Assembly: GCA_020161855.1 (NCBI GenBank)
Contig: JAIUNJ010000006.1
Span: 1 to 64,000 of the forward strand
Length of the DNA: 64,000 bases
Direction: 5' to 3'
From: Pseudomonadota bacterium
GTDB taxonomy: Bacteria; Pseudomonadota; Alphaproteobacteria; Rhizobiales; Aestuariivirgaceae
The stretch's first letter is position 1, and the number at the start of each line of letters is the position of its first letter. The notes under the pieces are model-generated. The model searched no databases, was not told the DNA's origin, and saw nothing but the letters and a program-made list of their open reading frames with translations. Positions 1-64,000 of this stretch are shown one piece after another. The translations under genes and the position numbers were made by a program.

Positions 1-117
1 CGTCTCAGCCAGAACCTTCGTGATCGCTGCCGTCAGCGACGTCTTGCCATGGTCAACGTGGCCAATCGTGCCAATGTTGCAATGCGGCTTGTCGCGGTTG
101 AATTTCTCTTTGGCCAT
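1..117 (-). CDS. tuf: Elongation factor Tu, N-terminal fragment (cut by window edge)
   Basis: The 39 codons visible give the N-terminus of EF-Tu, the GTPase that brings aminoacyl-tRNA to the ribosome. The start [12 protein letters not shown] is followed by the G1/P-loop GHVDHGKTS at residues 19-27 and [11 protein letters not shown]. The gene runs off the left edge, so nothing can be said about its C-terminus or downstream partners. The ATG follows a purine-rich stretch (AGGAAC on the minus strand) at a normal distance. Identification is firm. Alphaproteobacteria often carry two tuf copies, and the window does not show which one this is. Confidence 0.97.
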
Positions 118-171
118 GGTCTTTGTTCCTGTCAGTCAGTGTCTGTTGTTAAACGGCACATATGGGGACGC

Positions 172-231
172 GCGCCGCAAAAAACACGCGGCGCTCATAG
201 AAAAAAACTTCCGGCGCCGCAAGGCCTTCCT
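172..231 (-). terminator. Candidate terminator/hairpins between mfd and tuf
   Basis: On the minus strand, downstream of mfd, an imperfect GC-rich hairpin (CTTGCG with CGGAAG) runs into seven T residues at 207-201. It is followed by a 7-bp perfect stem (172-178 with 188-194) whose loop holds six T residues. The first resembles a weak intrinsic terminator for mfd; the second has no T tail and may act as a leader hairpin of tuf. I see nothing else convincing in the 254-base gap, and the call is tentative. Confidence 0.3.
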
Positions 232-371
232 CGACCATGGTCACGGCACCGTCACATTCGCTTTCGGGCTGAAATCCAAACCCCGCCATGCCTCCGGGCG
301 CGGTTCTGGATTGTCCACAAATCTAGTGAAACACCGCGCGCTTGCCAAGCACTAAATTCCTTAAAAAGGAA

Positions 372-3844
<3,473 letters not shown>

Positions 3845-3848
<4 letters not shown>

Positions 3849-4111
3849 ACCGGCCTGAAAGCGAGAATGTCGCGCAGCATCGGATTGTCGATGGCGACAG
3901 GCACTGCTGATTGTCCCGTGGCATAGGCCAGCAGATCCTGATCGGGCACGTCGAGAAGCTCTTCAAACAAGGCAAGCTCAGCCGCATCCATGCGCGGCAA
4001 CGCCTGGGCAGCATAGCCACCCACAAGGATATCCATTTCCTTGATGCCGCGATGGCTGGCCCGCCACATCAGGCGCTTCCGCCAGACGGCCAATGTCGTT
4101 TCACTTGTCAT
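3845..4111 (-). CDS. sdhE: FAD assembly factor SdhE (CptB/YgfY family)
   Basis: This 88-residue protein matches SdhE, the small helical factor that promotes covalent attachment of FAD to the succinate dehydrogenase flavoprotein. The family signature is visible as WRASHRGIKEMDILVGGY, which contains the conserved RGxxE surface. I chose the ATG at 4111 because it gives the family's normal N-terminus (MTSETTLAVWRKRLMW); an in-frame upstream extension is not family-like. It is the first gene of an sdhE-mfd unit with a 4-base overlap. Function is by family; the match is clear. Confidence 0.93.
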
Positions 4112-4160
4112 GATGCGAGCGGCATATCCCGCGCCGCGCCGCGCTTCAAGCCCGCCGCTG

Positions 4161-4626
4161 TCAAAGCTGCTTTGCCATGAAGACGGCAATGCTGCCCGGC
4201 AGCAGTTCCCGGCGCGCCGTCTCGGTATAGCCGCGCCTCGCATAGAAGGCGATGTTCTCCAGAAACCTGCTGTTGGTATAGAGCCGCATGGTGTGGCGCT
4301 CCTGTGAACGCGCCATTTCCTCGGCCCGGCGCAGGAGTTCCCCGCCGAGCCCCATTCCCTGCAGGTCCGGATGGATCGCCAGATTCTCGATCAGCATGGC
4401 ACTCTCGTCAGGAACAAGCTGCACAAGCCCCAGCAATGCACCATCCCTTTCGGCAAGGATGAAAAGCTGCTCGCGCACGCACGGCCTTGTCATAGTCTGC
4501 CGTCATGGGCAGCGGCTCCCGTCCGATCAGCGGCACCCATTTGGCATAGGCGAGGCGCGTCAGGGCCAGAATGCCTGGTGCATCTTCGGGAGTGGCGGCG
4601 CGGTAGCGGATGGCATCAAGGGTCAT
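4161..4626 (-). pseudogene. GNAT acetyltransferase, frameshifted by an apparent 4-base duplication
   Basis: Two overlapping reading frames together make one complete GNAT N-acetyltransferase of about 150 residues. The first frame (from ATG 4626) reads MTLDAIRYRAATPEDAPGI and continues to MTADYDKAVR. The second supplies EQLFILAERDGALLGLVQL, then the acetyl-CoA loop region HPDLQGMGLGGELLRRAEE and the C-terminal FYARRGY. The switch falls at about 4472-4484, where the minus strand reads GTGCGTGCGCGAG. Removing one TGCG copy restores a single frame (AVREQLFILA). The gene is therefore either recently inactivated or carries an assembly error. Substrate unknown. It lies between sdhE and the divergent recG. 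Confidence 0.8.
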
Positions 4627-4686
4627 GTCCGGCGTCTTAGGCTTGCACTTGCGCCGCTGCCAAGTTCATCCGAAACAGGCAATGCC

Positions 4687-6792
4687 ATGCGGCCCCATGT
4701 CCTCACACCCCTGTTTGCCTCGGTCACGTCCATCAAGGGCGTGGGCGACAAGGTCGAGAAGCTCTTTGCGCGGCTTGTGCCGGGCAAGGCTGGCCATGTG
4801 AGGCTGGTTGACCTGCTCTTCCACCTGCCGAGCGGCATCATAGACCGGCGCGACCGCCGCCGGATCAGCGAACTCCCACCCAGCGGCATCGTCACGATCG
4901 AGGCCGTCGTCGGCAAGCACAAGCCACCGCCGCGCAACCAGCCACGCCTGCCCTATCGCGTCGAGGTCCATGACGACACCGGCAGGCTCAGCCTTGTCTA
5001 TTTCAAGGCCTTTCCCGATCACATCCAGCGCCTGCTGCCGGAAGGGGAAACGCGCTACATCTCCGGCGCTGTCGAATGGTTCCGCGACGAAGCCCAGATG
5101 TCTCATCCGGATCATGTGCTGAGTGCGGAGGAATTCGCCCGCATGCCGGCTCTGGAACCTGTCTATCCGATGACGGCGGGGCTCTCGTCCAAGGTGCTTG
5201 CCAAGGCGATGCTGGCCGTCCGCGAGCGAACACCGCCCCTGCCCGAATGGCAGGACAGTGCCTGGCTGCGCCAGCAGCACTGGCCTTCCTTCAATGCGGC
5301 AATTGCCGAAGCCCATGCGCCGCAATCGCCGGAAGCCGCGCAACCGGCAACAGCAGCGCGGCAACGGCTTGCCTTTGACGAATTGCTGGCAAACCAGTTG
5401 GCCCTGATGCTGGTGCGCCAGCGCATGAAACGGGCCTCCGGCCGGATGCTGAGAGGCACCGGAGACCTGCGCCGGAAGATCATCGATGCCCTGCCCTACA
5501 AACTGACTGGCTCGCAAGCACATGCCGGCGAGGAAATCCTGCGGGACATGGCGCAACCGCAACGCATGATCCGTCTGCTGCAAGGTGATGTCGGCGCGGG
5601 CAAGACGGTCGTGGCGCTGCTCGCCCTCGCTACAGCAGTTGAGGCAGGTGCGCAGGGTGCCCTCATGGTCCCCACGGAGATCCTCGCGCGCCAGCATCTC
5701 GCCACGCTGACAAAGCTCGGTGCAGCGGCAGGCTTGCGCGTGGCCCTCCTCACCGGCCGCGAGAAAGGCCGTGCCCGCGATGAGATCCTCGACGCGCTTG
5801 CGGCCGGAACCATCGATATCCTCATCGGCACGCACGCGCTCTTCCAGGACGATGTGGGTTTTCAGAATCTGGGTCTTGTTGTCATCGACGAGCAGCATCG
5901 TTTCGGCGTGCACCAGAGGCTGGCCATGCAGGCCAAGGCCGGGCAGACGCCCGACCTGCTTGTGATGACGGCAACACCTATCCCGCGCACCCTGGCGCTC
6001 ACGGTCTATGGTGACATGGATGTCTCGAGGCTGACAGAGAAGCCCGCCAGGCGTTTGCCCGTCGACACGCGCGCCATGCCGTTGTCACGGATCGACGATG
6101 TAGTCGAAGGCCTGCGCCGCAGCATGGAACAAGGTGTGCGGGCCTATTGGGTCTGTCCGCTTGTCGAGGAAAGCGAAAAAGTCGATCTCGCTGCAGCAGA
6201 AGATCGCTTCGCAGCACTCGAAAAGGCATTTCCGCGCAGGGTCGGCCTCATTCACGGCCGCATGAAAGGCGCCGAGAAGGATGCCGTGATGGCGGCCTTC
6301 AAGGCGGGCACACTTTCCATCCTCGTCTCAACGACTGTTATCGAGGTGGGCGTCGATGTCCCGGAGGCGGCCATCATGGTGATCGAGAACGCAGAGCGCT
6401 TTGGCTTGTCGCAACTCCATCAGCTGCGCGGCCGCGTCGGACGCGGCAGCGCCAAATCGAGCTGTGTGATTCTATACCAGGAGCCTCTCGGGGAAACGGC
6501 AAAGGCACGGTTGCAGATCATGCGGGAAACCGAAGATGGCTTTCGCATCGCCGAGGAAGACCTGCGTTTGCGCGGCGCTGGCGAGATGCTTGGAACGCAG
6601 CAATCCGGCATGCCGGTCTTTCGCCTCGCGAACCTCTCGATCCATGGTGAGTTGCTCGCTGCGGCCCGGGACGATGCCAGCCTCATTCTGGAACGTGATC
6701 CTGCGCTGGCAAGCCCACGCGGTGAAGCACTGCGGCACCTCCTCTATCTCTTTGAAAGGGACGAAGCGATCCACCTGCTCGCCGCGGGCTAG
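4687..6792 (+). CDS. recG: ATP-dependent DNA helicase RecG
   Basis: RecG reverses stalled replication forks and branch-migrates Holliday junctions. The 701-residue product has the N-terminal wedge/OB part (for example [12 protein letters not shown], about residues 97-108), Walker A GDVGAGKT at 300-307, DEQH at 401-404, the TATPIPRT motif and the C-terminal helicase lobe with [11 protein letters not shown] chose ATG 4687 because it gives the family's N-terminus and usual length; the open frame extends further upstream over the GNAT gene on the other strand. Its stop codon shares the tetranucleotide CTAG with the convergent DUF502 gene. Confidence 0.97.
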
Positions 6793-7490
6793 GAAGCCTT
6801 CGCCATTTTGACTTCCGCATCCGGCGAAAGCGGCTTCTCCGGGAAGACAAGTCCCATGGAGATGACGAGCTTGAGGCCATCCTCAACACTCATGCCGAGA
6901 ATCTTCACATCCGACCTGTCGGCAAAGAAGACATATCCACCTGTCGGATTGGGCGTGGTTGCGATGTAGACGGCATACATGGCGCGCCCTGCTTCAAGCC
7001 CCACTTCGCCGCCATCGATCTCGCGTGACACGAAGGCAATGGCCCAGACGCCCTTGCGTGGCCATTCAACCAGGCAGACGTTGCGAAAGGATTGCCCCTT
7101 GTCGGAGAAGATCGTCTGGAAAATCTGCTTCGAACCCTTGTAGATCGAGCGCACCACCGGTGTGCGGTGGATGATCGAATCCCACCAGCCGATCAGCGTG
7201 GCGCCAACGAAATTCACCGAGGCCATGCCGACGAGTGTGATGATCACCAGCGCGAAGACGAAGCCGGTGCCCGGCACCGTGAACGGCAGATAGTGATCCG
7301 GATTGTACATCGTCGGGATCAGCGGCTTGATCACGTCATCGAAGAGCCGGATGAACCACAAGGCCGCCATAACAGTGATTGCCGCAGGCGCAATGATCAC
7401 GATGCCAGCGATGAAATAGGTCCGCAGCCGCGCGAACACCGATGAGCGCTGCTCCTCGCTGATTTTCCGGGAATTGCGGCCATCTGACAT
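6789..7490 (-). CDS. DUF502 family inner-membrane protein
   Basis: The 233-residue protein belongs to the DUF502 family of bacterial (and plant) membrane proteins with no established biochemical function in bacteria. Two transmembrane segments are evident (about residues 25-48 and 75-100). Conserved family stretches are seen: a PGTGF turn, GWWDSIIHRTPVVRSIY and TTPNPTGGYVFF. The stop overlaps the recG stop on the other strand. The start lies next to the divergent YbaN-like gene, so the two probably share a short promoter region of about 45 bases. The family call is firm; its role is not known to me. Confidence 0.9.
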   Translation of the reverse strand: MSDGRNSRKISEEQRSSVFARLRTYFIAGIVIIAPAAITVMAALWFIRLFDDVIKPLIPTMYNPDHYLPFTVPGTGFVFALVIITLVGMASVNFVGATLIGWWDSIIHRTPVVRSIYKGSKQIFQTIFSDKGQSFRNVCLVEWPRKGVWAIAFVSREIDGGEVGLEAGRAMYAVYIATTPNPTGGYVFFADRSDVKILGMSVEDGLKLVISMGLVFPEKPLSPDAEVKMAKAS

Positions 7491-7536
7491 GGGAGACAGA
7501 TTGCATCAATCGCGCAGCCGTGCAAGCAACGCGCGC

Positions 7537-7914
7537 ATGCGATTGGCGAAACCTTTTTATCTGCTGCTGGGATGGCTCAGCGTGGCGCTGGCTGTCGCCG
7601 GCGTGGTGCTGCCCGTGCTGCCGACAACGCCATTCCTGCTGCTCGCTCTTTGGGCATTCGGCAAGTCATCGCCAGAGCTGGCGGCACGGCTGCGCGCCCA
7701 TCCGAGATTTGGCAATACGATTCGCAACTGGGAAGACCATGGTGTCATTCCCCTGCCCGCGAAAATCCTCGCCATCACCATGATGACGGCAACCAGCATC
7801 TACCTGTTCCGATTTGGTGCCGCCCCCCGCTGGGCTGCAATCGCCGCAACACTCGTCATGGCTGGAGCGGGCCTCTACGTCGTCACGCGCCCCTCTGGTC
7901 CGCGCGGCAGCTAG
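7537..7914 (+). CDS. YbaN-like DUF454 inner-membrane protein
   Basis: A 125-residue membrane protein of the YbaN/DUF454 family. The diagnostic motif VVLPVLPTTPFLLLALWAF follows the first transmembrane helix, and family-typical RLRAHPRFGNTIRNWEDHG comes next, before two more hydrophobic segments near the C-terminus. I chose ATG 7537 because it starts directly before the first helix as in YbaN; earlier in-frame starts would overlap the divergent DUF502 gene. The stop shares CTAG with the convergent Sel1-repeat gene. Function is unknown for the family. Confidence 0.85.
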   Translation: MRLAKPFYLLLGWLSVALAVAGVVLPVLPTTPFLLLALWAFGKSSPELAARLRAHPRFGNTIRNWEDHGVIPLPAKILAITMMTATSIYLFRFGAAPRWAAIAATLVMAGAGLYVVTRPSGPRGS

Positions 7915-8762
7915 TCCTTGTTGAGGCTGGCCGGATACTGGTCGGCATAGACGCGCGCCCGGGCCTCAGCCTCGAGCCGCATGTCCTCGTCGGAAGACCA
8001 GAGCATCTCCTGATAGCGGTCGATGATATCGCGATCTTCGGCGGGCCGGGCCGTCTGCGAAGCGAGAATGTACCACATCAGGGCGCGGGTATGATCCTTC
8101 TGGACCACCGTTCCATTCCAGTAGAGCTCACCGAGATAGGCCTGCGCCCCGGGGTGGCGTTTGCGGGCGGCAGCCGTCAGCCACTTGAGGCCCTGCTGCG
8201 GGTTCTTCTTCACGCCCTGCCCGAGAATGTTCATCTGGCCCAGTGCAAGCTGCGCCGCGGGATGGCCATAGGTGGCGGCAATGCGGAGATACATGCGGGC
8301 AGCGCGCGCGGGATCGGCCTTAAGGCCAGCCGTCGGAATGCCGACACGGGTGTAGTCGGCAAGCCGCAACTGGCTATCGACCATGATACGCAGACGCATG
8401 CCGTCCTGCTCATCAGGATCGTAGTTCTCGGAAACGCGCTGATAATAGGAATAGGCGACGGCCGGATCCGGGCTCACGCCGCGCCCAAGGCGGTACATAT
8501 GGCCGAGATACCAGTCGGCGACGGCATTGCCGTCTTCCGACTGGCGCCGGAACAGTTTCAGGGCCCGTCCGAAGTCGCCCTTGTTATAGGCCTTGCGGGC
8601 CTTCTTGAGATCGTCGGTCCAGAAGGGAATGATATCAAGCTTGGGCAACCTGATATCGGGGGCTGGCAGGTAGTGAAAAAAGCCGGCACCCTCTTCTCTG
8701 TCGTCGTCAGCCGCTGTCGAAGTGTTCACAGTCAGGCACAGCGCGAGGAGGACAAAAAGCAT
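7911..8762 (-). CDS. Secreted Sel1-like repeat (TPR-related) protein
   Basis: The 283-residue product starts with a signal peptide (MLFVLLALCLTVNTSTA, likely cut near residue 18) and carries several Sel1-type repeats, recognisable as AVADWYLGHMYRLGRGV, PAAQLALGQMNILGQGV and PGAQAYLGELYWNGTV. Such repeats form protein-binding solenoids in the periplasm or at the envelope; the partner cannot be predicted. I chose ATG 8762 because it begins the signal peptide and leaves 49 bases after ilvD. The longer upstream frame runs into ilvD and lacks a sensible N-terminus. It is probably transcribed downstream of ilvD. Confidence 0.8.
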   Translation of the reverse strand: MLFVLLALCLTVNTSTAADDDREEGAGFFHYLPAPDIRLPKLDIIPFWTDDLKKARKAYNKGDFGRALKLFRRQSEDGNAVADWYLGHMYRLGRGVSPDPAVAYSYYQRVSENYDPDEQDGMRLRIMVDSQLRLADYTRVGIPTAGLKADPARAARMYLRIAATYGHPAAQLALGQMNILGQGVKKNPQQGLKWLTAAARKRHPGAQAYLGELYWNGTVVQKDHTRALMWYILASQTARPAEDRDIIDRYQEMLWSSDEDMRLEAEARARVYADQYPASLNKD

Positions 8763-8811
8763 CGTGACGATGCTCCGGCCTCCTGTCTGCGCTGTGCGCC
8801 AAGGGCTGTGA

Positions 8812-10536
8812 TCAAATGTCAGCGTAGCAGACACCTTCTGCCGAACCTCCGGGATGGGTGAGCGCCCCGTTGACGGCGGGGCCGACGAGCTGGGCGTATT
8901 TCCACAATGTGCCCGAACCATATCCATGTTCGCGCGGCTTCCAGTCTTTTTTGCGGCGAGCGAACTCGTCGTCCGTCACATTGCAGGACAGCGTGCCCTC
9001 AACCGCATCCAGATGGATGATATCGCCATCCTTGAGGAGCGCGATCGGCCCGCCGACCTGCGCTTCGGGGCCGACGTGGCCCACGCAGAAGCCGCGAGTC
9101 GCACCCGAGAACCGGCCATCGGTGATGAGCGCCACCTTGTCGCCCATGCCCTGGCCGTAGAGGGCCGCCGTGGTTGCCAGCATCTCGCGCATGCCCGGGC
9201 CGCCACGCGGACCTTCGTAGCGGATGACCAGCACTTCGCCTTCCTTGTACTTGCGGTTCTGCACCGCGTCGAAACAGGCTTCCTCAGTGTCGAAGCAGCG
9301 CGCCGGGCCGGAGAACTTGAGGTTCTTCATGCCTGCCACCTTCACGATGGCCCCTTCCGGCGCGAGGTTGCCCTTGAGGCCGACAACGCCACCGGTCCTG
9401 GTGATCGGGTCGTTGGCCGGGCGCACCACGTCCTGGTCGGGGTTCCACTTCACGCTCGCCATGTTCTCGGCGATCGTGCGGCCGGTGACCGTGATGCAGT
9501 CGCCATGCAGATAACCGTGCTCGAGCAGCGTCTTCATCAGGAGCGGAATGCCACCGGCCTCGAACATGTCCTTGGCCACATATTTGCCGCCGGGCTTGAG
9601 GTCGGCGATGTAGGGCGTGCGCTTGAAGATCTCGGCAACGTCAAAGAGATCGAACTTGATGCCGGCTTCGTGTGCGATGGCCGGCAGATGCAAGGCCGCA
9701 TTGGTCGAACCGCCGGAAGCTGCCACCACGGTAGCGGCATTCTCCAGCGCTTCACGGGTGACGATGTCACGCGGGCGGATGTTGCGGGCGATCAGTTCCA
9801 TGACCTTCTCGCCAGAGGTAAAACAGAAAGTGTCACGGATTTCATAAGGTGCAGGCGCGCCGCAGGAATATGGCAGGGCCAGGCCGATGGCTTCGGCAAC
9901 GGTCGCCATGGTGTTGGCCGTGAACTGTGCGCCGCAGGAACCGGCCGACGGGCACGCCGCCTGCTCCAGCGTGGAAAGATCGTCATCCGACATCTGGCCG
10001 ACGGAATGCTTGCCGACCGCCTCGAAGACATCCTGAACGGTGACCGGGCGGCCCTTGAAGGTACCCGGAAGGATCGAGCCGCCATAGATGAAGACCGAAG
10101 GCACGTTGAGGCGCACCATCGCCATCATCATGCCGGGCAGCGACTTGTCGCAGCCGGCAAGGCCGACGAGCGCGTCATAGCAATGGCCGCGCATGGTGAG
10201 TTCGACCGAGTCGGCAATGACTTCGCGCGACACGAGCGACGCCTTCATGCCCTGGTGGCCCATGGCGATGCCGTCGGTGACCGTGATGGTGCAGAACTCG
10301 CGGGGCGTTCCACTGGCGGCAGCGACGCCGCGCTTCACGGACTGGGCCTGGCGCATCAGGGCGATGTTGCAAGGCGCGGCCTCGTTCCAGCAGCTGGCCA
10401 CACCAACCAGCGGCTGGGAAATCTGCTGGGCATTCAGGCCCATCGCGTAGAGGTAGGAGCGGTGCGGCGCCCTCTGCGGACCAACGGTCACATAGCGGCT
10501 TGGCAACTTGCTCTTGTCGAAGGTTTTGGCGTCCAT
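8812..10536 (-). CDS. ilvD: Dihydroxy-acid dehydratase IlvD
   Basis: IlvD dehydrates 2,3-dihydroxy-isovalerate and 2,3-dihydroxy-3-methylvalerate to the 2-oxoacids in valine, isoleucine and leucine synthesis, using an iron-sulfur cluster. The cysteine motifs of the IlvD/Edd family are present: [29 protein letters not shown] and the C-terminal DGRFSG. At 574 residues it belongs to the shorter ILVD/EDD subgroup, so it could in principle accept sugar acids, but the N-terminal sequence and motifs fit the branched-chain enzyme best. ATG 10536 is preceded by GGGGA. It stands alone or leads into the Sel1 gene. Confidence 0.93.
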
Positions 10537-10836
10537 GGAATATCCCCAGGGCTGTTGTTTTCGGTGCGTTTTTTGAAGGAAGGTTTCCCGCGGCCCTCCT
10601 ATAGCGCACTCTTTTGCCCGTACTAGGCCTCCATGAGGGGCGGAATGCCCCTGCCAACTGTGGCGCATATCGGCCAAATGAGGCGGATCATGGCCTCGAA
10701 CACTTGCGGAAAAGCCGCGAAAACATAAAAGCGACGCCTGTTGCAGGAATGTCACAGCCTGCAGCCACGTGACCTTGCAGCGAAATCCGTGCAAAGCTCC
10801 GGCCCGCGAGGGAACAAGCGAGATTCGACCATTGCC
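10537..10836. other. Divergent intergenic region between ilvD and the DUF898 gene
   Basis: This 300-base gap separates two divergent genes and must hold both promoters. I find no tRNA, no intact small gene and no riboswitch consensus. A CTATAG hexamer on the minus strand (10602-10597) has a -10 shape for ilvD, but no matching TTGAC element lies at the right distance, so I do not call a promoter. Confidence 0.4.
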
Positions 10837-12000
10837 ATGACAGCCGAGACGATAACCGAGCCACCGATTGCCGCCGCCCCGCACCCGCCCGAACAGCTGA
10901 CTTTCGGCTACACGCCCCGCAAGGGCCTGCTCAGGCTGACGGTGGTGAACTTCCTGCTCGGGATCGTAACTCTCGGCATCTACCGCTTCTGGGCCAAGAC
11001 CAATGTTCGCAGGCATATCTGGTCCTGCGTCCATATCAACGGCGAGCCGCTGGAATACACCGGCCGCGGCATCGAGCTCTTCAAGGGCTTCCTGATGGTC
11101 TTGCTGGTGCTCGTTCTGCCGATCGCCATCATTACGGCGGCCATCTTCCTGATCGAAGGCAGCGAATCGCCAAAGCTCATCGTCGTCCAGATGCTGCTGC
11201 TGATCTTCGTCTACGTGTTCTGGGGATACGCCGTCTACAAGGCGCGCTCCTACCAGCTCTCACGCACCAACTGGCGCGGCATCCGCGGCGCCCTGACCGG
11301 CTCGGCAATGATTTACAGCCTGCTCTATTTCGGGGCCCTGCTGGCCAAGAGCATGTCCTTCGGCTGGGCGACGCCCGTCATGAACACCGTGCTGCAGGAG
11401 CAGATCACCAACGACATGCGCTTCGGGGATGCCGCCTTCAAGTTCAAGGGCCGCGCCGGCCCTCTCTACCCGACCTATGCCCTGTGCTGGTTCCTGACGC
11501 TGGGCGCTATTATCGCCATCATCGTCCTTGCCGTCGGCGCCGGCGCGGGCCTCTTTAGCGAAAGCGTGGGGGCCGCCTTCGAGCATGTCTTTGGCGACAA
11601 TGCCACGGCGACCGAATGGGAGTATGGCGTGGTGGGCTTGGTGATCCTCGCCATCCTGGCATTCATCCTGATTTTCTCGCTTGTCATTCCCATGCTCTGG
11701 GCGGTCTACATCGCCAAGGAGCTGCGCACCTTCGCCAACTACACGCGTTTTGACGGAGCCCAGTTCCAGCTCAGGGCTTCGGCCGGATCGGTGATCTGGC
11801 TGACAATCGTCAACCTGCTCATCCTGATTTTCACGCTTGGCATTGGCTGGCCCTACATCAACCAGCGCGTCGTGCGCTTCGTCGTCGACCGCATAAGCCT
11901 CGATGGCGCCATTGACATCGACCGCATTCGGCAATCGCAAGTGCCGTTGGCCAAGCGCGGCGAAGGCCTGGCGGACGCCTTCGATGTCGGAGGCCTCTGA
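10837..12000 (+). CDS. DUF898 (YjgN-like) polytopic membrane protein
   Basis: A 387-residue membrane protein of the DUF898/YjgN family. It has about six to eight hydrophobic segments and the family's internal duplication: the N-terminal block [19 protein letters not shown] is echoed near the C-terminus by [22 protein letters not shown] 10837 is chosen because it opens a hydrophilic Pro-rich leader as in relatives. The stop codon overlaps the start of the M48 peptidase by one base (TGATG), which implies translational coupling. Molecular function is unknown; the conserved pairing suggests a membrane-protein quality-control role, which is inference. Confidence 0.85.
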
Positions 12001-13103
12001 TGCAGATCCCGGCCATATTCTTCGACGGCGAACATGCCCGCGACAACCAGGTGACATTGCGGCTCGAGGCGAATGATCTTGTGTTCTCAGGCCCGGACGT
12101 CAGCGAAACACGATGGTCCGTCGCCGGCTTGCATCCCATTGATCCACCCACGGCTGGCCAGCCTTTCCGCATCACCCATGATGGCAAGGTCGGCGCCCGG
12201 CTCGTCATCAGGGATCAGGCCTTCATCGATGAACTGGTCCGCCGCAACAAGGACCTCAAGGGCGGCTACTCATGGAAGCATGTGAGGGATGTTGCGGTAT
12301 GGACCGTCGGCGGCCTCGCGGCGCTCGGTGTCATTGGCTATGTCGTGATGTCACTGCTGCCCCAGCAGGTCGCCTATGTGCTGCCGGAGGAGTGGCGCAA
12401 CCGCGTCGGAAATCAGGTCGTCAGGTCGCTGGTTGACAACAAGCAGGCCTGCACCTCCGCCGCCGGGCAAGCCGCTATCAGCAAAATGTTGTCAGTGCTC
12501 GCCAACGGCAACCCAGACATGCCGCCCGTCTCCGTCGCGATCTACGACCTGAAACTGGTCAATGCCTTCGCGGCCCCCGGTGGCAAGATCGTCTTCACCA
12601 GCGGTATCCTCAAGGAAGCGGCCGGGCCGGATGAAATCGCCGGCGTGCTGGCCCATGAAATCGGCCACGTGGCCTATCGGCATCCTGAGGCACAGATGGT
12701 CCGGCTTGCCGGCCTGCAGGTGCTGATCAGCGTCTTCACAGGAACAGGTGGCGGCGACCTGACGACGAACCTCGCGGCGCTGGCGGCACTGCTGCGCTAT
12801 TCGCGCGACGCCGAGCGCCAGGCCGATGCCTACGCGCGCAAGACCATGGTCGCCGCAAGCGTTGACCCGACAGGCCTGAGGCGCTTCTTCGAAAAGCTTC
12901 TGAAAATTGAAGGCAGCAAGCCTGCGGCCGATCAGGCCGCCGCCAAGCCTTCGACGCTCGACCGCATCGGCAACGTGTTTTCTACGCACCCCGGAACCGA
13001 GGATCGCATCAAGCAGATCGAGCCGCTGCCTGCGGGCATGACGCCTGTGCAGATTCTCACACCGGAAGAGTGGAAGGCGCTGCAGAACATCTGCGGCACC
13101 TGA
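12000..13103 (+). CDS. M48-family membrane zinc metallopeptidase
   Basis: The 367-residue protein is a membrane-anchored M48 (Ste24/HtpX/BepA-like) zinc protease. One transmembrane helix lies at about residues 100-122, after a roughly 95-residue N-terminal domain. The zinc motif HEIGH is at 219-223, and the third ligand is probably Glu272 in ERQAD. The C-terminal part holds the STHPGTEDRIKQ stretch typical of the family. The N-terminal location of the helix suggests the catalytic domain faces the periplasm. It is translationally coupled to the DUF898 gene, a pairing that hints at a shared substrate or complex. Confidence 0.9.
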   Translation: MQIPAIFFDGEHARDNQVTLRLEANDLVFSGPDVSETRWSVAGLHPIDPPTAGQPFRITHDGKVGARLVIRDQAFIDELVRRNKDLKGGYSWKHVRDVAVWTVGGLAALGVIGYVVMSLLPQQVAYVLPEEWRNRVGNQVVRSLVDNKQACTSAAGQAAISKMLSVLANGNPDMPPVSVAIYDLKLVNAFAAPGGKIVFTSGILKEAAGPDEIAGVLAHEIGHVAYRHPEAQMVRLAGLQVLISVFTGTGGGDLTTNLAALAALLRYSRDAERQADAYARKTMVAASVDPTGLRRFFEKLLKIEGSKPAADQAAAKPSTLDRIGNVFSTHPGTEDRIKQIEPLPAGMTPVQILTPEEWKALQNICGT

Positions 13104-13112
13104 TCGCCACGC

Positions 13113-13685
13113 CTACTTCTTCTTTTTCTTGGCGGCCTTCTTCTTCACGGGCGCCTTTGCAGCCTTCTTGGCGGCAACCTTCTTCGCCGGCGACTTCTTC
13201 TTGGCAGCGGCTTTCTTAGCCACGGCTCGCGCGGGCGCCACCTTGTGCTGGGCAGCCAGCGTTGCAAATTTCTCGAAGAACTGAGTTGCCATCGATTGCG
13301 CCGTCGAGTCGATGAGGCGCGAGCCCAGCATGGCCAGCTTGCCACCGATCTGGGCATCGACATCGTAGGTCATGCGTGTGCCTTCAGGCACCTCTTCCAG
13401 CTGAATGCTGGCGCCACCGGTCGCGAAGCCGGCAAGCCCGCCTTCGCCCTTGCCCTCGATACGATAGGAATGCGGAGGCTTCAGGTCCTTCAGTTCAACA
13501 TTGCCGTTGAAACCGGCCTTCACAGGGCCGACCTTGGCCACCACGCGAGCCTTCATGGAGGTGGCAGAGGTCTTGGTGATGCTCTCGCAACCCGGAATAC
13601 ACTGCCGAAGGATCTCGGGATCGTTCAGCGCGGCCCACACGGTTTCGATCGGCGCCTTGATGACTTCTTCGCCATTCATCTTCAT
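13113..13685 (-). CDS. CoxG/SRPBCC-fold protein with a lysine-alanine-rich C-terminal tail
   Basis: Residues 1-145 match the CO-dehydrogenase subunit G (CoxG) branch of the SRPBCC fold: MNGEEVIKAPIETVWAALN, the GCESI turn, KARVVAKVGPVKAGFNGNVE and an amphipathic C-terminal helix. Residues from about 155 to 190 form a very basic tail made of Lys, Ala and a few Pro, resembling histone-H1-like tails. CoxG proteins are linked to membrane or lipid binding and molybdenum hydroxylase maturation, but no CO-dehydrogenase gene is nearby. ATG 13685 (MKMNGEE) is chosen because it begins the fold; two codons later is also possible. Function unassigned. Confidence 0.85.
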   Translation of the reverse strand: MKMNGEEVIKAPIETVWAALNDPEILRQCIPGCESITKTSATSMKARVVAKVGPVKAGFNGNVELKDLKPPHSYRIEGKGEGGLAGFATGGASIQLEEVPEGTRMTYDVDAQIGGKLAMLGSRLIDSTAQSMATQFFEKFATLAAQHKVAPARAVAKKAAAKKKSPAKKVAAKKAAKAPVKKKAAKKKKK

Positions 13686-13710
13686 GGATTTGTCCTCCCC
13701 CTGTCCGGCA

Positions 13711-14838
13711 TTATGCCGCGGCTTCGCCGCGCTGCCACTGTTCCTTCGTCGCACGCCGGAAATCCTCGAACCGGCCCTCGGCGATGGCGGCGCGGATCCC
13801 CTGCATGAGCGACTGATAATAGGCGATATTGGCCCATGAGAGGAGCATCATGCCAAGCATTTCTCCGGAGCGCATCAGGTGGTGGAGATAGGCCCGCGAA
13901 TATTGCGACAGGGCCGGGCAAGAATGCTCTTCGTCGAGCGGCCGCAGATCGCTCGCATGCTTGGCATTGCGCAGGTTGACCTTGCCGAACCTTGTGAAAG
14001 CCTGGCCGTGCCGGCCGGAGCGGGTGGGCATCACGCAATCGAACATGTCGACACCACGCGCTACCGCTTCCAGAATATCATCAGGGGTACCGACCCCCAT
14101 GAGATAGCGCGGCTTGTCTGCGGGGAGGCAAGGCACCGTGAAGTCGAGGGTCGACAACATAAGCTTCTGGCCTTCGCCGACCGCAAGCCCGCCCACGGCA
14201 TAGCCCTCGAAGCCGATGTCGACAAGGCCGGCAGCACTTTTCCGGCGCAGCGCCTCATTGGTGCCGCCCTGCACGATGCCGAAGTTTCCCCGCCCCGGCT
14301 GCGATCCGAAAGCGGCCCGCGAGCGCTCCGCCCAGCGGAGCGAGAGTTCCATGGCCTTGACGGCCTGCTTCTCCGTATGGGGAAACTCGATGCACTGGTC
14401 GAGTTGCATCTGGATATCTGATCCCAGCAGGCGCTGGATCTCCATGGCCCGTTCGGGCGAGAGTTCATACTTCCGCCCGTCAATGTGGGACTGGAAGGTA
14501 GCGCCCTCCTCCCTGATCTTCCTGATCTTGGACAGCGACATGATCTGAAAGCCGCCACTGTCTGTCAGGATCGGGCCATCCCATCTGATCAGGCTGTGGA
14601 GGCCACCGAGCTTCGCCACCTGCTCTGCACCGGGGCGCAACATGAGGTGGTAGGTATTGCCCAGGATGATGTCGGCACCGGTTTCCTTGACCTGATCGAG
14701 ATAGAGGCCCTTGACGGTGCCTACCGTGCCAACGGGCATGAAAGCCGGTGTGCGGATGTCGCCCCGTCCGGTGTGCACAGTGCCAAGCCGTGCCGGGCCA
14801 TCGGTCCCGTGCAGTGTGAATCCAAATGCGCGTGTCAT
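13711..14838 (-). CDS. tgt: tRNA-guanine transglycosylase Tgt, with an altered zinc site
   Basis: Tgt exchanges guanine-34 for preQ1 in tRNAs for Tyr, His, Asn and Asp. The 375-residue product shows [10 protein letters not shown] with the general acid/base Asp, the [20 protein letters not shown] stretch with the nucleophile Asp, and the YSRAYLHHL helix. In the C-terminal zinc motif, where E. coli has CxCxxC and a later His, this protein has H-S-C-P-A-L and Ala, so only one of the four usual ligands remains. It overlaps queA by four bases (ATGA), which fixes the start at 14838. Catalytic residues look intact. Confidence 0.95.
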
Positions 14839-15866
14839 GCCTGCGGCCATAGCAGGCTGGCGTCACCGTAGGAATAGAACCGATAGCCTTGGTCGATGGC
14901 ATGGGCATAGGCCGCCTTCATGCGAGCGGTTCCCGCAAAGGCACAAACCAGCATGAAAAGCGTGGATTTCGGCAGATGGAAATTGGTGATCAGGCCATCA
15001 ACGGCCCGGAACGCATAACCCGGTGTGATGAATATGTCCGTCGCGCCTGCAAAGGGCTGCAGGCCTGAGGCCTCAAGGAGGCGCAGCGAAGTTGTACCCA
15101 CGGCAATGATCCGCCTGCCATCCGCCCGGGCCACTGCCAGGCGACCCGCAACATCGGCCGGAACCTCGCCCCATTCCGCATGCATCTTGTGGTCGCGCGT
15201 ATCCTCGGCCTTCACCGGCAGGAAGGTTCCCGCCCCCACATGAAGTGTCACGTATTCCTGCTGAATCCCCTTGGCCAATAGCCTGGCCATGAGCTCAGGC
15301 GTGAAATGCAGCCCGGCTGTGGGTGCTGCGACAGCGCCGGCGTGTTCTGCAAAGATCGTCTGATAGTCGGATTTGTCCTGTTCGTCCTGCTGGCGCTTCC
15401 CGGCGATGTAAGGCGGAAGAGGCATGCGGCCAGCCTGGGCAAGCGCAGCATCGAACGCAGCACCAGCGATGCCGAAGGCGAGCGTGATTTCCCCGGCCTC
15501 ACCCTTGGCTTCCACCGTAGCCGATAGTCCCCCGGTGAAGACAACACTGTCGCCCTCCTCCAGCTTCTTTGCCGGCTTTGCAAATGCCAGCCACCGCACG
15601 GCATCGAGACGCTGATGCAAAAGGACTTCAATCCTCGGAGAGGTGCCGAGCCTGCCCTGGCGATGGCCGCTCAAGGCCGCCGGTATCACCCGGGTGTTGT
15701 TGAAGACGAGGACATCGCCCGCCCGGAATTCGTCTGGCAGGCTGGCTATGGTCCGGTCATGCAAGCCATCTCCCGCAACCAGAAGCCGCGCCGACTCGCG
15801 CGGAACGGCGGGGCGCAATGCAATACGCTCCTGCGGCAACTCGAAATCAAAGTCTGAAACGCGCAA
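14835..15866 (-). CDS. queA: S-adenosylmethionine:tRNA ribosyltransferase-isomerase QueA
   Basis: QueA moves the ribosyl group of SAM onto preQ1 in tRNA and isomerises it to epoxyqueuosine, the step after Tgt. The 343-residue protein starts with the family's [16 protein letters not shown] and has [30 protein letters not shown] and [12 protein letters not shown]. It forms a queA-tgt pair with a 4-base overlap on the minus strand, just downstream of tRNA-Gly and tRNA-Tyr; tRNA-Tyr is itself a queuosine substrate. Identification is firm. Confidence 0.98.
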
Positions 15867-15897
15867 CGAATCCGGCCCGGGCTGAAGACATAGGGGT

Positions 15898-15971
15898 TGG
15901 AGCGGGTGAAGGGAATCGAACCCTCGTATTCAGCTTGGAAGGCTGCTGCTCTACCATTGAGCTACACCCGC
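15898..15971 (-). tRNA. tRNA-Gly (anticodon TCC)
   Basis: The minus strand folds into a full cloverleaf. The acceptor stem is GCGGGTG with CACCCGC, the T-loop is GGTTCGATTCC, and the anticodon loop is CTTCCAA, giving TCC (Gly, GGA/GGG codons). The discriminator T and CCA end are encoded (15901-15898). It lies about 40 bases downstream of tRNA-Tyr, and both are probably one transcript. Confidence 0.96.
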
Positions 15972-16014
15972 GGCACCTTGACCAAATCTGGCATTACCGG
16001 TTCTACCACCGCAA

Positions 16015-16100
16015 TGGTGGGAGAGGAAGGACTCGAACCTTCGAAGCCGTAAAGCAGCGGATTTACAGTCCGCCCCCTTTGCCACTCGGGACACTCTCCC
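16015..16100 (-). tRNA. tRNA-Tyr (anticodon GTA)
   Basis: This is a class II tRNA of 86 bases including an encoded CCA. The acceptor stem is GGGAGAG with CTCTCCC, the anticodon loop is CTGTAAA (GTA) and the variable arm is long. It precedes tRNA-Gly in the same direction and has a strong promoter candidate about 60 bases upstream. Its product is a substrate for the neighbouring tgt/queA pathway. Confidence 0.96.
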
Positions 16101-16125
16101 AAACCGGTAGGCCAATAACGAACGA

Positions 16126-16145
16126 GGCTCGCGTCACCGCGAGCC
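16126..16145 (-). other. Perfect hairpin in the tRNA-Tyr leader
   Basis: Between the promoter candidate and tRNA-Tyr the transcript can form an 8-bp perfect GC-rich stem (GGCTCGCG with CGCGAGCC) closed by the tetraloop GTGA, a GNRA-type loop in RNA. There is no T tail, so it does not look like a terminator. It may be a processing or stability element of the tRNA precursor. Confidence 0.45.
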
Positions 16146-16157
16146 CGTCGCGGGCGC

Positions 16158-16186
16158 TGTATGCAACCGGTGCCCAAGCCTGTCAA
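16158..16186 (-). promoter_or_regulatory. Sigma-70-type promoter for tRNA-Tyr and tRNA-Gly
   Basis: On the minus strand a perfect -35 TTGACA (16186-16181) is followed after 17 bases by CATACA (16163-16158) as -10. A GC-rich discriminator (GCGCCCGCG) comes next, typical of stringently controlled stable-RNA promoters. The tRNA-Tyr 5' end lies 58 bases downstream of the -10. Confidence 0.6.
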
Positions 16187-16278
16187 GCGCGGCGGATTGC
16201 GGTTGCAAACGCCTGCCAGTTGCCATCAACGGCATGGACGGGGCATATGGCACGGGCCAACTGATTTGGGTGCTTGCT

Positions 16279-17445
16279 TTGAAAATCTGTGTCGCCGGGC
16301 TGGGCTATGTGGGCCTCTCGAATGGCGTTCTGCTGGCGCAGAACCATGATGTCGTGGGCCTCGATATCAATGCGGCCCGCGTCGCCATGGTCAATGCCCG
16401 GAAGTCGCCGATCGCCGATCCCGAGATCGAACATTTCCTGGCCCACGAAAGAATCTCTTTCCGGGCAACAACCGATGCCGACGACGCAATCGATGGCGCG
16501 GAAGTCGTCATCGTCGCCACGCCGACCGACTATGATCCGGCTACCAACAGCTTCAATACCCGCTCGCTGGAAACCGTGGTGACGCAGGTGCTCGACAGCA
16601 ACGACAAGGCGCTGATCGTCATCAAATCCACGGTGCCCGTCGGTTACACGGAAAGGCTGCGCAAGGCCTTCGAGACCGACAGGATCATCTTCTCGCCGGA
16701 GTTCCTGCGTGAGGGCAAGGCGCTCCATGACAATCTCTACCCTTCCCGTATCATCGTGGGCGACCAGGGAGAAAACGGTCAGCGCATCGCCGGACTGCTC
16801 AAGCAAGGCGCGCGCAAGGCGGATATCTCCGTGCTGCTCACCGGCTCAACCGAAGCCGAGGCAATCAAGCTTTTCGCCAACACCTATCTCGCCATGCGGG
16901 TGTCTTTCTTCAACGAGCTGGACAGTTTCGCCCTCACCCATGGGCTCGAAGCCCGGCAGATCGTCGAAGGTGTCAGTCTCGATCCGCGCGTCGGCAACTA
17001 CTACAACAACCCCTCCTTCGGCTATGGCGGCTATTGCCTGCCCAAGGACACGAAGCAGCTGCTGTCGAACTATCGCGATGTGCCGCAGAACCTCATCCGG
17101 GCCATCGTTGAATCGAACGAAACCCGCATGGATTTCATCGCCGAGGACATCATGCGGCGCAAGCCGAAGGTTGTCGGCATCTACCGGCTGGTGATGAAGG
17201 AAGGTTCCGACAACTTCAAAGAATCAAGCGTGCTGGGGGTGATCAACCGCATCCAGAAGAAAGGCGCTCAGGTCATCGTCTTTGAGCCTGCAATTTCCGA
17301 AAACCACTACCTAGGCATCGAGGTGACCCGCGACATTGCGGAGTTCAAGCGCAGGTCGGAGATTGTGATCAGCAACCGGCAGGCCCCCGACCTGCAGGAT
17401 GGCAGTGTTGAAATCTACACGCGCGATATCTTCCGGGAGAATTAA
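16279..17445 (+). CDS. ugd: UDP-glucose 6-dehydrogenase, short enterobacterial type
   Basis: Ugd oxidises UDP-glucose to UDP-glucuronate using two NAD+. With a TTG start at 16279 the product is 388 residues, equal to E. coli Ugd, and begins at the Rossmann motif (LKICVAGLGYVGLSNG). Conserved blocks are IKSTVPVGYT, FSPEFLREGKALHDN, EAEAIKLFANTYLAMRV and GYGGYCLPKDTKQLL with the catalytic Cys. GTG 16270 and ATG 16234 are in-frame alternatives; TTG is favoured by GGG eight bases upstream and by length. It resembles the enterobacterial short form more than typical longer rhizobial enzymes. It heads the polysaccharide block on the opposite strand from its neighbours. Confidence 0.93.
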   Translation: MKICVAGLGYVGLSNGVLLAQNHDVVGLDINAARVAMVNARKSPIADPEIEHFLAHERISFRATTDADDAIDGAEVVIVATPTDYDPATNSFNTRSLETVVTQVLDSNDKALIVIKSTVPVGYTERLRKAFETDRIIFSPEFLREGKALHDNLYPSRIIVGDQGENGQRIAGLLKQGARKADISVLLTGSTEAEAIKLFANTYLAMRVSFFNELDSFALTHGLEARQIVEGVSLDPRVGNYYNNPSFGYGGYCLPKDTKQLLSNYRDVPQNLIRAIVESNETRMDFIAEDIMRRKPKVVGIYRLVMKEGSDNFKESSVLGVINRIQKKGAQVIVFEPAISENHYLGIEVTRDIAEFKRRSEIVISNRQAPDLQDGSVEIYTRDIFREN

Positions 17446-17464
17446 GACGCCTGCCCGCCCTGGC

Positions 17465-18379
17465 CTACCTGTTAGCCGCCTCTCCATTCGGCAGGGTCAG
17501 CGCAACAAGATAGAACAGAATGTCGCCGAGCGTGGTGACAATGCGGCAAGCCAGAATGACTACAAGCAAGGTGGCTTCTGGATAACGGCCTGCAAGCAGA
17601 TAGAGCAGGACGACTTCCCTGATGCCGAGTCCGGCTGGCGAACCAGGCACCACAAAACCAGCCAACCACGCAAGAACATAGGCAACGCCAGCCAGGCCCA
17701 ATGCGCCATAGCCGGAGTTACCCATTCCCCCGGCGTCCAACTGCTGAAGTCCTGCCACGAACAAGGATCCTGCGACGACATGAAAGGCCGCATGCATCAA
17801 CAACGCTCTGGCCATCAGCGGGCGCACAAGCCGGCTGGCAGCACCATATCCGGCGAGAAAAGTTGCCGTTGCAGCAAGTGCACAAAGCCAGAGATGGTCG
17901 CTTGACCATAGCAGAGCCGGCAGGAACCAGCCCAAAGTAGCTGCTGCAAAGGCAAGCGAAAGTAGTTCCGAGAACGTCGACTTAATCAGCAGCCCGCCCG
18001 AAAGACCGTCCTGTACACCGATCGAATAGCGGGAAACGTATTGAAACACGTTTCCCGGGATGTACTTTGCAATCTGGGAAACGCCGTAGACCTTCGCCGA
18101 CCACAATCGAGTTTGCTCAAAACCCAATGCAAAAAGTTGGTTGTGCCACGCGAGTGCGAGTAGAAGATTCGCAAAGGCATAGATTATCGTTGCCGAGGCG
18201 ATGAAGGGCCACAATGACAACAGTTGGATGGTGTCATTGACAGATTGCCATTGGCTAGCCAATCGCCAGCTGACAAACGCAATACCAATGATCGCGAAGA
18301 GATTGCCCAGTATCCGTGCACATCTCTTCCAATTCAGTCTGTGTTTCACGGGCGCGCGCGACAAAGCACCATTGTCCAT
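17465..18379 (-). CDS. YbhN/LPG-synthase-TM-like polytopic membrane protein
   Basis: A 304-residue protein with about seven or eight transmembrane helices, related to the membrane half of lysylphosphatidylglycerol synthase (YbhN/AglD-like, UPF0104). Typical motifs are QIAKYIPGNVFQYVSRY in the middle and FVVPGSPAGLGIREVVLLYL near the C-terminus. Members often sit in glycan loci and are suspected lipid or glycolipid flippases, which is not proven. Its start overlaps the end of the methyltransferase gene by 34 bases, so the two form one unit. The cluster has no Wzx or ABC exporter in view, so this is one of the few candidates for moving a lipid-linked product. Confidence 0.8.
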   Translation of the reverse strand: MDNGALSRAPVKHRLNWKRCARILGNLFAIIGIAFVSWRLASQWQSVNDTIQLLSLWPFIASATIIYAFANLLLALAWHNQLFALGFEQTRLWSAKVYGVSQIAKYIPGNVFQYVSRYSIGVQDGLSGGLLIKSTFSELLSLAFAAATLGWFLPALLWSSDHLWLCALAATATFLAGYGAASRLVRPLMARALLMHAAFHVVAGSLFVAGLQQLDAGGMGNSGYGALGLAGVAYVLAWLAGFVVPGSPAGLGIREVVLLYLLAGRYPEATLLVVILACRIVTTLGDILFYLVALTLPNGEAANR

Positions 18380-18996
18380 GGCAGAGGCGTTCGAACCTCA
18401 ACTATTTCAAAGTGTTCAGCAAGCAAACCATGGATTCCACTGCGCGACCAGTGCTGAAGATGGCCCGGCGTGTTTCCCAGAGCCCTCCAGTACTTGCCCC
18501 GAGCCATGTTGAGAATCCGCCAGATTGGCTCGCGAGGCACGCTCACGATCAGGTTGCGCTTCACCAGTCGCTTCAGCACTTGTACTGCCAAGCCCGGATG
18601 CTCAAGATGTTCAAGCACCTCGCAACAAACGACGAGATCTGCCCCATCCATATCGGGGGTCAAATCATATATGCTCCGCTGACTGAAGATTTCATCATCG
18701 ACATTTAACTGCCGGGCGTTAGCCTTAGCAATTCCCACTACGGTTTCCGAGAAGTCAGAGCCTCTCGCCTGCCGCCCTTCCCTCGTCCAGCGAAGAACCC
18801 AGTATCCTTCACCGCAGCCGACCTCATGAATGTCAGCAGGAGCTGCTAACTGCACCAGCGCCTGCAAGTCGTCGTGAAACCCCTGCATCAATCTTTTGAC
18901 GATCGGGTTGCGAGAACCATACTTATCGAAGTAGTTGCCGACCACGATGTTTTGTTCGGTCGCACCACCGGCCATACGTATGTCATTCATAAACAT
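18346..18996 (-). CDS. Class I SAM-dependent methyltransferase
   Basis: A 216-residue methyltransferase of the Methyltransf_11/23 kind. Motif I is HEVGCGEGYWVLRW (about 58-71). An acidic motif II follows (RGSDFSETV), and the post-motif block reads DLVVCCEVLEHLEHP. The C-terminal part NTPGHLQHWSRSG is typical of methyltransferases in polysaccharide loci. The substrate is probably a sugar or lipid-linked glycan, by context. ATG 18996 is chosen, though Met-3 (MNDIRM) is an equal alternative. It overlaps the YbhN-like gene downstream. Confidence 0.85.
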   Translation of the reverse strand: MFMNDIRMAGGATEQNIVVGNYFDKYGSRNPIVKRLMQGFHDDLQALVQLAAPADIHEVGCGEGYWVLRWTREGRQARGSDFSETVVGIAKANARQLNVDDEIFSQRSIYDLTPDMDGADLVVCCEVLEHLEHPGLAVQVLKRLVKRNLIVSVPREPIWRILNMARGKYWRALGNTPGHLQHWSRSGIHGLLAEHFEIVEVRTPLPWTMVLCRARP

Positions 18997-19028
18997 GCAC
19001 TCGCAATCTGCACAGGACCCTTCGCACC

Positions 19029-19553
19029 TTAACCAGGGAAGCGGACTCCTGATACGTCAACGCACATGAGACCATCTCGCATAAGCTCATCACGCGAAAC
19101 CAAACGCTCGGGTAAGTCGGCTGGATATCTACCCAGATCAACGTTGGCTCCGCGAATGTCGGCAACGTCAGAACCACCTCCAGTAGTTGGCTCGAGACGA
19201 GCCCAAGGAACCTACACCCATTGACCATACACTCGCGCAGTCAACTCTGGCTTCCCCGAAAGACTAACCCAATGAACCGGAGACGACAGCGCCACCAGCC
19301 CCGTAACTCCCATTGCGGCTGTACACCCATGTGTCAAGTTGAACGACGCTCGATAGCTATTCGAGATCACCTTGCGGCCGACACAATCACCTCCGACAAC
19401 ATGCAAGCGGGCCTCGGAAATAGCACTTGTCGTAGCAGACATCTCGCTGGAGTCCGAAACTGACACAGCGTGATGCCCAGCAAGCACCACTTCTTCGAAA
19501 TCCACCTCGCCAGACGGAGCATGCCAAGATTCACCGTATAGAAACCAAACAAG
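19029..19553 (-). pseudogene. Decayed coding sequence of unknown family with an in-frame TAG
   Basis: One minus-strand frame reads protein-like from 19553 to a TAA at 19031-19029, broken only by a TAG at 19214-19212. Before the stop it contains HAPSGEVDFEEVVLAGHHAV and GVTGLVALSSPVHWVSLSG; after it come GGGSDVADIRGANVDLGRY and DGLMCVDVSGVRFPG. Upstream the frame is lost, but a second frame (from about 19606, ELIGRNLSILFDWLL) could be its N-terminal remnant. I do not recognise the family. It fills most of the 600-base gap between the methyltransferase and the GT-C gene, where no intact gene is visible. It could alternatively be stop-codon readthrough or sequencing error. Confidence 0.45.
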
Positions 19554-19611
19554 CTAAGAAGCCAATCGAACAGAATGCTCAGGTTACGGCCGATCAGCTC
19601 CTGCACTCGTT

Positions 19612-21090
19612 CTAAAAGGTATCAATGGCATTATATATTGGGAGAGAAAACCTGACCCAATAGACTGAATCAAATGCAATAAACAACACCAACAACAACA
19701 TGAATATATACTTCGAATATCTTATGCTTGAAATTTCACTGACAAGAGCAACAAGAAACACAGGCGCGATCATGTATACGTACCGGCCATGAAGCGCCCC
19801 GGAACGCCCGCGGTCCAAATAAATACTATAAAAGGCCTGCATTACGAGTATGAGTGAACACATCATCGCTGAAAAAGCGAGAATAGAGAACTCAAGCGAC
19901 GGGCTGTTTTCGGGGATCAGCTTGTACGCTCTGATCATCGCACTAACGCACAAAAACGAAATCAGAGCTACAATTAGACTTGAAAGAATTGTCTGATGCG
20001 AAACGTAGAGGCCCAGAAACAAGGAAACTGCCCCGCAGCACGCAAAGCTACCAAGGGTTAGAGGAACATTCCCGGCAGCGTGCCAACGTTTTCCAGATAG
20101 CATCCCCCAAGCCGCGCTTCCAAGAAGGGCAATAATCGATGCCATATAGAAGAACAACAGCCTTCCAGAAGGGAAACTCGTAACTGCGGAAACAGACTGA
20201 TCTCTGACGACCCAGATGAATCCTGAGAAAGTGGAGACCACAGTCTCTATGACCGGCACCTCTCTCAAAAATTTTGCAAAAGAGACTTTATCTGCAGAAA
20301 GCACGTTTTGATCGCGATAAGGAACCAGAAGCAGCCCATGCTGAAGCGCCATGTAGCCATGCCAGCCGACCACCGGCACCCAAAGCAAGAACACCGCAAG
20401 ACAGTACTTGTAGTCGAGACGGCCCTTCAAGGCATTTGCTGCCCCGAAGTACAAGGTGAATCCCAGCAGAAGCGGCACGCCAGTAGATTTCGACAGCGAC
20501 ATCAGGGAGAACATCAACAACGTCAATAGCTGAAAGCGCTTTTGGCGGCTGTAGAGAGCACGGATAAAAAAGTAGGCTGCACAAGCGCCAAGTGCAAAGA
20601 TGAGCACATCATGGTTTGCTATTCCTGCGGTCGTAGCAAACATTGGAGTGAATGCCGGCACGGCCATGGCAAACATTGACGCGTTGAGTGATCCAGTGAG
20701 CTGCAGAGTGGCGCTGTAGATAAAAGCCAGAGCTACAACGGCAATAATAGCGCTGAGGCTTCGGATCCAACGAAGCTTTGCCTCGACCGTGAGATCCAAC
20801 TGATCAAGCAAAAATGAAAGTGGCGCCGCAGCCGCATGATAGAGAGGCGGATGCGTGAGAATCCAATTGCTGGACTGATTTTCATTCTTCCATGCACTTT
20901 TCACCGCCTCAACATCCATGTCAGCCTTGCCGAGGACAGGAAATTCGCCCTTTCCAAGATCGGAGATATAGCTGTAGTGGCCAATCTCATCTGGTCCTGA
21001 CCAAGGTGGTATTATCAGCAGCCCGAGCACAAGGAATTTCACGAAGGCGAAGGCCAGGAAAAACCGATAGAGATGAGGACTGAGCGTCAT
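19612..21090 (-). CDS. Polytopic GT-C/DUF2142-like membrane glycosyltransferase
   Basis: A 492-residue membrane protein with about eleven to thirteen helices. Just after helix 1 it has PPWSGPDEIGHYSYI, which corresponds to the acidic DExxH loop used by GT-C and DUF2142 proteins to handle polyprenyl-linked sugars. The motif THPPLYHA follows before helix 2. These features suggest a polyprenyl-phosphate-sugar-dependent transferase modifying the glycan on the periplasmic side. The donor is unknown. ATG 21090 overlaps the upstream gene's stop by four bases, which fixes the start. A/T content is visibly higher than in the flanking core genes. Confidence 0.75.
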   Translation of the reverse strand: MTLSPHLYRFFLAFAFVKFLVLGLLIIPPWSGPDEIGHYSYISDLGKGEFPVLGKADMDVEAVKSAWKNENQSSNWILTHPPLYHAAAAPLSFLLDQLDLTVEAKLRWIRSLSAIIAVVALAFIYSATLQLTGSLNASMFAMAVPAFTPMFATTAGIANHDVLIFALGACAAYFFIRALYSRQKRFQLLTLLMFSLMSLSKSTGVPLLLGFTLYFGAANALKGRLDYKYCLAVFLLWVPVVGWHGYMALQHGLLLVPYRDQNVLSADKVSFAKFLREVPVIETVVSTFSGFIWVVRDQSVSAVTSFPSGRLLFFYMASIIALLGSAAWGMLSGKRWHAAGNVPLTLGSFACCGAVSLFLGLYVSHQTILSSLIVALISFLCVSAMIRAYKLIPENSPSLEFSILAFSAMMCSLILVMQAFYSIYLDRGRSGALHGRYVYMIAPVFLVALVSEISSIRYSKYIFMLLLVLFIAFDSVYWVRFSLPIYNAIDTF

Positions 21091-21710
21091 CTGCGTGTGC
21101 CCTGCATTACAGCAATGCCAGCGACGAACGCACTGGAGATGCACGCAAAAGCAAGCAAGAAGGCCCCGAGGCGCGACTTGAAATATAGTACCGAGGGAGG
21201 CTGCGCGTATGACCAAATTCTCAGTTGCATTGAAGTCTGACCATCAAGCTCCAGCGACGCCCCAAGGCTCGTGTCTTTGGTCAGCCAGACTGACGGTGCC
21301 TTCGATTTGTCTTTCTCAATCCCGGAGATAGCAAACACGACACTCTCACTCCGACCTGGATCTGCACAGATCTCGTTGTAAGCGTTGTCAATCATCGTGC
21401 CCGGCGGTATCACAGTCTCGGCAATAACTTTTCCATCGGCCAGCAAGCTCAGAGCAACGCTGCCCGTCGCCTGTCCGCGATATGTCCCGATAGGTACGGC
21501 GACACAAACTCTTCCACCGGTGTGGTCCTTGAGCCCAATGACCTGGGAAATCTTCATTCCCTGGACAAGTCGTGAAGAAGGTTGGCGTTCGACGGAACGC
21601 AGATTCACCAGCTCAGGTATGACGGGCAGAGCAAAGAAAATCCACGCAGGAATTGCTACAGCTGTCGCAATGCAAAATAGTCTCGACACCATCATGCGAT
21701 CCATCTGCAT
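21087..21710 (-). CDS. Bitopic membrane protein of unknown function
   Basis: The 207-residue product has a transmembrane helix near each end (about residues 8-30 and 180-202) and a soluble middle of about 145 residues, probably periplasmic and beta-rich (GGRVCVAVPIGTY, GSVALSLLADGKVIAETVIP). I do not recognise a family. It overlaps the GT-C gene by four bases, so the two are co-translated and likely act together, perhaps as an accessory subunit. The open frame begins with three possible Met codons (1, 3 and 6-7 region); the first is used here. Confidence 0.7.
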   Translation of the reverse strand: MQMDRMMVSRLFCIATAVAIPAWIFFALPVIPELVNLRSVERQPSSRLVQGMKISQVIGLKDHTGGRVCVAVPIGTYRGQATGSVALSLLADGKVIAETVIPPGTMIDNAYNEICADPGRSESVVFAISGIEKDKSKAPSVWLTKDTSLGASLELDGQTSMQLRIWSYAQPPSVLYFKSRLGAFLLAFACISSAFVAGIAVMQGTRR

Positions 21711-21833
21711 TCAGATTGCGCCCCTTTGCTATATCTAAGTTAACTTCGCTACTGAAACTCCCCAGAGAACGATCAGCTCATCGTTCAACCACACCATTGA
21801 CTCTCTCCTGGCACCGACTGCCCATCGTTCGCA

Positions 21834-22232
21834 CTACTGCTTGGGACTCTCTCTCACAGTCACTTTCACCTGTGTTGAAGATATTCCCTCAGTACGCCGC
21901 AGATATACTACCTTCACGATATCGCTCAGGAAGTCAAACTTGCCCGCCCAGTCGTCCCCCATGGCAAAGATATTTGCCCCTTCACGCAGGACATCTTCAC
22001 GCTTCTGCTCCCAGTTCGACTCGGGGAAAACGTGGTTCACAAACCGGCACGCAAGAAGAATCTCAACCCGCTGATCATACGGTATGGCGACACTTTTTCC
22101 CTTGATGCGGTTGAACTCGTCGGTCGAGCATCCGACAACCACGCGATCGCCTAAATCTGCCAGCCGCTTCAGCAGCCGAACATGCCCGACATGAAAGAGA
22201 TCGAAAGTTCCGTAGGTAATAACCGTTGTCAA
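21834..22232 (-). CDS. tagD: Glycerol-3-phosphate cytidylyltransferase (TagD type)
   Basis: TagD makes CDP-glycerol from CTP and glycerol 3-phosphate, the donor for glycerol-phosphate polymers. The 132-residue protein has the family length and both signatures: GTFDLFHVGHVRLLKR near the N-terminus (the GxFDxxHxGH motif) and RTEGISST near the C-terminus. WAGKFDFL is also typical. Related enzymes can use ethanolamine-phosphate or other alcohol phosphates, but the sequence best fits TagD. It lies just after the large gene carrying a TagB/TagF-like domain, which supports CDP-glycerol as the shared intermediate. Confidence 0.92.
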   Translation of the reverse strand: MTTVITYGTFDLFHVGHVRLLKRLADLGDRVVVGCSTDEFNRIKGKSVAIPYDQRVEILLACRFVNHVFPESNWEQKREDVLREGANIFAMGDDWAGKFDFLSDIVKVVYLRRTEGISSTQVKVTVRESPKQ

Positions 22233-22264
22233 TCTAGCCCCCTTCTCTCCCCGCCCCTCGAGAA

Positions 22265-25200
22265 CTAATGCAAACTGAGATCCCGGCCCGCTGCCCTTCC
22301 CTTCTCCAAAAGCGAAGACAGCACCTCCTCCAGGCGAGACGCGGAGTTCTTGGCCGAAAAATGCGCCAGGGCTCGCGCGCGCGCGGCCAGTCCCACGCGC
22401 TGCCGCTCATCTGCATTGTCGACCAATTTCAGGACGCAATCAAACCAATCCTGCTGCGAACTTGGCAGATATCCATCAACACCGTGCTCGATGCAGTCCC
22501 GATAGGACCCGGTAGGTGACGCGATCGTTGGCACGGCATGCAGCGCTGCCTCAAAAACCTTCAACTCGCTCTTGCAGTCGTTGAACCGGCCGGCCTTCAG
22601 AGGCGCCAAGTTAATATCCATCCCAGACAAGAACGCATGCATCGCCTCGTATGACATCTTCTGATGCGAGATAAAGCCTCGCTTCAGTTCCTCATCATGG
22701 TTCGAATCGTAGGCCAATGCCCCAACGATATGGATCTCAACATTCCTCCGGCTTTCCAGCACTCGCTTCAACGCTTCAGCACAGATCATAAAATCTGCGC
22801 GATGCGTGCGTGTGCCAGACAAATAGCAGATGCGGATGGTCTCAGCAGCCCGCCTGTCAGGCAAGCTGGAAGAATAGCGGGCGATAAGCCCATCGGAGAT
22901 TGCATTCGGTATCACCGAAGCGGAACAGCCCAAGATCTGGGCCTCCTCCACCAATGCGGCCGTCGAAACAGTGGCATAATCTGCAAGCCGCATACCACGC
23001 CTGACACCATAGCTTTGCGCCACAATCTTGGCGTAAGCATCCGAACGATCGAGAGCATATTCCGACTCTTCAATCGCTTCACCAAAGATCAGATCATCAA
23101 TATCGGCAACAACCAGTCCGCCTGTGGCCTGAAACACCTGGCAGAAATCAGAGATCTGATCGGTCACCGCCACGCGAGATATGATGACAATAGACGCTGC
23201 AGCAAACTGCGCCATGCTAACGGACTGGTCATCTGCGATCAGGCAGCCCCATCCCCGCTTGAACATCTGCTCAGCCAAGGCAAATACGCGATACCGGGCC
23301 GAACCTTCCTCTCCCTTTCCGTAGACCCACAGAATTGTCCGTTTGGTGGCGGAGACTGAGCGCGCAAACGGCACTGATGATCCGCTGCCGCTGGCGACCA
23401 CCTTTGCTGCAACCCTTTCCGAGTTCCTGTCGTCGCGGTAACTCAGGAACAATCGCGCCTTCTGCTCGTATTCGCGAGTTTCCTCGGGTCTGCGTGGCAG
23501 CAGCGAAGCCTCAAGCGCAAGCATTAACTGAGAAAAATCGCGCGCCACCGGACCTGGGAAACACCATTCAAGATCATAAAAAAAGCCACGTTGCTGCTGG
23601 GCATAGCTTTCGAGATCATAAGCGAAACTCACAACCGGCCGCCGCGTGATTAAGAAGTCAATGAAGCTGCTTGAGTAGTCCGTGAGAAGTACGTCCGCGC
23701 GCCGGTATAGAACCTCCGCTTGAGGATATCTCGCCTCCGATAGATCGATAAAATTGTCACCAGACAATACTCTTGCGTATGCATGACCTTCATCTGCCAT
23801 GTGTTCGCGAATGCCCATAACCATGTTGTTGCGTGACAAAAAGGCGTTGATAGCCTCAACCTCGTCTGGGCTGAACTTATAGTATCCGTCGACCTGATCG
23901 GTGCGGAATGTCGGCATGAAAAGTAACAGTTTTCTCTCACCCACCGTTTCTTCAAGCCGCCGCAGATCCTCCCGCAGATCCGGAGCAAGCGCATCTGGAG
24001 AACACATGATGAAATCATGCCTCGGCAAACCAGTAACCCACACATTCTGATAGGTAAGCGGATACTGCCCCGCTGTCATCGCCAACCTATCCACCTCAGA
24101 AGCCGATATCACCGATGCAAACTTGCGGTTTTCACTTTCGACGCCTGCGAGATTGTCTTGAAAATCAAGAGATGCGTAGTTGATCCGCTTCAGAGGAATT
24201 CCATGCCAGAGATTGTGAAACCGATGATGGTCCGGCGAGAGTCTGTAGTGGGTATTTGTGACTGTGGCGTGCTTGATAAACACGTGTCTCGAACGAAGCA
24301 GGTAGAACTGCCCTTCACGACTCTGCAGCGGCACCACAACGACGTTCTCGCCCTTGACCGGCACATTCTTTGTACGCGTGAGAACAATCTTCTTAATTCT
24401 TGGATTGTTGGCCACAAACTCAAAAAGCGCCCGCAAATTGTCGTTCAACAAATGACTAAAGGCGCAAACGGGAAACGCCCACCAGCTATCATACTTAGGC
24501 GTGAGGAGATCCAGTTCCTCCATCTCGGAATAGCCAAATGGCGGCTCAACGCTCTCCACTGCAACATGTAAACTAGTGTGTAATTTTTTAGCGTCGCTCA
24601 CTCGCTCGAGGTTGCGAGAAATGTGACTCAGGTCCTTCTCGATTCCGGCCATCCTGAGCCGCTTCTGCCAATGATCGAGCCCCGAAACCTGATAGTGATT
24701 ATCGCTGAGAAAATAGCGCTTCAGCAGCGGAAATCCCTCAGAGATCACATCGAAGACGATGTCGGAAAAGACCGCGTTCTTGGCATACACCTTCGGCAGA
24801 TACGCATCGAAATCATAACCACGGGACAGCAGCCAACGCGTCAGTCCAATCTCATATTTCTTTATAGTCAGCTTCTTGCTTCCATGTGGCGCTACCGAGT
24901 TCAGAAGCTGTCTGAAATCCTGATCGTTAAAAACGGGACTTCGATACGCCAAAAAATATGAAGCCACGAAGAAGTCATACTCTGGATCGTCTTCAAACGC
25001 GGTGAGAAGACCGGCCTTTACCTCCGTGACAGCGGTATCGAAAGCGAGGCCCTGGCGCCGCCACGTGGAAATCAGGCCCTTGCCTGCCTGCATGCCCCAC
25101 CAGTCAGCATCAGACCTAGCCATTGTGGAGAAGGCCTCATCGAGCGGCCGCAGAAGATAGCAACTATCGTTGACCAGCAGTAACTCATCATAGGTCTCAA

Positions 25201-26044
25201 TGGTCTCCCAACCGACCAACTCCCTGGCCAGCTTAGACCACGATCCAAAGTCGTATGCGCCATGCCGGATAGCCCATGCGCCTCTTGTTATGCCGCTGAG
25301 CTTGAGCAACTGGCTGCCGTCCATCTTGCAATCGGCAAGGTAGTAGACATCCGAAAACTTCGAAAGTTCCGTCACATACTCAACGACAGTGTCGTCCATC
25401 TGCCCATCACGATCATAGCCGGCAAAGAGGCATATGCGGCGATAGGTGTGAGCCTGAGATCGCGTTTCAGAATGCGAGCGCAATACGACAGGAGTTGGGG
25501 GTTTGGTGAGGAGCCCGTTGCTGCGCCCTTCCTGAATGTAGTGGAGCAATGGATTCTGGTCGAACCTTCCATCCAGGTGCTCCTGAACATACCACCAGAT
25601 ATCAAAAGCGGCGCTCGGATTGCTGAGTTCCTCAACGCCACTGACAAGAAAGTGAAGCAACGGATCCGCCCCAAGGCGGCCGATACGCGGATTGTTTTGG
25701 AGGTAGTATCCAATGTCAAACAATCCGCTGCGAGCAATCTCCTTATATACCCGCCGAAGATCTCCCATATCCGCTATGGATTTTCCGATGCCGTGTTGAA
25801 AGCAGTGCAGCAACGGATTGGCATCGCGCGCACCTTCGCGCCTGGCCTGAAAATCGGCGGTCACGATGTAGGCCGAAGGATTGAGCTGCTCTTTCCATCC
25901 TGCTTCCATGAAATGTTGAAATGGCTTCAGCGCGCTCTCTGAAACAAAGGGATATGCCGATAGATAGTAGCGCGCATCGAACAAGCCACTTTTCTCAATT
26001 GCATTGAGCAAATCACTATCAATGACCGATTTCACCGCCACCAC
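22265..26044 (-). CDS. Multidomain surface-polymer transferase: repeats + RgpF-like + TagB/F-like + GT4-like
   Basis: A 1259-residue soluble protein with four parts. Residues 1-180 hold tandem repeats of the pattern YYLxxNP...PLLHFLxxG...PS (for example 113-136 and 164-172). Residues about 200-460 resemble the first half of rhamnan-synthesis protein RgpF (YDFGSWSKL 264-272, YDELLLVNDSCYL 285-297, ADWWGMQ 313-319). Residues about 520-885 match CDP-glycerol glycerophosphotransferases (WHGIPLKR 613-620, LLTDYSSSFIDF 786-797). Residues about 903-1250 form a GT4-like glycosyltransferase with SELKVFEAALHAVP. With tagD next to it, it probably builds a glycerol-phosphate and sugar chain. Fusion of these modules is unusual; an assembly artefact is unlikely because the frame is continuous. 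Confidence 0.85.
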   Translation of the reverse strand: MVAVKSVIDSDLLNAIEKSGLFDARYYLSAYPFVSESALKPFQHFMEAGWKEQLNPSAYIVTADFQARREGARDANPLLHCFQHGIGKSIADMGDLRRVYKEIARSGLFDIGYYLQNNPRIGRLGADPLLHFLVSGVEELSNPSAAFDIWWYVQEHLDGRFDQNPLLHYIQEGRSNGLLTKPPTPVVLRSHSETRSQAHTYRRICLFAGYDRDGQMDDTVVEYVTELSKFSDVYYLADCKMDGSQLLKLSGITRGAWAIRHGAYDFGSWSKLARELVGWETIETYDELLLVNDSCYLLRPLDEAFSTMARSDADWWGMQAGKGLISTWRRQGLAFDTAVTEVKAGLLTAFEDDPEYDFFVASYFLAYRSPVFNDQDFRQLLNSVAPHGSKKLTIKKYEIGLTRWLLSRGYDFDAYLPKVYAKNAVFSDIVFDVISEGFPLLKRYFLSDNHYQVSGLDHWQKRLRMAGIEKDLSHISRNLERVSDAKKLHTSLHVAVESVEPPFGYSEMEELDLLTPKYDSWWAFPVCAFSHLLNDNLRALFEFVANNPRIKKIVLTRTKNVPVKGENVVVVPLQSREGQFYLLRSRHVFIKHATVTNTHYRLSPDHHRFHNLWHGIPLKRINYASLDFQDNLAGVESENRKFASVISASEVDRLAMTAGQYPLTYQNVWVTGLPRHDFIMCSPDALAPDLREDLRRLEETVGERKLLLFMPTFRTDQVDGYYKFSPDEVEAINAFLSRNNMVMGIREHMADEGHAYARVLSGDNFIDLSEARYPQAEVLYRRADVLLTDYSSSFIDFLITRRPVVSFAYDLESYAQQQRGFFYDLEWCFPGPVARDFSQLMLALEASLLPRRPEETREYEQKARLFLSYRDDRNSERVAAKVVASGSGSSVPFARSVSATKRTILWVYGKGEEGSARYRVFALAEQMFKRGWGCLIADDQSVSMAQFAAASIVIISRVAVTDQISDFCQVFQATGGLVVADIDDLIFGEAIEESEYALDRSDAYAKIVAQSYGVRRGMRLADYATVSTAALVEEAQILGCSASVIPNAISDGLIARYSSSLPDRRAAETIRICYLSGTRTHRADFMICAEALKRVLESRRNVEIHIVGALAYDSNHDEELKRGFISHQKMSYEAMHAFLSGMDINLAPLKAGRFNDCKSELKVFEAALHAVPTIASPTGSYRDCIEHGVDGYLPSSQQDWFDCVLKLVDNADERQRVGLAARARALAHFSAKNSASRLEEVLSSLLEKGRAAGRDLSLH

Positions 26045-26194
26045 TTTCCAAACTCTTTTCTACGAAAAGCAACTTCCCAACAATGCAACTGAGGGAACAT
26101 ACGAAAGCTCACACCTGCAGACCGAATTCTGCGGTAGAATTCAGGCAACCACGCGGCTGCATGCCTTGAACCAGGAGCGCACCGTCCCTGAACA

Positions 26195-27145
26195 TCAATC
26201 TTGCCATAGGTCTTGAAAACCCGCCGGCTGAGATGTGTGGCCAAGATCCTCGGCCGCTACCTTGAGCTCTTCGCGCAACCGCTCCGCTATCCGCGAGCCA
26301 AGTTCCTCGTCGGCAGCAACCACATGATCGTGAATTTTGACGGTGCGCTTGCTTGTAAGCATGGGAAACAGGATCCTGGCCCGGTTGGAAACTTCAGGGC
26401 CGGCGAAAATGCTGGCCCGCGCATGTTGAAAGACTGCCCTTGATCCAGCTTCAGCACCGTCGGGAAAATGTTGTATAGTGGAGAAGATCGGAATACCGCT
26501 CTGGCTGAGCGGCACGATGAGGCGAGCCGCATCAAGATCGTGGACCACAATGAACTTTGGATGGTAACGCGACAAAAGCTTGCGCGCCAAATGATCCAAC
26601 TCTACTCGATCCAAGCTCCCATCTAAGTTGCCCGGAGCCATGACAATTGCTTGTGCAGCCTCAGGCTCTCGTGTCGTCCCTGTTGAAAACGCATAGGCCA
26701 CGACTACGTCATACTCTGTGGCCAAGGATCTAACGAAGCCAGCCAGTACGCTGCGATCTTGCCCGCTCTGACTGGGTGCGTGTGTGGCTAGAACCAAGCC
26801 TGCCGGGCGGTTGCCGGAAAGTGCAGGCATGTCGTACTCGGCAGCCACTGAGGTTGCCCGTAAGGACAAATTCTTGCCCTCGAACAGAAAGTGCATGGCG
26901 GGACTCACGCCGGCCCTGCCGACCACAGGGTATCTGGCAACGTAGTAGGTAGGGTCAAATGCGCGCGACGGAGCCACCCCTTTTTGTTCACCGACAGAAA
27001 GATAGTGAATTGCAGGGTCCATTTTCGCCGCACGCGCAGCCAGGAGGAGCGGGTATTCTGCTTCCTTGAAGATCCCATGCGCCCGAAGCAACTTGGCGTT
27101 GTACGCCAGCTCCATCACATTTAAACTATTGTTTTTAATGGACAT
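26195..27145 (-). CDS. Repeat-containing protein with only the N-terminal half of a GT-B fold
   Basis: The 316-residue product begins with the same repeat seen in its neighbours (PAIHYLSVGEQKGVAPS, then FDPTYYVARYP and PAMHFLFEG). It continues into one Rossmann-like domain (RPAGLVLATHAPSQSGQD, KFIVVHDLDAARLIVPLSQ) that resembles the acceptor half of GT4 enzymes. The nucleotide-sugar-binding half is missing, so it is either a truncated or an accessory protein. ATG 27145 (MSIKNNSLN) is chosen because it has GGTGGGG upstream; the frame is open further upstream without family-like sequence. The roughly 240 bases between this start and the preceding gene hold nothing I recognise. Substrate unknown. 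Confidence 0.65.
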   Translation of the reverse strand: MSIKNNSLNVMELAYNAKLLRAHGIFKEAEYPLLLAARAAKMDPAIHYLSVGEQKGVAPSRAFDPTYYVARYPVVGRAGVSPAMHFLFEGKNLSLRATSVAAEYDMPALSGNRPAGLVLATHAPSQSGQDRSVLAGFVRSLATEYDVVVAYAFSTGTTREPEAAQAIVMAPGNLDGSLDRVELDHLARKLLSRYHPKFIVVHDLDAARLIVPLSQSGIPIFSTIQHFPDGAEAGSRAVFQHARASIFAGPEVSNRARILFPMLTSKRTVKIHDHVVAADEELGSRIAERLREELKVAAEDLGHTSQPAGFQDLWQD

Positions 27146-27388
27146 TGCGCCCCACCATGTCACCCTTGCCCCTTCGCAACTGTGCCAACACTCAACTAGA
27201 TAGTTGAGACCGGCTGCAGATGCAAAGGGAAGCGCCATGCTGGCGGGCATTTAGTTGCAGCGCAACATATATCAGCGGCGCCTCACCTCCCGCCGCGGTA
27301 TTGAGGCCAACAACTCACTCTGCCTGGTGCGTGAAGCTGTTCTCGGATCAAGTGGCCGGCGCCTGGCCGCACATCCGGAAACAGTGCT

Positions 27389-28177
27389 TCAAATCTCGTC
27401 CACGAGAGCCGAGAGCTCTGCATCTTGCAAGGCGAACTTCAACCACTCCCGCGCTTTTGCCGAAAGCAGCCACCTAACAGCATTTGCTTTGACGTAGGGA
27501 CTGCCGTGTTCCAGAAGCCACTTCCAGTTTGATGTCAGCGGATCAGAGAAGCCAGACCGCTCCTTCGGTAGTGTGAAAATTGCGCTAGCGGTGAAGCCAA
27601 GCTGCCTGACCTTGCTTGTCAACTGCATTTCATATGCTTCCGTGACATCACGTTTCCTCTGCAGATTTTGGATTGCTCCCCACATTCCCTGAAAGCCGGC
27701 AGACGACAGAAGGTTTCTATTGAGGAGAAGAAAGTGCCTCGGCAAATAGGCCCGCGCACCACCTATCTCGACAAGACCGACCATATCTGCGTCAATTCTG
27801 AAGGTGCCTTCGAGAAAGTCCGTGAAGCCTCGCCCGGGCCCCAGAATACTATCGTCGAGCAGAAGCAGCCGCTCTGCCTGCCACAGTTCGGGAAAGAGCC
27901 GGAAAGCATCAGCCCAAGCACCAAACTCATGGCCAAGATTGGCCCGCAGGATCAGACTATCCGTATGGGCCGCGATGTCATCGTATGATTGGCTTTGAAA
28001 TTGGTCCGAAGTGAGGACGAGGCAGCTCAAGAGACCAGCCCTACGGAGCGCAGAGAGCTGGTAAGCCACCAATGGTTCCAACGCGCCGCGATGAGAGTAG
28101 GCCACATATACCGCAACCACTTTGCCCTCGAGGCCTTTAAAGCGCGACAGTACATGGCTCGGCGCAAGAGATTTCAT
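27389..28177 (-). CDS. RgpF first-half-like glycan synthesis protein
   Basis: A protein of about 262 residues that resembles the first half of rhamnan-synthesis protein F: VVAVYVAYSHRGALEPLVAY, then LGHEFGAWADAFRLF and LLLLDDSILGPGRGFTDFLEG, with ADMVGLVEIG. These correspond to the N/D-x-G-x-DFGAW and NDSxxGP blocks of the RgpF family. The second half, normally fused, is on the preceding gene instead. Starts at 28177 (MKSLAPSH) or 28210 are both possible; the latter would overlap the upstream gene by 29 bases. The role is probably in assembling the rhamnose-containing polymer. Confidence 0.7.
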   Translation of the reverse strand: MKSLAPSHVLSRFKGLEGKVVAVYVAYSHRGALEPLVAYQLSALRRAGLLSCLVLTSDQFQSQSYDDIAAHTDSLILRANLGHEFGAWADAFRLFPELWQAERLLLLDDSILGPGRGFTDFLEGTFRIDADMVGLVEIGGARAYLPRHFLLLNRNLLSSAGFQGMWGAIQNLQRKRDVTEAYEMQLTSKVRQLGFTASAIFTLPKERSGFSDPLTSNWKWLLEHGSPYVKANAVRWLLSAKAREWLKFALQDAELSALVDEI

Positions 28178-28181
28178 GGCA

Positions 28182-30257
28182 TCAGCCCGGAGGGAACCAG
28201 GCAAGACCATTCACGCGGGTCTTGGCCATAGTGTAACCCGCATGTTCAGCAGCCACCACCAGCAGTCGCTCGAGCGCATGCAACATCGTCCCATCATTGC
28301 CGACAGGCTCTGCTGGAAGGTCATCCAAGCCAAGGCCAAGTTCAAGAATTGGCCGCATTGCCTGAGGGCGGCACCAGAACATCGTTCCGACGGGAAACTC
28401 GGGCGATTTGAGAAATGGTTCTGAAATGCCCATTCTGCTTCCAATTTCCCTCGCCATTGCGAGATTCGGGTGCCAGCCAAACCGGTACGGTTCTTCCGCA
28501 ATAACTATCCCTACCTTGTCGTCGCCAGAAAATTGGTTCAGGACCATGTCCATCTTGCATCCACCAATTGGTCCGCCGAGCAAGTGTTCCCAGAGGAACG
28601 TACGCCAACTTTCACCTCGAGCTGCCCCTGCGGCCAGACTTCGCTTTCCATGAAAATGGCCAACAACATCATATCCTCTCCCGAAAAGCTCTTCTTTGAA
28701 GGCGACAAGGAACGGGCCGATATCTCTGCCACGATTTGGCACACAGCGAACATCCACCTGCAGGCCGGTTTCTGCGAGTTTTCCACGGATGCGAGATGCG
28801 ACATCCTCGTGCGCCACGCTGATGTAGAGATCTGGTCGACTTGCGTTCAACAACAGTCGTGCGACAAATTCATCAACGAGTTCCGGATAGAAGAAGTGAC
28901 CGTGCACAGCAACGCGCAAGTCACTCGCCTGCGGCTGCGACTTCCCTTCCAGCACGTCATATTTCCAAGGACCATCGGGACGGCCCGAACGCGGGTAGTT
29001 TATGAGCAAATTCTCCCCATCAGCCAAACTGGGATGAGCAGCCACATATGAACTTGATATAAACCCGGAAACAGCTCGCCTCGCGCTTGAATCAAGTCCC
29101 TTCGCCTCCGTTCTCACGTAGCGGCCGACGCCCTCGGCAGAGTCCAGCAACTCAAATGGAGCGCGGTACAGATCCAGGGAGAACAACCCTGAATCCGCAA
29201 TCCGCTGCGCATCAGACTTCATGCGCGCCATGTCAGCTTGCAGATTCATGAACAGTCGCCACACATCATTGGTCAGGGCAGCGACGCGAGTGTTCGACCC
29301 CGGCTCCGCGATGCTGCTCTCAACAACCGCCTCTCTCTCCCGGCTCACATTTTCACCAGGTCGGGCCTGGTCGACGATAGCATCTGCCTGCCAGCCGACG
29401 ATCAAGACTTCGCTTGCGCTTATTCGCTCCAACTCATCTGCATCAGGCGGTGACGCCCCACTCCACAGCACGATGCAAGCATCGACAGATTTGGGAAGTG
29501 CCGAAACCGTCATATGCAACGGGCCCTCTTGAGACTCGCGGGCCAGCGTGATGACCGGTATAAGCCGATGCGCAAGCCTGACTTTTAGTGCCGGGGCGAG
29601 CTCCGTGAACGCGATCACGAGTTGTGGCCTATAGCGCCCGACCAAGTCTCGGACCAAACATGCCGCTTCCAGATCATCGATCGCATAAGCCTTCGCTGGC
29701 GCATCGCCAGGCGAGCTTCGGGCGGCAAAGTTTAAGGTGCCGCCATTCTGCGAAGTCAGAGCCGGATCAAGGCCCGAGACGGCAACAACAACAACCTGCG
29801 CTCTCTTTGCCAGAGCGTCCAGAATTTCAAAGTTCTCAGTGAGTTGAGCGGACGGCTTGTCGCACTCGCAAAGCGCAATTACCACAGGCCTATCCCCTGT
29901 CAGGGCGACATTGGGCCAGCGAAACTCCGCCGCCAAAGGCAGCGGTCGCTTTTTCTCCCGCTGTCCTGAATAGATGAAGTGAAGCAAGGGGCTTAGCTCG
30001 GCATGTGCGACCTCGATTGGATAGCGAAGGCGGTAGTAGTCGGGTGCAAATGCTGGCGAAGGCGTAAGGCCGGCAGCTTCCCCTTCAAGCAGGTAGTGCA
30101 CGATGGCGTCATCGTGCGCCTGAAGCAGGGGCACCTGAGACCGATAGTGAGATTCATTAAACAATCCGCTCTCACGAATTGCAGCAACCTGGTCGGTAAT
30201 TGATTTCCAGAGTCTGGCCCTAGGCACCGGGTTCATCCTCACTGCCAATTTGGCCAC
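28182..30257 (-). CDS. Repeat + GT-B half + RgpF second-half protein
   Basis: A 691-residue protein. Residues 25-105 carry the locus-specific repeat (GLFNESHYRSQVP, IVHYLLEGEAAGLTPS, PLLHFIYSG). Residues about 120-300 look like an N-terminal GT-B half without its partner, and a degenerate repeat lies near 355-425. Residues 447-690 match the second half of rhamnan-synthesis protein F: VAVHGHFFYPELVDEF (449-464), NRGRDIGPFLVAF (508-520), HFHGKRS (534-540) and the C-terminal GTMFWCRPQ. It lies directly upstream of the RgpF first-half gene and downstream of rfbC, and probably acts in building the rhamnose part of the polymer. Confidence 0.78.
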   Translation of the reverse strand: MAKLAVRMNPVPRARLWKSITDQVAAIRESGLFNESHYRSQVPLLQAHDDAIVHYLLEGEAAGLTPSPAFAPDYYRLRYPIEVAHAELSPLLHFIYSGQREKKRPLPLAAEFRWPNVALTGDRPVVIALCECDKPSAQLTENFEILDALAKRAQVVVVAVSGLDPALTSQNGGTLNFAARSSPGDAPAKAYAIDDLEAACLVRDLVGRYRPQLVIAFTELAPALKVRLAHRLIPVITLARESQEGPLHMTVSALPKSVDACIVLWSGASPPDADELERISASEVLIVGWQADAIVDQARPGENVSREREAVVESSIAEPGSNTRVAALTNDVWRLFMNLQADMARMKSDAQRIADSGLFSLDLYRAPFELLDSAEGVGRYVRTEAKGLDSSARRAVSGFISSSYVAAHPSLADGENLLINYPRSGRPDGPWKYDVLEGKSQPQASDLRVAVHGHFFYPELVDEFVARLLLNASRPDLYISVAHEDVASRIRGKLAETGLQVDVRCVPNRGRDIGPFLVAFKEELFGRGYDVVGHFHGKRSLAAGAARGESWRTFLWEHLLGGPIGGCKMDMVLNQFSGDDKVGIVIAEEPYRFGWHPNLAMAREIGSRMGISEPFLKSPEFPVGTMFWCRPQAMRPILELGLGLDDLPAEPVGNDGTMLHALERLLVVAAEHAGYTMAKTRVNGLAWFPPG

Positions 30258-30328
30258 TCAGACTTTCGCTTTGGAACCCAGCCTTGCCTCAAGCCCATCG
30301 CACCTTCAATAGGCCACACCAACACAAC

Positions 30329-30883
30329 TCAAGAGGGCAGCTCAGCCGCCTCAAGGCTTGGTGCAGCGGTATCCTTGGCATTGAGGAGCGGGATCGCACC
30401 TGAGAGTGGCCAATCGACCCCAAGGCTCTCGTCATTCCAAAGAATGCTTCTTTCGTGCTCCGGGAAATAATAGTCCGTTGCCTTGTAGAGAAACTCCGTA
30501 TCGTCAGCGAGGCTCAGGAAGCCGTGCGCAAAACCAGGAGGTATCCAGAACTGGCGCTTGTTCTCTGCCGAAAGAGTGACGCCCGTCCATCTGCCGAAAT
30601 GCGGCGAGCTGCGCCGGATGTCCACTGCCACATCAAACGCTGCGCCGGATGTTACCCGCACCAATTTTCCTTGCGGATGCTGAATTTGATAGTGCAGCCC
30701 GCGCAGCACATGCTTGGCTGACTTACTGTGGTTGTCCTGCACGAAATCTACGTCAATCCCGGTTGCCGACCTGAAGTTCCGCGCATTGAAACTCTCGAAG
30801 AAGAACCCCCGGGAGTCGCCAAAGACTTTCGGCTCGAGGAGAAGAACGCCCGGAAGTCCCGTCTCTGTCACAGTATAGGGCAC
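30329..30883 (-). CDS. rfbC: dTDP-4-dehydrorhamnose 3,5-epimerase RfbC/RmlC
   Basis: RfbC epimerises dTDP-4-keto-6-deoxyglucose at C3 and C5 on the way to dTDP-L-rhamnose. The 184-residue cupin shows GFFFESFNARNF, QDNHSKSAKHVLRGLHYQ with the active-site His, and FWIPPGFAHGFLSL. It is third in activity and last in order of the rfbB-rfbD-rfbA-rfbC unit, with only 11 bases to rfbA. The rhamnan-like genes follow downstream on the same strand. Confidence 0.97.
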   Translation of the reverse strand: MPYTVTETGLPGVLLLEPKVFGDSRGFFFESFNARNFRSATGIDVDFVQDNHSKSAKHVLRGLHYQIQHPQGKLVRVTSGAAFDVAVDIRRSSPHFGRWTGVTLSAENKRQFWIPPGFAHGFLSLADDTEFLYKATDYYFPEHERSILWNDESLGVDWPLSGAIPLLNAKDTAAPSLEAAELPS

Positions 30884-30894
30884 GCCCTCGCCTC

Positions 30895-31770
30895 CTAGCT
30901 CAGAAGGCCAAGAAGATATTTACCATACGCACTCTTTGACAAGGGCGCCGCGAGCTCTTGTAGGTGTTCGGCCGATATCCATTTTTGATGGAACGCGATC
31001 TCCTCGGGGCAAGCAACCATAAGTCCCTGGCGGTGCTGAAGCGTTGCCACAAAGCCCGAGGCTTCCAGAAGACTGTCATGCGTTCCGGTGTCAAGCCAGG
31101 CATGACCCCGTCCCAGCATCTCGACCTTCAATGCGCCAGCTTCAAGATACCTACGATTCACATCGGTAATTTCGAGTTCACCGCGGGCAGACGGCTTGAT
31201 GGTCGCCGCGATATCGCAGACGGACTCATCGTAGAAATAGAGCCCCGTAACAGCGTAATGGCTTTTGGGCTGCTTGGGCTTTTCCTCAATGCTGATGGCG
31301 CGCTGGTTTTTGTCAAATTCGACGACGCCGTAACGTTCCGGATCAAGCACGTGATAGGCGAACACCGTGGCGCCCGCCTTGGAGGCGTTGGCTGACCGAA
31401 GCTGCAAAGCCAGATCATGCCCATAAAAAATATTGTCACCCAGAATGAGCGCCGAAGGGCTCCCGCCCACAAAATCGCGACCAATGATAAAGGCCTGCGC
31501 CAACCCGTCTGGTGAAGGTTGGACGGCGTAGGAAATACTCATGCCCCATTGGCTGCCATCACCAAGCAGGTCGGCAAAGCGCGGTGTGTCCTGAGGCGTC
31601 GATATCAGCAGGATTTCCCGGATGCCGGAAAGCATCAGCGTGCTGAGCGGATAGTAAACCATCGGCTTGTCGTAAACCGGCAACAACTGTTTGGACACAG
31701 CACGGGTAACCGGATGAAGCCGCGTGCCGGAACCGCCAGCCAGAATGATGCCTTTGCGCGCTTGCGCCAT
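30895..31770 (-). CDS. rfbA: Glucose-1-phosphate thymidylyltransferase RfbA/RmlA
   Basis: RfbA joins dTTP and glucose 1-phosphate to dTDP-glucose, the first step to dTDP-rhamnose. The 291-residue product has the nucleotidyltransferase motif [14 protein letters not shown], then [32 protein letters not shown] and the metal/sugar block [20 protein letters not shown]. Met 31770 is chosen because it starts directly before this motif and has a GGGG-type upstream site. It is 20 bases from rfbD upstream. Confidence 0.97.
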
Positions 31771-31790
31771 GTGCCTTCCCCCCAAGGACG

Positions 31791-32702
31791 CTAGGATACT
31801 GTAGAGCCACCGAGCAGCCGGTCAAGGACGTCATCCACCCCCTGCTGCCAAGGGGAAAGATCGCTCCGAAAGTTCCGCCGGAACTTGTCGGTCGCCATAC
31901 GAGAATTCAACGGCCGCTTGGCCGGCGCGTTGTACTGCGCGGTCGTCGTGCGGGTGACCGCATCGGGCTGCAGCCGTACAGGCAGGCTCGAACGTGAGGC
32001 CTTAGCCACGATATGCTGCGCGAGCGCATGCCAGGTCGTGCTGCCGCCAGGCACCAGATGATAGAGGCCAAATGGAAACTGCCGCCGATCAGTAGCCAGA
32101 GCCTCGACAAGCATGCGCACCATCTGCGCCAGAAAATCGGCCGATGTGGGCGCACCATGCTGGTCGTCAACTACGGCTATGGTGTCCCGCTCCTGCGATA
32201 ATCTGAGAATTGTCTTCACGAAATTGTTGCCGTGCGCACTGACGACCCAACTCGTGCGCAGAATGACGCAGTCGGCCCCGCTGGCTGAAAGTGCCCTCTC
32301 GCCGGCAAGCTTGCTGGCACCATAGACGCTCACGGGATTGGGCGCGTCCTCCTCCACATAGGCGCCATCTTTCCGGCCATCGAAAACATAGTCCGTCGAG
32401 AAATGAATGACAGCTGCCCCGAGCTTCTGTGCCTCCTCCCCGAGGACACCCGGCGCAACACCGTTGACGGCAAAGGCCTCGCCACGATTGCCTTCGGCCT
32501 TGTCCACGGCGGTATAGGCGGCTGGATTAATGATCACATCAGGCCTGAACTCCCGAATGACCGGCCGCAAACTTTCCGGCTGGGACAGATCAAAGTCAGA
32601 GCGATCAGGAGCCAGCACGGTCTCGCCCAGAAGCGGCAGCAGAGCATTCCCCACCTGCCCCCCCTTCCCCGTCAGAAGGATACGAAGCGGCTTAGTTGCC
32701 AT
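31791..32702 (-). CDS. rfbD: dTDP-4-dehydrorhamnose reductase RfbD/RmlD
   Basis: RfbD reduces dTDP-4-keto-rhamnose to dTDP-L-rhamnose with NAD(P)H. The 303-residue short-chain reductase has the nucleotide loop [31 protein letters not shown] and the catalytic YGASKLAGE. Its start overlaps the rfbB stop by 11 bases. The four rfb genes are compact and clearly one operon that feeds the RgpF-like genes further along. Confidence 0.97.
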
Positions 32703-33750
32703 ACTGGGCCTTCACCCAATCGCGATAGGCACCCGAAGTCACATTCTTCACCCAGCCCTGATTGGCCAGGAACCATTCAACGGTCTTCCTGAGGCCCGTT
32801 TCAAAGGTCTCCGAAGGACGCCAGCCCAGTTCGCGTTGGATCTTCGAGGTATCGACGGCATAGCGGCGGTCATGCCCGGGCCGGTCAGCAACGAACGTGA
32901 TCAAGTCAGAATAGGACTTGCCACCAGCACGCGGTTTCAAATCGTCGAGCGTTGCACATAGCAGGTTCACAACATCAATGTTCGCCCGCTCCGAAGAGCC
33001 ACCAATGTTGTAAGTTTCACCAACCTGGCCCTTTTCGAGAACCATGCGAATGCCGGAGCAATGATCCCGTACATAGAGCCAGTCCCGCACCTGCTGCCCG
33101 TCGCCATAGACAGGTAGCGGCTTGCCGGCGAGGGCATTGTGGATCATCAGGGGAATGAGCTTCTCGGGAAAATGATAAGGCCCATAGTTGTTCGAACAAT
33201 TGGTCGTAAGAACCGGAATGCCGTAGGTGTGATGATAGGCGCGCACAAGATGATCAGATGCCGCCTTGCTGGCCGAATAGGGACTATTGGGTGCATAGGC
33301 CGTATCTTCACGAAATGCGGGATCGTTCGGGCCTAGCGTACCATAAACCTCATCGGTCGAGACGTGCAGCAGGCGAAAGTTCTGCTTCTCCGCCGTACTC
33401 AGCTCACTGAAATAGGCTCTGACGCTTTCAAGCAGCCGGAATGTGCCCACGATATTGGTGGCGATAAACTCTCCGGGCCCATGAATGGAGCGGTCCACAT
33501 GGCTTTCCGCCGCAAAGCTGACGACAGCACGGGGGCGATGTTGACGCAGAAGGCTTGAAACAAGCTCGCTGTCGCCGATGTCACCGCGCGTGAACGTGTG
33601 GCGCTGATCGGATTTGAGGCTTTCAAGATTCTGGAGGTTTCCGGCGTAGGTCAGCTTGTCCAGATTGACCACAGGTTCGTCGCAGTGAGCCAGCCAATCC
33701 AGCACGAAATTGCTGCCGATGAAGCCCGCACCACCCGTAACAATGATCAT
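32692..33750 (-). CDS. rfbB: dTDP-glucose 4,6-dehydratase RfbB/RmlB
   Basis: RfbB converts dTDP-glucose to dTDP-4-keto-6-deoxyglucose. The 352-residue enzyme has [15 protein letters not shown] at the N-terminus, the catalytic [15 protein letters not shown] and [17 protein letters not shown] 33750 is chosen because the Rossmann motif starts three residues in and GGAGG precedes it; a longer in-frame reading lacks homology. It is the first gene of the rfbBDAC unit. The 144 bases upstream separate it from the divergent rlmB. Confidence 0.97.
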
Positions 33751-33894
33751 AGTCCCTCCAGCTTTGCGGCACTCCCCCTCCGCAGCGACGCAACCATATG
33801 GCGGGAAAGGCAATGGCTTTCAACGGCGAGATTGCCCCAAATTTTTAGCCAACTTTCCCGGTGTTAATACGGGCAAATGACGCTAAGAGGCCCC

Positions 33895-34722
33895 ATGTCG
33901 AAGAAACCAAGCCGGCCGCAGCAACCATTTCGGCGCCAGAGTGGCCCAAGGCCGCCGGCAAAGCCCCAACCGACGACCCTTGCCGGCGATCTGCCGCGCG
34001 AGATATCCCGCCTGCCCGATCCGGCCAATGACCTGATCTACGGCCTCCATGCGGTTGCGGCAGCGCTTGCCAATCCGGCCCGCAAACATATGCAGTTACT
34101 GGCCACCGAGAACGGTCTGAACCGGCTCAAGGAGGAGATCAGGGAGCTTTCCCTCGTTCCAAATCTCGTCCATCCGCGTGTGCTCGATCATGTGCTCACG
34201 GGCCAGCAGGCGGTCCACCAGGGCCTGCTAATCGAATGCAAACCCCTGAAACAGCCAAGGCTCGACGAGATTGCGCGTGATGGCCTGCTTGTGCTGCTCG
34301 ATCAGGTGACCGACCCGCACAATGTTGGCGCCATCCTGCGCTCCTGCGCGGCTTTCGGTGTGAGCGCCCTCGTAACAACGGCGCGCCACGCACCGCACGA
34401 GACCGGCGTCTTCTTCAAGGCGGCATCAGGTGCCTATGAATTGGTGCCCGTCAGCCGCGTCACAAATCTGGCTGCAGCCATGGAAGAGCTGAAGGGTTAC
34501 GGCTTCACGCTCGTCGGCCTCGACAGCGAGGCCGAAGGCGACCTGCGGGATGCCCCCAGAACACGGCCTCTGGCGCTTGTGCTGGGAGCCGAGGGCAAGG
34601 GCCTGCGGGAAAAGACGCGCGCAACCTGTGACCAGGTGGTCCGACTCGACATGCCAGGCACGATCAAAAGCCTTAATGTCTCCGTTGCCGCAGCAGTTTC
34701 ACTATATGCCATAACACATTAA
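33895..34722 (+). CDS. rlmB: TrmH/RlmB-family 23S rRNA (or tRNA) 2'-O-methyltransferase
   Basis: A SPOUT methyltransferase of 275 residues. After a basic Pro-rich leader (about 35 residues) comes the L30e-like substrate-binding domain with IYGLHAVAAALANPARK, then the knotted catalytic domain: LLDQVTDPHNVGAILRSC, LALVLGAEGKGLR and the C-terminal MPGTIKSLNVSVAAAVSLY. This fits RlmB (Gm2251) best, although the family also has tRNA enzymes. ATG 33895 has AGAGG just upstream; a start six codons earlier is possible. It borders the polysaccharide block on its right side. Confidence 0.9.
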   Translation: MSKKPSRPQQPFRRQSGPRPPAKPQPTTLAGDLPREISRLPDPANDLIYGLHAVAAALANPARKHMQLLATENGLNRLKEEIRELSLVPNLVHPRVLDHVLTGQQAVHQGLLIECKPLKQPRLDEIARDGLLVLLDQVTDPHNVGAILRSCAAFGVSALVTTARHAPHETGVFFKAASGAYELVPVSRVTNLAAAMEELKGYGFTLVGLDSEAEGDLRDAPRTRPLALVLGAEGKGLREKTRATCDQVVRLDMPGTIKSLNVSVAAAVSLYAITH

Positions 34723-34737
34723 AATATCTATATTTTA
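34720..34737. repeat. A/T-only inverted repeat at the end of rlmB
   Basis: TAAAATAT and ATATTTTA are perfect complements around a CT centre and include the rlmB stop codon. The stretch is almost pure A/T in GC-rich surroundings. It lacks a GC stem, so it is not a classic intrinsic terminator. Beyond it, up to tRNA-Thr, I see no gene. Confidence 0.4.
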
Positions 34738-34861
34738 TACCTCTCAAATTCCTTCTCGCAGGCTTTCGGGCCGTGCCCACTCCAATCGCGTGACGCGAGG
34801 CATTGCAGGATCGCCGGGAGTTCGACTAAAGAGTGCGCGGCTGTAGTGCGCCTCGCAGATT

Positions 34862-34936
34862 GCCGGATTAGCTCAGCGGTAGAGCAGCGGTTTTGTAAAC
34901 CGAAGGTCGGGGGTTCAATCCCCTCATCCGGCACCA
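34862..34936 (+). tRNA. tRNA-Thr (anticodon TGT)
   Basis: A complete cloverleaf with encoded CCA: acceptor stem GCCGGAT with ATCCGGC, D-arm GCTC...GAGC, anticodon loop TTTGTAA giving TGT (Thr, ACA/ACG codons) and T-loop GGTTCAATCCC. It closes the right side of the polysaccharide region together with rlmB. Confidence 0.96.
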
Positions 34937-35008
34937 TATGCCTTGCAATTTCATGTGCTTGAATGTCTTCTGCGGCGAGTTCCAGGATCCCAGGAAAGCC
35001 GCCCGCTC

Positions 35009-36337
35009 ATGAAGTTTCGTCGTCGCCTCGCAGCCGTTGTCTTGGCAGCTGCCACTTTGTTTCTGTTCAGCTTTTCTGGCCCGCCGGCTGCGGCGGCGAC
35101 AGTTGCAGACTGTGAAAGCCAGAATGGTCGGCAGAGCGTCGAGGCTTGCACCAGTCTTCTGGCGAATAAGAAGCTCAACAAAGCCGCCCGCGCCAGCCTG
35201 CTGCTCCTCCGCGGCCTGAGCCATTTCAGGGTTGGCAATTTCGAAGAGGGACAGGCTGACCTGAAAGAAGCCACGCGCCTCGCCGGTGAGAAATCCCAGA
35301 TCGGCAGCACCGCCGCGATGAACGCAAGCATTCACGACCCAAAGACGGCGGAGGGGAATTACTGGCTCGCGCTGGCAGCCACCCAACCGGAAAACGGGCG
35401 GGACATGAGCTTCTTCCTGGACAGAGCCATTGCGCTGGATCCCGAACATGGGCTGAGCCGCGGGCAGCGCGGCTACATGCGTTTTAAGTCGGGAGATATC
35501 GAAGGGGCCGTGAAGGATCTGGAGATTGCCATGGCCCACTATCCGAAGAAGGACTACCTGCAGGAAGAGCGCAAGCTGCTTGAGGAAATCCTGATCAAGG
35601 CCCGGGAAGACCTCCGCAAGAGCAGGTCTGCACCGAGTGCCGAGGCTCTGGCCAAGGCGGTCGATGAAGCCAGGCAGTTGGAGCCTCGCAAGCTCTGCTT
35701 GCGGGCACTGAACAGCGTCAAGAATGATTTTGAACGCGACCCGAACTTCAAGATATTCGTGGATGAAGCTGGCCACCGGGCGCTGACGGCACGCAACTGC
35801 ATAGACATTGTGGCCCAGCCGGAAACACCCGCCATCGACATCAAGCGGGTGGCGCAGGCCTTCGTACAGGCAGTAGATGCCTTTTCGAGAGAGAACCCGC
35901 AGGCCAACCTCGATCTCACGATTGTCCGCGCAACCGTTGCGCTGAATGCAGCAATCGAGGCCGGCGATCAAACGGCCATGCAGCAGCATACTGCAACCCT
36001 GTTGCAACTGAGCCAAGGCAACGCCGCGCTCGCAGCGCGCCTTCGCACCGAGCAGGAAAAGTTGGCAGAACAGACCAAGGCTGACGCTGACAAGACGCTC
36101 GACCAGGCGCGGATGCTTGCAGAGTTTCTGAGGGATTTCGCCACGGATAACATGCTCGACAAAAGAGCCCAGAACGCCCTCGATCTGGCGGACAAGCTTT
36201 CGGGACCAGCAGGCCCTGAACTGTTCAAGGCAAGTGAAGAAAGTGCCACAAACCTTGCAGCGCTGGACCTCGCCGCCAGCTACAGCGCATTCAAGACTGC
36301 CACATGCATCACTGCAAAGCGTCCAGGCTGTGACTGA
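35009..36337 (+). CDS. Exported TPR-like protein of unknown function
   Basis: The 442-residue product has a signal peptide (MKFRRRLAAVVLAAATLFLF, then an Ala-rich cleavage region) and at least three TPR-like helical pairs in the first half, such as SLLLLRGLSHFRVGNFEEGQ and HGLSRGQRGYMRFKSGDIEG. The second half is helical and charged, with a possible coiled coil around residues 330-400. ATG 35009 is chosen as the start of the signal peptide; the frame is open further upstream into tRNA-Thr. I do not recognise a specific family; it probably acts in the periplasm as a protein-binding scaffold. Confidence 0.75.
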   Translation: MKFRRRLAAVVLAAATLFLFSFSGPPAAAATVADCESQNGRQSVEACTSLLANKKLNKAARASLLLLRGLSHFRVGNFEEGQADLKEATRLAGEKSQIGSTAAMNASIHDPKTAEGNYWLALAATQPENGRDMSFFLDRAIALDPEHGLSRGQRGYMRFKSGDIEGAVKDLEIAMAHYPKKDYLQEERKLLEEILIKAREDLRKSRSAPSAEALAKAVDEARQLEPRKLCLRALNSVKNDFERDPNFKIFVDEAGHRALTARNCIDIVAQPETPAIDIKRVAQAFVQAVDAFSRENPQANLDLTIVRATVALNAAIEAGDQTAMQQHTATLLQLSQGNAALAARLRTEQEKLAEQTKADADKTLDQARMLAEFLRDFATDNMLDKRAQNALDLADKLSGPAGPELFKASEESATNLAALDLAASYSAFKTATCITAKRPGCD

Positions 36338-36379
36338 CGCCTCTTTGCGGGGCCAACTTCCACCAAGGGAAACAAGACA

Positions 36380-36799
36380 ATGTCGACCGTCAAATTGCTG
36401 AGCGACGCCGAGAAAGATCCGCGTGTAAAGGCCGTCTTTGACGATATCCGGGCCACGCGGAAATCCGACTTCATCAACAATTTCTGGCTCTATCTCGCCT
36501 TCGATCCCGCCCTGCTCAAGGAAACCTGGGAAGGTGTGAAATCAGTGATGGCACAGCCATCGGCACTTGATCCCCTGACCAAGGAGCTGATCTACATCGC
36601 CGTCTCGATCACCAACTCCTGCCGCTATTGCGTCCACTCGCACACTGCGGCGGCCAGGGCCAAGGGCATGACAGACGAGATCTACGCCGATCTGCTGCGC
36701 GTGGTTGCCACAGCCGGGCGCACCAACCAATTGCTCAACGGCCTTCAGGTTCCCGTTGATGCCGTCTTCGACATGGAAGCACAGAAACCAGACGCCTGA
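36380..36799 (+). CDS. Carboxymuconolactone decarboxylase/AhpD-like protein
   Basis: A 139-residue all-helical protein with the AhpD-type redox motif CRYCVHSHTAAA (CxxC followed by His after three residues) after KELIYIAVSITNS. This is typical of alkylhydroperoxidase-like carboxymuconolactone decarboxylase family members rather than true decarboxylases. It may take part in peroxide or thiol chemistry. GGGAAAC precedes the ATG. It is 42 bases after the TPR gene and converges with surE. Confidence 0.87.
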   Translation: MSTVKLLSDAEKDPRVKAVFDDIRATRKSDFINNFWLYLAFDPALLKETWEGVKSVMAQPSALDPLTKELIYIAVSITNSCRYCVHSHTAAARAKGMTDEIYADLLRVVATAGRTNQLLNGLQVPVDAVFDMEAQKPDA

Positions 36800-36819
36800 G
36801 CACGCCCCTGCCCGTTCGG

Positions 36820-37578
36820 CTAGGACGCGAAGACTCCCCGCAGGGCTTCCATGGCGTCGATCTGCGTCAGGTTCATGTGCAGCGGTGTCACTGAGATGCG
36901 CTTCTGGAAGACCGCGGCGAGATCGGTGCCGGCCGGCGGATTGCCCCGCTCGCGCGCAAAGCCGAGCCAATAATAGTTGCGGTCGCGTGCGTCGATCCGT
37001 TCGTCCACGAGCAGGAAGTTCTGGTCACGCTTGCCCTGCCGCGTCACCTCGATGCCCGCCAGTTCGTCCGGGCGGCAATCCGGAAAATTCACGTTGACCA
37101 GCACGCCCGGCCCGAATGGCAGAGTCAGCAGCTTCTTCACAACGCCCTCGCCATAGGCCCTGGCGACGGCAAAACTCTCGCCATTCTCATAGATGCCAGA
37201 AACCTGCGAAAGAGCGATCGACTTGAGGCCGAGCGCCGTTCCTTCCATCGCAGCCGCGATCGTGCCCGAATAGGTCACGTCATCTGCAATGTTCTGGCCA
37301 CGGTTCACGCCTGACAGAACAAGATCCGGCATTTCCGGCAGGATCTTCCGAACCGCCATCACGACGCAATCCGTCGGCGTTCCCGTCACCTCAAAGCGGC
37401 GTTCTCCCAGCTTCTGGTAGCGGATCGGGTTGGAAAGCGTCAGCGAATGCCCCGCCCCCGAGCGCTCCTCATCCGGCGCAACAACCCAGACATCATCGCT
37501 GATGGCGTGGGCGATCTCCTCAAGCACCGTCAGGCCCGGTCCATGGATACCGTCATCATTGGTCACAAGAATACGCAT
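36820..37578 (-). CDS. surE: 5'/3'-nucleotidase SurE
   Basis: SurE hydrolyses nucleoside 5'- and 3'-monophosphates and helps stationary-phase survival. The 252-residue product begins with the metal-binding [16 protein letters not shown] and includes SGVNRGQNIADDVTYSGTI and NFPDC. The start overlaps the serS stop by one base. It is the last gene of the tatA-tatB-tatC-serS-surE unit, a common order in alphaproteobacteria. Confidence 0.97.
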   Translation of the reverse strand: MRILVTNDDGIHGPGLTVLEEIAHAISDDVWVVAPDEERSGAGHSLTLSNPIRYQKLGERRFEVTGTPTDCVVMAVRKILPEMPDLVLSGVNRGQNIADDVTYSGTIAAAMEGTALGLKSIALSQVSGIYENGESFAVARAYGEGVVKKLLTLPFGPGVLVNVNFPDCRPDELAGIEVTRQGKRDQNFLLVDERIDARDRNYYWLGFARERGNPPAGTDLAAVFQKRISVTPLHMNLTQIDAMEALRGVFAS

Positions 37579-38855
37579 CAGGCAGAAATCCTCTCTTCAC
37601 CCATCATGTAAGGCCGCAAGGCCTCGGGAATGGTCACTGTTCCATCGGCGTTCTGGTAGTTTTCCAGAATGGCAACGAGAGTCCGGCCAACCGCCAGCCC
37701 CGAGCCATTGAGTGTATGCACGAAGCGTGTGCCCTTGCCATCGGCCGGCTTGTAGCGGGCCTCCATGCGCCGGGCCTGGAAGTCGCCGCACACAGAACAC
37801 GATGAAATCTCGCGGAAGGCATTTTGCCCCGGCAACCAGACCTCAAGATCATAGGTCATGCGGCTGCCGAAGCCCATGTCACCCGTGCACAGGCGCACGA
37901 TACGATAGTGAAGACCGAGGGCCTGCAGCACGCTTTCGGCACAGGCCGTCATCCGTTCCAGTTCATCGCGCGATTGCTCCGGCGCCGTGATCGAGACAAG
38001 CTCGACCTTCGAGAACTGGTGCTGACGGATCATGCCGCGCGTGTCACGGCCGGCAGCACCTGCTTCCGCCCGGAAGCACGGCGTATAGGCCGTCAGCCGC
38101 ATCGGCAGCTGGGCCTCATCAACGACGGTCTCGCGCACCGTGTTGGTGAGCGAGACTTCAGCCGTCGGGATCAGCCAGCGCCCGTCTGTCGTGCGGAACT
38201 GGTCGTCAGCAAACTTTGGAAGCTGTGCTGTTCCAAACATCGTCTTGTCAGACACCAGCATGGGCACATAGCACTCGGTATAGCCATTCTTGCCCGTGTG
38301 CAGATCGAGCATGAGGTTGGCGATGGCCCGCTCCATACGCGCCAGCTGACGCTTCATCACGACGAAGCGTGCACCCGCCATGCGAGCCGCCGTTTCAAAA
38401 TCCATCTGGCCCAGGCGTTCGCCAATCTCGAAATGCTGCCGTGGCTCGAACTTGAAAGTGGGCTTGGTGCCCCAGCGGCGCACCTCCACATTGTCATGTT
38501 CATCCTTGCCGTCAGGCACTTCATCCAGCGGCAGGTTGGGAATGACCGAGAGCTGATCCGTGAGCTTCTGCGTCAGTTGCCGCTCCTGCTCCTCGCCGCC
38601 GGCGATCACATCCTTGAGGCTCGCCACCTCGGCCTTGAGCGCCTCGGCCTTCGCCTTGTCACCACCCTTCATGGCTTCGCCCACCTGCTTCGACAGGTCG
38701 TTGCGGCGGCTTTGCGCATCCTGCAGCCTTTGCAGCAGGTCGCGCCGCTCCTGATCGGTGGCCAGCAGGGCCGTCGAATGCGCAGGCAGACCCCGGCGCG
38801 CCAGAGCGGCGTCAAATCCTGCAGGATTGTCGCGGATCAACTTGATGTCGTGCAT
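37578..38855 (-). CDS. serS: Seryl-tRNA synthetase SerS
   Basis: SerS charges tRNA-Ser (and tRNA-Sec). The 425-residue class II synthetase has the N-terminal helical arm that grips the long variable arm of tRNA-Ser (about residues 30-100), motif 2 [20 protein letters not shown] and motif 3 near [14 protein letters not shown]. The length is normal. It sits between tatC and surE, with 64 bases to tatC. Confidence 0.98.
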
Positions 38856-38919
38856 GGGAATCGGCCGTCAACGTTCGGGGTTCAAATCGGGCTCTCTATA
38901 GGCAAGCCCGCCTCCCGGC

Positions 38920-39750
38920 TCAAACAGCTTTTGTGACGCTCGTACTATCGGATTCCTTGGCCTCTTCGGCCTCCTTGGCCAGCCGGTCCTTCTCGCGGCG
39001 CTTCTCAAGGATACCGACGGAAATGACCGACAGTTCGTAAAGCAGCGCCAAAGGCACCGCCATGGAGAGCATGGAGATCGGATCAGGTGGCGTAATCAGG
39101 GCTGCAATGCCGGTCACGCCAACGATGGCGAAGCGCCTGCCATGGCGGAGCTGGGCTGAACTCACCACGCCGATATGGCCAAGAAGCGTGAGCACAACGG
39201 GCAACTGGAAGGCCAGCCCGAAGGCGAGGATCAGCATCATCACGAAGTCGAGATAGGCTTCGACGTCGGGCATGAGTTCGACGATGTTCTTGTCGCCGAG
39301 GGAACCAACACCTGCCGCGAGATTGTAGAAGAAGTGGATCGCAACGGGGAGCAGGAAGAAGTAGACGAGGCAGGCACCCGCCACGAAGAAAATAGGTGTA
39401 GCAAAGAGATAGGGCGCAAGCGCCTGGCGTTCATGCTTGTAGAGCCCGGGCGCCATGAAACGATAGACCTGCACCGCGATCAGCGGGAAGGCGATGAACA
39501 TGCCGCCAAACATGGCGATCTTCAGTTTGACGATGAAGAAGCCGAGAAGCTTCGTCGAAATCAGGCCGACATCCTTGCCCGTTCCCCAGACGAAGGGCTT
39601 GATCAGGATGTGGAAGATGTCTGTCGAGAAATAGAAGCTGACGATGAAGGCGAGAAAGAAGCCCAGAACACACTTGATGAGCCGGGAGCGCAGCTCCAGC
39701 AGGTGCTCCATCAAGGGGGCTTCGCTGTTGTCGATATCCTGCTGTGTCAT
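38920..39750 (-). CDS. tatC: Sec-independent protein translocase subunit TatC
   Basis: TatC is the twin-arginine signal receptor in the inner membrane. The 276-residue protein begins with the conserved cytoplasmic MEHLLELRSRLIKC stretch and has six transmembrane helices, with RFMAPGLYKHERQAL in the first periplasmic part and the hydrophilic charged C-terminal tail (KRREKDRLAKEAEE). It overlaps the tatB stop by four bases. The Tat system exports folded cofactor-containing proteins. Confidence 0.97.
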   Translation of the reverse strand: MTQQDIDNSEAPLMEHLLELRSRLIKCVLGFFLAFIVSFYFSTDIFHILIKPFVWGTGKDVGLISTKLLGFFIVKLKIAMFGGMFIAFPLIAVQVYRFMAPGLYKHERQALAPYLFATPIFFVAGACLVYFFLLPVAIHFFYNLAAGVGSLGDKNIVELMPDVEAYLDFVMMLILAFGLAFQLPVVLTLLGHIGVVSSAQLRHGRRFAIVGVTGIAALITPPDPISMLSMAVPLALLYELSVISVGILEKRREKDRLAKEAEEAKESDSTSVTKAV

Positions 39751-40127
39751 GAAGTTGACGACGGGCCGGCCGTCACTCCTGCCACCTTGGTTTCGCCGGC
39801 GGGGGCCTGGTCGCCAAAATAGTCGTCAAAGGCCTTGGCACCCTGCGCCTTGGCGGACTCATCCAGAGGCGAAATCACGTTAGGCGCCGACATCACCGAC
39901 TTGAACTGGTTCTTGGTGCTGTCGAGATCCTTCTTGAGATCCGAAACACCTGTTTCCTTCATGGCGGCGTCGACGTGGCCCTGGAATTCGGAGGCCATCT
40001 TCCGGGCCTTGGACATGAACTGGCCAAAGGCACGCAAGACCTTGGGCAGGTCCTTCGGCCCGATCACGATAACCGCGATGACGGCCAGAACAAAAAGTTC
40101 GGAATAGCCTACGCCGAATTCAAACAT
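39747..40127 (-). CDS. tatB: Sec-independent protein translocase subunit TatB
   Basis: TatB joins TatC to form the receptor complex. The 126-residue protein has the N-terminal transmembrane helix (GYSELFVLAVIAVIVIGPKD) and the FGPxDLP-like hinge as IGPKDLPKVLRAFG, followed by an amphipathic helix and an acidic, Ala/Pro-rich tail. It starts 33 bases downstream of tatA and overlaps tatC by four bases. Confidence 0.95.
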   Translation of the reverse strand: MFEFGVGYSELFVLAVIAVIVIGPKDLPKVLRAFGQFMSKARKMASEFQGHVDAAMKETGVSDLKKDLDSTKNQFKSVMSAPNVISPLDESAKAQGAKAFDDYFGDQAPAGETKVAGVTAGPSSTS

Positions 40128-40160
40128 GGATGCATGCCCGCATCATCGCGGGCCCGCCTA

Positions 40161-40391
40161 TCAGCTTTTGGCTTTGTCAGCGGCCACCTTGGCCGCATCG
40201 CCCGCCTGCTCACCGATCGTCTTCACCTCGGCGGCGGCACTGTCGCTGGTGTCGTCAGTAAGCCCCTTCTTGAAGCTCTTGATGCCCTTGGCCACATCAC
40301 CCATCACGTCAGAAATCTTGCCCTTGCCGCCAAACAGGACGAGCACAACGACAAGCAGGATGACCCAATGCCACCACGAACCGAAACCCAT
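40161..40391 (-). CDS. tatA: Sec-independent protein translocase subunit TatA
   Basis: TatA forms the variable pore-like assembly of the Tat system. The 76-residue protein has one N-terminal transmembrane helix ([18 protein letters not shown], with the FGxxK hinge) and an amphipathic helix ([16 protein letters not shown]). It is the first gene of the tatABC-serS-surE unit. About 100 bases separate it from the ABC ATPase gene upstream, enough for its own promoter, though I see no clear -35/-10 pair. Confidence 0.96.
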
Positions 40392-40491
40392 GACAAAACT
40401 CCCTCGTCAAGACCGGACCATGATACCGTCCGGCGTGTTGGTTTGACTATTGCAGAATCCCACCCGCGCTGCAATGCGCGAGGCACGGGCG

Positions 40492-41610
40492 CTATGTGGG
40501 AGAGGCCCCCGGGCTTGTAAAGACAAAAACGCCTGAGGGGTCGACCGAAAGCCTTACTTCCCCGTTAGTTTCCACCTTGTGGCGCACGCTCACGATGGAG
40601 TGAACCGGTGCTTCCTGCCCCTTCACCAGCAGCGTGAGGCGCTGCGTTTCGCCCAGGAAGCGGATGTCCTTGACGAAGCCTGCGACACCAAGGCCTCCCT
40701 CCGCGGGCAGCACGGCCTCCGGCTTGACCAGAATATCCACGATGTCGCCGTCCTTGACGTCCTTTGCGGCAAATGTGCCAAGCGGAGTCGGCGCTGCCCC
40801 ATTTTTCACCGCGACGCGGAAAACATTGTAAGTGCCAAAAAACTGGGCCGCATCGGCATCCACCGGATGCTCGTAGATATCGCGCGGTGTGCCGTGCTGC
40901 ACCATTCGCCCGTCCCGCATCAGGAAAATGCGGTCCCCGACATCGACGGCTTCCCGCGGATCATGAGTGACCAGAATGGCCGTTGCCCGCGTTTCGCGAA
41001 CAATTGCCAGAGTCTCGGCCCTCACCTGGTCGCGCATACGCTGGTCAAGGCCGGAGAATGGTTCATCCAGCAGGATCACCTGAGGCCGGGGCGCGATGGC
41101 CCGCGCCAGGGCAACACGCTGCTGCTCACCACCGGACAGCGATCCCGGATAGCGGTGAGCCAGAGCCTCTAGCCCCACGCGCTGCAAGCCCCGGCGCGCC
41201 GCCGCCATCGCATCGCTCCGTGACAAGGCATAAAGGCCATAGGCCACGTTCTCGAGGGCCGTCATGTGCGGAAAGAGCGCAAAATCCTGAAAGACCAGTC
41301 CCACATTCCGCTTCTCGGGCGGCACGAAGCGGGCAGGCCCAGCCATTTCCAGCCCGTCGATCAGGATGCGGCCCCGGTGCTGCTTCGAGATGCCGGCGAT
41401 GAGCCGCAACAGGCTGGTCTTGCCGCAACCGGAAGGCCCCAGAAGGCAGGCGATCTTGCCGGCTTCAAACTCGGCCGAAATGTTGTGAAGAATGGTCCGT
41501 CCCTGCCCCTCGAAACCCACGTCCTCAAGCGTGACGGTCCCGGCAAAGGAGGCGCCAACCGGGGTTGGTTTCTCAGCAGCGCGGGCAGTTTGAGCAGAGT
41601 CTTCGGTCAT
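40492..41610 (-). CDS. ABC transporter ATP-binding protein, iron/polyamine (FbpC/PotA) type
   Basis: A 372-residue ATPase with Walker A GPSGCGKTSL, Q-loop FQDFALFPHM, signature LSGGEQQRVALARA, Walker B VILLDEP and His switch LVTHD, then a C-terminal regulatory TOBE-like domain (about residues 270-365). The order and the long C-terminal domain fit ferric-iron or polyamine importers. No permease or binding-protein gene is next to it, so the substrate is open. Its start is preceded by a short gap from pleD. Confidence 0.88.
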   Translation of the reverse strand: MTEDSAQTARAAEKPTPVGASFAGTVTLEDVGFEGQGRTILHNISAEFEAGKIACLLGPSGCGKTSLLRLIAGISKQHRGRILIDGLEMAGPARFVPPEKRNVGLVFQDFALFPHMTALENVAYGLYALSRSDAMAAARRGLQRVGLEALAHRYPGSLSGGEQQRVALARAIAPRPQVILLDEPFSGLDQRMRDQVRAETLAIVRETRATAILVTHDPREAVDVGDRIFLMRDGRMVQHGTPRDIYEHPVDADAAQFFGTYNVFRVAVKNGAAPTPLGTFAAKDVKDGDIVDILVKPEAVLPAEGGLGVAGFVKDIRFLGETQRLTLLVKGQEAPVHSIVSVRHKVETNGEVRLSVDPSGVFVFTSPGASPT

Positions 41611-41670
41611 GTCCGGTCTGCCTTATAGCAGACACCGGCCGGGCAAAACGAAAATATCCGAGTGATCTGC

Positions 41671-43044
41671 TCAGGCAGCCAGGGCGCGGACGACCCGGTT
41701 CCGGCCTTCGCGCTTGGCCGTGTAGAGCGCTTCATCGGCCCGCTTGAGCAGATGTTCGAGCGTATCCTCTGCGCCCAGCAGGGTCGCCATGCCGACCGAG
41801 ACCGTGACGGGCACGGTTTTCTTCACATCCAGGGAGAAGGAGCGCGCGGCCACCGAGCGGCGAAGCCGCTCCGCAATCCGCTCCGCCGTATCACCATCGG
41901 TGCTGGGCAGCACCACGATGAATTCCTCGCCACCGGTGCGGCAGCTGAGGTCAATCGAGCGTGTGTTTTCGCGCAGGCGGCTGCCGAGTTCCTGAAGCAC
42001 CTTGTCGCCAGCGTCATGGCCGTAGGTGTCGTTGATGGCCTTGAAGAAGTCGACATCCACCGCAAGCACCGACAGCTGCTTGCCGCGGTTGATGTAGTGC
42101 TCGATCATGTGGCTGAGATGGGTGTCGAGATAGCGCCTGTTGTAGAGACCGGTCAGCGGATCAGTGATCGCCATCTCGATCGAGGCCTTGACGCTGGCAC
42201 GCAGCTGCTCGGCATAGCGCCAGCGCTTCACCTGCGTGTTGATGCGGGCCAGAAGCTCCTGGTTGTCGACCGGGCGCAGCAGATAGTCGTTCACGCCCAT
42301 GTCCAGGCCACGCAGCAGCAACTGCTGCTCGTCCGGATTGACGATGATGAGGATTGGAGTCTGCCGAGTCGCCTCAAGCGAGCGAAGCTGCGAGCACAGG
42401 CGCAAGCCGTCGAAGTTTGCCTGATCGAATGAAACGATGATCAGTTCGTAAGGAGACAGCGTTTCCGTGGCGGTGGCAATGGCCGTGGCGCCATCGGCAA
42501 CAACACTGATATCGTGATGCTCGCCCAGCCTTGCAACAAGGCGCTCATAGCCCGAATCTTCGCTGGCAACGAGAAGCACGCGGCCCGGATTCTCACCGAG
42601 CGCGCCGGGCGTGCGCATCATCACTTCAAGTGCATCCCCGCCAGTTGCACGCAGGCGCAATTCGTCGGTGAGCATCTTGAGCCGGGTCAGGCTCTTGATC
42701 CGGCAGAAGAGCGAGATATCGTTGACCGGCTTGGTGAGAAAATCGTCAGCGCCTGCTTCGAGGCCACGCACGCGATCCTCGGGCTGATCAAGAGCGGTCA
42801 CGATGACTACTGGAATGTGCTGCGTCGCAGGATCGGACTTGATGCGCTTGCAGACCTCGATGCCATCGATACCGGGCATCATCACGTCAAGCAGCACGAT
42901 GTCGGGCTTTGATTTCTGCACGGCCTCAAGCGCGTCGAGACCATTCATCGCCGTGAGGACATCGAAATACTCAGCAGAGAGCTTGGCTTCGAGAAGCCTT
43001 ACATTTGCGATGATGTCGTCAACAACGAGAATCCGAGCAGTCAT
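41671..43044 (-). CDS. pleD: PleD-type response regulator diguanylate cyclase
   Basis: PleD has two receiver domains followed by a GGDEF domain and makes cyclic-di-GMP on phosphorylation; in Caulobacter it drives the swarmer-to-stalked transition. The 457-residue protein starts with [19 protein letters not shown], has the phospho-acceptor block [11 protein letters not shown] (Asp near 53), a degenerate second receiver (about 155-275) and the catalytic [11 protein letters not shown] in the GGEEF form. The start overlaps the divK stop by four bases, so it is the second gene of a divK-pleD operon. Confidence 0.96.
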
Positions 43045-43415
43045 TGCTTGGCCTTAAGGAAACCATCTATCGTTTGCAGGAAGCTCATCACCGAGATGGG
43101 CTTGGAAATATAGGCCTCGCAGCCGCCTTCACGGATCTTCTGCTCATCGCCCTTCATGGCGAAAGCCGTGACCGCAATCACCGGAATGTGCCGAAGACCG
43201 TCGTCTTCCTTCAGCCACTTGGTGACTTCAATGCCGGAAACTTCTGGAAGCTGGATGTCCATCAGGATCAGGTCCGGCATGTGCTTGCGGGCCAGGTCGA
43301 GCGCACTGAGTCCGTCACGCGTCTGCACCACGCGATGGCCATGCGCTTCCAGAAGGTCATTGAACAGTTTCATGTTCAATTCGTTGTCTTCGACAACGAG
43401 AACGGTTTTCTGCAT
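43041..43415 (-). CDS. divK: Single-domain response regulator DivK
   Basis: DivK is a cell-fate response regulator that, when phosphorylated, reshapes DivL/CckA signalling and CtrA activity in alphaproteobacteria. The 124-residue receiver has [30 protein letters not shown] with the phospho-acceptor Asp, the [11 protein letters not shown] switch and AYISKPISV with the conserved Lys-Pro. ATG 43415 gives the family length; the in-frame upstream reading is longer without similarity. It is the first gene of divK-pleD. Confidence 0.97.
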
Positions 43416-43617
43416 GGCCGGGGCGGCTCCAGAATTCGAATGCGAACCCAACTGATTTGGTCTCTGAAAGTCCATCTCGTCTCCGGCCGTGGCTTATTGT
43501 CAGGCGCGGCTTCACGAATTCCAGCGCCCCTTGCTGCACACATTGAACCAAGGTCCGTAACCAACGTCTTAAACCTGCCCTTGCTGGCCCGAGGCTGGTT
43601 AACTATTCGAGAAAGCC

Positions 43618-43902
43618 ATGTTGAAGGAATCGAAGGGCCCATCCGATGAGCCGGCCGTCATTGCGCTCCAGGCCCTGACCTATGTTGCTGGAAATCCTGA
43701 AATACTGGGGCGTTTCATGGCCTTGACAGGTGCCGGGCCCGAGGCTGTCCGGGGCCGCCTGGAAGATCCATCCTTTCACCTCGCCATCCTCGATTTCCTC
43801 ATGGGCGATGAAAGTCTGCTCCTGGCCTTTGCCGCCGACCACAACCTTAACCCACAGCGCATCACAAGAATACACGCACAACTTCAGGGCGAATTTGAAT
43901 GA
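43618..43902 (+). CDS. DUF3572 family protein
   Basis: A 94-residue helical protein of the DUF3572 family, seen almost only in alphaproteobacteria. Conserved blocks are ALQALTYVAGNPEILGRFMA and a C-terminal FAADHNLNPQRI-like segment. It lies divergent to divK, with 202 bases between them that should contain both promoters. The stop overlaps the HAD gene by four bases. Function unknown; the linkage suggests co-translation with the phosphatase. Confidence 0.85.
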   Translation: MLKESKGPSDEPAVIALQALTYVAGNPEILGRFMALTGAGPEAVRGRLEDPSFHLAILDFLMGDESLLLAFAADHNLNPQRITRIHAQLQGEFE

Positions 43903-44552
43903 TCTCGGATTTTACGCAGGAACAGTTGCGCGCCCTCTCCATCCCCTCGGATCGCCCTCTGGTGATCTGCGATGTTGATGAAGTCGTCGTCCACTTCACC
44001 AGGCGCTTTGAGGATTATCTTGGCCGCTCAGGATTGTGGCTGGATCTGGCGAGCCTGGCACTTCACGGCAATATCAAGGATCGCAGCAGCGGCACGCCTG
44101 TATCCCTTGCCGAGGTCGCCCAGCTGATCGACAGCTTCTTCGTGGACGAAACCGGCACACTTGAGGCAATTGATGGGGCCGTGTCTGCCCTTCAGTTGCT
44201 CGGGGAGGACAGCACGGTCGTCATGCTGACGAACCTGCCGCATCATGCCCGCGACAAGCGTATTGCCAATCTTCTGGCACACGGGCTGCACTATCCGGTC
44301 ATCACCAACTCCGGCCCGAAAGGCCCGGCCATCTCGCATCTCGCAGCCCAGACGCGTGAGACCGTTGTTTTCATCGATGACAGCCCGAACTTCATACAGT
44401 CGGCGCGGGATCATGCGCCGCATGTACATCTCGTGCACTTCCTGCACGACGAGCGCTATGCCCGCCATGTGGAGCCTTTCGACTACGTGTCGCTGATGAC
44501 GGCTACATGGCAGGAGGCACTGCCGCATGTGCAAAAGCTGGTCCGCCGCTGA
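43899..44552 (+). CDS. HAD-family hydrolase
   Basis: A 217-residue haloacid-dehalogenase-like protein. Motif I is LVICDVDEVVVHF (DxDxV, first Asp the nucleophile), motif II LTNLPH, and motif IV VVFIDDSPNFIQSA. The substrate is not evident; HAD enzymes are mostly phosphatases. It overlaps the DUF3572 gene by four bases. The family is clear, the reaction is not. Confidence 0.85.
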   Translation: MISDFTQEQLRALSIPSDRPLVICDVDEVVVHFTRRFEDYLGRSGLWLDLASLALHGNIKDRSSGTPVSLAEVAQLIDSFFVDETGTLEAIDGAVSALQLLGEDSTVVMLTNLPHHARDKRIANLLAHGLHYPVITNSGPKGPAISHLAAQTRETVVFIDDSPNFIQSARDHAPHVHLVHFLHDERYARHVEPFDYVSLMTATWQEALPHVQKLVRR

Positions 44553-44615
44553 GGCCGAAAACCCGCACGGTGTTACATCTCGCCATTGTTCCCGTTTTGA
44601 TCTAAGCTGCGCGCG

Positions 44616-45902
44616 ATGTCAGAGAGCAATGCAAGCTCTTCTTCCGGTTTCTGCCGCGACTGTCTGAAGGACGTTCCGGAGGATGCTGTGCGCTGCCCGG
44701 CCTGTCATTCACCCCGGCTTGTGCGCCACCCGGAACTGAACACGCTCTCCATCGCTCACATTGATTGCGATGCCTTCTATGCCGCAGTCGAGAAGCGCGA
44801 CGATCCCTCGTTGCGCGACAAGCCCTTGATCGTCGGCGGCGCCCAGCGCGGCGTTGTTTCCACCTGTTGCTATATCGCTCGCATCCGCGGTGTGCGCTCG
44901 GCCATGCCCATGTTCAAGGCCTTGAAGCTTGCTCCCGACGCCGTGGTGATCCGGCCCGACATGAAGAAATATGCCGAGGTCGGGCGCGAAGTGCGAGAAC
45001 TGATGCTCTCGGTAACACCGCTCGTCGAGCCCCTCTCCATCGACGAAGCCTTTCTCGACCTGTCGGGCACAGAGCGCCTTCATGGACAAAGCCCTGCCCG
45101 CACCCTGGCAAACCTCATCAACACGATCGAACAAGACATCGGCATCACCGCATCCGTCGGCCTCTCTGCCAACAAGTACCTCGCCAAGGTCGCCTCTGAC
45201 CTCGAAAAGCCCCGCGGCTTCTCTGTCATTGGCCGGAGTGAAGCCAGGGACTTTCTCGCCTCAAAGAGTGTCAGCCTCATCTGGGGGGTGGGTACTGCCA
45301 TGCAACAGCAATTGGCCAAGGACGGCATCGGCAAGATCGCGCAGCTCCAGACCATGGAGAAGAACGAACTCATGCGCCGCTATGGCAGCATGGGCGCCCG
45401 GCTGTATCACCTGTCACGCGGTGAGGACATGCGCCGCGTCTCGACCGACGACAGCTCCAAGAGCATCGGTGCTGAAACCACGCTCGACGAGGACGTAAGC
45501 GAAGTCGAACGCCTTGAAGCCATTCTCTGGTCCATGTGCCAGAAAGTGTCACGCCGGGCCAAGGCGGATGGCCTCGGCGGCCGGACAGTAACGCTCAAGC
45601 TCAAGAGCAAGGATTTCAAGCTGCGCACCCGTGCTGTCTCGCTCGACGATGCGACACACCTCGCCCATCGCATCTTCGAGGCCGTCAAGCCTCTGCTTCA
45701 CAAGGAGGCTGACGGCACAAAGTACCGCCTGATCGGGGCCTCCCTCTCAAACCTCGAACCGCACGCGAGTGACGAAGAAGTGTCGCTGGATCCTCGCCTC
45801 AACGCCAATGCCAGAGCCGAGAAGGCCATCGATCTCATCCGCGAAAAATTTGGCCGCAAGGCCGTCGACAAGGGACTCGCCCTCAAGTCACGGGACTCCT
45901 GA
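44616..45902 (+). CDS. dinB: DNA polymerase IV (DinB) with N-terminal zinc-ribbon
   Basis: A Y-family translesion polymerase. After a zinc-ribbon-like head (CRDC about residues 9-12 and CPAC about 28-31) the catalytic domain shows [23 protein letters not shown]-equivalent [21 protein letters not shown] with the acidic metal site, and [17 protein letters not shown], then the little-finger domain. The 428-residue length includes the extra head, which E. coli DinB lacks. It converges with putA and overlaps it by 15 bases. Confidence 0.95.
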
Positions 45903-48900
45903 CTCCATCGACATCAACGCGGCATTGCCGCCTGATGCGGTGGTGTCCTGCGAGACGACCCGCTCAACGGCGAAGCGCTGCAGGTAATGTGGACCACCCG
46001 CCTTGGGTCCGGTGCCGGAAAGCCCCTCGCCTCCGAAAGGCTGCGCTCCCACCACGGCACCGATCTGATTGCGATTGACGTAGATATTGCCCACGCGGGC
46101 TCGCGCGCGCACCTGCGCGGTGACGCTCTCAATGCGTGTGTGCAGGCCAAGCGTGAGCCCGTAGCCAGTGGCATTGATGGCATCAATGACATCATCGAGA
46201 TGACTGCCGCTGTAGCGGATGACGTGCAGGACGGGCCCGAAGACCTCCGCCTGCAAGCGGGACAGGCGATCAATCTCGTAGGCGGCGGGAGCCACGAACG
46301 TGCCGCGCGCACAGGCCGCATCGAGCTTGCTTTCGAAGAGGAGCTTGCCCTCCTTGGCCATGCGCGCCTTGTGTGCGTCGAGGTGGTCCTTGGCCTCCTG
46401 ATCGATGACCGGGCCAATATCCGTCTCGTAGTCGAGCGGATCGCCGACCTTCAGCTCGGCCATGGCACCCGTCAGCATCTTGACGACCTTCGCCGCAACG
46501 TCATCCTGCACGAAAAGAATGCGCGCGGCCGAGCAGCGCTGCCCCGCGCTGTCAAAGGCCGAGGCGACCACGTCACGCACCGCCTGCTCCGGCAACGCGG
46601 AGGAATCCATGATCATGGCATTCATGCCACCGGTCTCGGCAATCAGCGCTGCGAGAGCCCCGGGCCGCGAATAGAGCGTCCGCGCAATGATGCCGGCTGT
46701 CTCGTTGGAGCCGGTGAACGCCACGCCAGCGAGCCTCCGGTCCGCCAGCAGCACCTTGCCGATGGCAGCACCATCACCCGGCAGGAACTGCAGCACATCG
46801 CCCGGCACGCCTGCCGCATGCAGCAGCTTCACCGCTTCAAAAGCCACAAGTGGCGTTTGCTCGGCAGGCTTGGCGATGACGCTGTTGCCGGAAGCCAGTG
46901 CTGCCGCGACCTGGCCCGTAAAGATCGCCAGCGGGAAGTTCCACGGTGCAATACAGGCGAAGACGCCGCGCCCGTGCAGGGAAATCTCGTTCTTTTCTCC
47001 GGTCGGCCCTGGCAGAAGCCGGGGTTCGGAGAAATCAGCTCTTGCCTGGGCCGCATAGTAACGCAGAAAATCGACGGCCTCGCGCAGGTCGGCCATCGCA
47101 TTGTCGAGCGACTTGCCGGCCTCGCGCACCAGCAGTGCCATGAGCCGGTGGCTTCGCGCCTCATAGAGATCGGCGGCCTTCTCCAGCAGGGCCGCGCGGG
47201 CCGCGCCACCCTGCCGGTCCCACATGACCTGCCCCTGCACCGCAGCCGAAAGCGCCTGCGCAACATGCGCCGGATCTGTCTCCGTCACCTGTCCCACCAC
47301 GATCTGCCGGTCGTGCGGTGATGTAATGCTTCTTGCCGCTCCGGCCACCGCCTTGCCCGCCACCAGGGGTGTCGCGTGGCTTGGCTTTGCCAGTTCGGCA
47401 GAAATCGCCTTCGTCACCTCGTGCCGCACCGGTGCATGCCAGAGCGGCACGCCCGCAGAATTTACGCGCGGCGCGAAAAGCCGTGGCGGTGGAGCGATGC
47501 CCGGATGCGGTACGGGATCGAGGGCCAATGCCGCTTCGACCGGATCGGCAATGATCTCATCCACTGGTGCATCGTCATCCGCCAGCCGGTTGACGAAAGA
47601 TGTGTTGGCGCCGTTCTCAAGAAGCCGGCGCACGAGATAGGCCAGGAGGTCTTCGTGGCTGCCCACCGGCGCATAGATGCGGCACGGCTGCGCGACGAGA
47701 GATCCCTTCACGACCTGGTCGTAGAGCCCAAGACCCATGCCGTGCAGGCGCTGGAACTCGTAGCGCCTGTCGTCTCCGGCCATCACCGCAACGGCGGCAA
47801 TCGTATGGGCGTTATGGGTCGCGAACTGCGGAAAGAACACATCACGGCGCGAAAGCATGAACTTCGCGCAGGACAGGTAGCTCACATCAGTCGAAACCTT
47901 GCGCGTGAACACCGGGAAAGTTTCAAACCCGGCTTCCTGCGACCGCTTGATTTCGGTATCCCAGTAGGCGCCCTTGACGAGCCGCACCGGCAGCACACGG
48001 CCCGTTTGCTTTGCAAGTTGTGCGAGCCGTTCGAGAACGGCCCTGGCGCGCCGACCATAAGCCTGCACAGCAAGCCCAAGCCCATTCCAGCCGCCAAGCC
48101 TTTCATCCCGGGCGAGCCGTCCGAAAAGTTCAAGCGACAGATCAAGCCGCGCCACTTCCTCCGCATCAATGGTCAGCCCTATGCCCAGTGTCCTGGCGCG
48201 GCTGGCAAGCGCGACAACCTTCTCATGCAGTTCAGGCAAGGCATGGGCCGCAGTCTTCTCCTCATAGCGCGGATGAAGCGCCGAGAGCTTCACTGAGACG
48301 GAAGGGGCAGCAAAAATATCGGCACCGCTTCTTCCCTTGCCCACCGCCTCCACCGCAGCAAGATAAGCCCGCTGATAGCGCTCCGCATCGTCGGCTGTCA
48401 TGGCGCTTTCCCCGAGCATGTCATAGGAGAAGCGCCAGCCCTCGCCCTCGAGCGGCCGGGCAATGTCCAGCGCTTCACCGATGTTGCGTCCGAGCACAAA
48501 CTGCTTGCCCATGATGCGCATAGCCTGGCGCATGGCGGCGCGGATCACCGGCTCGCCCGAGCGCTGCACCAGCCTCTTGAGGAAGGAACCTGTGTCGGCA
48601 CCGCCAAGCTCAACGATCTTGCCGGTCAGCATCAGGCCCCAGGCCGAAGCATTGACGAACATCGACTCCGACTTGCCGAGATGGGCCTGCCAGTCGCGCT
48701 CGCCAATCTTGTCGGCAATGAGCTTGTCCGCCGTCTCGGCATCGGGAATGCGCAGCAGGCTTTCAGCCAGGCACATGAGAACAACGCCTTCTTCAGAGGA
48801 AAGCGAAAACTCCTGCATGAAACTGTCGATGGAACCCTGCTTGGCGCGGTTGGCACGGACACCGTGAACCAGCTGCTTGGCAATGTTGCGCACATTCTGG

Positions 48901-49007
48901 CGCTCGGCGTCACCAAGCGCGGCAGCGCGGGCCAGGCGATGAACGAGTTGTGTTTCGTCGGCAAACAGCAAATCGGCAATGGCGTTACGATTAGGCAGTG
49001 CGGTCAT
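45888..49007 (-). CDS. putA: Bifunctional proline dehydrogenase/P5C dehydrogenase PutA
   Basis: PutA oxidises proline to glutamate through pyrroline-5-carboxylate. The 1039-residue protein has the proline dehydrogenase barrel (about 80-470, with [12 protein letters not shown] and [14 protein letters not shown]) and the aldehyde dehydrogenase part (about 510-1000, with [11 protein letters not shown] and the catalytic [14 protein letters not shown]). It has no N-terminal ribbon-helix-helix, so it is a bifunctional, not a self-regulating, form; control is expected from the divergent putR. Its stop overlaps the convergent dinB by 15 bases. Confidence 0.97.
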
Positions 49008-49139
49008 CAGTGTGGCTCCCCTGTCATCCCTGTAGCACCAATCCGGGACGCAAACTCACCAACCTAAGGCCGGAAATCAGAGGATCACTTTACTCATGCG
49101 GCCATCGACAGCTATAAATCACCGCTTACGGAGGATTTC

Positions 49140-49625
49140 ATGGCGACTCTTGACGACATAGACCTGTCCATCCTCGACCAGTTGCAGCGCGACGCCCGCA
49201 TGCCGGTGACCGAGATGTCCAAACGCATCAACCTGTCGCCGACGCCCTGCACCTTGCGCATGCGGCGCCTCGAATCCGAGAAAGTAATCCAAGGCTACCA
49301 CGCCCGCGTCTCGCCCGCTGCACTCAATGCAGCGCTGCTGGTCTTCGTGACGGTCAAACTGCGCGCCACGGACGAAGCCACGCTGGCGAATTTCAACAGC
49401 GCTGTGAAGCCGGTGCGCCAGATCCTTGAATGCCATATGACCGGCGGTGGCTTCGACTATCTTCTCAAGATCAGGGTCAGGGACATGGCGGAGTACCGCG
49501 AGATCCTCGGTGGCGTGATCGGGCAACTGCCGATGGTCGAAGGCACGCATTCCTACTTCGTCATGGAGGAGGTCAAGGAGACAAACATCATCGCCGTCCC
49601 TCGCAGCAAGGGGCAACCCTCATGA
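49140..49625 (+). CDS. putR: Lrp/AsnC-family regulator, probable PutR
   Basis: A 161-residue Lrp/AsnC regulator with an N-terminal winged HTH (LDDIDLSILDQLQRDARMPV) and the C-terminal RAM ligand domain (LECHMTGGGFDYLLKIRVRD). It is divergent from putA across 132 bases, the standard arrangement for the proline-responsive activator PutR in alphaproteobacteria. Its own start follows GGAGGATTTC. The stop overlaps panC by four bases, so panC may share its transcript. Confidence 0.93.
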   Translation: MATLDDIDLSILDQLQRDARMPVTEMSKRINLSPTPCTLRMRRLESEKVIQGYHARVSPAALNAALLVFVTVKLRATDEATLANFNSAVKPVRQILECHMTGGGFDYLLKIRVRDMAEYREILGGVIGQLPMVEGTHSYFVMEEVKETNIIAVPRSKGQPS

Positions 49626-50464
49626 AGCCCGTCCTCGTCCGCAGCGTCGCTGAGTTGCGCAAGATCACCGGCGAGTGGCGAAGGAAAGACGAGAAGTCCG
49701 CTGTCGTTCCAACGATGGGCGCCTTGCATGAAGGACATCTCACACTGGTGCGCGAAGGCTTCAGGCGCGCAGACCGTGTCGTCGCCACGATCTTCGTTAA
49801 TCCCAAGCAGTTTGCCGCCAACGAGGATTTCGGCCGCTATCCACGCGATGAAGACAGTGACGTCGCCATGCTGGCATCCGAGAAGGTGAATGCCGTTTTC
49901 ATCCCCTCGCCCGCGGAAATGTATGGCCCGCATTTTGCGACAACCGTAAGCCTCGCCGGCCCCGCGAAGGCGGGGCTGGAAGACAAATACCGGCCGCAAT
50001 TCTTCGACGGCGTGACGACCGTCGTCGCGAAGCTTTTCCTTCAGACAGGCGCCGATTTCGCGATGTTCGGCGAGAAGGACTATCAGCAGCTTATGACGGT
50101 CACGGCGATGGCGCGTGACCTCGATATCCCCATCACGGTGATTGGCGTTCCCACCGTGCGGGAGGAAGACGGCCTCGCCAAGTCATCGCGCAACCGCTAC
50201 CTGAGCAAGCACGAGCGCAGCCAGGCCGTGGCAATCTACAAAACGCTCACGCAAGCCGCCGAAAAGATCAGGAACGGAACCGATCACCAGGTCGCCACCA
50301 CGGCTGCCGTCCGCTCCCTCACGACCCTGGGCTTCAAGGTCGACTATGTGACGGCGCGCAATGCCGAGACACTTGCCGTCCCCAAGACAGCATCCGAACC
50401 GCTGCGGCTCATTGCGGCGGCCTGGATCGGCAAGACGCGCCTCATCGACAACATCGCCGTCTGA
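49622..50464 (+). CDS. panC: Pantothenate synthetase PanC
   Basis: PanC joins pantoate and beta-alanine with ATP to make pantothenate, a coenzyme A precursor. The 280-residue product has the class signature VPTMGALHEGHLTLVREG, FVNPKQFAANEDFGRYPR, MFGEKDYQQL and LAKSSRNRYLS (the ribose-binding SSRNxxLS). ATG 49622 overlaps putR's stop (ATGA), which fixes the start. Length is typical. Confidence 0.97.
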   Translation: MKPVLVRSVAELRKITGEWRRKDEKSAVVPTMGALHEGHLTLVREGFRRADRVVATIFVNPKQFAANEDFGRYPRDEDSDVAMLASEKVNAVFIPSPAEMYGPHFATTVSLAGPAKAGLEDKYRPQFFDGVTTVVAKLFLQTGADFAMFGEKDYQQLMTVTAMARDLDIPITVIGVPTVREEDGLAKSSRNRYLSKHERSQAVAIYKTLTQAAEKIRNGTDHQVATTAAVRSLTTLGFKVDYVTARNAETLAVPKTASEPLRLIAAAWIGKTRLIDNIAV

Positions 50465-50471
50465 CCCCGGA

Positions 50472-50918
50472 TCACAAGGTCTTGAAAAGCAGCAAGCGCC
50501 CGTCATCGGCAAAACCCATGGCTCGATAGAAGGCCTTCAGCCCCATGTGTTCCTCGCCAAAGGGCGTCACCGTCACCTGGTAGCCAGTGGCGCCACCTGC
50601 CCTGGCATAGGCCTCAATGGCCGCAACGAGTTGCCTGGAAAGGCCCTGGCCCCGCCATTCCGGCACCACATAGAGATCGCCCATCTCTGCCCACCAGCCG
50701 AACTCGATCCCGAATTCCATCGAGCAGGTTGCCACGGCCACCGCCTGTCCGCCCTCTTCGGCGACAAAGAGTCCGCACTGATCGATCCCTGCCATCTGCG
50801 CGACCCGCGCCGCGATGATGCTAGCCGGGGTATCAAAGCCCTCCTCCGCAAAGAAGCGCTGCAACAGTAAGGCGGCGTGGCTGCAGTCATCGCCTGCCCG
50901 CAGCCTGCGGACCGTCAC
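50472..50918 (-). CDS. GNAT-family N-acetyltransferase
   Basis: A 148-residue GNAT protein. The acetyl-CoA site is visible as VVPEWRGQGLSRQLVAAIE (R/QxxGxG/A) and the C-terminal strand pair as FYRAMGFADDGRLL. The substrate is unknown. Its start overlaps the stop of the DUF1489 gene by four bases, so both are one unit that converges with panC. Confidence 0.88.
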   Translation of the reverse strand: MTVRRLRAGDDCSHAALLLQRFFAEEGFDTPASIIAARVAQMAGIDQCGLFVAEEGGQAVAVATCSMEFGIEFGWWAEMGDLYVVPEWRGQGLSRQLVAAIEAYARAGGATGYQVTVTPFGEEHMGLKAFYRAMGFADDGRLLLFKTL

Positions 50919-51331
50919 AGCAGCCCCAGCTCGGCAAGCTCGCGCTTCATCTTCTCCGGCAGGTCATCGGCCCCCGATCTCTTGGGCAGGTCGGGCGGTG
51001 AGTCCGACGCTTCGAGATAGCGCCAGCCCTGAAAGGCGCGGCGTGGCGTCGGCCGCACCGGAATGATCTGTGGCTTGAAGACGATGCGGCAGCGTTCAAT
51101 GCCATCGGCGCCTGTCACCGCCTCAAGATCAGCAATCGGCTGCCGGCAGAGGATGAGGCCCCGGATCACCCAGAACAGAGACCCGCCCGGCAAGATATCG
51201 GCCTTCCGCCGCGGGAACATGCGGGTGACGTGATCGAGCGTGTCGCGGCCCGCCTTGCAGTCCCGCACCCAGGCACGCAATTCCTCGATCTCGGAAACAC
51301 CGACACACAGTTTGATCATATTGAGAGGCAT
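50915..51331 (-). CDS. DUF1489 family protein
   Basis: A 138-residue protein of the alphaproteobacterial DUF1489 family, marked by MIKLCVGVSEIEELRAW, TRMFPRRKADILPGGSLFWV and GWRYLEASDSPPDL. It has no signal peptide or membrane segment. Function is unknown. It is the first gene of a two-gene unit with the GNAT gene, divergent from dodecin by about 90 bases. Confidence 0.88.
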   Translation of the reverse strand: MPLNMIKLCVGVSEIEELRAWVRDCKAGRDTLDHVTRMFPRRKADILPGGSLFWVIRGLILCRQPIADLEAVTGADGIERCRIVFKPQIIPVRPTPRRAFQGWRYLEASDSPPDLPKRSGADDLPEKMKRELAELGLL

Positions 51332-51423
51332 GGTCTATCCTGCATCAAGCCCGTCTTGTAGCGCCAGCCGCGCCAGTGGTGAACCTGCAAGAGGGACTTG
51401 TTCACAGACAGAAGGAGGCCACC

Positions 51424-51630
51424 ATGTCTGCCGTTGCCAAGGTCATCGAACTCACCGCCGGTTCGTCCAAGTCCATTGAAGACGCTGTCGAAACCGGCAT
51501 CCGCCGGGCCGACTCCACCCTCGACAACATCGAAGGCGCCTGGGTGCAGGACATCAAATGTGTCGTGAAGAACGGCAAGATCGCCGAATGGCGGGTGAAT
51601 ATGAAGGTGACATTCCTGCTCAAGGACTGA
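51424..51630 (+). CDS. Dodecin flavin-binding protein
   Basis: A 68-residue dodecin, the small protein that assembles into a hollow dodecamer and stores flavin. The pattern VAKVIELTAGSSKSIEDAV, then EGAWVQDIKCVVKNGKIAEW is diagnostic, including the aromatic Trp that stacks on the isoalloxazine. ATG 51424 is preceded by AAGGAGG. A bidirectional terminator follows. Confidence 0.95.
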   Translation: MSAVAKVIELTAGSSKSIEDAVETGIRRADSTLDNIEGAWVQDIKCVVKNGKIAEWRVNMKVTFLLKD

Positions 51631-51646
51631 GCAGGTTCAATAGAAA

Positions 51647-51671
51647 AGGCCGGCCCCGCAGGGACCGGCCT
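51647..51671. terminator. Bidirectional intrinsic terminator
   Basis: An 11-bp stem with one mismatch (AGGCCGG... with CCGGCCT) closes on a three-base loop between the convergent dodecin and TPR-SPOR genes. The minus strand continues with TTTTCTATTG and the plus strand with GAATCTTT, so it can serve both transcripts, most strongly the minus one. Confidence 0.75.
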
Positions 51672-51682
51672 GAATCTTTAGA

Positions 51683-53101
51683 TCAGGACTTGCTGACGAA
51701 GCAGTCGACGCCGCTCTGCTTCAGCGTAGAGCATGTGTCATTGGCGCCGCTCTTGCCGTCAAAGCCGTGCAGGCGCACGCGATAGACAACACCTTTGGTA
51801 CCGCCGAGATCGGCCTTCACGACGATTGCCTTCTGGTCCTTGAGGGCATCGACACGGCCCTGCATTCTCTTCCAGACGCCCCAGGCAGCATCTTCGCTGT
51901 TGGCAGAGGCGATCTGCACGGTCCAGCCGCTCACCTTGTCAGTGACTGGCGGTGTGTCGGCAGCCACGTCAGCATCGTCATCGGACGGCGCGGCGGCAGG
52001 CTCAATCTGGATATCAGGCTTGCTCACCGAAGCCGTGACGATCTCGTCGGCGGGAACACTCGGCTTTGCCTTCTTGGCGGCCGCCTGCTTCTTCTCGGGC
52101 ACAGGGATAGCCGGAACCTGATCGACATCAACCAGCACTTCCTGCTCGTCGGAAGGTTGCGGCTGCGGTGCGATGGCATGCTTCGGCTTGGTCTTGGGCT
52201 TCAGGCCAACCGGCTCAAAGGCCACCTGCTCCGAAGTGGGAAGGCGATCAGTGTAGCGCTTCTTGATCTTCTCGCCGCTGCTGGCGAGCGTATAGGTCTT
52301 CTGGCCACCAGAAGCCAATGGAACATCGACGGCCTTCGGCAACACGGGCTTCTTGGCCACAGTGCCACCGGCAATCGCTGCGACCGAGCCTGTCAGGATC
52401 GGGTCGGTGGCTGAGGCGTCAGCACTGACGTTGTCGAGCCTGGCAAGTTGATCCTTGGCCTGGGCAAACTGCGGATTGGCGGCAAGCGAGAGTTCAAGCT
52501 CCTTGCGCGCATCAAGCGGTCGGCGGAGCGCCACATAGGTCATGGCAGCGCCGTAATGAACGCGCGCCGTATCCGGATGCTTGCTACGCAGTGCGCGCTC
52601 ATAGTCAGACAAGGCAAAAAGAAGCTGGCCGCTGTCGCGCAGTGCGTTGCCGCGGCTGAAGAAGGCCTGGGCGAAGTCCGGCTTGAGCAACAGCGCACCG
52701 GTGTAGTCCTGGATCGCCTGGGGCGCGCTGCCCTGCTTCTGATAGGAGAGACCGCGATTGTAGAGCGCCATGGCGCGCAGATCCGGCGACATCACATCAA
52801 GCTGCAAGGCCGTGGTGTAGTCGGCAATGGCCTCGGCATTCTTGCCGAGATGCTGATAGGCGAGCGCCCGGTTGATCAGGGCATTGGCCTGCATCTCCGG
52901 CGCCAGCGTGCGTGAATCGATCGCCGTGGTGAAATGGACAATGGCCTGCTGCGGATTGCCCTGCTGCAAGGCCGCGAAACCGGCCCGCGCAATCTGGTTT
53001 TGCGGGCTGGTGGATGAGGCGAGAGCAGCACCACAGGTCGTGGCATACGCAGCAAGAAACGCGGCACTGACAAACGCAAAGGATACGCGACGAACTTTCA
53101 T
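51683..53101 (-). CDS. Exported TPR protein with C-terminal SPOR domain
   Basis: A 472-residue envelope protein with a signal peptide (about residues 1-28), four to five TPR motifs (about 35-230, such as ALINRALAYQHLGKNAEAIA and AMALYNRGLSYQKQGSAPQA), a Pro/Lys-rich linker (about 235-385) and a SPOR domain at the end (SGWTVQIASANSEDAAWGVW). SPOR domains bind denuded peptidoglycan at the division septum, so a cell-wall or division role is likely. The signal sequence and the C-terminal VDCFVSKS end are typical. Confidence 0.85.
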   Translation of the reverse strand: MKVRRVSFAFVSAAFLAAYATTCGAALASSTSPQNQIARAGFAALQQGNPQQAIVHFTTAIDSRTLAPEMQANALINRALAYQHLGKNAEAIADYTTALQLDVMSPDLRAMALYNRGLSYQKQGSAPQAIQDYTGALLLKPDFAQAFFSRGNALRDSGQLLFALSDYERALRSKHPDTARVHYGAAMTYVALRRPLDARKELELSLAANPQFAQAKDQLARLDNVSADASATDPILTGSVAAIAGGTVAKKPVLPKAVDVPLASGGQKTYTLASSGEKIKKRYTDRLPTSEQVAFEPVGLKPKTKPKHAIAPQPQPSDEQEVLVDVDQVPAIPVPEKKQAAAKKAKPSVPADEIVTASVSKPDIQIEPAAAPSDDDADVAADTPPVTDKVSGWTVQIASANSEDAAWGVWKRMQGRVDALKDQKAIVVKADLGGTKGVVYRVRLHGFDGKSGANDTCSTLKQSGVDCFVSKS

Positions 53102-53201
53102 AGCCCGTCATAATGGCTGGTTAGGGTTAAGAGACCGTTGCCCGCAAGCCGCAATATAGTGAACGCCAGGTTAAGCTGGCGCGCATATCTGGCACAGGCC
53201 G

Positions 53202-54500
53202 TCAGCTCTCGCGCATCGCGTGGCTGAGCTGATCGAGCAGCGGCTTGACGAGATAGGACAAGGGCGAGCGCGCCGATGTCTGGATGAAGGCTTCGGCCTG
53301 CATGCCCGGCTTCAGCTTGTGCTCTTTCAGCCGTTCCAACTCCTTGGCCGGGATGGTGATGCGCACCGAGTAGAATGGGGGAGACTGCGCGTCGCGCTGC
53401 GAGACGTCAGCGGCAACCTGCGTCACCTCGGCATTGACCTCGGGCGTAACCCGGGCATTGAACGAAGGAAAGCGCACGAGAGCATGCTGGCCCGGCGCCA
53501 CTTCGTCGATATCCTTCGGCAGGACCTGCGCCTGCAGCACGAGATCATCGCCTTCCGGCACGATCAGCATCAGCGTATCGCCTGAACCGATCACACCACC
53601 CTCGGTGTGCACCATCAACTGATAGACTGTTCCGGTGATCGGCGCCTTGATGCTGGTGCGGTCGAGGCGCGCCGATGTGGCCACACGGCGTTCCCGCAAC
53701 TCGGCGATCTTTGCTTCCGTGTCGCGCAGATCAGACAGCGCCTGCGTGCGGCGGTCATCCTGGATCTGAATGGTGCGAAGCTTCACTTCGCCGATCCGTG
53801 CCTCTGCAGCAGCCCGCGACGACACCAGATTTGCCTCTTCGCCGAGAAGCCGCGCCTGCTCGCGTTCGGTCGAAAGAATACGGCTGGACGGCACCAGTCC
53901 CTTGGCTTGCAGCTTCTTCAGATTGTCCAGTTCCTGATCAATGAGACTGATCTGGGTTTTGATCGAACTCGATTGCCCGTCGATGCCGTTGATCTGTTCC
54001 CGGAGCTGGCTCACCTGCTGCGCCAGCTGTTCGGTCTTGCCGCGGTCGCTCTCGGCATTGGATTGCAGCAGCTTGCTCTGGCCGGAGATGATCTCGGAAA
54101 GCCCTGCTTCGGCTTCCCTGCCCCGCAGTTCCGCCGGCAGCGTCAGGCTCGCCACACCGTCGCGCTCTGATTCAAGCCGCGCCTTGCGCACCATGAGTTC
54201 GTCGAGCGCGCTCGCCACGATACCGAGCTCCGCCCGTGACTCCGTAGGATCGAGCAGGATCAGGTCCTGCCCCTCGACGACGCGATCGCCATCCTTGACC
54301 AGAATGCTCCTGATCGTGCCGCCATCGCGATGCTGCACACGCTTGGAATAGGTTTCGACGATGATCGTCGCAGGCGCAATGACGGCACCGTTGAGGTCGG
54401 CAGTCATCGACCAGGCCGTGAGGACACCTGCCATCACAAACACCGAAACATAGCCGGTGAGAATGATGCGGTTGAGCGAGCGTTTGGTGTTCAATGCCAT
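53202..54500 (-). CDS. Type I secretion periplasmic adaptor (HlyD/PrtE family)
   Basis: The 432-residue membrane-fusion protein links an inner-membrane ABC exporter to an outer-membrane channel. It has one transmembrane helix (ILTGYVSVFVMAGVLTAWSM, residues about 13-32), the biotinyl-lipoyl half motif GGTIRSILVKDGDRVVEGQ, a long coiled-coil (about 110-270) and the second half RTSIKAPITGTVYQLMVHTE. It starts five bases after the ABC exporter stop. No TolC-like gene is visible here. Confidence 0.93.
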   Translation of the reverse strand: MALNTKRSLNRIILTGYVSVFVMAGVLTAWSMTADLNGAVIAPATIIVETYSKRVQHRDGGTIRSILVKDGDRVVEGQDLILLDPTESRAELGIVASALDELMVRKARLESERDGVASLTLPAELRGREAEAGLSEIISGQSKLLQSNAESDRGKTEQLAQQVSQLREQINGIDGQSSSIKTQISLIDQELDNLKKLQAKGLVPSSRILSTEREQARLLGEEANLVSSRAAAEARIGEVKLRTIQIQDDRRTQALSDLRDTEAKIAELRERRVATSARLDRTSIKAPITGTVYQLMVHTEGGVIGSGDTLMLIVPEGDDLVLQAQVLPKDIDEVAPGQHALVRFPSFNARVTPEVNAEVTQVAADVSQRDAQSPPFYSVRITIPAKELERLKEHKLKPGMQAEAFIQTSARSPLSYLVKPLLDQLSHAMRES

Positions 54501-54505
54501 AGCAG

Positions 54506-56272
54506 TCAGTTCCGGGTTTCGGGGACGGGCGGCGTGATCATGGCGGTGGTCTGCATGCCGCCTTCGCCGCGTTGCTGCTGGCGCTGCGGCTGGGTCACGC
54601 GCTTCAGGATTTCGTCGCGCTTGCCATAGGCCGCTTGCTTTCCGTCGTTGAGCACGAGAATGTCGTGCACCGCCTGCAGAGCACTTGGCCGGTGCGCGAC
54701 GATCACCACCGATGCACCGCGGGTCAGCGTTGCCCGGATGGCGCGGTCGAGGGCGGCTTCGCCTTCCGCGTCGAGCGCCGAGTTTGGTTCGTCCATGACG
54801 AGGATGGCCGGATCACCAAAGAGTGCCCGGGAAAGGGCCAGCCTTTGCCTCTGCCCCATCGACAGGCGCGAACCATTCTCACCAAGCTGCGTGTCGTAAC
54901 CGTTAGGCAGCTTCATGATGAGCTCGTGGATATTGGCCATCTTGGCCGCCTCCACGATCTTCACCGGGTCAGGCGTCTCGGCAAAGCGGGAAATGTTCTG
55001 TGCCACCGTGCCGTCGAAAATCTGCACGTCCTGCGGCAGGTAACCCATTGCCCGGCCCAGTTCATCCGGATTGCGCTGATCATGTGTAGCGCCGTCCAGC
55101 CGCACGCTGCCACGTTGCGGATCGATGATGCCTACGAGCACACGGGCCAGAGTCGATTTGCCGGCCCCGGTCGGGCCGATTACGCCCAGTGCCTCACCGG
55201 GGTGCACGGTGAAGGTAAGCCCCTGCAGCACAGCCTTGTCGCTGCCAGGCGCGAAGACGATGAGGTTCTCGACTTCGAGCAGTCCCTTGGGCGGCGGCAG
55301 TTTCATCGGTTCAGGATCGGGCGGAATGGCGGCCAGCGCCGCATCGAGCCTGCCAAGCGCCTTGCGCGCCGCAAGGAACTGCTGCCAATTGGCCACGGCC
55401 GTTTCGATGGGAGAAAGGCCGCGCGAGATGATGATCGATCCGGCGATGATGGCGCCCGGCGTAATCTGCTGATTGATCGCAAGATAGGCGCCGAGGCCCA
55501 GAATACCGGATTGAACGGCCAGACGGATGACACGTGACAGCGAGCCGAAGCCACCACTCACGTCGTTGGCGCGCGTGCTCGAATCCATCGCCTCCTGCTG
55601 CACCCGCGCCCAGCGATTACGCATGATCCCCTTCATGCCGAGCGCAAACATCGCTTCGGAGCCGCGCCGCGCCTCGTCAGTCATGGCGTTCGCCTTGGCG
55701 GAAGCGATGGCCGCGTCAGTGATGGGCTTGCGGCTCGAGGCTTCCGTCATGATGGCGACGATCAAGATGGCAATGGCCGCCGCAACACCCGAAAACCCGA
55801 GCCATGGATGCAGGATATAGGCAACACCCATGTAGATGATGACCCATGGCATATCGAGGAAAGCCGTGGGGCCGGTGCCCGAGAGGAAGCCCCGGATCGT
55901 GGACATATCCTGCAGCGGCTGGCTTCCCGCAGCCATCGGCAGCTTCTTCAGCGAGGCCGTGGCGACGACATCAAAAACGCGATTGCGAATGCTCTCCTCG
56001 AAGGCGCGGCCAAGCCGCACCATGATCCGCGAGCGCAGGGCCTCCAGAAGGCCGTAGTAGGCATAGAGCACAAGCACGATGATCGACAGGGCAATGAGCG
56101 TCGGCACGCTGGCAGAGGTCATGACGCGATCATAGACCTGCAGCATATAGATCGGCCCGGTCAGCATCAGGATGTTGATCAGGCAGGAAAAGGCAAAGAT
56201 CGAGACAATCGCAAACCTGCGCGATCCCATGGCGCGCCGCGCCTCGTTGCCAGACCTCGGCATCAATGCCAT
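54506..56272 (-). CDS. Type I secretion ABC exporter (PrtD family)
   Basis: A 588-residue half-transporter with six transmembrane helices (residues about 20-310) and a C-terminal ATPase: Walker A GPTGAGKSTLAR, signature LSMGQRQRLALSRA, Walker B ILVMDEP. It lacks an N-terminal peptidase, so it resembles PrtD/AprD protease or RTX exporters rather than bacteriocin ones. ATG 56272 (MALMPRSGNEA) is chosen as family start. The secreted substrate is not adjacent and must be elsewhere. Confidence 0.92.
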   Translation of the reverse strand: MALMPRSGNEARRAMGSRRFAIVSIFAFSCLINILMLTGPIYMLQVYDRVMTSASVPTLIALSIIVLVLYAYYGLLEALRSRIMVRLGRAFEESIRNRVFDVVATASLKKLPMAAGSQPLQDMSTIRGFLSGTGPTAFLDMPWVIIYMGVAYILHPWLGFSGVAAAIAILIVAIMTEASSRKPITDAAIASAKANAMTDEARRGSEAMFALGMKGIMRNRWARVQQEAMDSSTRANDVSGGFGSLSRVIRLAVQSGILGLGAYLAINQQITPGAIIAGSIIISRGLSPIETAVANWQQFLAARKALGRLDAALAAIPPDPEPMKLPPPKGLLEVENLIVFAPGSDKAVLQGLTFTVHPGEALGVIGPTGAGKSTLARVLVGIIDPQRGSVRLDGATHDQRNPDELGRAMGYLPQDVQIFDGTVAQNISRFAETPDPVKIVEAAKMANIHELIMKLPNGYDTQLGENGSRLSMGQRQRLALSRALFGDPAILVMDEPNSALDAEGEAALDRAIRATLTRGASVVIVAHRPSALQAVHDILVLNDGKQAAYGKRDEILKRVTQPQRQQQRGEGGMQTTAMITPPVPETRN

Positions 56273-56459
56273 CGCTGTCCCCTGCTTCCCTGAAAATCTT
56301 GCCCCGGTCTCGAAATAGAGAACCGGCGTCAAGTTTCGATTAATGCTATATCCCAACTGCCGCCGTCAGGGCGAGAGGCTTCGCGGAAGTGTCGCAATCA
56401 GGATGGCGATGCCGCAGCCGGGTTGACGGAAGCAGGCAAATCCTGTCATCCTGTTCACG

Positions 56460-56645
56460 TTCGGTGCTTCGTGAATGGCCTTCAGGCCTGAAGCCTAATA
56501 GGGAACGCGGTGAGGACGACCCAACAGGGGCCAAATCCGTGACTGCCCCCGCAACTGTAAGCGGCGAGGATGGGCAACAGCCACTGGGAAACCGGGAAGG
56601 CCGTTCATCCGCCAGAGCCGTGAGTCAGGAGACCTGCCGGACAAA
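56460..56645 (+). promoter_or_regulatory. Cobalamin riboswitch
   Basis: The leader of cbtB carries the adenosylcobalamin aptamer landmarks in order: TTCGGTGCTTC at the 5' side, AATAGGGAA, the ACTGCCCCCGCAACTGTAAG core, the B12 box GCCACTGGG at 56580-56588 and the 3' end GAGTCAGGAGACCTGCC. Binding of cobalamin represses the downstream cobalt/B12 genes. Between aptamer and start, CTCACGG (56675-56681) can pair with CCGTGAG (56618-56624) and GGTCTC (56672-56677) with GAGACC (56629-56634), which points to control next to the ribosome binding site. Confidence 0.95.
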
Positions 56646-56689
56646 ATCGGGCGCAAGCCCACAGTAAACCCGGTCTCACGGAGGGTGAC

Positions 56690-56863
56690 ATGACCACATT
56701 CGTTCAATCTCGTTCCATCTCGTCCAGCCAGCGTCTTGCCATTGGCGCACTGGCTTTCTTCCTCGGCACGTTCCTCGTTTACGGCGTGGGCTTGTCCCAG
56801 GATGTGCGCATGCACAACGCCGCGCACGACACCCGCCACGCCATCGGCTTCCCCTGCCACTAA
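56690..56863 (+). CDS. cbtB: Cobalt transporter subunit CbtB
   Basis: A 57-residue protein with one transmembrane helix (LAIGALAFFLGTFLVYGVGL) and the C-terminal His motif HNAAHDTRHAIGFPCH that marks CbtB, the small partner of CbtA in B12-regulated cobalt uptake. GGAGGG precedes the ATG. It lies directly after the cobalamin riboswitch and 18 bases before cbtA. The whole riboswitch-cbtB-cbtA-cobW-cobN-cobO order is classic for alphaproteobacteria. Confidence 0.93.
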   Translation: MTTFVQSRSISSSQRLAIGALAFFLGTFLVYGVGLSQDVRMHNAAHDTRHAIGFPCH

Positions 56864-56881
56864 GCACCGGCTTCTAAAATC

Positions 56882-57625
56882 ATGATCGGGCGGGTTTTGC
56901 TCGCCGCAATCCTGGCAGGGCTTGCGGCAGGGCTTGTTATGAGTGTGATCCAGCATGTGCGGCTCACCCCATTGATCCTTCACGCGGAAGTTTTTGAAGA
57001 GAAATCAGCCGAAGGCGGGCATGACCATGCCACGCCCCCGGCTCAGCCTGAGGCCGCAGTGCCGGCAGAAGGCACCGCAACGGCTGAGACTCATGAGCAC
57101 GACGAAGATGCCTGGGCCCCTGCGGATGGCCTGGAGCGGACCTTCTACACCACCATGTTCTCCATGCTGGCGGGTGCAGGCTACGCACTGGCTCTGGCCG
57201 GCGTCGCGCTTTTGGCAGGGCTCAACATCACCCGGCAGAATGCCGTGCTGTGGGGTCTTTCGGGATTCCTCGCGGTATCTCTGGCGCCAGCTGTAGGCCT
57301 GCCGCCGGAACTGCCCGGCATGCCGGCCGCTGACGTGACGATGCGTCAGATCTGGTGGGCCGCAACGGTGCTGTTCACGGGAGCGGGCCTCTACCTGCTC
57401 GCCACGCGGCAGAATGCCGTCGGCATTGCCATCGCCATTGTTCTCTTCATCGCGCCACACCTCTACGGCGCGCCGGAGGCCCCCACATCAGACAGCCATG
57501 TCCCGGCCGGCCTGGCAGCGGAGTTCGCCGCGAACAGCCTGGCGGCCAATCTGGTCATGTGGGTGCTGATCGGCGTGTTCCTGTCGATCACCCTGGCGAA
57601 GGTGGAAGGAGAGGCAAAGGCATGA
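56882..57625 (+). CDS. cbtA: Cobalt transporter subunit CbtA
   Basis: A 247-residue membrane protein with about five to six helices, starting with a hydrophobic segment (LLAAILAGLAAGLVMSVIQH) whose end His may bind metal. A periplasmic or cytoplasmic His/Asp/Glu-rich loop (about residues 35-80, with GGHDHATPP and ETHEHDEDAW) is typical of metal transporters. It forms the cobalt uptake pair with CbtB. The stop overlaps cobW by four bases. Confidence 0.92.
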   Translation: MIGRVLLAAILAGLAAGLVMSVIQHVRLTPLILHAEVFEEKSAEGGHDHATPPAQPEAAVPAEGTATAETHEHDEDAWAPADGLERTFYTTMFSMLAGAGYALALAGVALLAGLNITRQNAVLWGLSGFLAVSLAPAVGLPPELPGMPAADVTMRQIWWAATVLFTGAGLYLLATRQNAVGIAIAIVLFIAPHLYGAPEAPTSDSHVPAGLAAEFAANSLAANLVMWVLIGVFLSITLAKVEGEAKA

Positions 57626-58656
57626 CGGAAAAGATCCCGGCCACGGTCATCACCGGCTTCCTCGGTGCCGGAAAGACCACCATGATCCGCCACATCCTGG
57701 GCAATGCCGGCAATCGCCGGCTTGCTCTCATCATCAACGAGTTCGGTGATGTCGGGGTCGATGGCGATATCCTGAAGGCTTGCGGCAACGACGCCTGCAG
57801 CGAGGACGACATCATCGAACTCGCCAACGGCTGCATCTGCTGCACCGTGGCCGACGATTTTATCCCGACCATGAGCAAGCTTCTGGCGCGCAAGGACCGG
57901 CCCGACCACATCATCATCGAGACATCGGGCCTGGCATTGCCGCAGCCCCTCGTCCGCGCCTTCAACTGGCCCGAGATCAAGTCGCAGGTCACGGTGGATG
58001 GCGTTCTGACGGTAGTCGACGCCAAGGCCCTCTCCGAGGGCCGCTTCGCCGATGATGAAGATGCGCTGGCCGCCCAGCGCGCCGCCGACGAGAACCTCGA
58101 TCACGAGAATCCCATCGAAGAACTCTTCGAGGACCAGTTGAACGCCGCCGACATGGTGATCCTCAACAAGGTTGACCTGCTTGACGAGAACACGGCCCTC
58201 GACACGGCACTCGACCTCAAGAAGAAGGTGCGCCAGGCCACCCGCATGGTCACGGCCCAACAAGGCAAGGTTGATCTCGCCGTGCTTCTCGGCCTCAAGG
58301 GCAATGCCGAAGATGACATGCACAACCGCCTCTCCCACCACGAGATGGAAGGCGAAGAGCAGCATGACCACGACGACTTCGTGACCTTCATCGTCGAACT
58401 GCCCGCTGGCATGGACAAGGCGGCTTTGCTCAAGCGCATTGAGAACACGATTGCCGCGCACGACATTCTGCGCCTCAAGGGCTTCGCCGATGTGGCGGGT
58501 ACAAATTCGCGCCTGCTCGTCCAGGCGGTGGGGCCGCGCCTCAACAGCTATTTCGACCGGCCATGGGCCGTGGGCGAGGCTCGCGCCACGCGCCTTGTGG
58601 TGATCGGCGAAAAGCACATGGACCGCGCGGCAATCGAGGCCTCGCTCAAGGGCTGA
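57622..58656 (+). CDS. cobW: CobW-type G3E GTPase
   Basis: CobW is a G3E-family GTPase metallochaperone thought to help cobalt reach CobN. The 344-residue protein has the P-loop GFLGAGKTTMIRHIL at residues 12-26, the metal motif GCICC, the G4 motif NKVDLL, and a His/Asp-rich stretch (HHEMEGEEQHDHDDF) before the C-terminal domain. Starts and stops overlap both neighbours (ATGA with cbtA, TGATG with cobN), so translation is coupled through the operon. Confidence 0.94.
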   Translation: MTEKIPATVITGFLGAGKTTMIRHILGNAGNRRLALIINEFGDVGVDGDILKACGNDACSEDDIIELANGCICCTVADDFIPTMSKLLARKDRPDHIIIETSGLALPQPLVRAFNWPEIKSQVTVDGVLTVVDAKALSEGRFADDEDALAAQRAADENLDHENPIEELFEDQLNAADMVILNKVDLLDENTALDTALDLKKKVRQATRMVTAQQGKVDLAVLLGLKGNAEDDMHNRLSHHEMEGEEQHDHDDFVTFIVELPAGMDKAALLKRIENTIAAHDILRLKGFADVAGTNSRLLVQAVGPRLNSYFDRPWAVGEARATRLVVIGEKHMDRAAIEASLKG

Positions 58657-61600
58657 TGCACCTCCTCGCCACCACCACCGGCGCCATCGACGGGGCGGCC
58701 GAGGCGATCGACCTCAAGCAGGATCCGGCGGAGATTGTCGTTCTCTCGGCTGCCGACAGCGAGTTGGCCAACCTGGCCCGCGCTGTTGACCATCTGGCTG
58801 GGCGCATTCCATCGGTACGCCTCGCCAATCTTCTGCTGCTGCAACACAACTATGCCATCGATCTCTATGCGGAGAAGACGCTTGCCGGGGCGAAGCTCAT
58901 CGTCGTCCGGCTGCTCGGAGGCGAGAGCTACTGGCCCTATGGCATGGCGTCGCTCCGGGCTTTGGCGGAAGAGCGGAACATCCAGTTGGCTGTGCTCCCC
59001 GGTGGCGCCGATGCCGATCCGGCCACCCTGGCGTTGTCCACCATCCCGCCTGCCGATGCCGAGCGCCTGCGCCGCTATTTCGCCGCGGGCGGTGCCGACA
59101 ACGCGCGCAATGCCCTGCTCTTCTGCGCCAGCCTGCTTGGCTCATCCATCCCGTTTGAGCAGCCTGTCCCGTTCGCCTCTGCAGGCGTCTATCTTCGGTC
59201 GCCCGGGCAGGCCACGGGCCGCGCCGGGATCGTCTTCTATCGCTCCGTCATCGAGGGTGGCCAGACGGCCCCGATCGACGCCCTCTGCACCGCGCTCGAA
59301 AGCCATGGCCTCGCCGTGTCTGCCCTCTACATCGCCAGCCTCAAGGACAAGGCCAGCCGCGAACAGATTGCCGCCGAATGGCAGCATTCACCGCCAGATG
59401 TAATCCTCAACGCCACCGCCTTCGCCGTGGGCGACGAGGCCCAGGACCCGCTGGCGGCCTTTGACTGCCCGGTGCTCCAGGTGACGCTGGCCGGCTCCGA
59501 TGAGGAAAGCTGGCGGCAGTCGTCCCGCGGCCTTGGCGCCAAGGACCTGGCCATGTCCGTGGTGCTCCCGGAGCTCGATGGCCGCATTGCCACGCGCGCG
59601 ATCTCCTTCAAGGCAGATCAGCTCTGGCATGAACCGACGCAATGCCGGATCGTCACCTACCGGCCTGTGGCAGACCGTGTCTCTTTCGTCGCCGAACAGG
59701 CCGCGGCCTGGGTCCGGTTGCGCCAAACGCCGGACGGCCAGAAGCGCGTCGCCATCATCCTGGCCAACTATCCCAACAAGGATGGCCGGATCGCCAACGG
59801 CGTGGGCTACGATACACCCGCCAGCACCATCGCGATCCTGCGCGAAATGGCCGTCATGGGGCTTGCCGTCAGCCCTATACCGGACGGTGGCAACGACCTG
59901 ATCGCATTGCTGCAGGCAGGCCGGACCAATTCTGCCGCCAAACGGCACTCAAAGTGCCAACTCGGAATTGACGATTATCGATTCCATTTCAATCAATTGC
60001 CGGAAGAAGCAACGGCGAAGCTTGAGTCTCAATGGGGCACGCCCGAAACTGATCCATTTTTTGCCGAAGGGGCCTTCCAGTTGCCGCTTCTGGAGCTCGA
60101 AAACGCAGTAGTCGGCATCCAGCCGGCCCGCGGCTACAACATCGACCCCAAGGCCACCTACCACGACCCGGCCCTTGTGCCAACGCACGGCTACCTCGCC
60201 ACCTATTTCTGGCTACGCCATGTCTTCCGTGCTCAGGCCATCATCCACAACGGCAAGCATGGCAATCTCGAATGGCTGCCGGGCAAGGCCACCGCCCTGT
60301 CGGCCTCGTGCTGGCCGGAGGCCGTGCTTGGCCCAATCCCGCAGCTCTACCCCTTCATCGTCAATGATCCCGGCGAAGGAACACAGGCCAAGCGCCGCAC
60401 CTCGGCCGTCATCGTGGACCACCTGACCCCACCGCTGACCCGTGCCGAGTCATATGGCCCGCTCAAGGACCTCGAAGCACTGGTCGACGAATACTACCTC
60501 GCGTCCGGCCTCGACCGGCGCCGCATTGCCACCCTCAAGGACCACATCCTCGACCTCACGCGCCATCACCGGCTCGACAAGGATGCGGGCTTCACCGGCG
60601 ACGATGAGGCCGACTTGCAGAAGCTCGATTCCTTCTTGTGTGACCTCAAGGAAGCACAAATCCGCGATGGTCTGCACGTCCTGGGCGCATCGCCGCAAGG
60701 CCAGCAGGAGACCGCCCTGCTGGTGGCGCTGACGCGCGTGCCCCGCGGAACTGCCCAGGGCAGCGACCAGTCCCTGATCCGCGCCCTTGCCGGGGACCTC
60801 GGGCTCGAGGCCTTCGATCCGCTCGCCTGCGATTTTGCCGCAAGCTGGCAGGGCCCCAAACCTGAGATGCTGAGCACGGTTTCGTCCGACCCCTGGCGCA
60901 GCGCCGGTGATACCGTCGAGCGATTGGAACTGCTGGCGCAGCGCCTTGTCGCGTCACCGCAGGATTTCGACCTGTCATGCCTGCCCGCCACGGCGGAAGT
61001 GCTTGAAGCCATCGCGAGCCGCGTCCGCCCGGCCCTCCGCGATTGCGGCCCGCGCGAGCTGGACGCCATCAGGCGCGGCCTCATGGGGCAGCGCCTGCGC
61101 CCCGGCCCATCGGGCGCGCCAAGCCGTGGCAGGCTCGATGTCTTGCCCACAGGGCGCAATTTCTTCTCGATCGACAACCGTACGCTGCCGACACCGACGG
61201 CCTGGAACCTCGGCAAGCGTTCGGCTGAGGAACTTCTCAGGCGCCACTTCCAGGATACAGGGCAAAATCTTGTTTCCGCAGGGCTTTCTGCCTGGGGAAC
61301 ATCAAATATGAGGACTGGTGGCGACGACATTGCACAAGCCCTGGCGCTGATCGGGGCGCGGCCAGCGTGGGATCCGGCCAACTGGCGGGTCACCGGATTC
61401 GAGGTGATCACGCTGGCCCAGCTTGGCCGGCCGCGCGTCGATGTCACCCTGCGCATTTCCGGCTTCTTCCGCGATGCCTTCCCCGCCCAGATCGAACTGC
61501 TCGACAAGGCGATCCTTGCCGTGGGCAGTCTCGATGAACCTGCCGGGGACAACCCCATTGCTGCCCGCATGCGGCGCGAGGCGAGCGCACTGCAGGAGGC

Positions 61601-62330
61601 AGGCATCGCCGCAGATACGGCCCGCGCCATGGCCGCGCATCGGATTTTCGGTGCCCAGCCCGGAGCCTATGGTGCTGGTCTGCAGGCCCTGATCGATGAG
61701 GGCATATGGGAAAAGCGCAGCGACCTGGCCGCCGCCTATGTCACCTGGGGAGCCTTCGCCTATGGGGCGGCCAAGGAGGGAGTTGCCAGCGAGGACGCCT
61801 TCCGTCGCCGCCTCGCTGGGATTGAAGCGGTCATCCACAATCAGGACAACCGCGAGCACGACCTACTGGATTCCGACGACTACTATCAGTTCGAGGGTGG
61901 GCTGAGTGCCGCTGTCGAAACGGCTTCGGGCAAGAAGCCCCGCAGCTACCACAATGATCATTCCCGGCCGGAACGGCCCGTCATCCGCACCCTGGATGAG
62001 GAAGTCGCCCGCGTCGTCCGTTCCCGCGTGGTGAACCCGAAATGGATCGATGGGGTGAAACGCCACGGCTACAAGGGCGCCTTCGAGATCGCCGCCACCG
62101 TCGACTACATGTTCGCCTTTGCCGCCACGGCAGACGCGGTGAAATCGCATCACTTCGACCTCGCCTACGACGCCTATCTGGCCGACGATCACACACGCGA
62201 ATTCCTCGCGCAGAACAATCCCCATGCCCTCAGGGAGATCGCCGCGCGCCTCGAGGAAGCCATTGCCCGCGGCCTCTGGCAACCCCGCCTCAATTCCACC
62301 TATGATCGGCTGAAGGACCTGCAGCGATGA
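58656..62330 (+). CDS. cobN: Aerobic cobaltochelatase large subunit CobN
   Basis: CobN, with CobS and CobT, inserts cobalt into hydrogenobyrinic acid a,c-diamide in the aerobic cobalamin path. The 1224-residue product has the family length and blocks: LANYPNKDGRIANGVGYDTP, AIIHNGKHGNLEWLPGKA, LLDSDDYYQFEGGLSAAV and the C-terminal HRDTTRE-equivalent DDHTREFLAQNNP. ATG 58656 overlaps cobW's stop by one base. The cobST genes are not in the window. Confidence 0.97.
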   Translation: MHLLATTTGAIDGAAEAIDLKQDPAEIVVLSAADSELANLARAVDHLAGRIPSVRLANLLLLQHNYAIDLYAEKTLAGAKLIVVRLLGGESYWPYGMASLRALAEERNIQLAVLPGGADADPATLALSTIPPADAERLRRYFAAGGADNARNALLFCASLLGSSIPFEQPVPFASAGVYLRSPGQATGRAGIVFYRSVIEGGQTAPIDALCTALESHGLAVSALYIASLKDKASREQIAAEWQHSPPDVILNATAFAVGDEAQDPLAAFDCPVLQVTLAGSDEESWRQSSRGLGAKDLAMSVVLPELDGRIATRAISFKADQLWHEPTQCRIVTYRPVADRVSFVAEQAAAWVRLRQTPDGQKRVAIILANYPNKDGRIANGVGYDTPASTIAILREMAVMGLAVSPIPDGGNDLIALLQAGRTNSAAKRHSKCQLGIDDYRFHFNQLPEEATAKLESQWGTPETDPFFAEGAFQLPLLELENAVVGIQPARGYNIDPKATYHDPALVPTHGYLATYFWLRHVFRAQAIIHNGKHGNLEWLPGKATALSASCWPEAVLGPIPQLYPFIVNDPGEGTQAKRRTSAVIVDHLTPPLTRAESYGPLKDLEALVDEYYLASGLDRRRIATLKDHILDLTRHHRLDKDAGFTGDDEADLQKLDSFLCDLKEAQIRDGLHVLGASPQGQQETALLVALTRVPRGTAQGSDQSLIRALAGDLGLEAFDPLACDFAASWQGPKPEMLSTVSSDPWRSAGDTVERLELLAQRLVASPQDFDLSCLPATAEVLEAIASRVRPALRDCGPRELDAIRRGLMGQRLRPGPSGAPSRGRLDVLPTGRNFFSIDNRTLPTPTAWNLGKRSAEELLRRHFQDTGQNLVSAGLSAWGTSNMRTGGDDIAQALALIGARPAWDPANWRVTGFEVITLAQLGRPRVDVTLRISGFFRDAFPAQIELLDKAILAVGSLDEPAGDNPIAARMRREASALQEAGIAADTARAMAAHRIFGAQPGAYGAGLQALIDEGIWEKRSDLAAAYVTWGAFAYGAAKEGVASEDAFRRRLAGIEAVIHNQDNREHDLLDSDDYYQFEGGLSAAVETASGKKPRSYHNDHSRPERPVIRTLDEEVARVVRSRVVNPKWIDGVKRHGYKGAFEIAATVDYMFAFAATADAVKSHHFDLAYDAYLADDHTREFLAQNNPHALREIAARLEEAIARGLWQPRLNSTYDRLKDLQR

Positions 62331-62941
62331 CCGAAGAAACAGAACACGACCTCGCCCGCCACCATGAGAAGATGGCCAAGAAGAAGGCCGCCCGCGACAA
62401 GATCATGGCCGGTAAGACCATCGAGCGCGGATTGCTGATCGTCCACACCGGCAAAGGCAAGGGCAAGTCGACGGCAGCCTTCGGCATGGTCTTCCGCTGC
62501 ATCGGCCACGGCTTCAAGTCCGGCGTCATCCAGTTCATCAAGGGGGCCTGGAACACCGGCGAGCGCGGCGTGCTTGAGAAATTCCCGGATCTCGTCACCA
62601 TCAAGGCCATGGGCGAAGGCTTCACCTGGGAGACGCAGGATCGCGCCCGCGACATGGCCCATGCCCGCGCCGCCTGGGACGAGGCCAGGAAGATGATTGC
62701 CGATCCGAGCTACAAGATGGTTCTGCTTGACGAGCTCAACATCGTGCTGCGCTACGACTACCTGCCGCTTGAGGAGGTTCTGGAGGTGTTGAAGTCGCGG
62801 CCCATGGACAAACACATCGTCATCACCGGCCGCAATGCCCGCGAGGAAGTGATCGAACTTGCTGACCTGGTGACGGAGATGGAACAGGTGAAGCACCCAT
62901 TCCGCTCTGGCGTAAAGGCCCAGGCCGGGATCGAATTCTAA
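62327..62941 (+). CDS. cobO: Cob(I)yrinic acid a,c-diamide adenosyltransferase CobO
   Basis: CobO (BtuR/CobA type) adds the adenosyl group to cobalt using ATP. The 204-residue protein has the P-loop HTGKGKGKSTAAFGMVFR at about residues 42-59, and the family's LLDELNIVLRYDYL and GRNAREEVIELADLVTEM. It overlaps cobN by four bases. Its stop shares a CTAA tetranucleotide with the convergent secreted-protein gene. Confidence 0.97.
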   Translation: MTEETEHDLARHHEKMAKKKAARDKIMAGKTIERGLLIVHTGKGKGKSTAAFGMVFRCIGHGFKSGVIQFIKGAWNTGERGVLEKFPDLVTIKAMGEGFTWETQDRARDMAHARAAWDEARKMIADPSYKMVLLDELNIVLRYDYLPLEEVLEVLKSRPMDKHIVITGRNAREEVIELADLVTEMEQVKHPFRSGVKAQAGIEF

Positions 62942-63426
62942 CTGCAGGCCGCCGCAGGGCCGTCCTTGAGCGAGCTTGCCAGCCGGGATACGACGGCATC
63001 ATAATTCTGCTTCTGGTCGGCCGGGTACTCGATACGGAAATTGACCGACAGCGTGCCTTTGCAGGCGCTCAGACTCTTCGCGTAGACGATGCGGCCGTCC
63101 TTGCTGCCGGAATAGATCAGTGAACTGCCGTCATCCGAGCGCTTCACATAGCTGATCTGCCACAACTGCCCGATCTCGCCGTCCAGCCGGTCGTCAGCCT
63201 CGTCGGCAAAGCTGTCAGCGGTCACGTGAGTGCCCCAGACCAGCAACTCCGCATCACCGCCGGTTGTATGATAGGTCAGGCCGTCGCCGTTCTCTGGCTC
63301 AGGCACATCATTCACGAAGCCCGGCGGAATATCGATTTCCACGCCAAAACGGGCATTCTGGTAATGCGACCAATCGGATGCGAAGGCGGCAGTTGTACCG
63401 AGAAAGAAGACAAGCAGGAAGCGCAT
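62938..63426 (-). CDS. Small secreted protein of unknown function
   Basis: A 162-residue protein with a clear signal peptide (MRFLLVFFLGTTAAFA, cut before SDW). The mature part starts WSHYQNARFGVEIDIPPGFV, a pattern seen in several short exported alphaproteobacterial proteins that I cannot name. It has two Cys residues near the C-terminus (one in LSACKGTL, one in the last residues AACS), which may form a disulfide. A longer N-terminus from 63441 is possible. It converges with cobO and diverges from the CbiX-type gene. Confidence 0.75.
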   Translation of the reverse strand: MRFLLVFFLGTTAAFASDWSHYQNARFGVEIDIPPGFVNDVPEPENGDGLTYHTTGGDAELLVWGTHVTADSFADEADDRLDGEIGQLWQISYVKRSDDGSSLIYSGSKDGRIVYAKSLSACKGTLSVNFRIEYPADQKQNYDAVVSRLASSLKDGPAAACS

Positions 63427-63648
63427 GGCCCTAGCTATCAACAGCGACGCAATTGCTCAAGCACAAGTCGCCCAAATCCTTGACGCTGCCACGGCCCGCG
63501 CCTAGCAAAGATGGCAAGCAGCGCCCCAAGATCGACGGGGCTGAGAGCGACTCCGGTGCGGCCGACCCATGGCGGGGCCAACTCCGGAAGCTGCCTTTCC
63601 CCGTAAGTGCACGGGCGGCGTTGTGTTGCGTTGGGAAAGGCATTGAGT

Positions 63649-64000
63649 ATGTCAGGAAAGCTTGGAGTCATGCTGTGCGGCCATGGAAGCCGGGATCGCG
63701 ATGCGGTCAAGGAGTTTGCCGTGCTCGCCGGGCATCTCAAGAAGCGCCTGCCGCAATATCCGGTTGAGTTCGGCTATCTGGAATTTGCCACGCCCATCAT
63801 CCGCGAAAGCCTCGACAAGCTGAGAGCTGGCGGCGCCGAACGCATCCTCGCCGTACCGGGCATGCTCTTCGCAGCGGGCCATGCCAAGAACGACATTCCT
63901 TCCGTTCTCAACACCTATGCGGCGCAGAACAACATCACCATCAACTACGGCAAGGAACTCGGTATTGATCCCCGCATGCTGCGGGCCGCCGGAGACCGCA
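63649..64000 (+). CDS. cbiX: CbiX-type sirohydrochlorin cobaltochelatase/ferrochelatase, N-terminal part (cut by window edge)
   Basis: The first 117 codons are visible. They read MSGKLGVMLCGHGSRDRDAV, with the chelatase motif CGHGSRD and the metal-binding His at residue 12, then EFGYLEFATPIIRESL and AVPGMLFAAGHAKNDIP with the second conserved His (78). This is the CbiX/SirB family, which inserts Co2+ (or Fe2+ in siroheme synthesis) into sirohydrochlorin. GGGAAAGG lies eight bases upstream of the ATG. About 220 bases before it hold no gene I can support. The right end lies outside the window. Confidence 0.9.
   Translation, partial: MSGKLGVMLCGHGSRDRDAVKEFAVLAGHLKKRLPQYPVEFGYLEFATPIIRESLDKLRAGGAERILAVPGMLFAAGHAKNDIPSVLNTYAAQNNITINYGKELGIDPRMLRAAGDR

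Follow-up and report, generated by a model that had tools for sequence, protein, structure and literature searches.

A TagD gene beside a four-part transferase fusion that probably assembles a teichoic-acid-like surface glycan in an alphaproteobacterium

Gene layout and domains of the fusion protein

The window analysed here, a whole stretch of 64,000 nucleotides from an Aestuariivirgaceae genome, carries the following genes and domains. The rml names were assigned in this analysis from Pfam families.

19612..21216, minus strand: PMT_2-type glycosyltransferase, 534 aa, same strand as the fusion (Pfam)
21087..21710, minus strand: 207-aa protein between the TagD and PMT_2 genes, without assigned function in Pfam or NCBIfam
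21834..22232, minus strand: TagD-type CTP:glycerol-3-phosphate cytidylyltransferase, 132 aa, TTG start (Pfam, NCBIfam, solved relatives)
22265..26044, minus strand: four-part fusion protein, 1259 aa, GTG start (ORF, Pfam, structure models)
22307..23332, minus strand: GT4-like GT-B domain of the fusion, about residues 905-1246, first Glu of EX7E changed to Cys (Pfam, alignment, fold)
23396..24448, minus strand: Glyphos_transf (TagF-like) domain, residues 533-883, catalytic H614 and H748 (Pfam, alignment, fold)
24545..25447, minus strand: RgpF N-half/GT-A-like domain, about residues 200-500, YDE..NDS invariant (Pfam, model, alignment)
25475..26044, minus strand: N-terminal helical repeat, residues 1-190, FDxxYYLxxNP..PLxHF..G type (without family match)
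26195..27250, minus strand: 351-aa protein with the repeat (without family match in Pfam or NCBIfam)
27389..28210, minus strand: stand-alone RgpF N-half protein, 273 aa (Pfam E 1.4e-15, profile 3-197)
28182..30257, minus strand: 691-aa protein, repeat plus RgpF C-half (Pfam E 1.3e-49, profile 264-503)
30329..30883, minus strand: dTDP-rhamnose gene rmlC (Pfam family)
30895..31785, minus strand: dTDP-rhamnose gene rmlA (Pfam family)
31791..32702, minus strand: dTDP-rhamnose gene rmlD (Pfam family; above the TIGR01214 cut-off)
32692..33813, minus strand: dTDP-rhamnose gene rmlB (Pfam family)

The initial annotation had read an RgpF-like half, a CDP-glycerol glycerophosphotransferase at residues 520-885 and a GT4-like domain from the 1259-residue protein, and Pfam bears out all of these calls: RgpF (PF05045) matches residues 257-494 (E 2.1e-20), Glyphos_transf (PF04464) matches residues 533-883 with high significance (E 5.6e-51, profile 26-366 of 367) and Glyco_trans_1_4 matches residues 1072-1210 (E 1.4e-10). 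Since the RgpF match covers positions 25-250 of a profile of 503, the fusion holds only the N-half of this rhamnan synthesis protein F; Pfam places the C-half not in the fusion but in the 691-aa neighbour. The repeat that fills the first ~190 residues has no Pfam or NCBIfam match, the TPR families of Pfam included. By sequence, the TagF-like domain is best matched by the ribitol-phosphate polymerase TarL (8va1, E 4.9e-18), and the fusion stays far under the NCBIfam cut-offs for both TarF (84 bits, cut-off 550) and TarL (70 bits, cut-off 1000).

The TagF-like domain keeps its catalytic residues intact, and they are invariant: the residues named for Cps3D (H479, R542, R607, H609, S647, S648 and D652; PMC11666461) correspond to H614, R675, R746, H748, S791, S792 and D796 of the fusion, each found in 18 of 18 alignment rows. 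In the RgpF N-half, D211, D217, D238, D286, E287, N292, D293 and S294 are invariant in 24 of 24 rows from three phyla; neither alignment nor model has a DxD motif in this domain, NDS standing at its expected place. In the six aligned GT4 domains, the first Glu of EX7E is always replaced by Cys or Ala and the second is kept in five, and the missing first Glu, which bears on the donor and the mechanism of this domain, counts against the explanation preferred below.

For residues 500-1259, the AlphaFold2 model (pLDDT 83.2) has Cps3D (8qoy) as its top PDB match (E 3.7e-22), followed by TagF (E about 1e-16), both of which outrank TarL by fold. The match to Cps3D spans 839 alignment columns, more than one domain could give; the superposition rmsd of 24.6 means, however, that the two domains are positioned differently relative to each other, again to the disadvantage of the preferred explanation. 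The model of residues 1-520 (pLDDT 85.7) is helical in its first part and then matches the GT-A-type folds of Kre2p, TarP and glycogenin, with E from 9e-5 to 1e-3 and low TM-scores. The fold matches of the RgpF N-half include nucleotidyltransferases beside glycosyltransferases, a further point on the opposing side. Cas1, the sole PDB profile match for the repeat plus the RgpF N-half, was set aside (E 0.49).

CDP-glycerol supply, relatives and genomic context

The TagD gene lies 32 bases downstream of the fusion gene, both on the minus strand. Its product matches CTP_transf_like (Pfam, E 9.2e-21), carries the HxGH and RTEGISST motifs and resembles solved TagD/TarD enzymes in motifs and identity, its best relatives being the glycerol-3-phosphate cytidylyltransferases 1coz (147 bits, 55% identity) and 2b7l (139 bits, 51% identity), against 63 bits for ethanolamine-phosphate and 33 bits for choline-phosphate enzymes. 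The initial identification of TagD thus stands, and a grouping with enzymes for another alcohol phosphate is not seen, although the protein misses the curated NCBIfam cut-off of TIGR01518 (143.1 bits vs 165.4). Its pairing with the fusion likewise proved sound and is repeated elsewhere: TagD stands directly behind the fusion on the same strand in the window and at 8 of the 21 other loci (9 of 22) and elsewhere in the examined flank at 5 more. At the remaining 8 of the 21 it was not found in that flank, which weighs against the preferred explanation, and two Cellulomonas carrier genomes hold TagD-like matches of 57-61 bits and no clear TagD.

A scan of the genome contigs with the single fusion protein as query gave no relative, and a three-row alignment gave 79 loci. 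The pair of RgpF N-half and TagF-like domain occurs at 19 further loci (one truncated) in Pseudomonadota, Campylobacterota and Actinomycetota and is a widespread unit recurring across phyla. Among plasmid records, 146 have a match and just one, from Roseovarius faecimaris, spans 80% or more of the fusion; it keeps all four parts and is 44.8% identical over 97% of the protein, its TagD gene following immediately, and the architecture is therefore not a matter of chance. An Enterobacter plasmid match, consisting of the repeat and GT4 with no TagF-like part, was rejected as a relative. None of the 53 phage records with a match covers 80% of the query, and the ten records listed hold one part each; the two RgpF genes, searched at the DNA level in plasmids, gave no match.

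When eight relatives were scanned with Pfam, six gave the RgpF N-half and Glyphos_transf but no further glycosyltransferase family, so that the RgpF N-half is the likely sugar-adding part in these six; two Campylobacterota relatives carry both RgpF halves within one chain. In the tree, the proteins with GT4 fused at the C-terminus cluster together (100/99), with one long-branch row among them in which no GT4 was seen. A Pseudomonadota protein whose GT4 domain is N-terminal, opposite to that of the window, groups apart; the two branches carry the GT4 domain fused to the core at opposite ends.

Three or more rml genes adjoin the fusion in the window and at 6 of the 21 other loci, a minority, and RmlD exceeds the TIGR01214 cut-off in 13 of 15 carrier genomes against 9 of 14 control genomes, which was counted against the preferred explanation. 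The source genome (91.94% complete) has no PF05159 match, that is, no KpsC/S; among the other carriers, 3 of 15 genomes or records have one. Nor does it have a capsule-type PF01061 permease, and no ABC exporter for capsule or O-antigen can be recognised in it: the PF01061 match on contig C7 is CcmB and that on contig C13 adjoins an ABC ATPase and a DUF4424 protein, for which reasons neither was counted. Neither KpsC/S nor such a permease is thus at hand to account for the export of a long polymer, which is also to be set against the preferred explanation.

Proposed function and alternative explanations

We propose that the fusion probably assembles a teichoic-acid-like surface glycan. It is moderately probable, in our estimate, that the 1259-aa protein is a single-chain assembler of poly(disaccharide-glycerol phosphate) with three active sites, using CDP-glycerol from TagD. 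Its enzyme activities are predicted from the domains: TagD would make CDP-glycerol, from which the TagF-like domain would transfer glycerol-3-phosphate to a sugar hydroxyl, and two sugars, with donors and linkage order likewise predicted, would come from the GT-A-like RgpF N-half and the GT4-like domain, at least one of them probably being rhamnose supplied via the adjacent rml genes. Repeated cycles would give poly(disaccharide-glycerol phosphate), comparable to the products of Cps3D and HS1.09, which build repeats with one sugar each (PMC11666461, PMC11924219). The processive repeat-unit synthase for a glycerol-phosphate heteropolymer suggested by the initial annotation is plausible by analogy, processivity and subsequent export being predicted features, and the helical repeat, in the position of the TPR domain of Cps3D, would tether domains or partner proteins.

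Several other explanations have to be weighed. The fusion could act a single time on a lipid-linked oligosaccharide, adding two sugars and one glycerol phosphate, and the product would then be flipped and polymerised by Wzx/Wzy. This is unlikely, even if Poly_export, Bac_transf, Polysacc_synt (Wzx-type) and Wzy_C genes stand together on contig C13 of the source genome and the lack of a recognisable capsule or O-antigen ABC permease fits it; the Wzx/Wzy-type locus sits on a different contig from the fusion, and ABC exporters adjoin the fusion in several relatives, namely an ATPase, a permease and a 'sugar transporter' in Roseovarius, a similar gene set in a Rhizobiaceae MAG, and a permease and an ATPase upstream in Luteimonas and Pseudoxanthomonas yeongjuensis. 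That the fusion places glycerol phosphate (and a sugar) on a rhamnan produced by the stand-alone RgpF halves (27389-30257) seems improbable. Streptococcal glycerol phosphate decoration uses phosphatidylglycerol outside the membrane as donor and is not known to draw on CDP-glycerol, and three transferases in one chain would better suit a backbone cycle. The separate RgpF N-half and C-half proteins and the rml genes adjoining the fusion nonetheless agree with such capping, as does the glycerol phosphate carried by a streptococcal polyrhamnose (PMC11754754).

The invariance of NDS, YDE and further polar residues in 24 of 24 rows from three phyla, together with the six relatives in which the RgpF N-half is the likely sugar-adding part, makes it distinctly improbable that this half is a non-catalytic scaffold in an ordinary TagF-like/GT-B polymerase, as NDS in place of a DxD could suggest. 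A different CDP- or sugar-phosphate substrate such as CDP-ribitol, with TagD serving something else, would agree with TarL as best sequence match, the TIGR01518 shortfall and the two Cellulomonas carriers; given the higher fold ranking of Cps3D and TagF, the 55% and 51% identities of TagD to solved glycerol enzymes and its place directly behind the fusion at 9 of 22 loci, this is very improbable. 

The three-active-site assembler may form part of a wider picture, which we put forward tentatively and at somewhat less than an even chance: the pair of RgpF N-half and TagF-like domain would form the centre of an as yet undescribed family of glycosyl-glycerolphosphate polymerases that spans phyla, occurs in Gram-negatives and Actinomycetota and works mostly without KpsC/S. 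In Alphaproteobacteria a third active site would have been added, so that one protein would synthesise a complete rhamnose-containing disaccharide-glycerol-phosphate repeat. If true, teichoic-acid-like polymer synthesis would no longer be confined to a few capsule-forming pathogens but would extend to other bacteria in three phyla, and the same pair in Actinomycetota and Pseudomonadota points to a link between glycan assembly of the Gram-positive and of the Gram-negative type. The fusion would also provide a single chain potentially able to build a three-component repeat in vitro, a test of order and length control in multidomain polymerases.

Comparison with known glycerol phosphate polymerases

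The initial annotation had taken a CDP-glycerol pathway as unusual in a Gram-negative, a view that is not supported: such capsules are established in Actinobacillus, Neisseria, Bibersteinia and Campylobacter (PMC8262930, PMC11924219), and Glyphos_transf is found at E ≤ 1e-20 in 25 of 398 genomes sampled from Pseudomonadota, the source genome counted. Single-chain polymerases with glycerol phosphate transferase and glycosyltransferase activity have been proven biochemically (PMC5974469, PMC11666461, PMC11924219). With TagF-like capsule polymerases the fusion shares the PF04464 domain, two catalytic histidines and a fused glycosyltransferase; as described, these belong to a group 2 system with KpsC/KpsS, not found in the source genome, and mostly have a TPR-type end domain; at its N-terminus the fusion has a predicted helical repeat, for which Pfam gives no TPR match. 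Among the open-licence PMC papers searched, we found no description of an RgpF/glycerophosphotransferase or three-transferase fusion, and for a rhamnose-containing Nocardioides teichoic acid they yielded only a Cobetia study, which was not informative; PMC10821137 and PMC13171606 supplied no more than background.

Cps3D and Cps7D of Actinobacillus pleuropneumoniae (PMC5974469, PMC8262930, PMC11666461) pass, like the fusion, from an N-terminal helical domain through a TagF-like to a GT-B domain in one chain, with a cytidylyltransferase in the cluster and conserved TagF-like catalytic residues. Cps3D, however, is described as consisting of TPR, CgoT and CgaT only, without the RgpF N-half/GT-A domain of the fusion, and its GT-B has the EX7E whose first Glu the fusion lacks. 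Cps1B-type polymerases (PMC5974469) resemble the fusion core in having GT-A N-terminal to the TagF-like domain, but the GT-A of Cps1B was modelled on K4CP with a DxD, in contrast to an RgpF N-half with NDS. HS1.09 and HS1.11 of Campylobacter jejuni HS:1 (PMC11924219) likewise combine helical regions, TagF-like and GT4 domains with a separate CDP-glycerol synthase; they have two active domains and put a single sugar, galactose, into each repeat, against three predicted active domains in the fusion. The fusion unites the GT-A/TagF-like and TagF-like/GT-B layouts in one chain, outside both archetypes as the available text presents them, and its real peculiarity is that two published architectures are joined around a pair of RgpF N-half and TagF-like domain that recurs across phyla.

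Gene pair and its surroundings

The initial annotation had placed a TagD-type cytidylyltransferase gene behind that of a large fused transferase, and both genes were recovered at those positions among the following features:

26044 to 22265, minus strand: 1259-residue fusion protein
22232 to 21834, minus strand: TagD, 32 bases beyond the fusion
25475-26044, 26195-27250 and 28182-30257: sequences that carry the helical repeat
Upstream of the fusion, same strand: a 351-residue repeat protein, a separate RgpF N-half (273 residues) and a 691-residue protein with the RgpF C-half
Upstream of the fusion, same strand: rmlC, rmlA, rmlD and rmlB matches
Downstream of TagD: a 207-residue protein of unknown function and a PMT_2 glycosyltransferase

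GC content is 51-57% at 18-32 kb of the window and 57-65% in the remaining 2-kb steps, and this low-GC stretch (18000-32000) fits an acquired island of glycan genes lying among household genes, with tgt and queA to one side and a SpoU methylase, serS and tatC to the other. At 27389-30257 RgpF is split, the C-half gene coming first and the N-half gene next; in L054 and L055 (Sulfurimonas and Campylobacteraceae MAGs) the C-then-N order occurs within one chain carrying a TagF-like domain. Within the window proteins, neither Pfam nor NCBIfam matched the helical repeat (about 50 residues, FDxxYYLxxNPDV..PLxHF..GW.E.RNPS). Large open frames with this repeat also occur in Roseovarius, on an Enterobacter plasmid, and in two relatives from the genus and two from the order (L004-L006, L008, L009, L042, L043).

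Domains of the fusion and identity of TagD

In Pfam, the fusion matched RgpF at residues 257-494 (profile 25-250 of 503), Glyphos_transf at 533-883 (E 5.6e-51) and GT4 families at about 1072-1239; its first 190 residues had no match in Pfam or NCBIfam. It is the sole Glyphos_transf match of its own genome (91.94% complete). The sequence of the TagF-like domain matches those of TarL, TagF and Cps3D, and its scores are far under both NCBIfam cut-offs for TarF and TarL. An AlphaFold2 model of residues 500-1259 (18 rows, pLDDT 83.2) retrieved from the PDB Cps3D first (8qoy, E 3.7e-22, 839 columns; the rmsd of 24.6 shows the domains in a different mutual arrangement) and TagF next (E about 1e-16). 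Each Cps3D residue named in PMC11666461 has its counterpart in all 18 rows of the TagF-like alignment. All six aligned GT4 domains have Cys or Ala in place of the first Glu of EX7E.

The model of residues 1-520 (24 rows, pLDDT 85.7) has a helical first part followed by an alpha/beta domain. Foldseek matched it to GT-A-type enzymes, among them Kre2p, TarP and glycogenin, and to nucleotidyltransferases (E 9e-5 to 1e-3, low TM-scores), which supports the predicted fold class of RgpF-N, not its specificity. An NDS triplet stands at the place of the GT-A DxD in 24/24 sequences. A non-catalytic, scaffolding RgpF-N is compatible with the other alternatives considered here, as is a donor other than CDP-glycerol, and the probabilities of these alternatives overlap.

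For TagD, the best solved relatives are two glycerol-3-phosphate enzymes (147 and 139 bits), with ethanolamine-phosphate (63) and choline-phosphate (33) enzymes below. Across ten aligned rows (the window TagD, seven cluster relatives and two solved sequences) both His of HxGH and R113, T114 and S118 of RTEGISST are invariant, T120 is kept in nine, and the Gly of that stretch is variable. The TIGR01518 score, 143 bits, is under the cut-off and counts against this identity.

Distribution and domain shuffling

Among 60 relatives (36 within the genus, 24 within the order), none carried more than one part of the fusion; the repeat or GT4 part was matched in six, and TagD-like matches at E <= 1e-20 occurred in four, none above the cut-off. 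RgpF-N and the TagF-like domain were both matched only in the own genome among 385 of the class (own included), with single-part matches in four others. At phylum level, Glyphos_transf was found at E <= 1e-20 in 25/398 genomes, own included, and in short stretches of those 25 it was in frame with RgpF-N only in the own genome and in G652. Just one of 146 matching plasmid records covered at least 80% of the fusion: a Roseovarius faecimaris protein (44.8% identity over 97%), named in the public record a CDP-glycerol glycerophosphotransferase family protein, whose cluster also has TagD, four rml genes and an ABC exporter set.

A scan of named genomes yielded 220 relatives, from which 79 loci were kept; the first 20 of these (L048-L067) were analysed. 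RgpF-N and the TagF-like domain share one frame in nineteen (L048-L066; TagF-like part truncated in L066), by record title five Alphaproteobacteria, three Gammaproteobacteria, one unclassified proteobacterial MAG, three Campylobacterota and seven Actinomycetota; in L067 and the remaining 59 the RgpF part alone was matched (query residues up to 356 at most). Pfam found both domains in all eight of the nineteen that were searched, and the RgpF C-half in the two Campylobacterota proteins among these eight. Two neighbouring RgpF-N/TagF-like paralogues were seen at each of L060, L062, L063 and L064 (three Nocardioides, one Demequina), the second copies having longer branches.

These nineteen, the Roseovarius plasmid (L042) and the G652 locus (L044) formed a comparison set of 21 loci besides the window. 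GT4 is fused C-terminally in L042, L048, L056, L058 and the window, and N-terminally in L044 (repeat, GT4, repeat, RgpF-N, TagF-like, with TagD overlapping by one base). In a midpoint-rooted tree of 25 core (RgpF-N/TagF-like) sequences, several differing in composition, the C-terminal GT4 proteins form one group (support 100/99) with the long-branch Gemmobacter row L065 inside, and L044 clusters with two Campylobacterota proteins (97/95); the GT4C label needed as few changes in 14/500 shuffles. The tree is read most simply as GT4 activity joining the core at opposite ends in separate lines; alternatively, an older fusion may have been permuted or lost. Recurrent GT4 fusion is the best evidence for three activities in one pathway.

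TagD lies directly behind the fusion, on the same strand, at L042, L044, L049, L050, L051, L054, L057 and L059, and elsewhere in the examined flank at L048, L055, L056, L058 and L065; it was not seen in the examined flank of 8/21 loci, some on short contigs. A whole-genome count over 13 carriers (without L062, L051, L054-L056 and L066) gave TagD above cut-off in eight, three at 110-125 bits and two Cellulomonas at just 57-61 bits; among 14 control genomes it was matched in nine and above cut-off in two. The two Cellulomonas genomes (L052, L053) have the fusion and lack a clear TagD, a hint that this branch may use another donor. At least three rml genes lie within the flank in 6/21 loci (L042, L044, L052, L053, L064, L066). 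The G652 cluster (L044, 4871-9375) also has genes for a GT2, a polysaccharide pyruvyltransferase and a member of the sulfotransferase family, which points to additional charged decorations.

Export, product and known systems

A permease and an ATPase lie upstream of the fusion in Luteimonas and Pseudoxanthomonas yeongjuensis, and L042 has an ATPase, a permease and a 'sugar transporter', with similar proteins in L056; we take these exporters to be Kps-like. KpsC/S was found in 3/15 carriers or records, one being the Roseovarius plasmid alone, and not in the own genome. There, PF01061 matched only CcmB and one transporter, neither of which we take for a capsule exporter. Contig C13 of the own genome holds Poly_export, Bac_transf, Wzx-type and Wzy_C genes in one locus, which keeps alive the alternative that the fusion is non-processive, building a single repeat for Wzx/Wzy.

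The fusion's product is most economically read as a repeat that contains two sugars and one glycerol phosphate; we infer the identity and order of the sugars, and that the fusion would make many repeats. Proven single-chain enzymes that combine a GroP transferase with one glycosyltransferase are the polymerases Cps3D and Cps7D (PMC5974469, PMC8262930, PMC11666461) and HS1.09 (PMC11924219). The kind of system is already known. The open-licence PMC papers searched described neither a chain that joins three predicted active domains nor the cross-phylum RgpF-N/TagF-like pair. Compared with the published layouts, GT-A/TagF-like (Cps1B) and TagF-like/GT-B (Cps3D, Cps7D), the fusion has both in one chain, around a single TagF-like domain.
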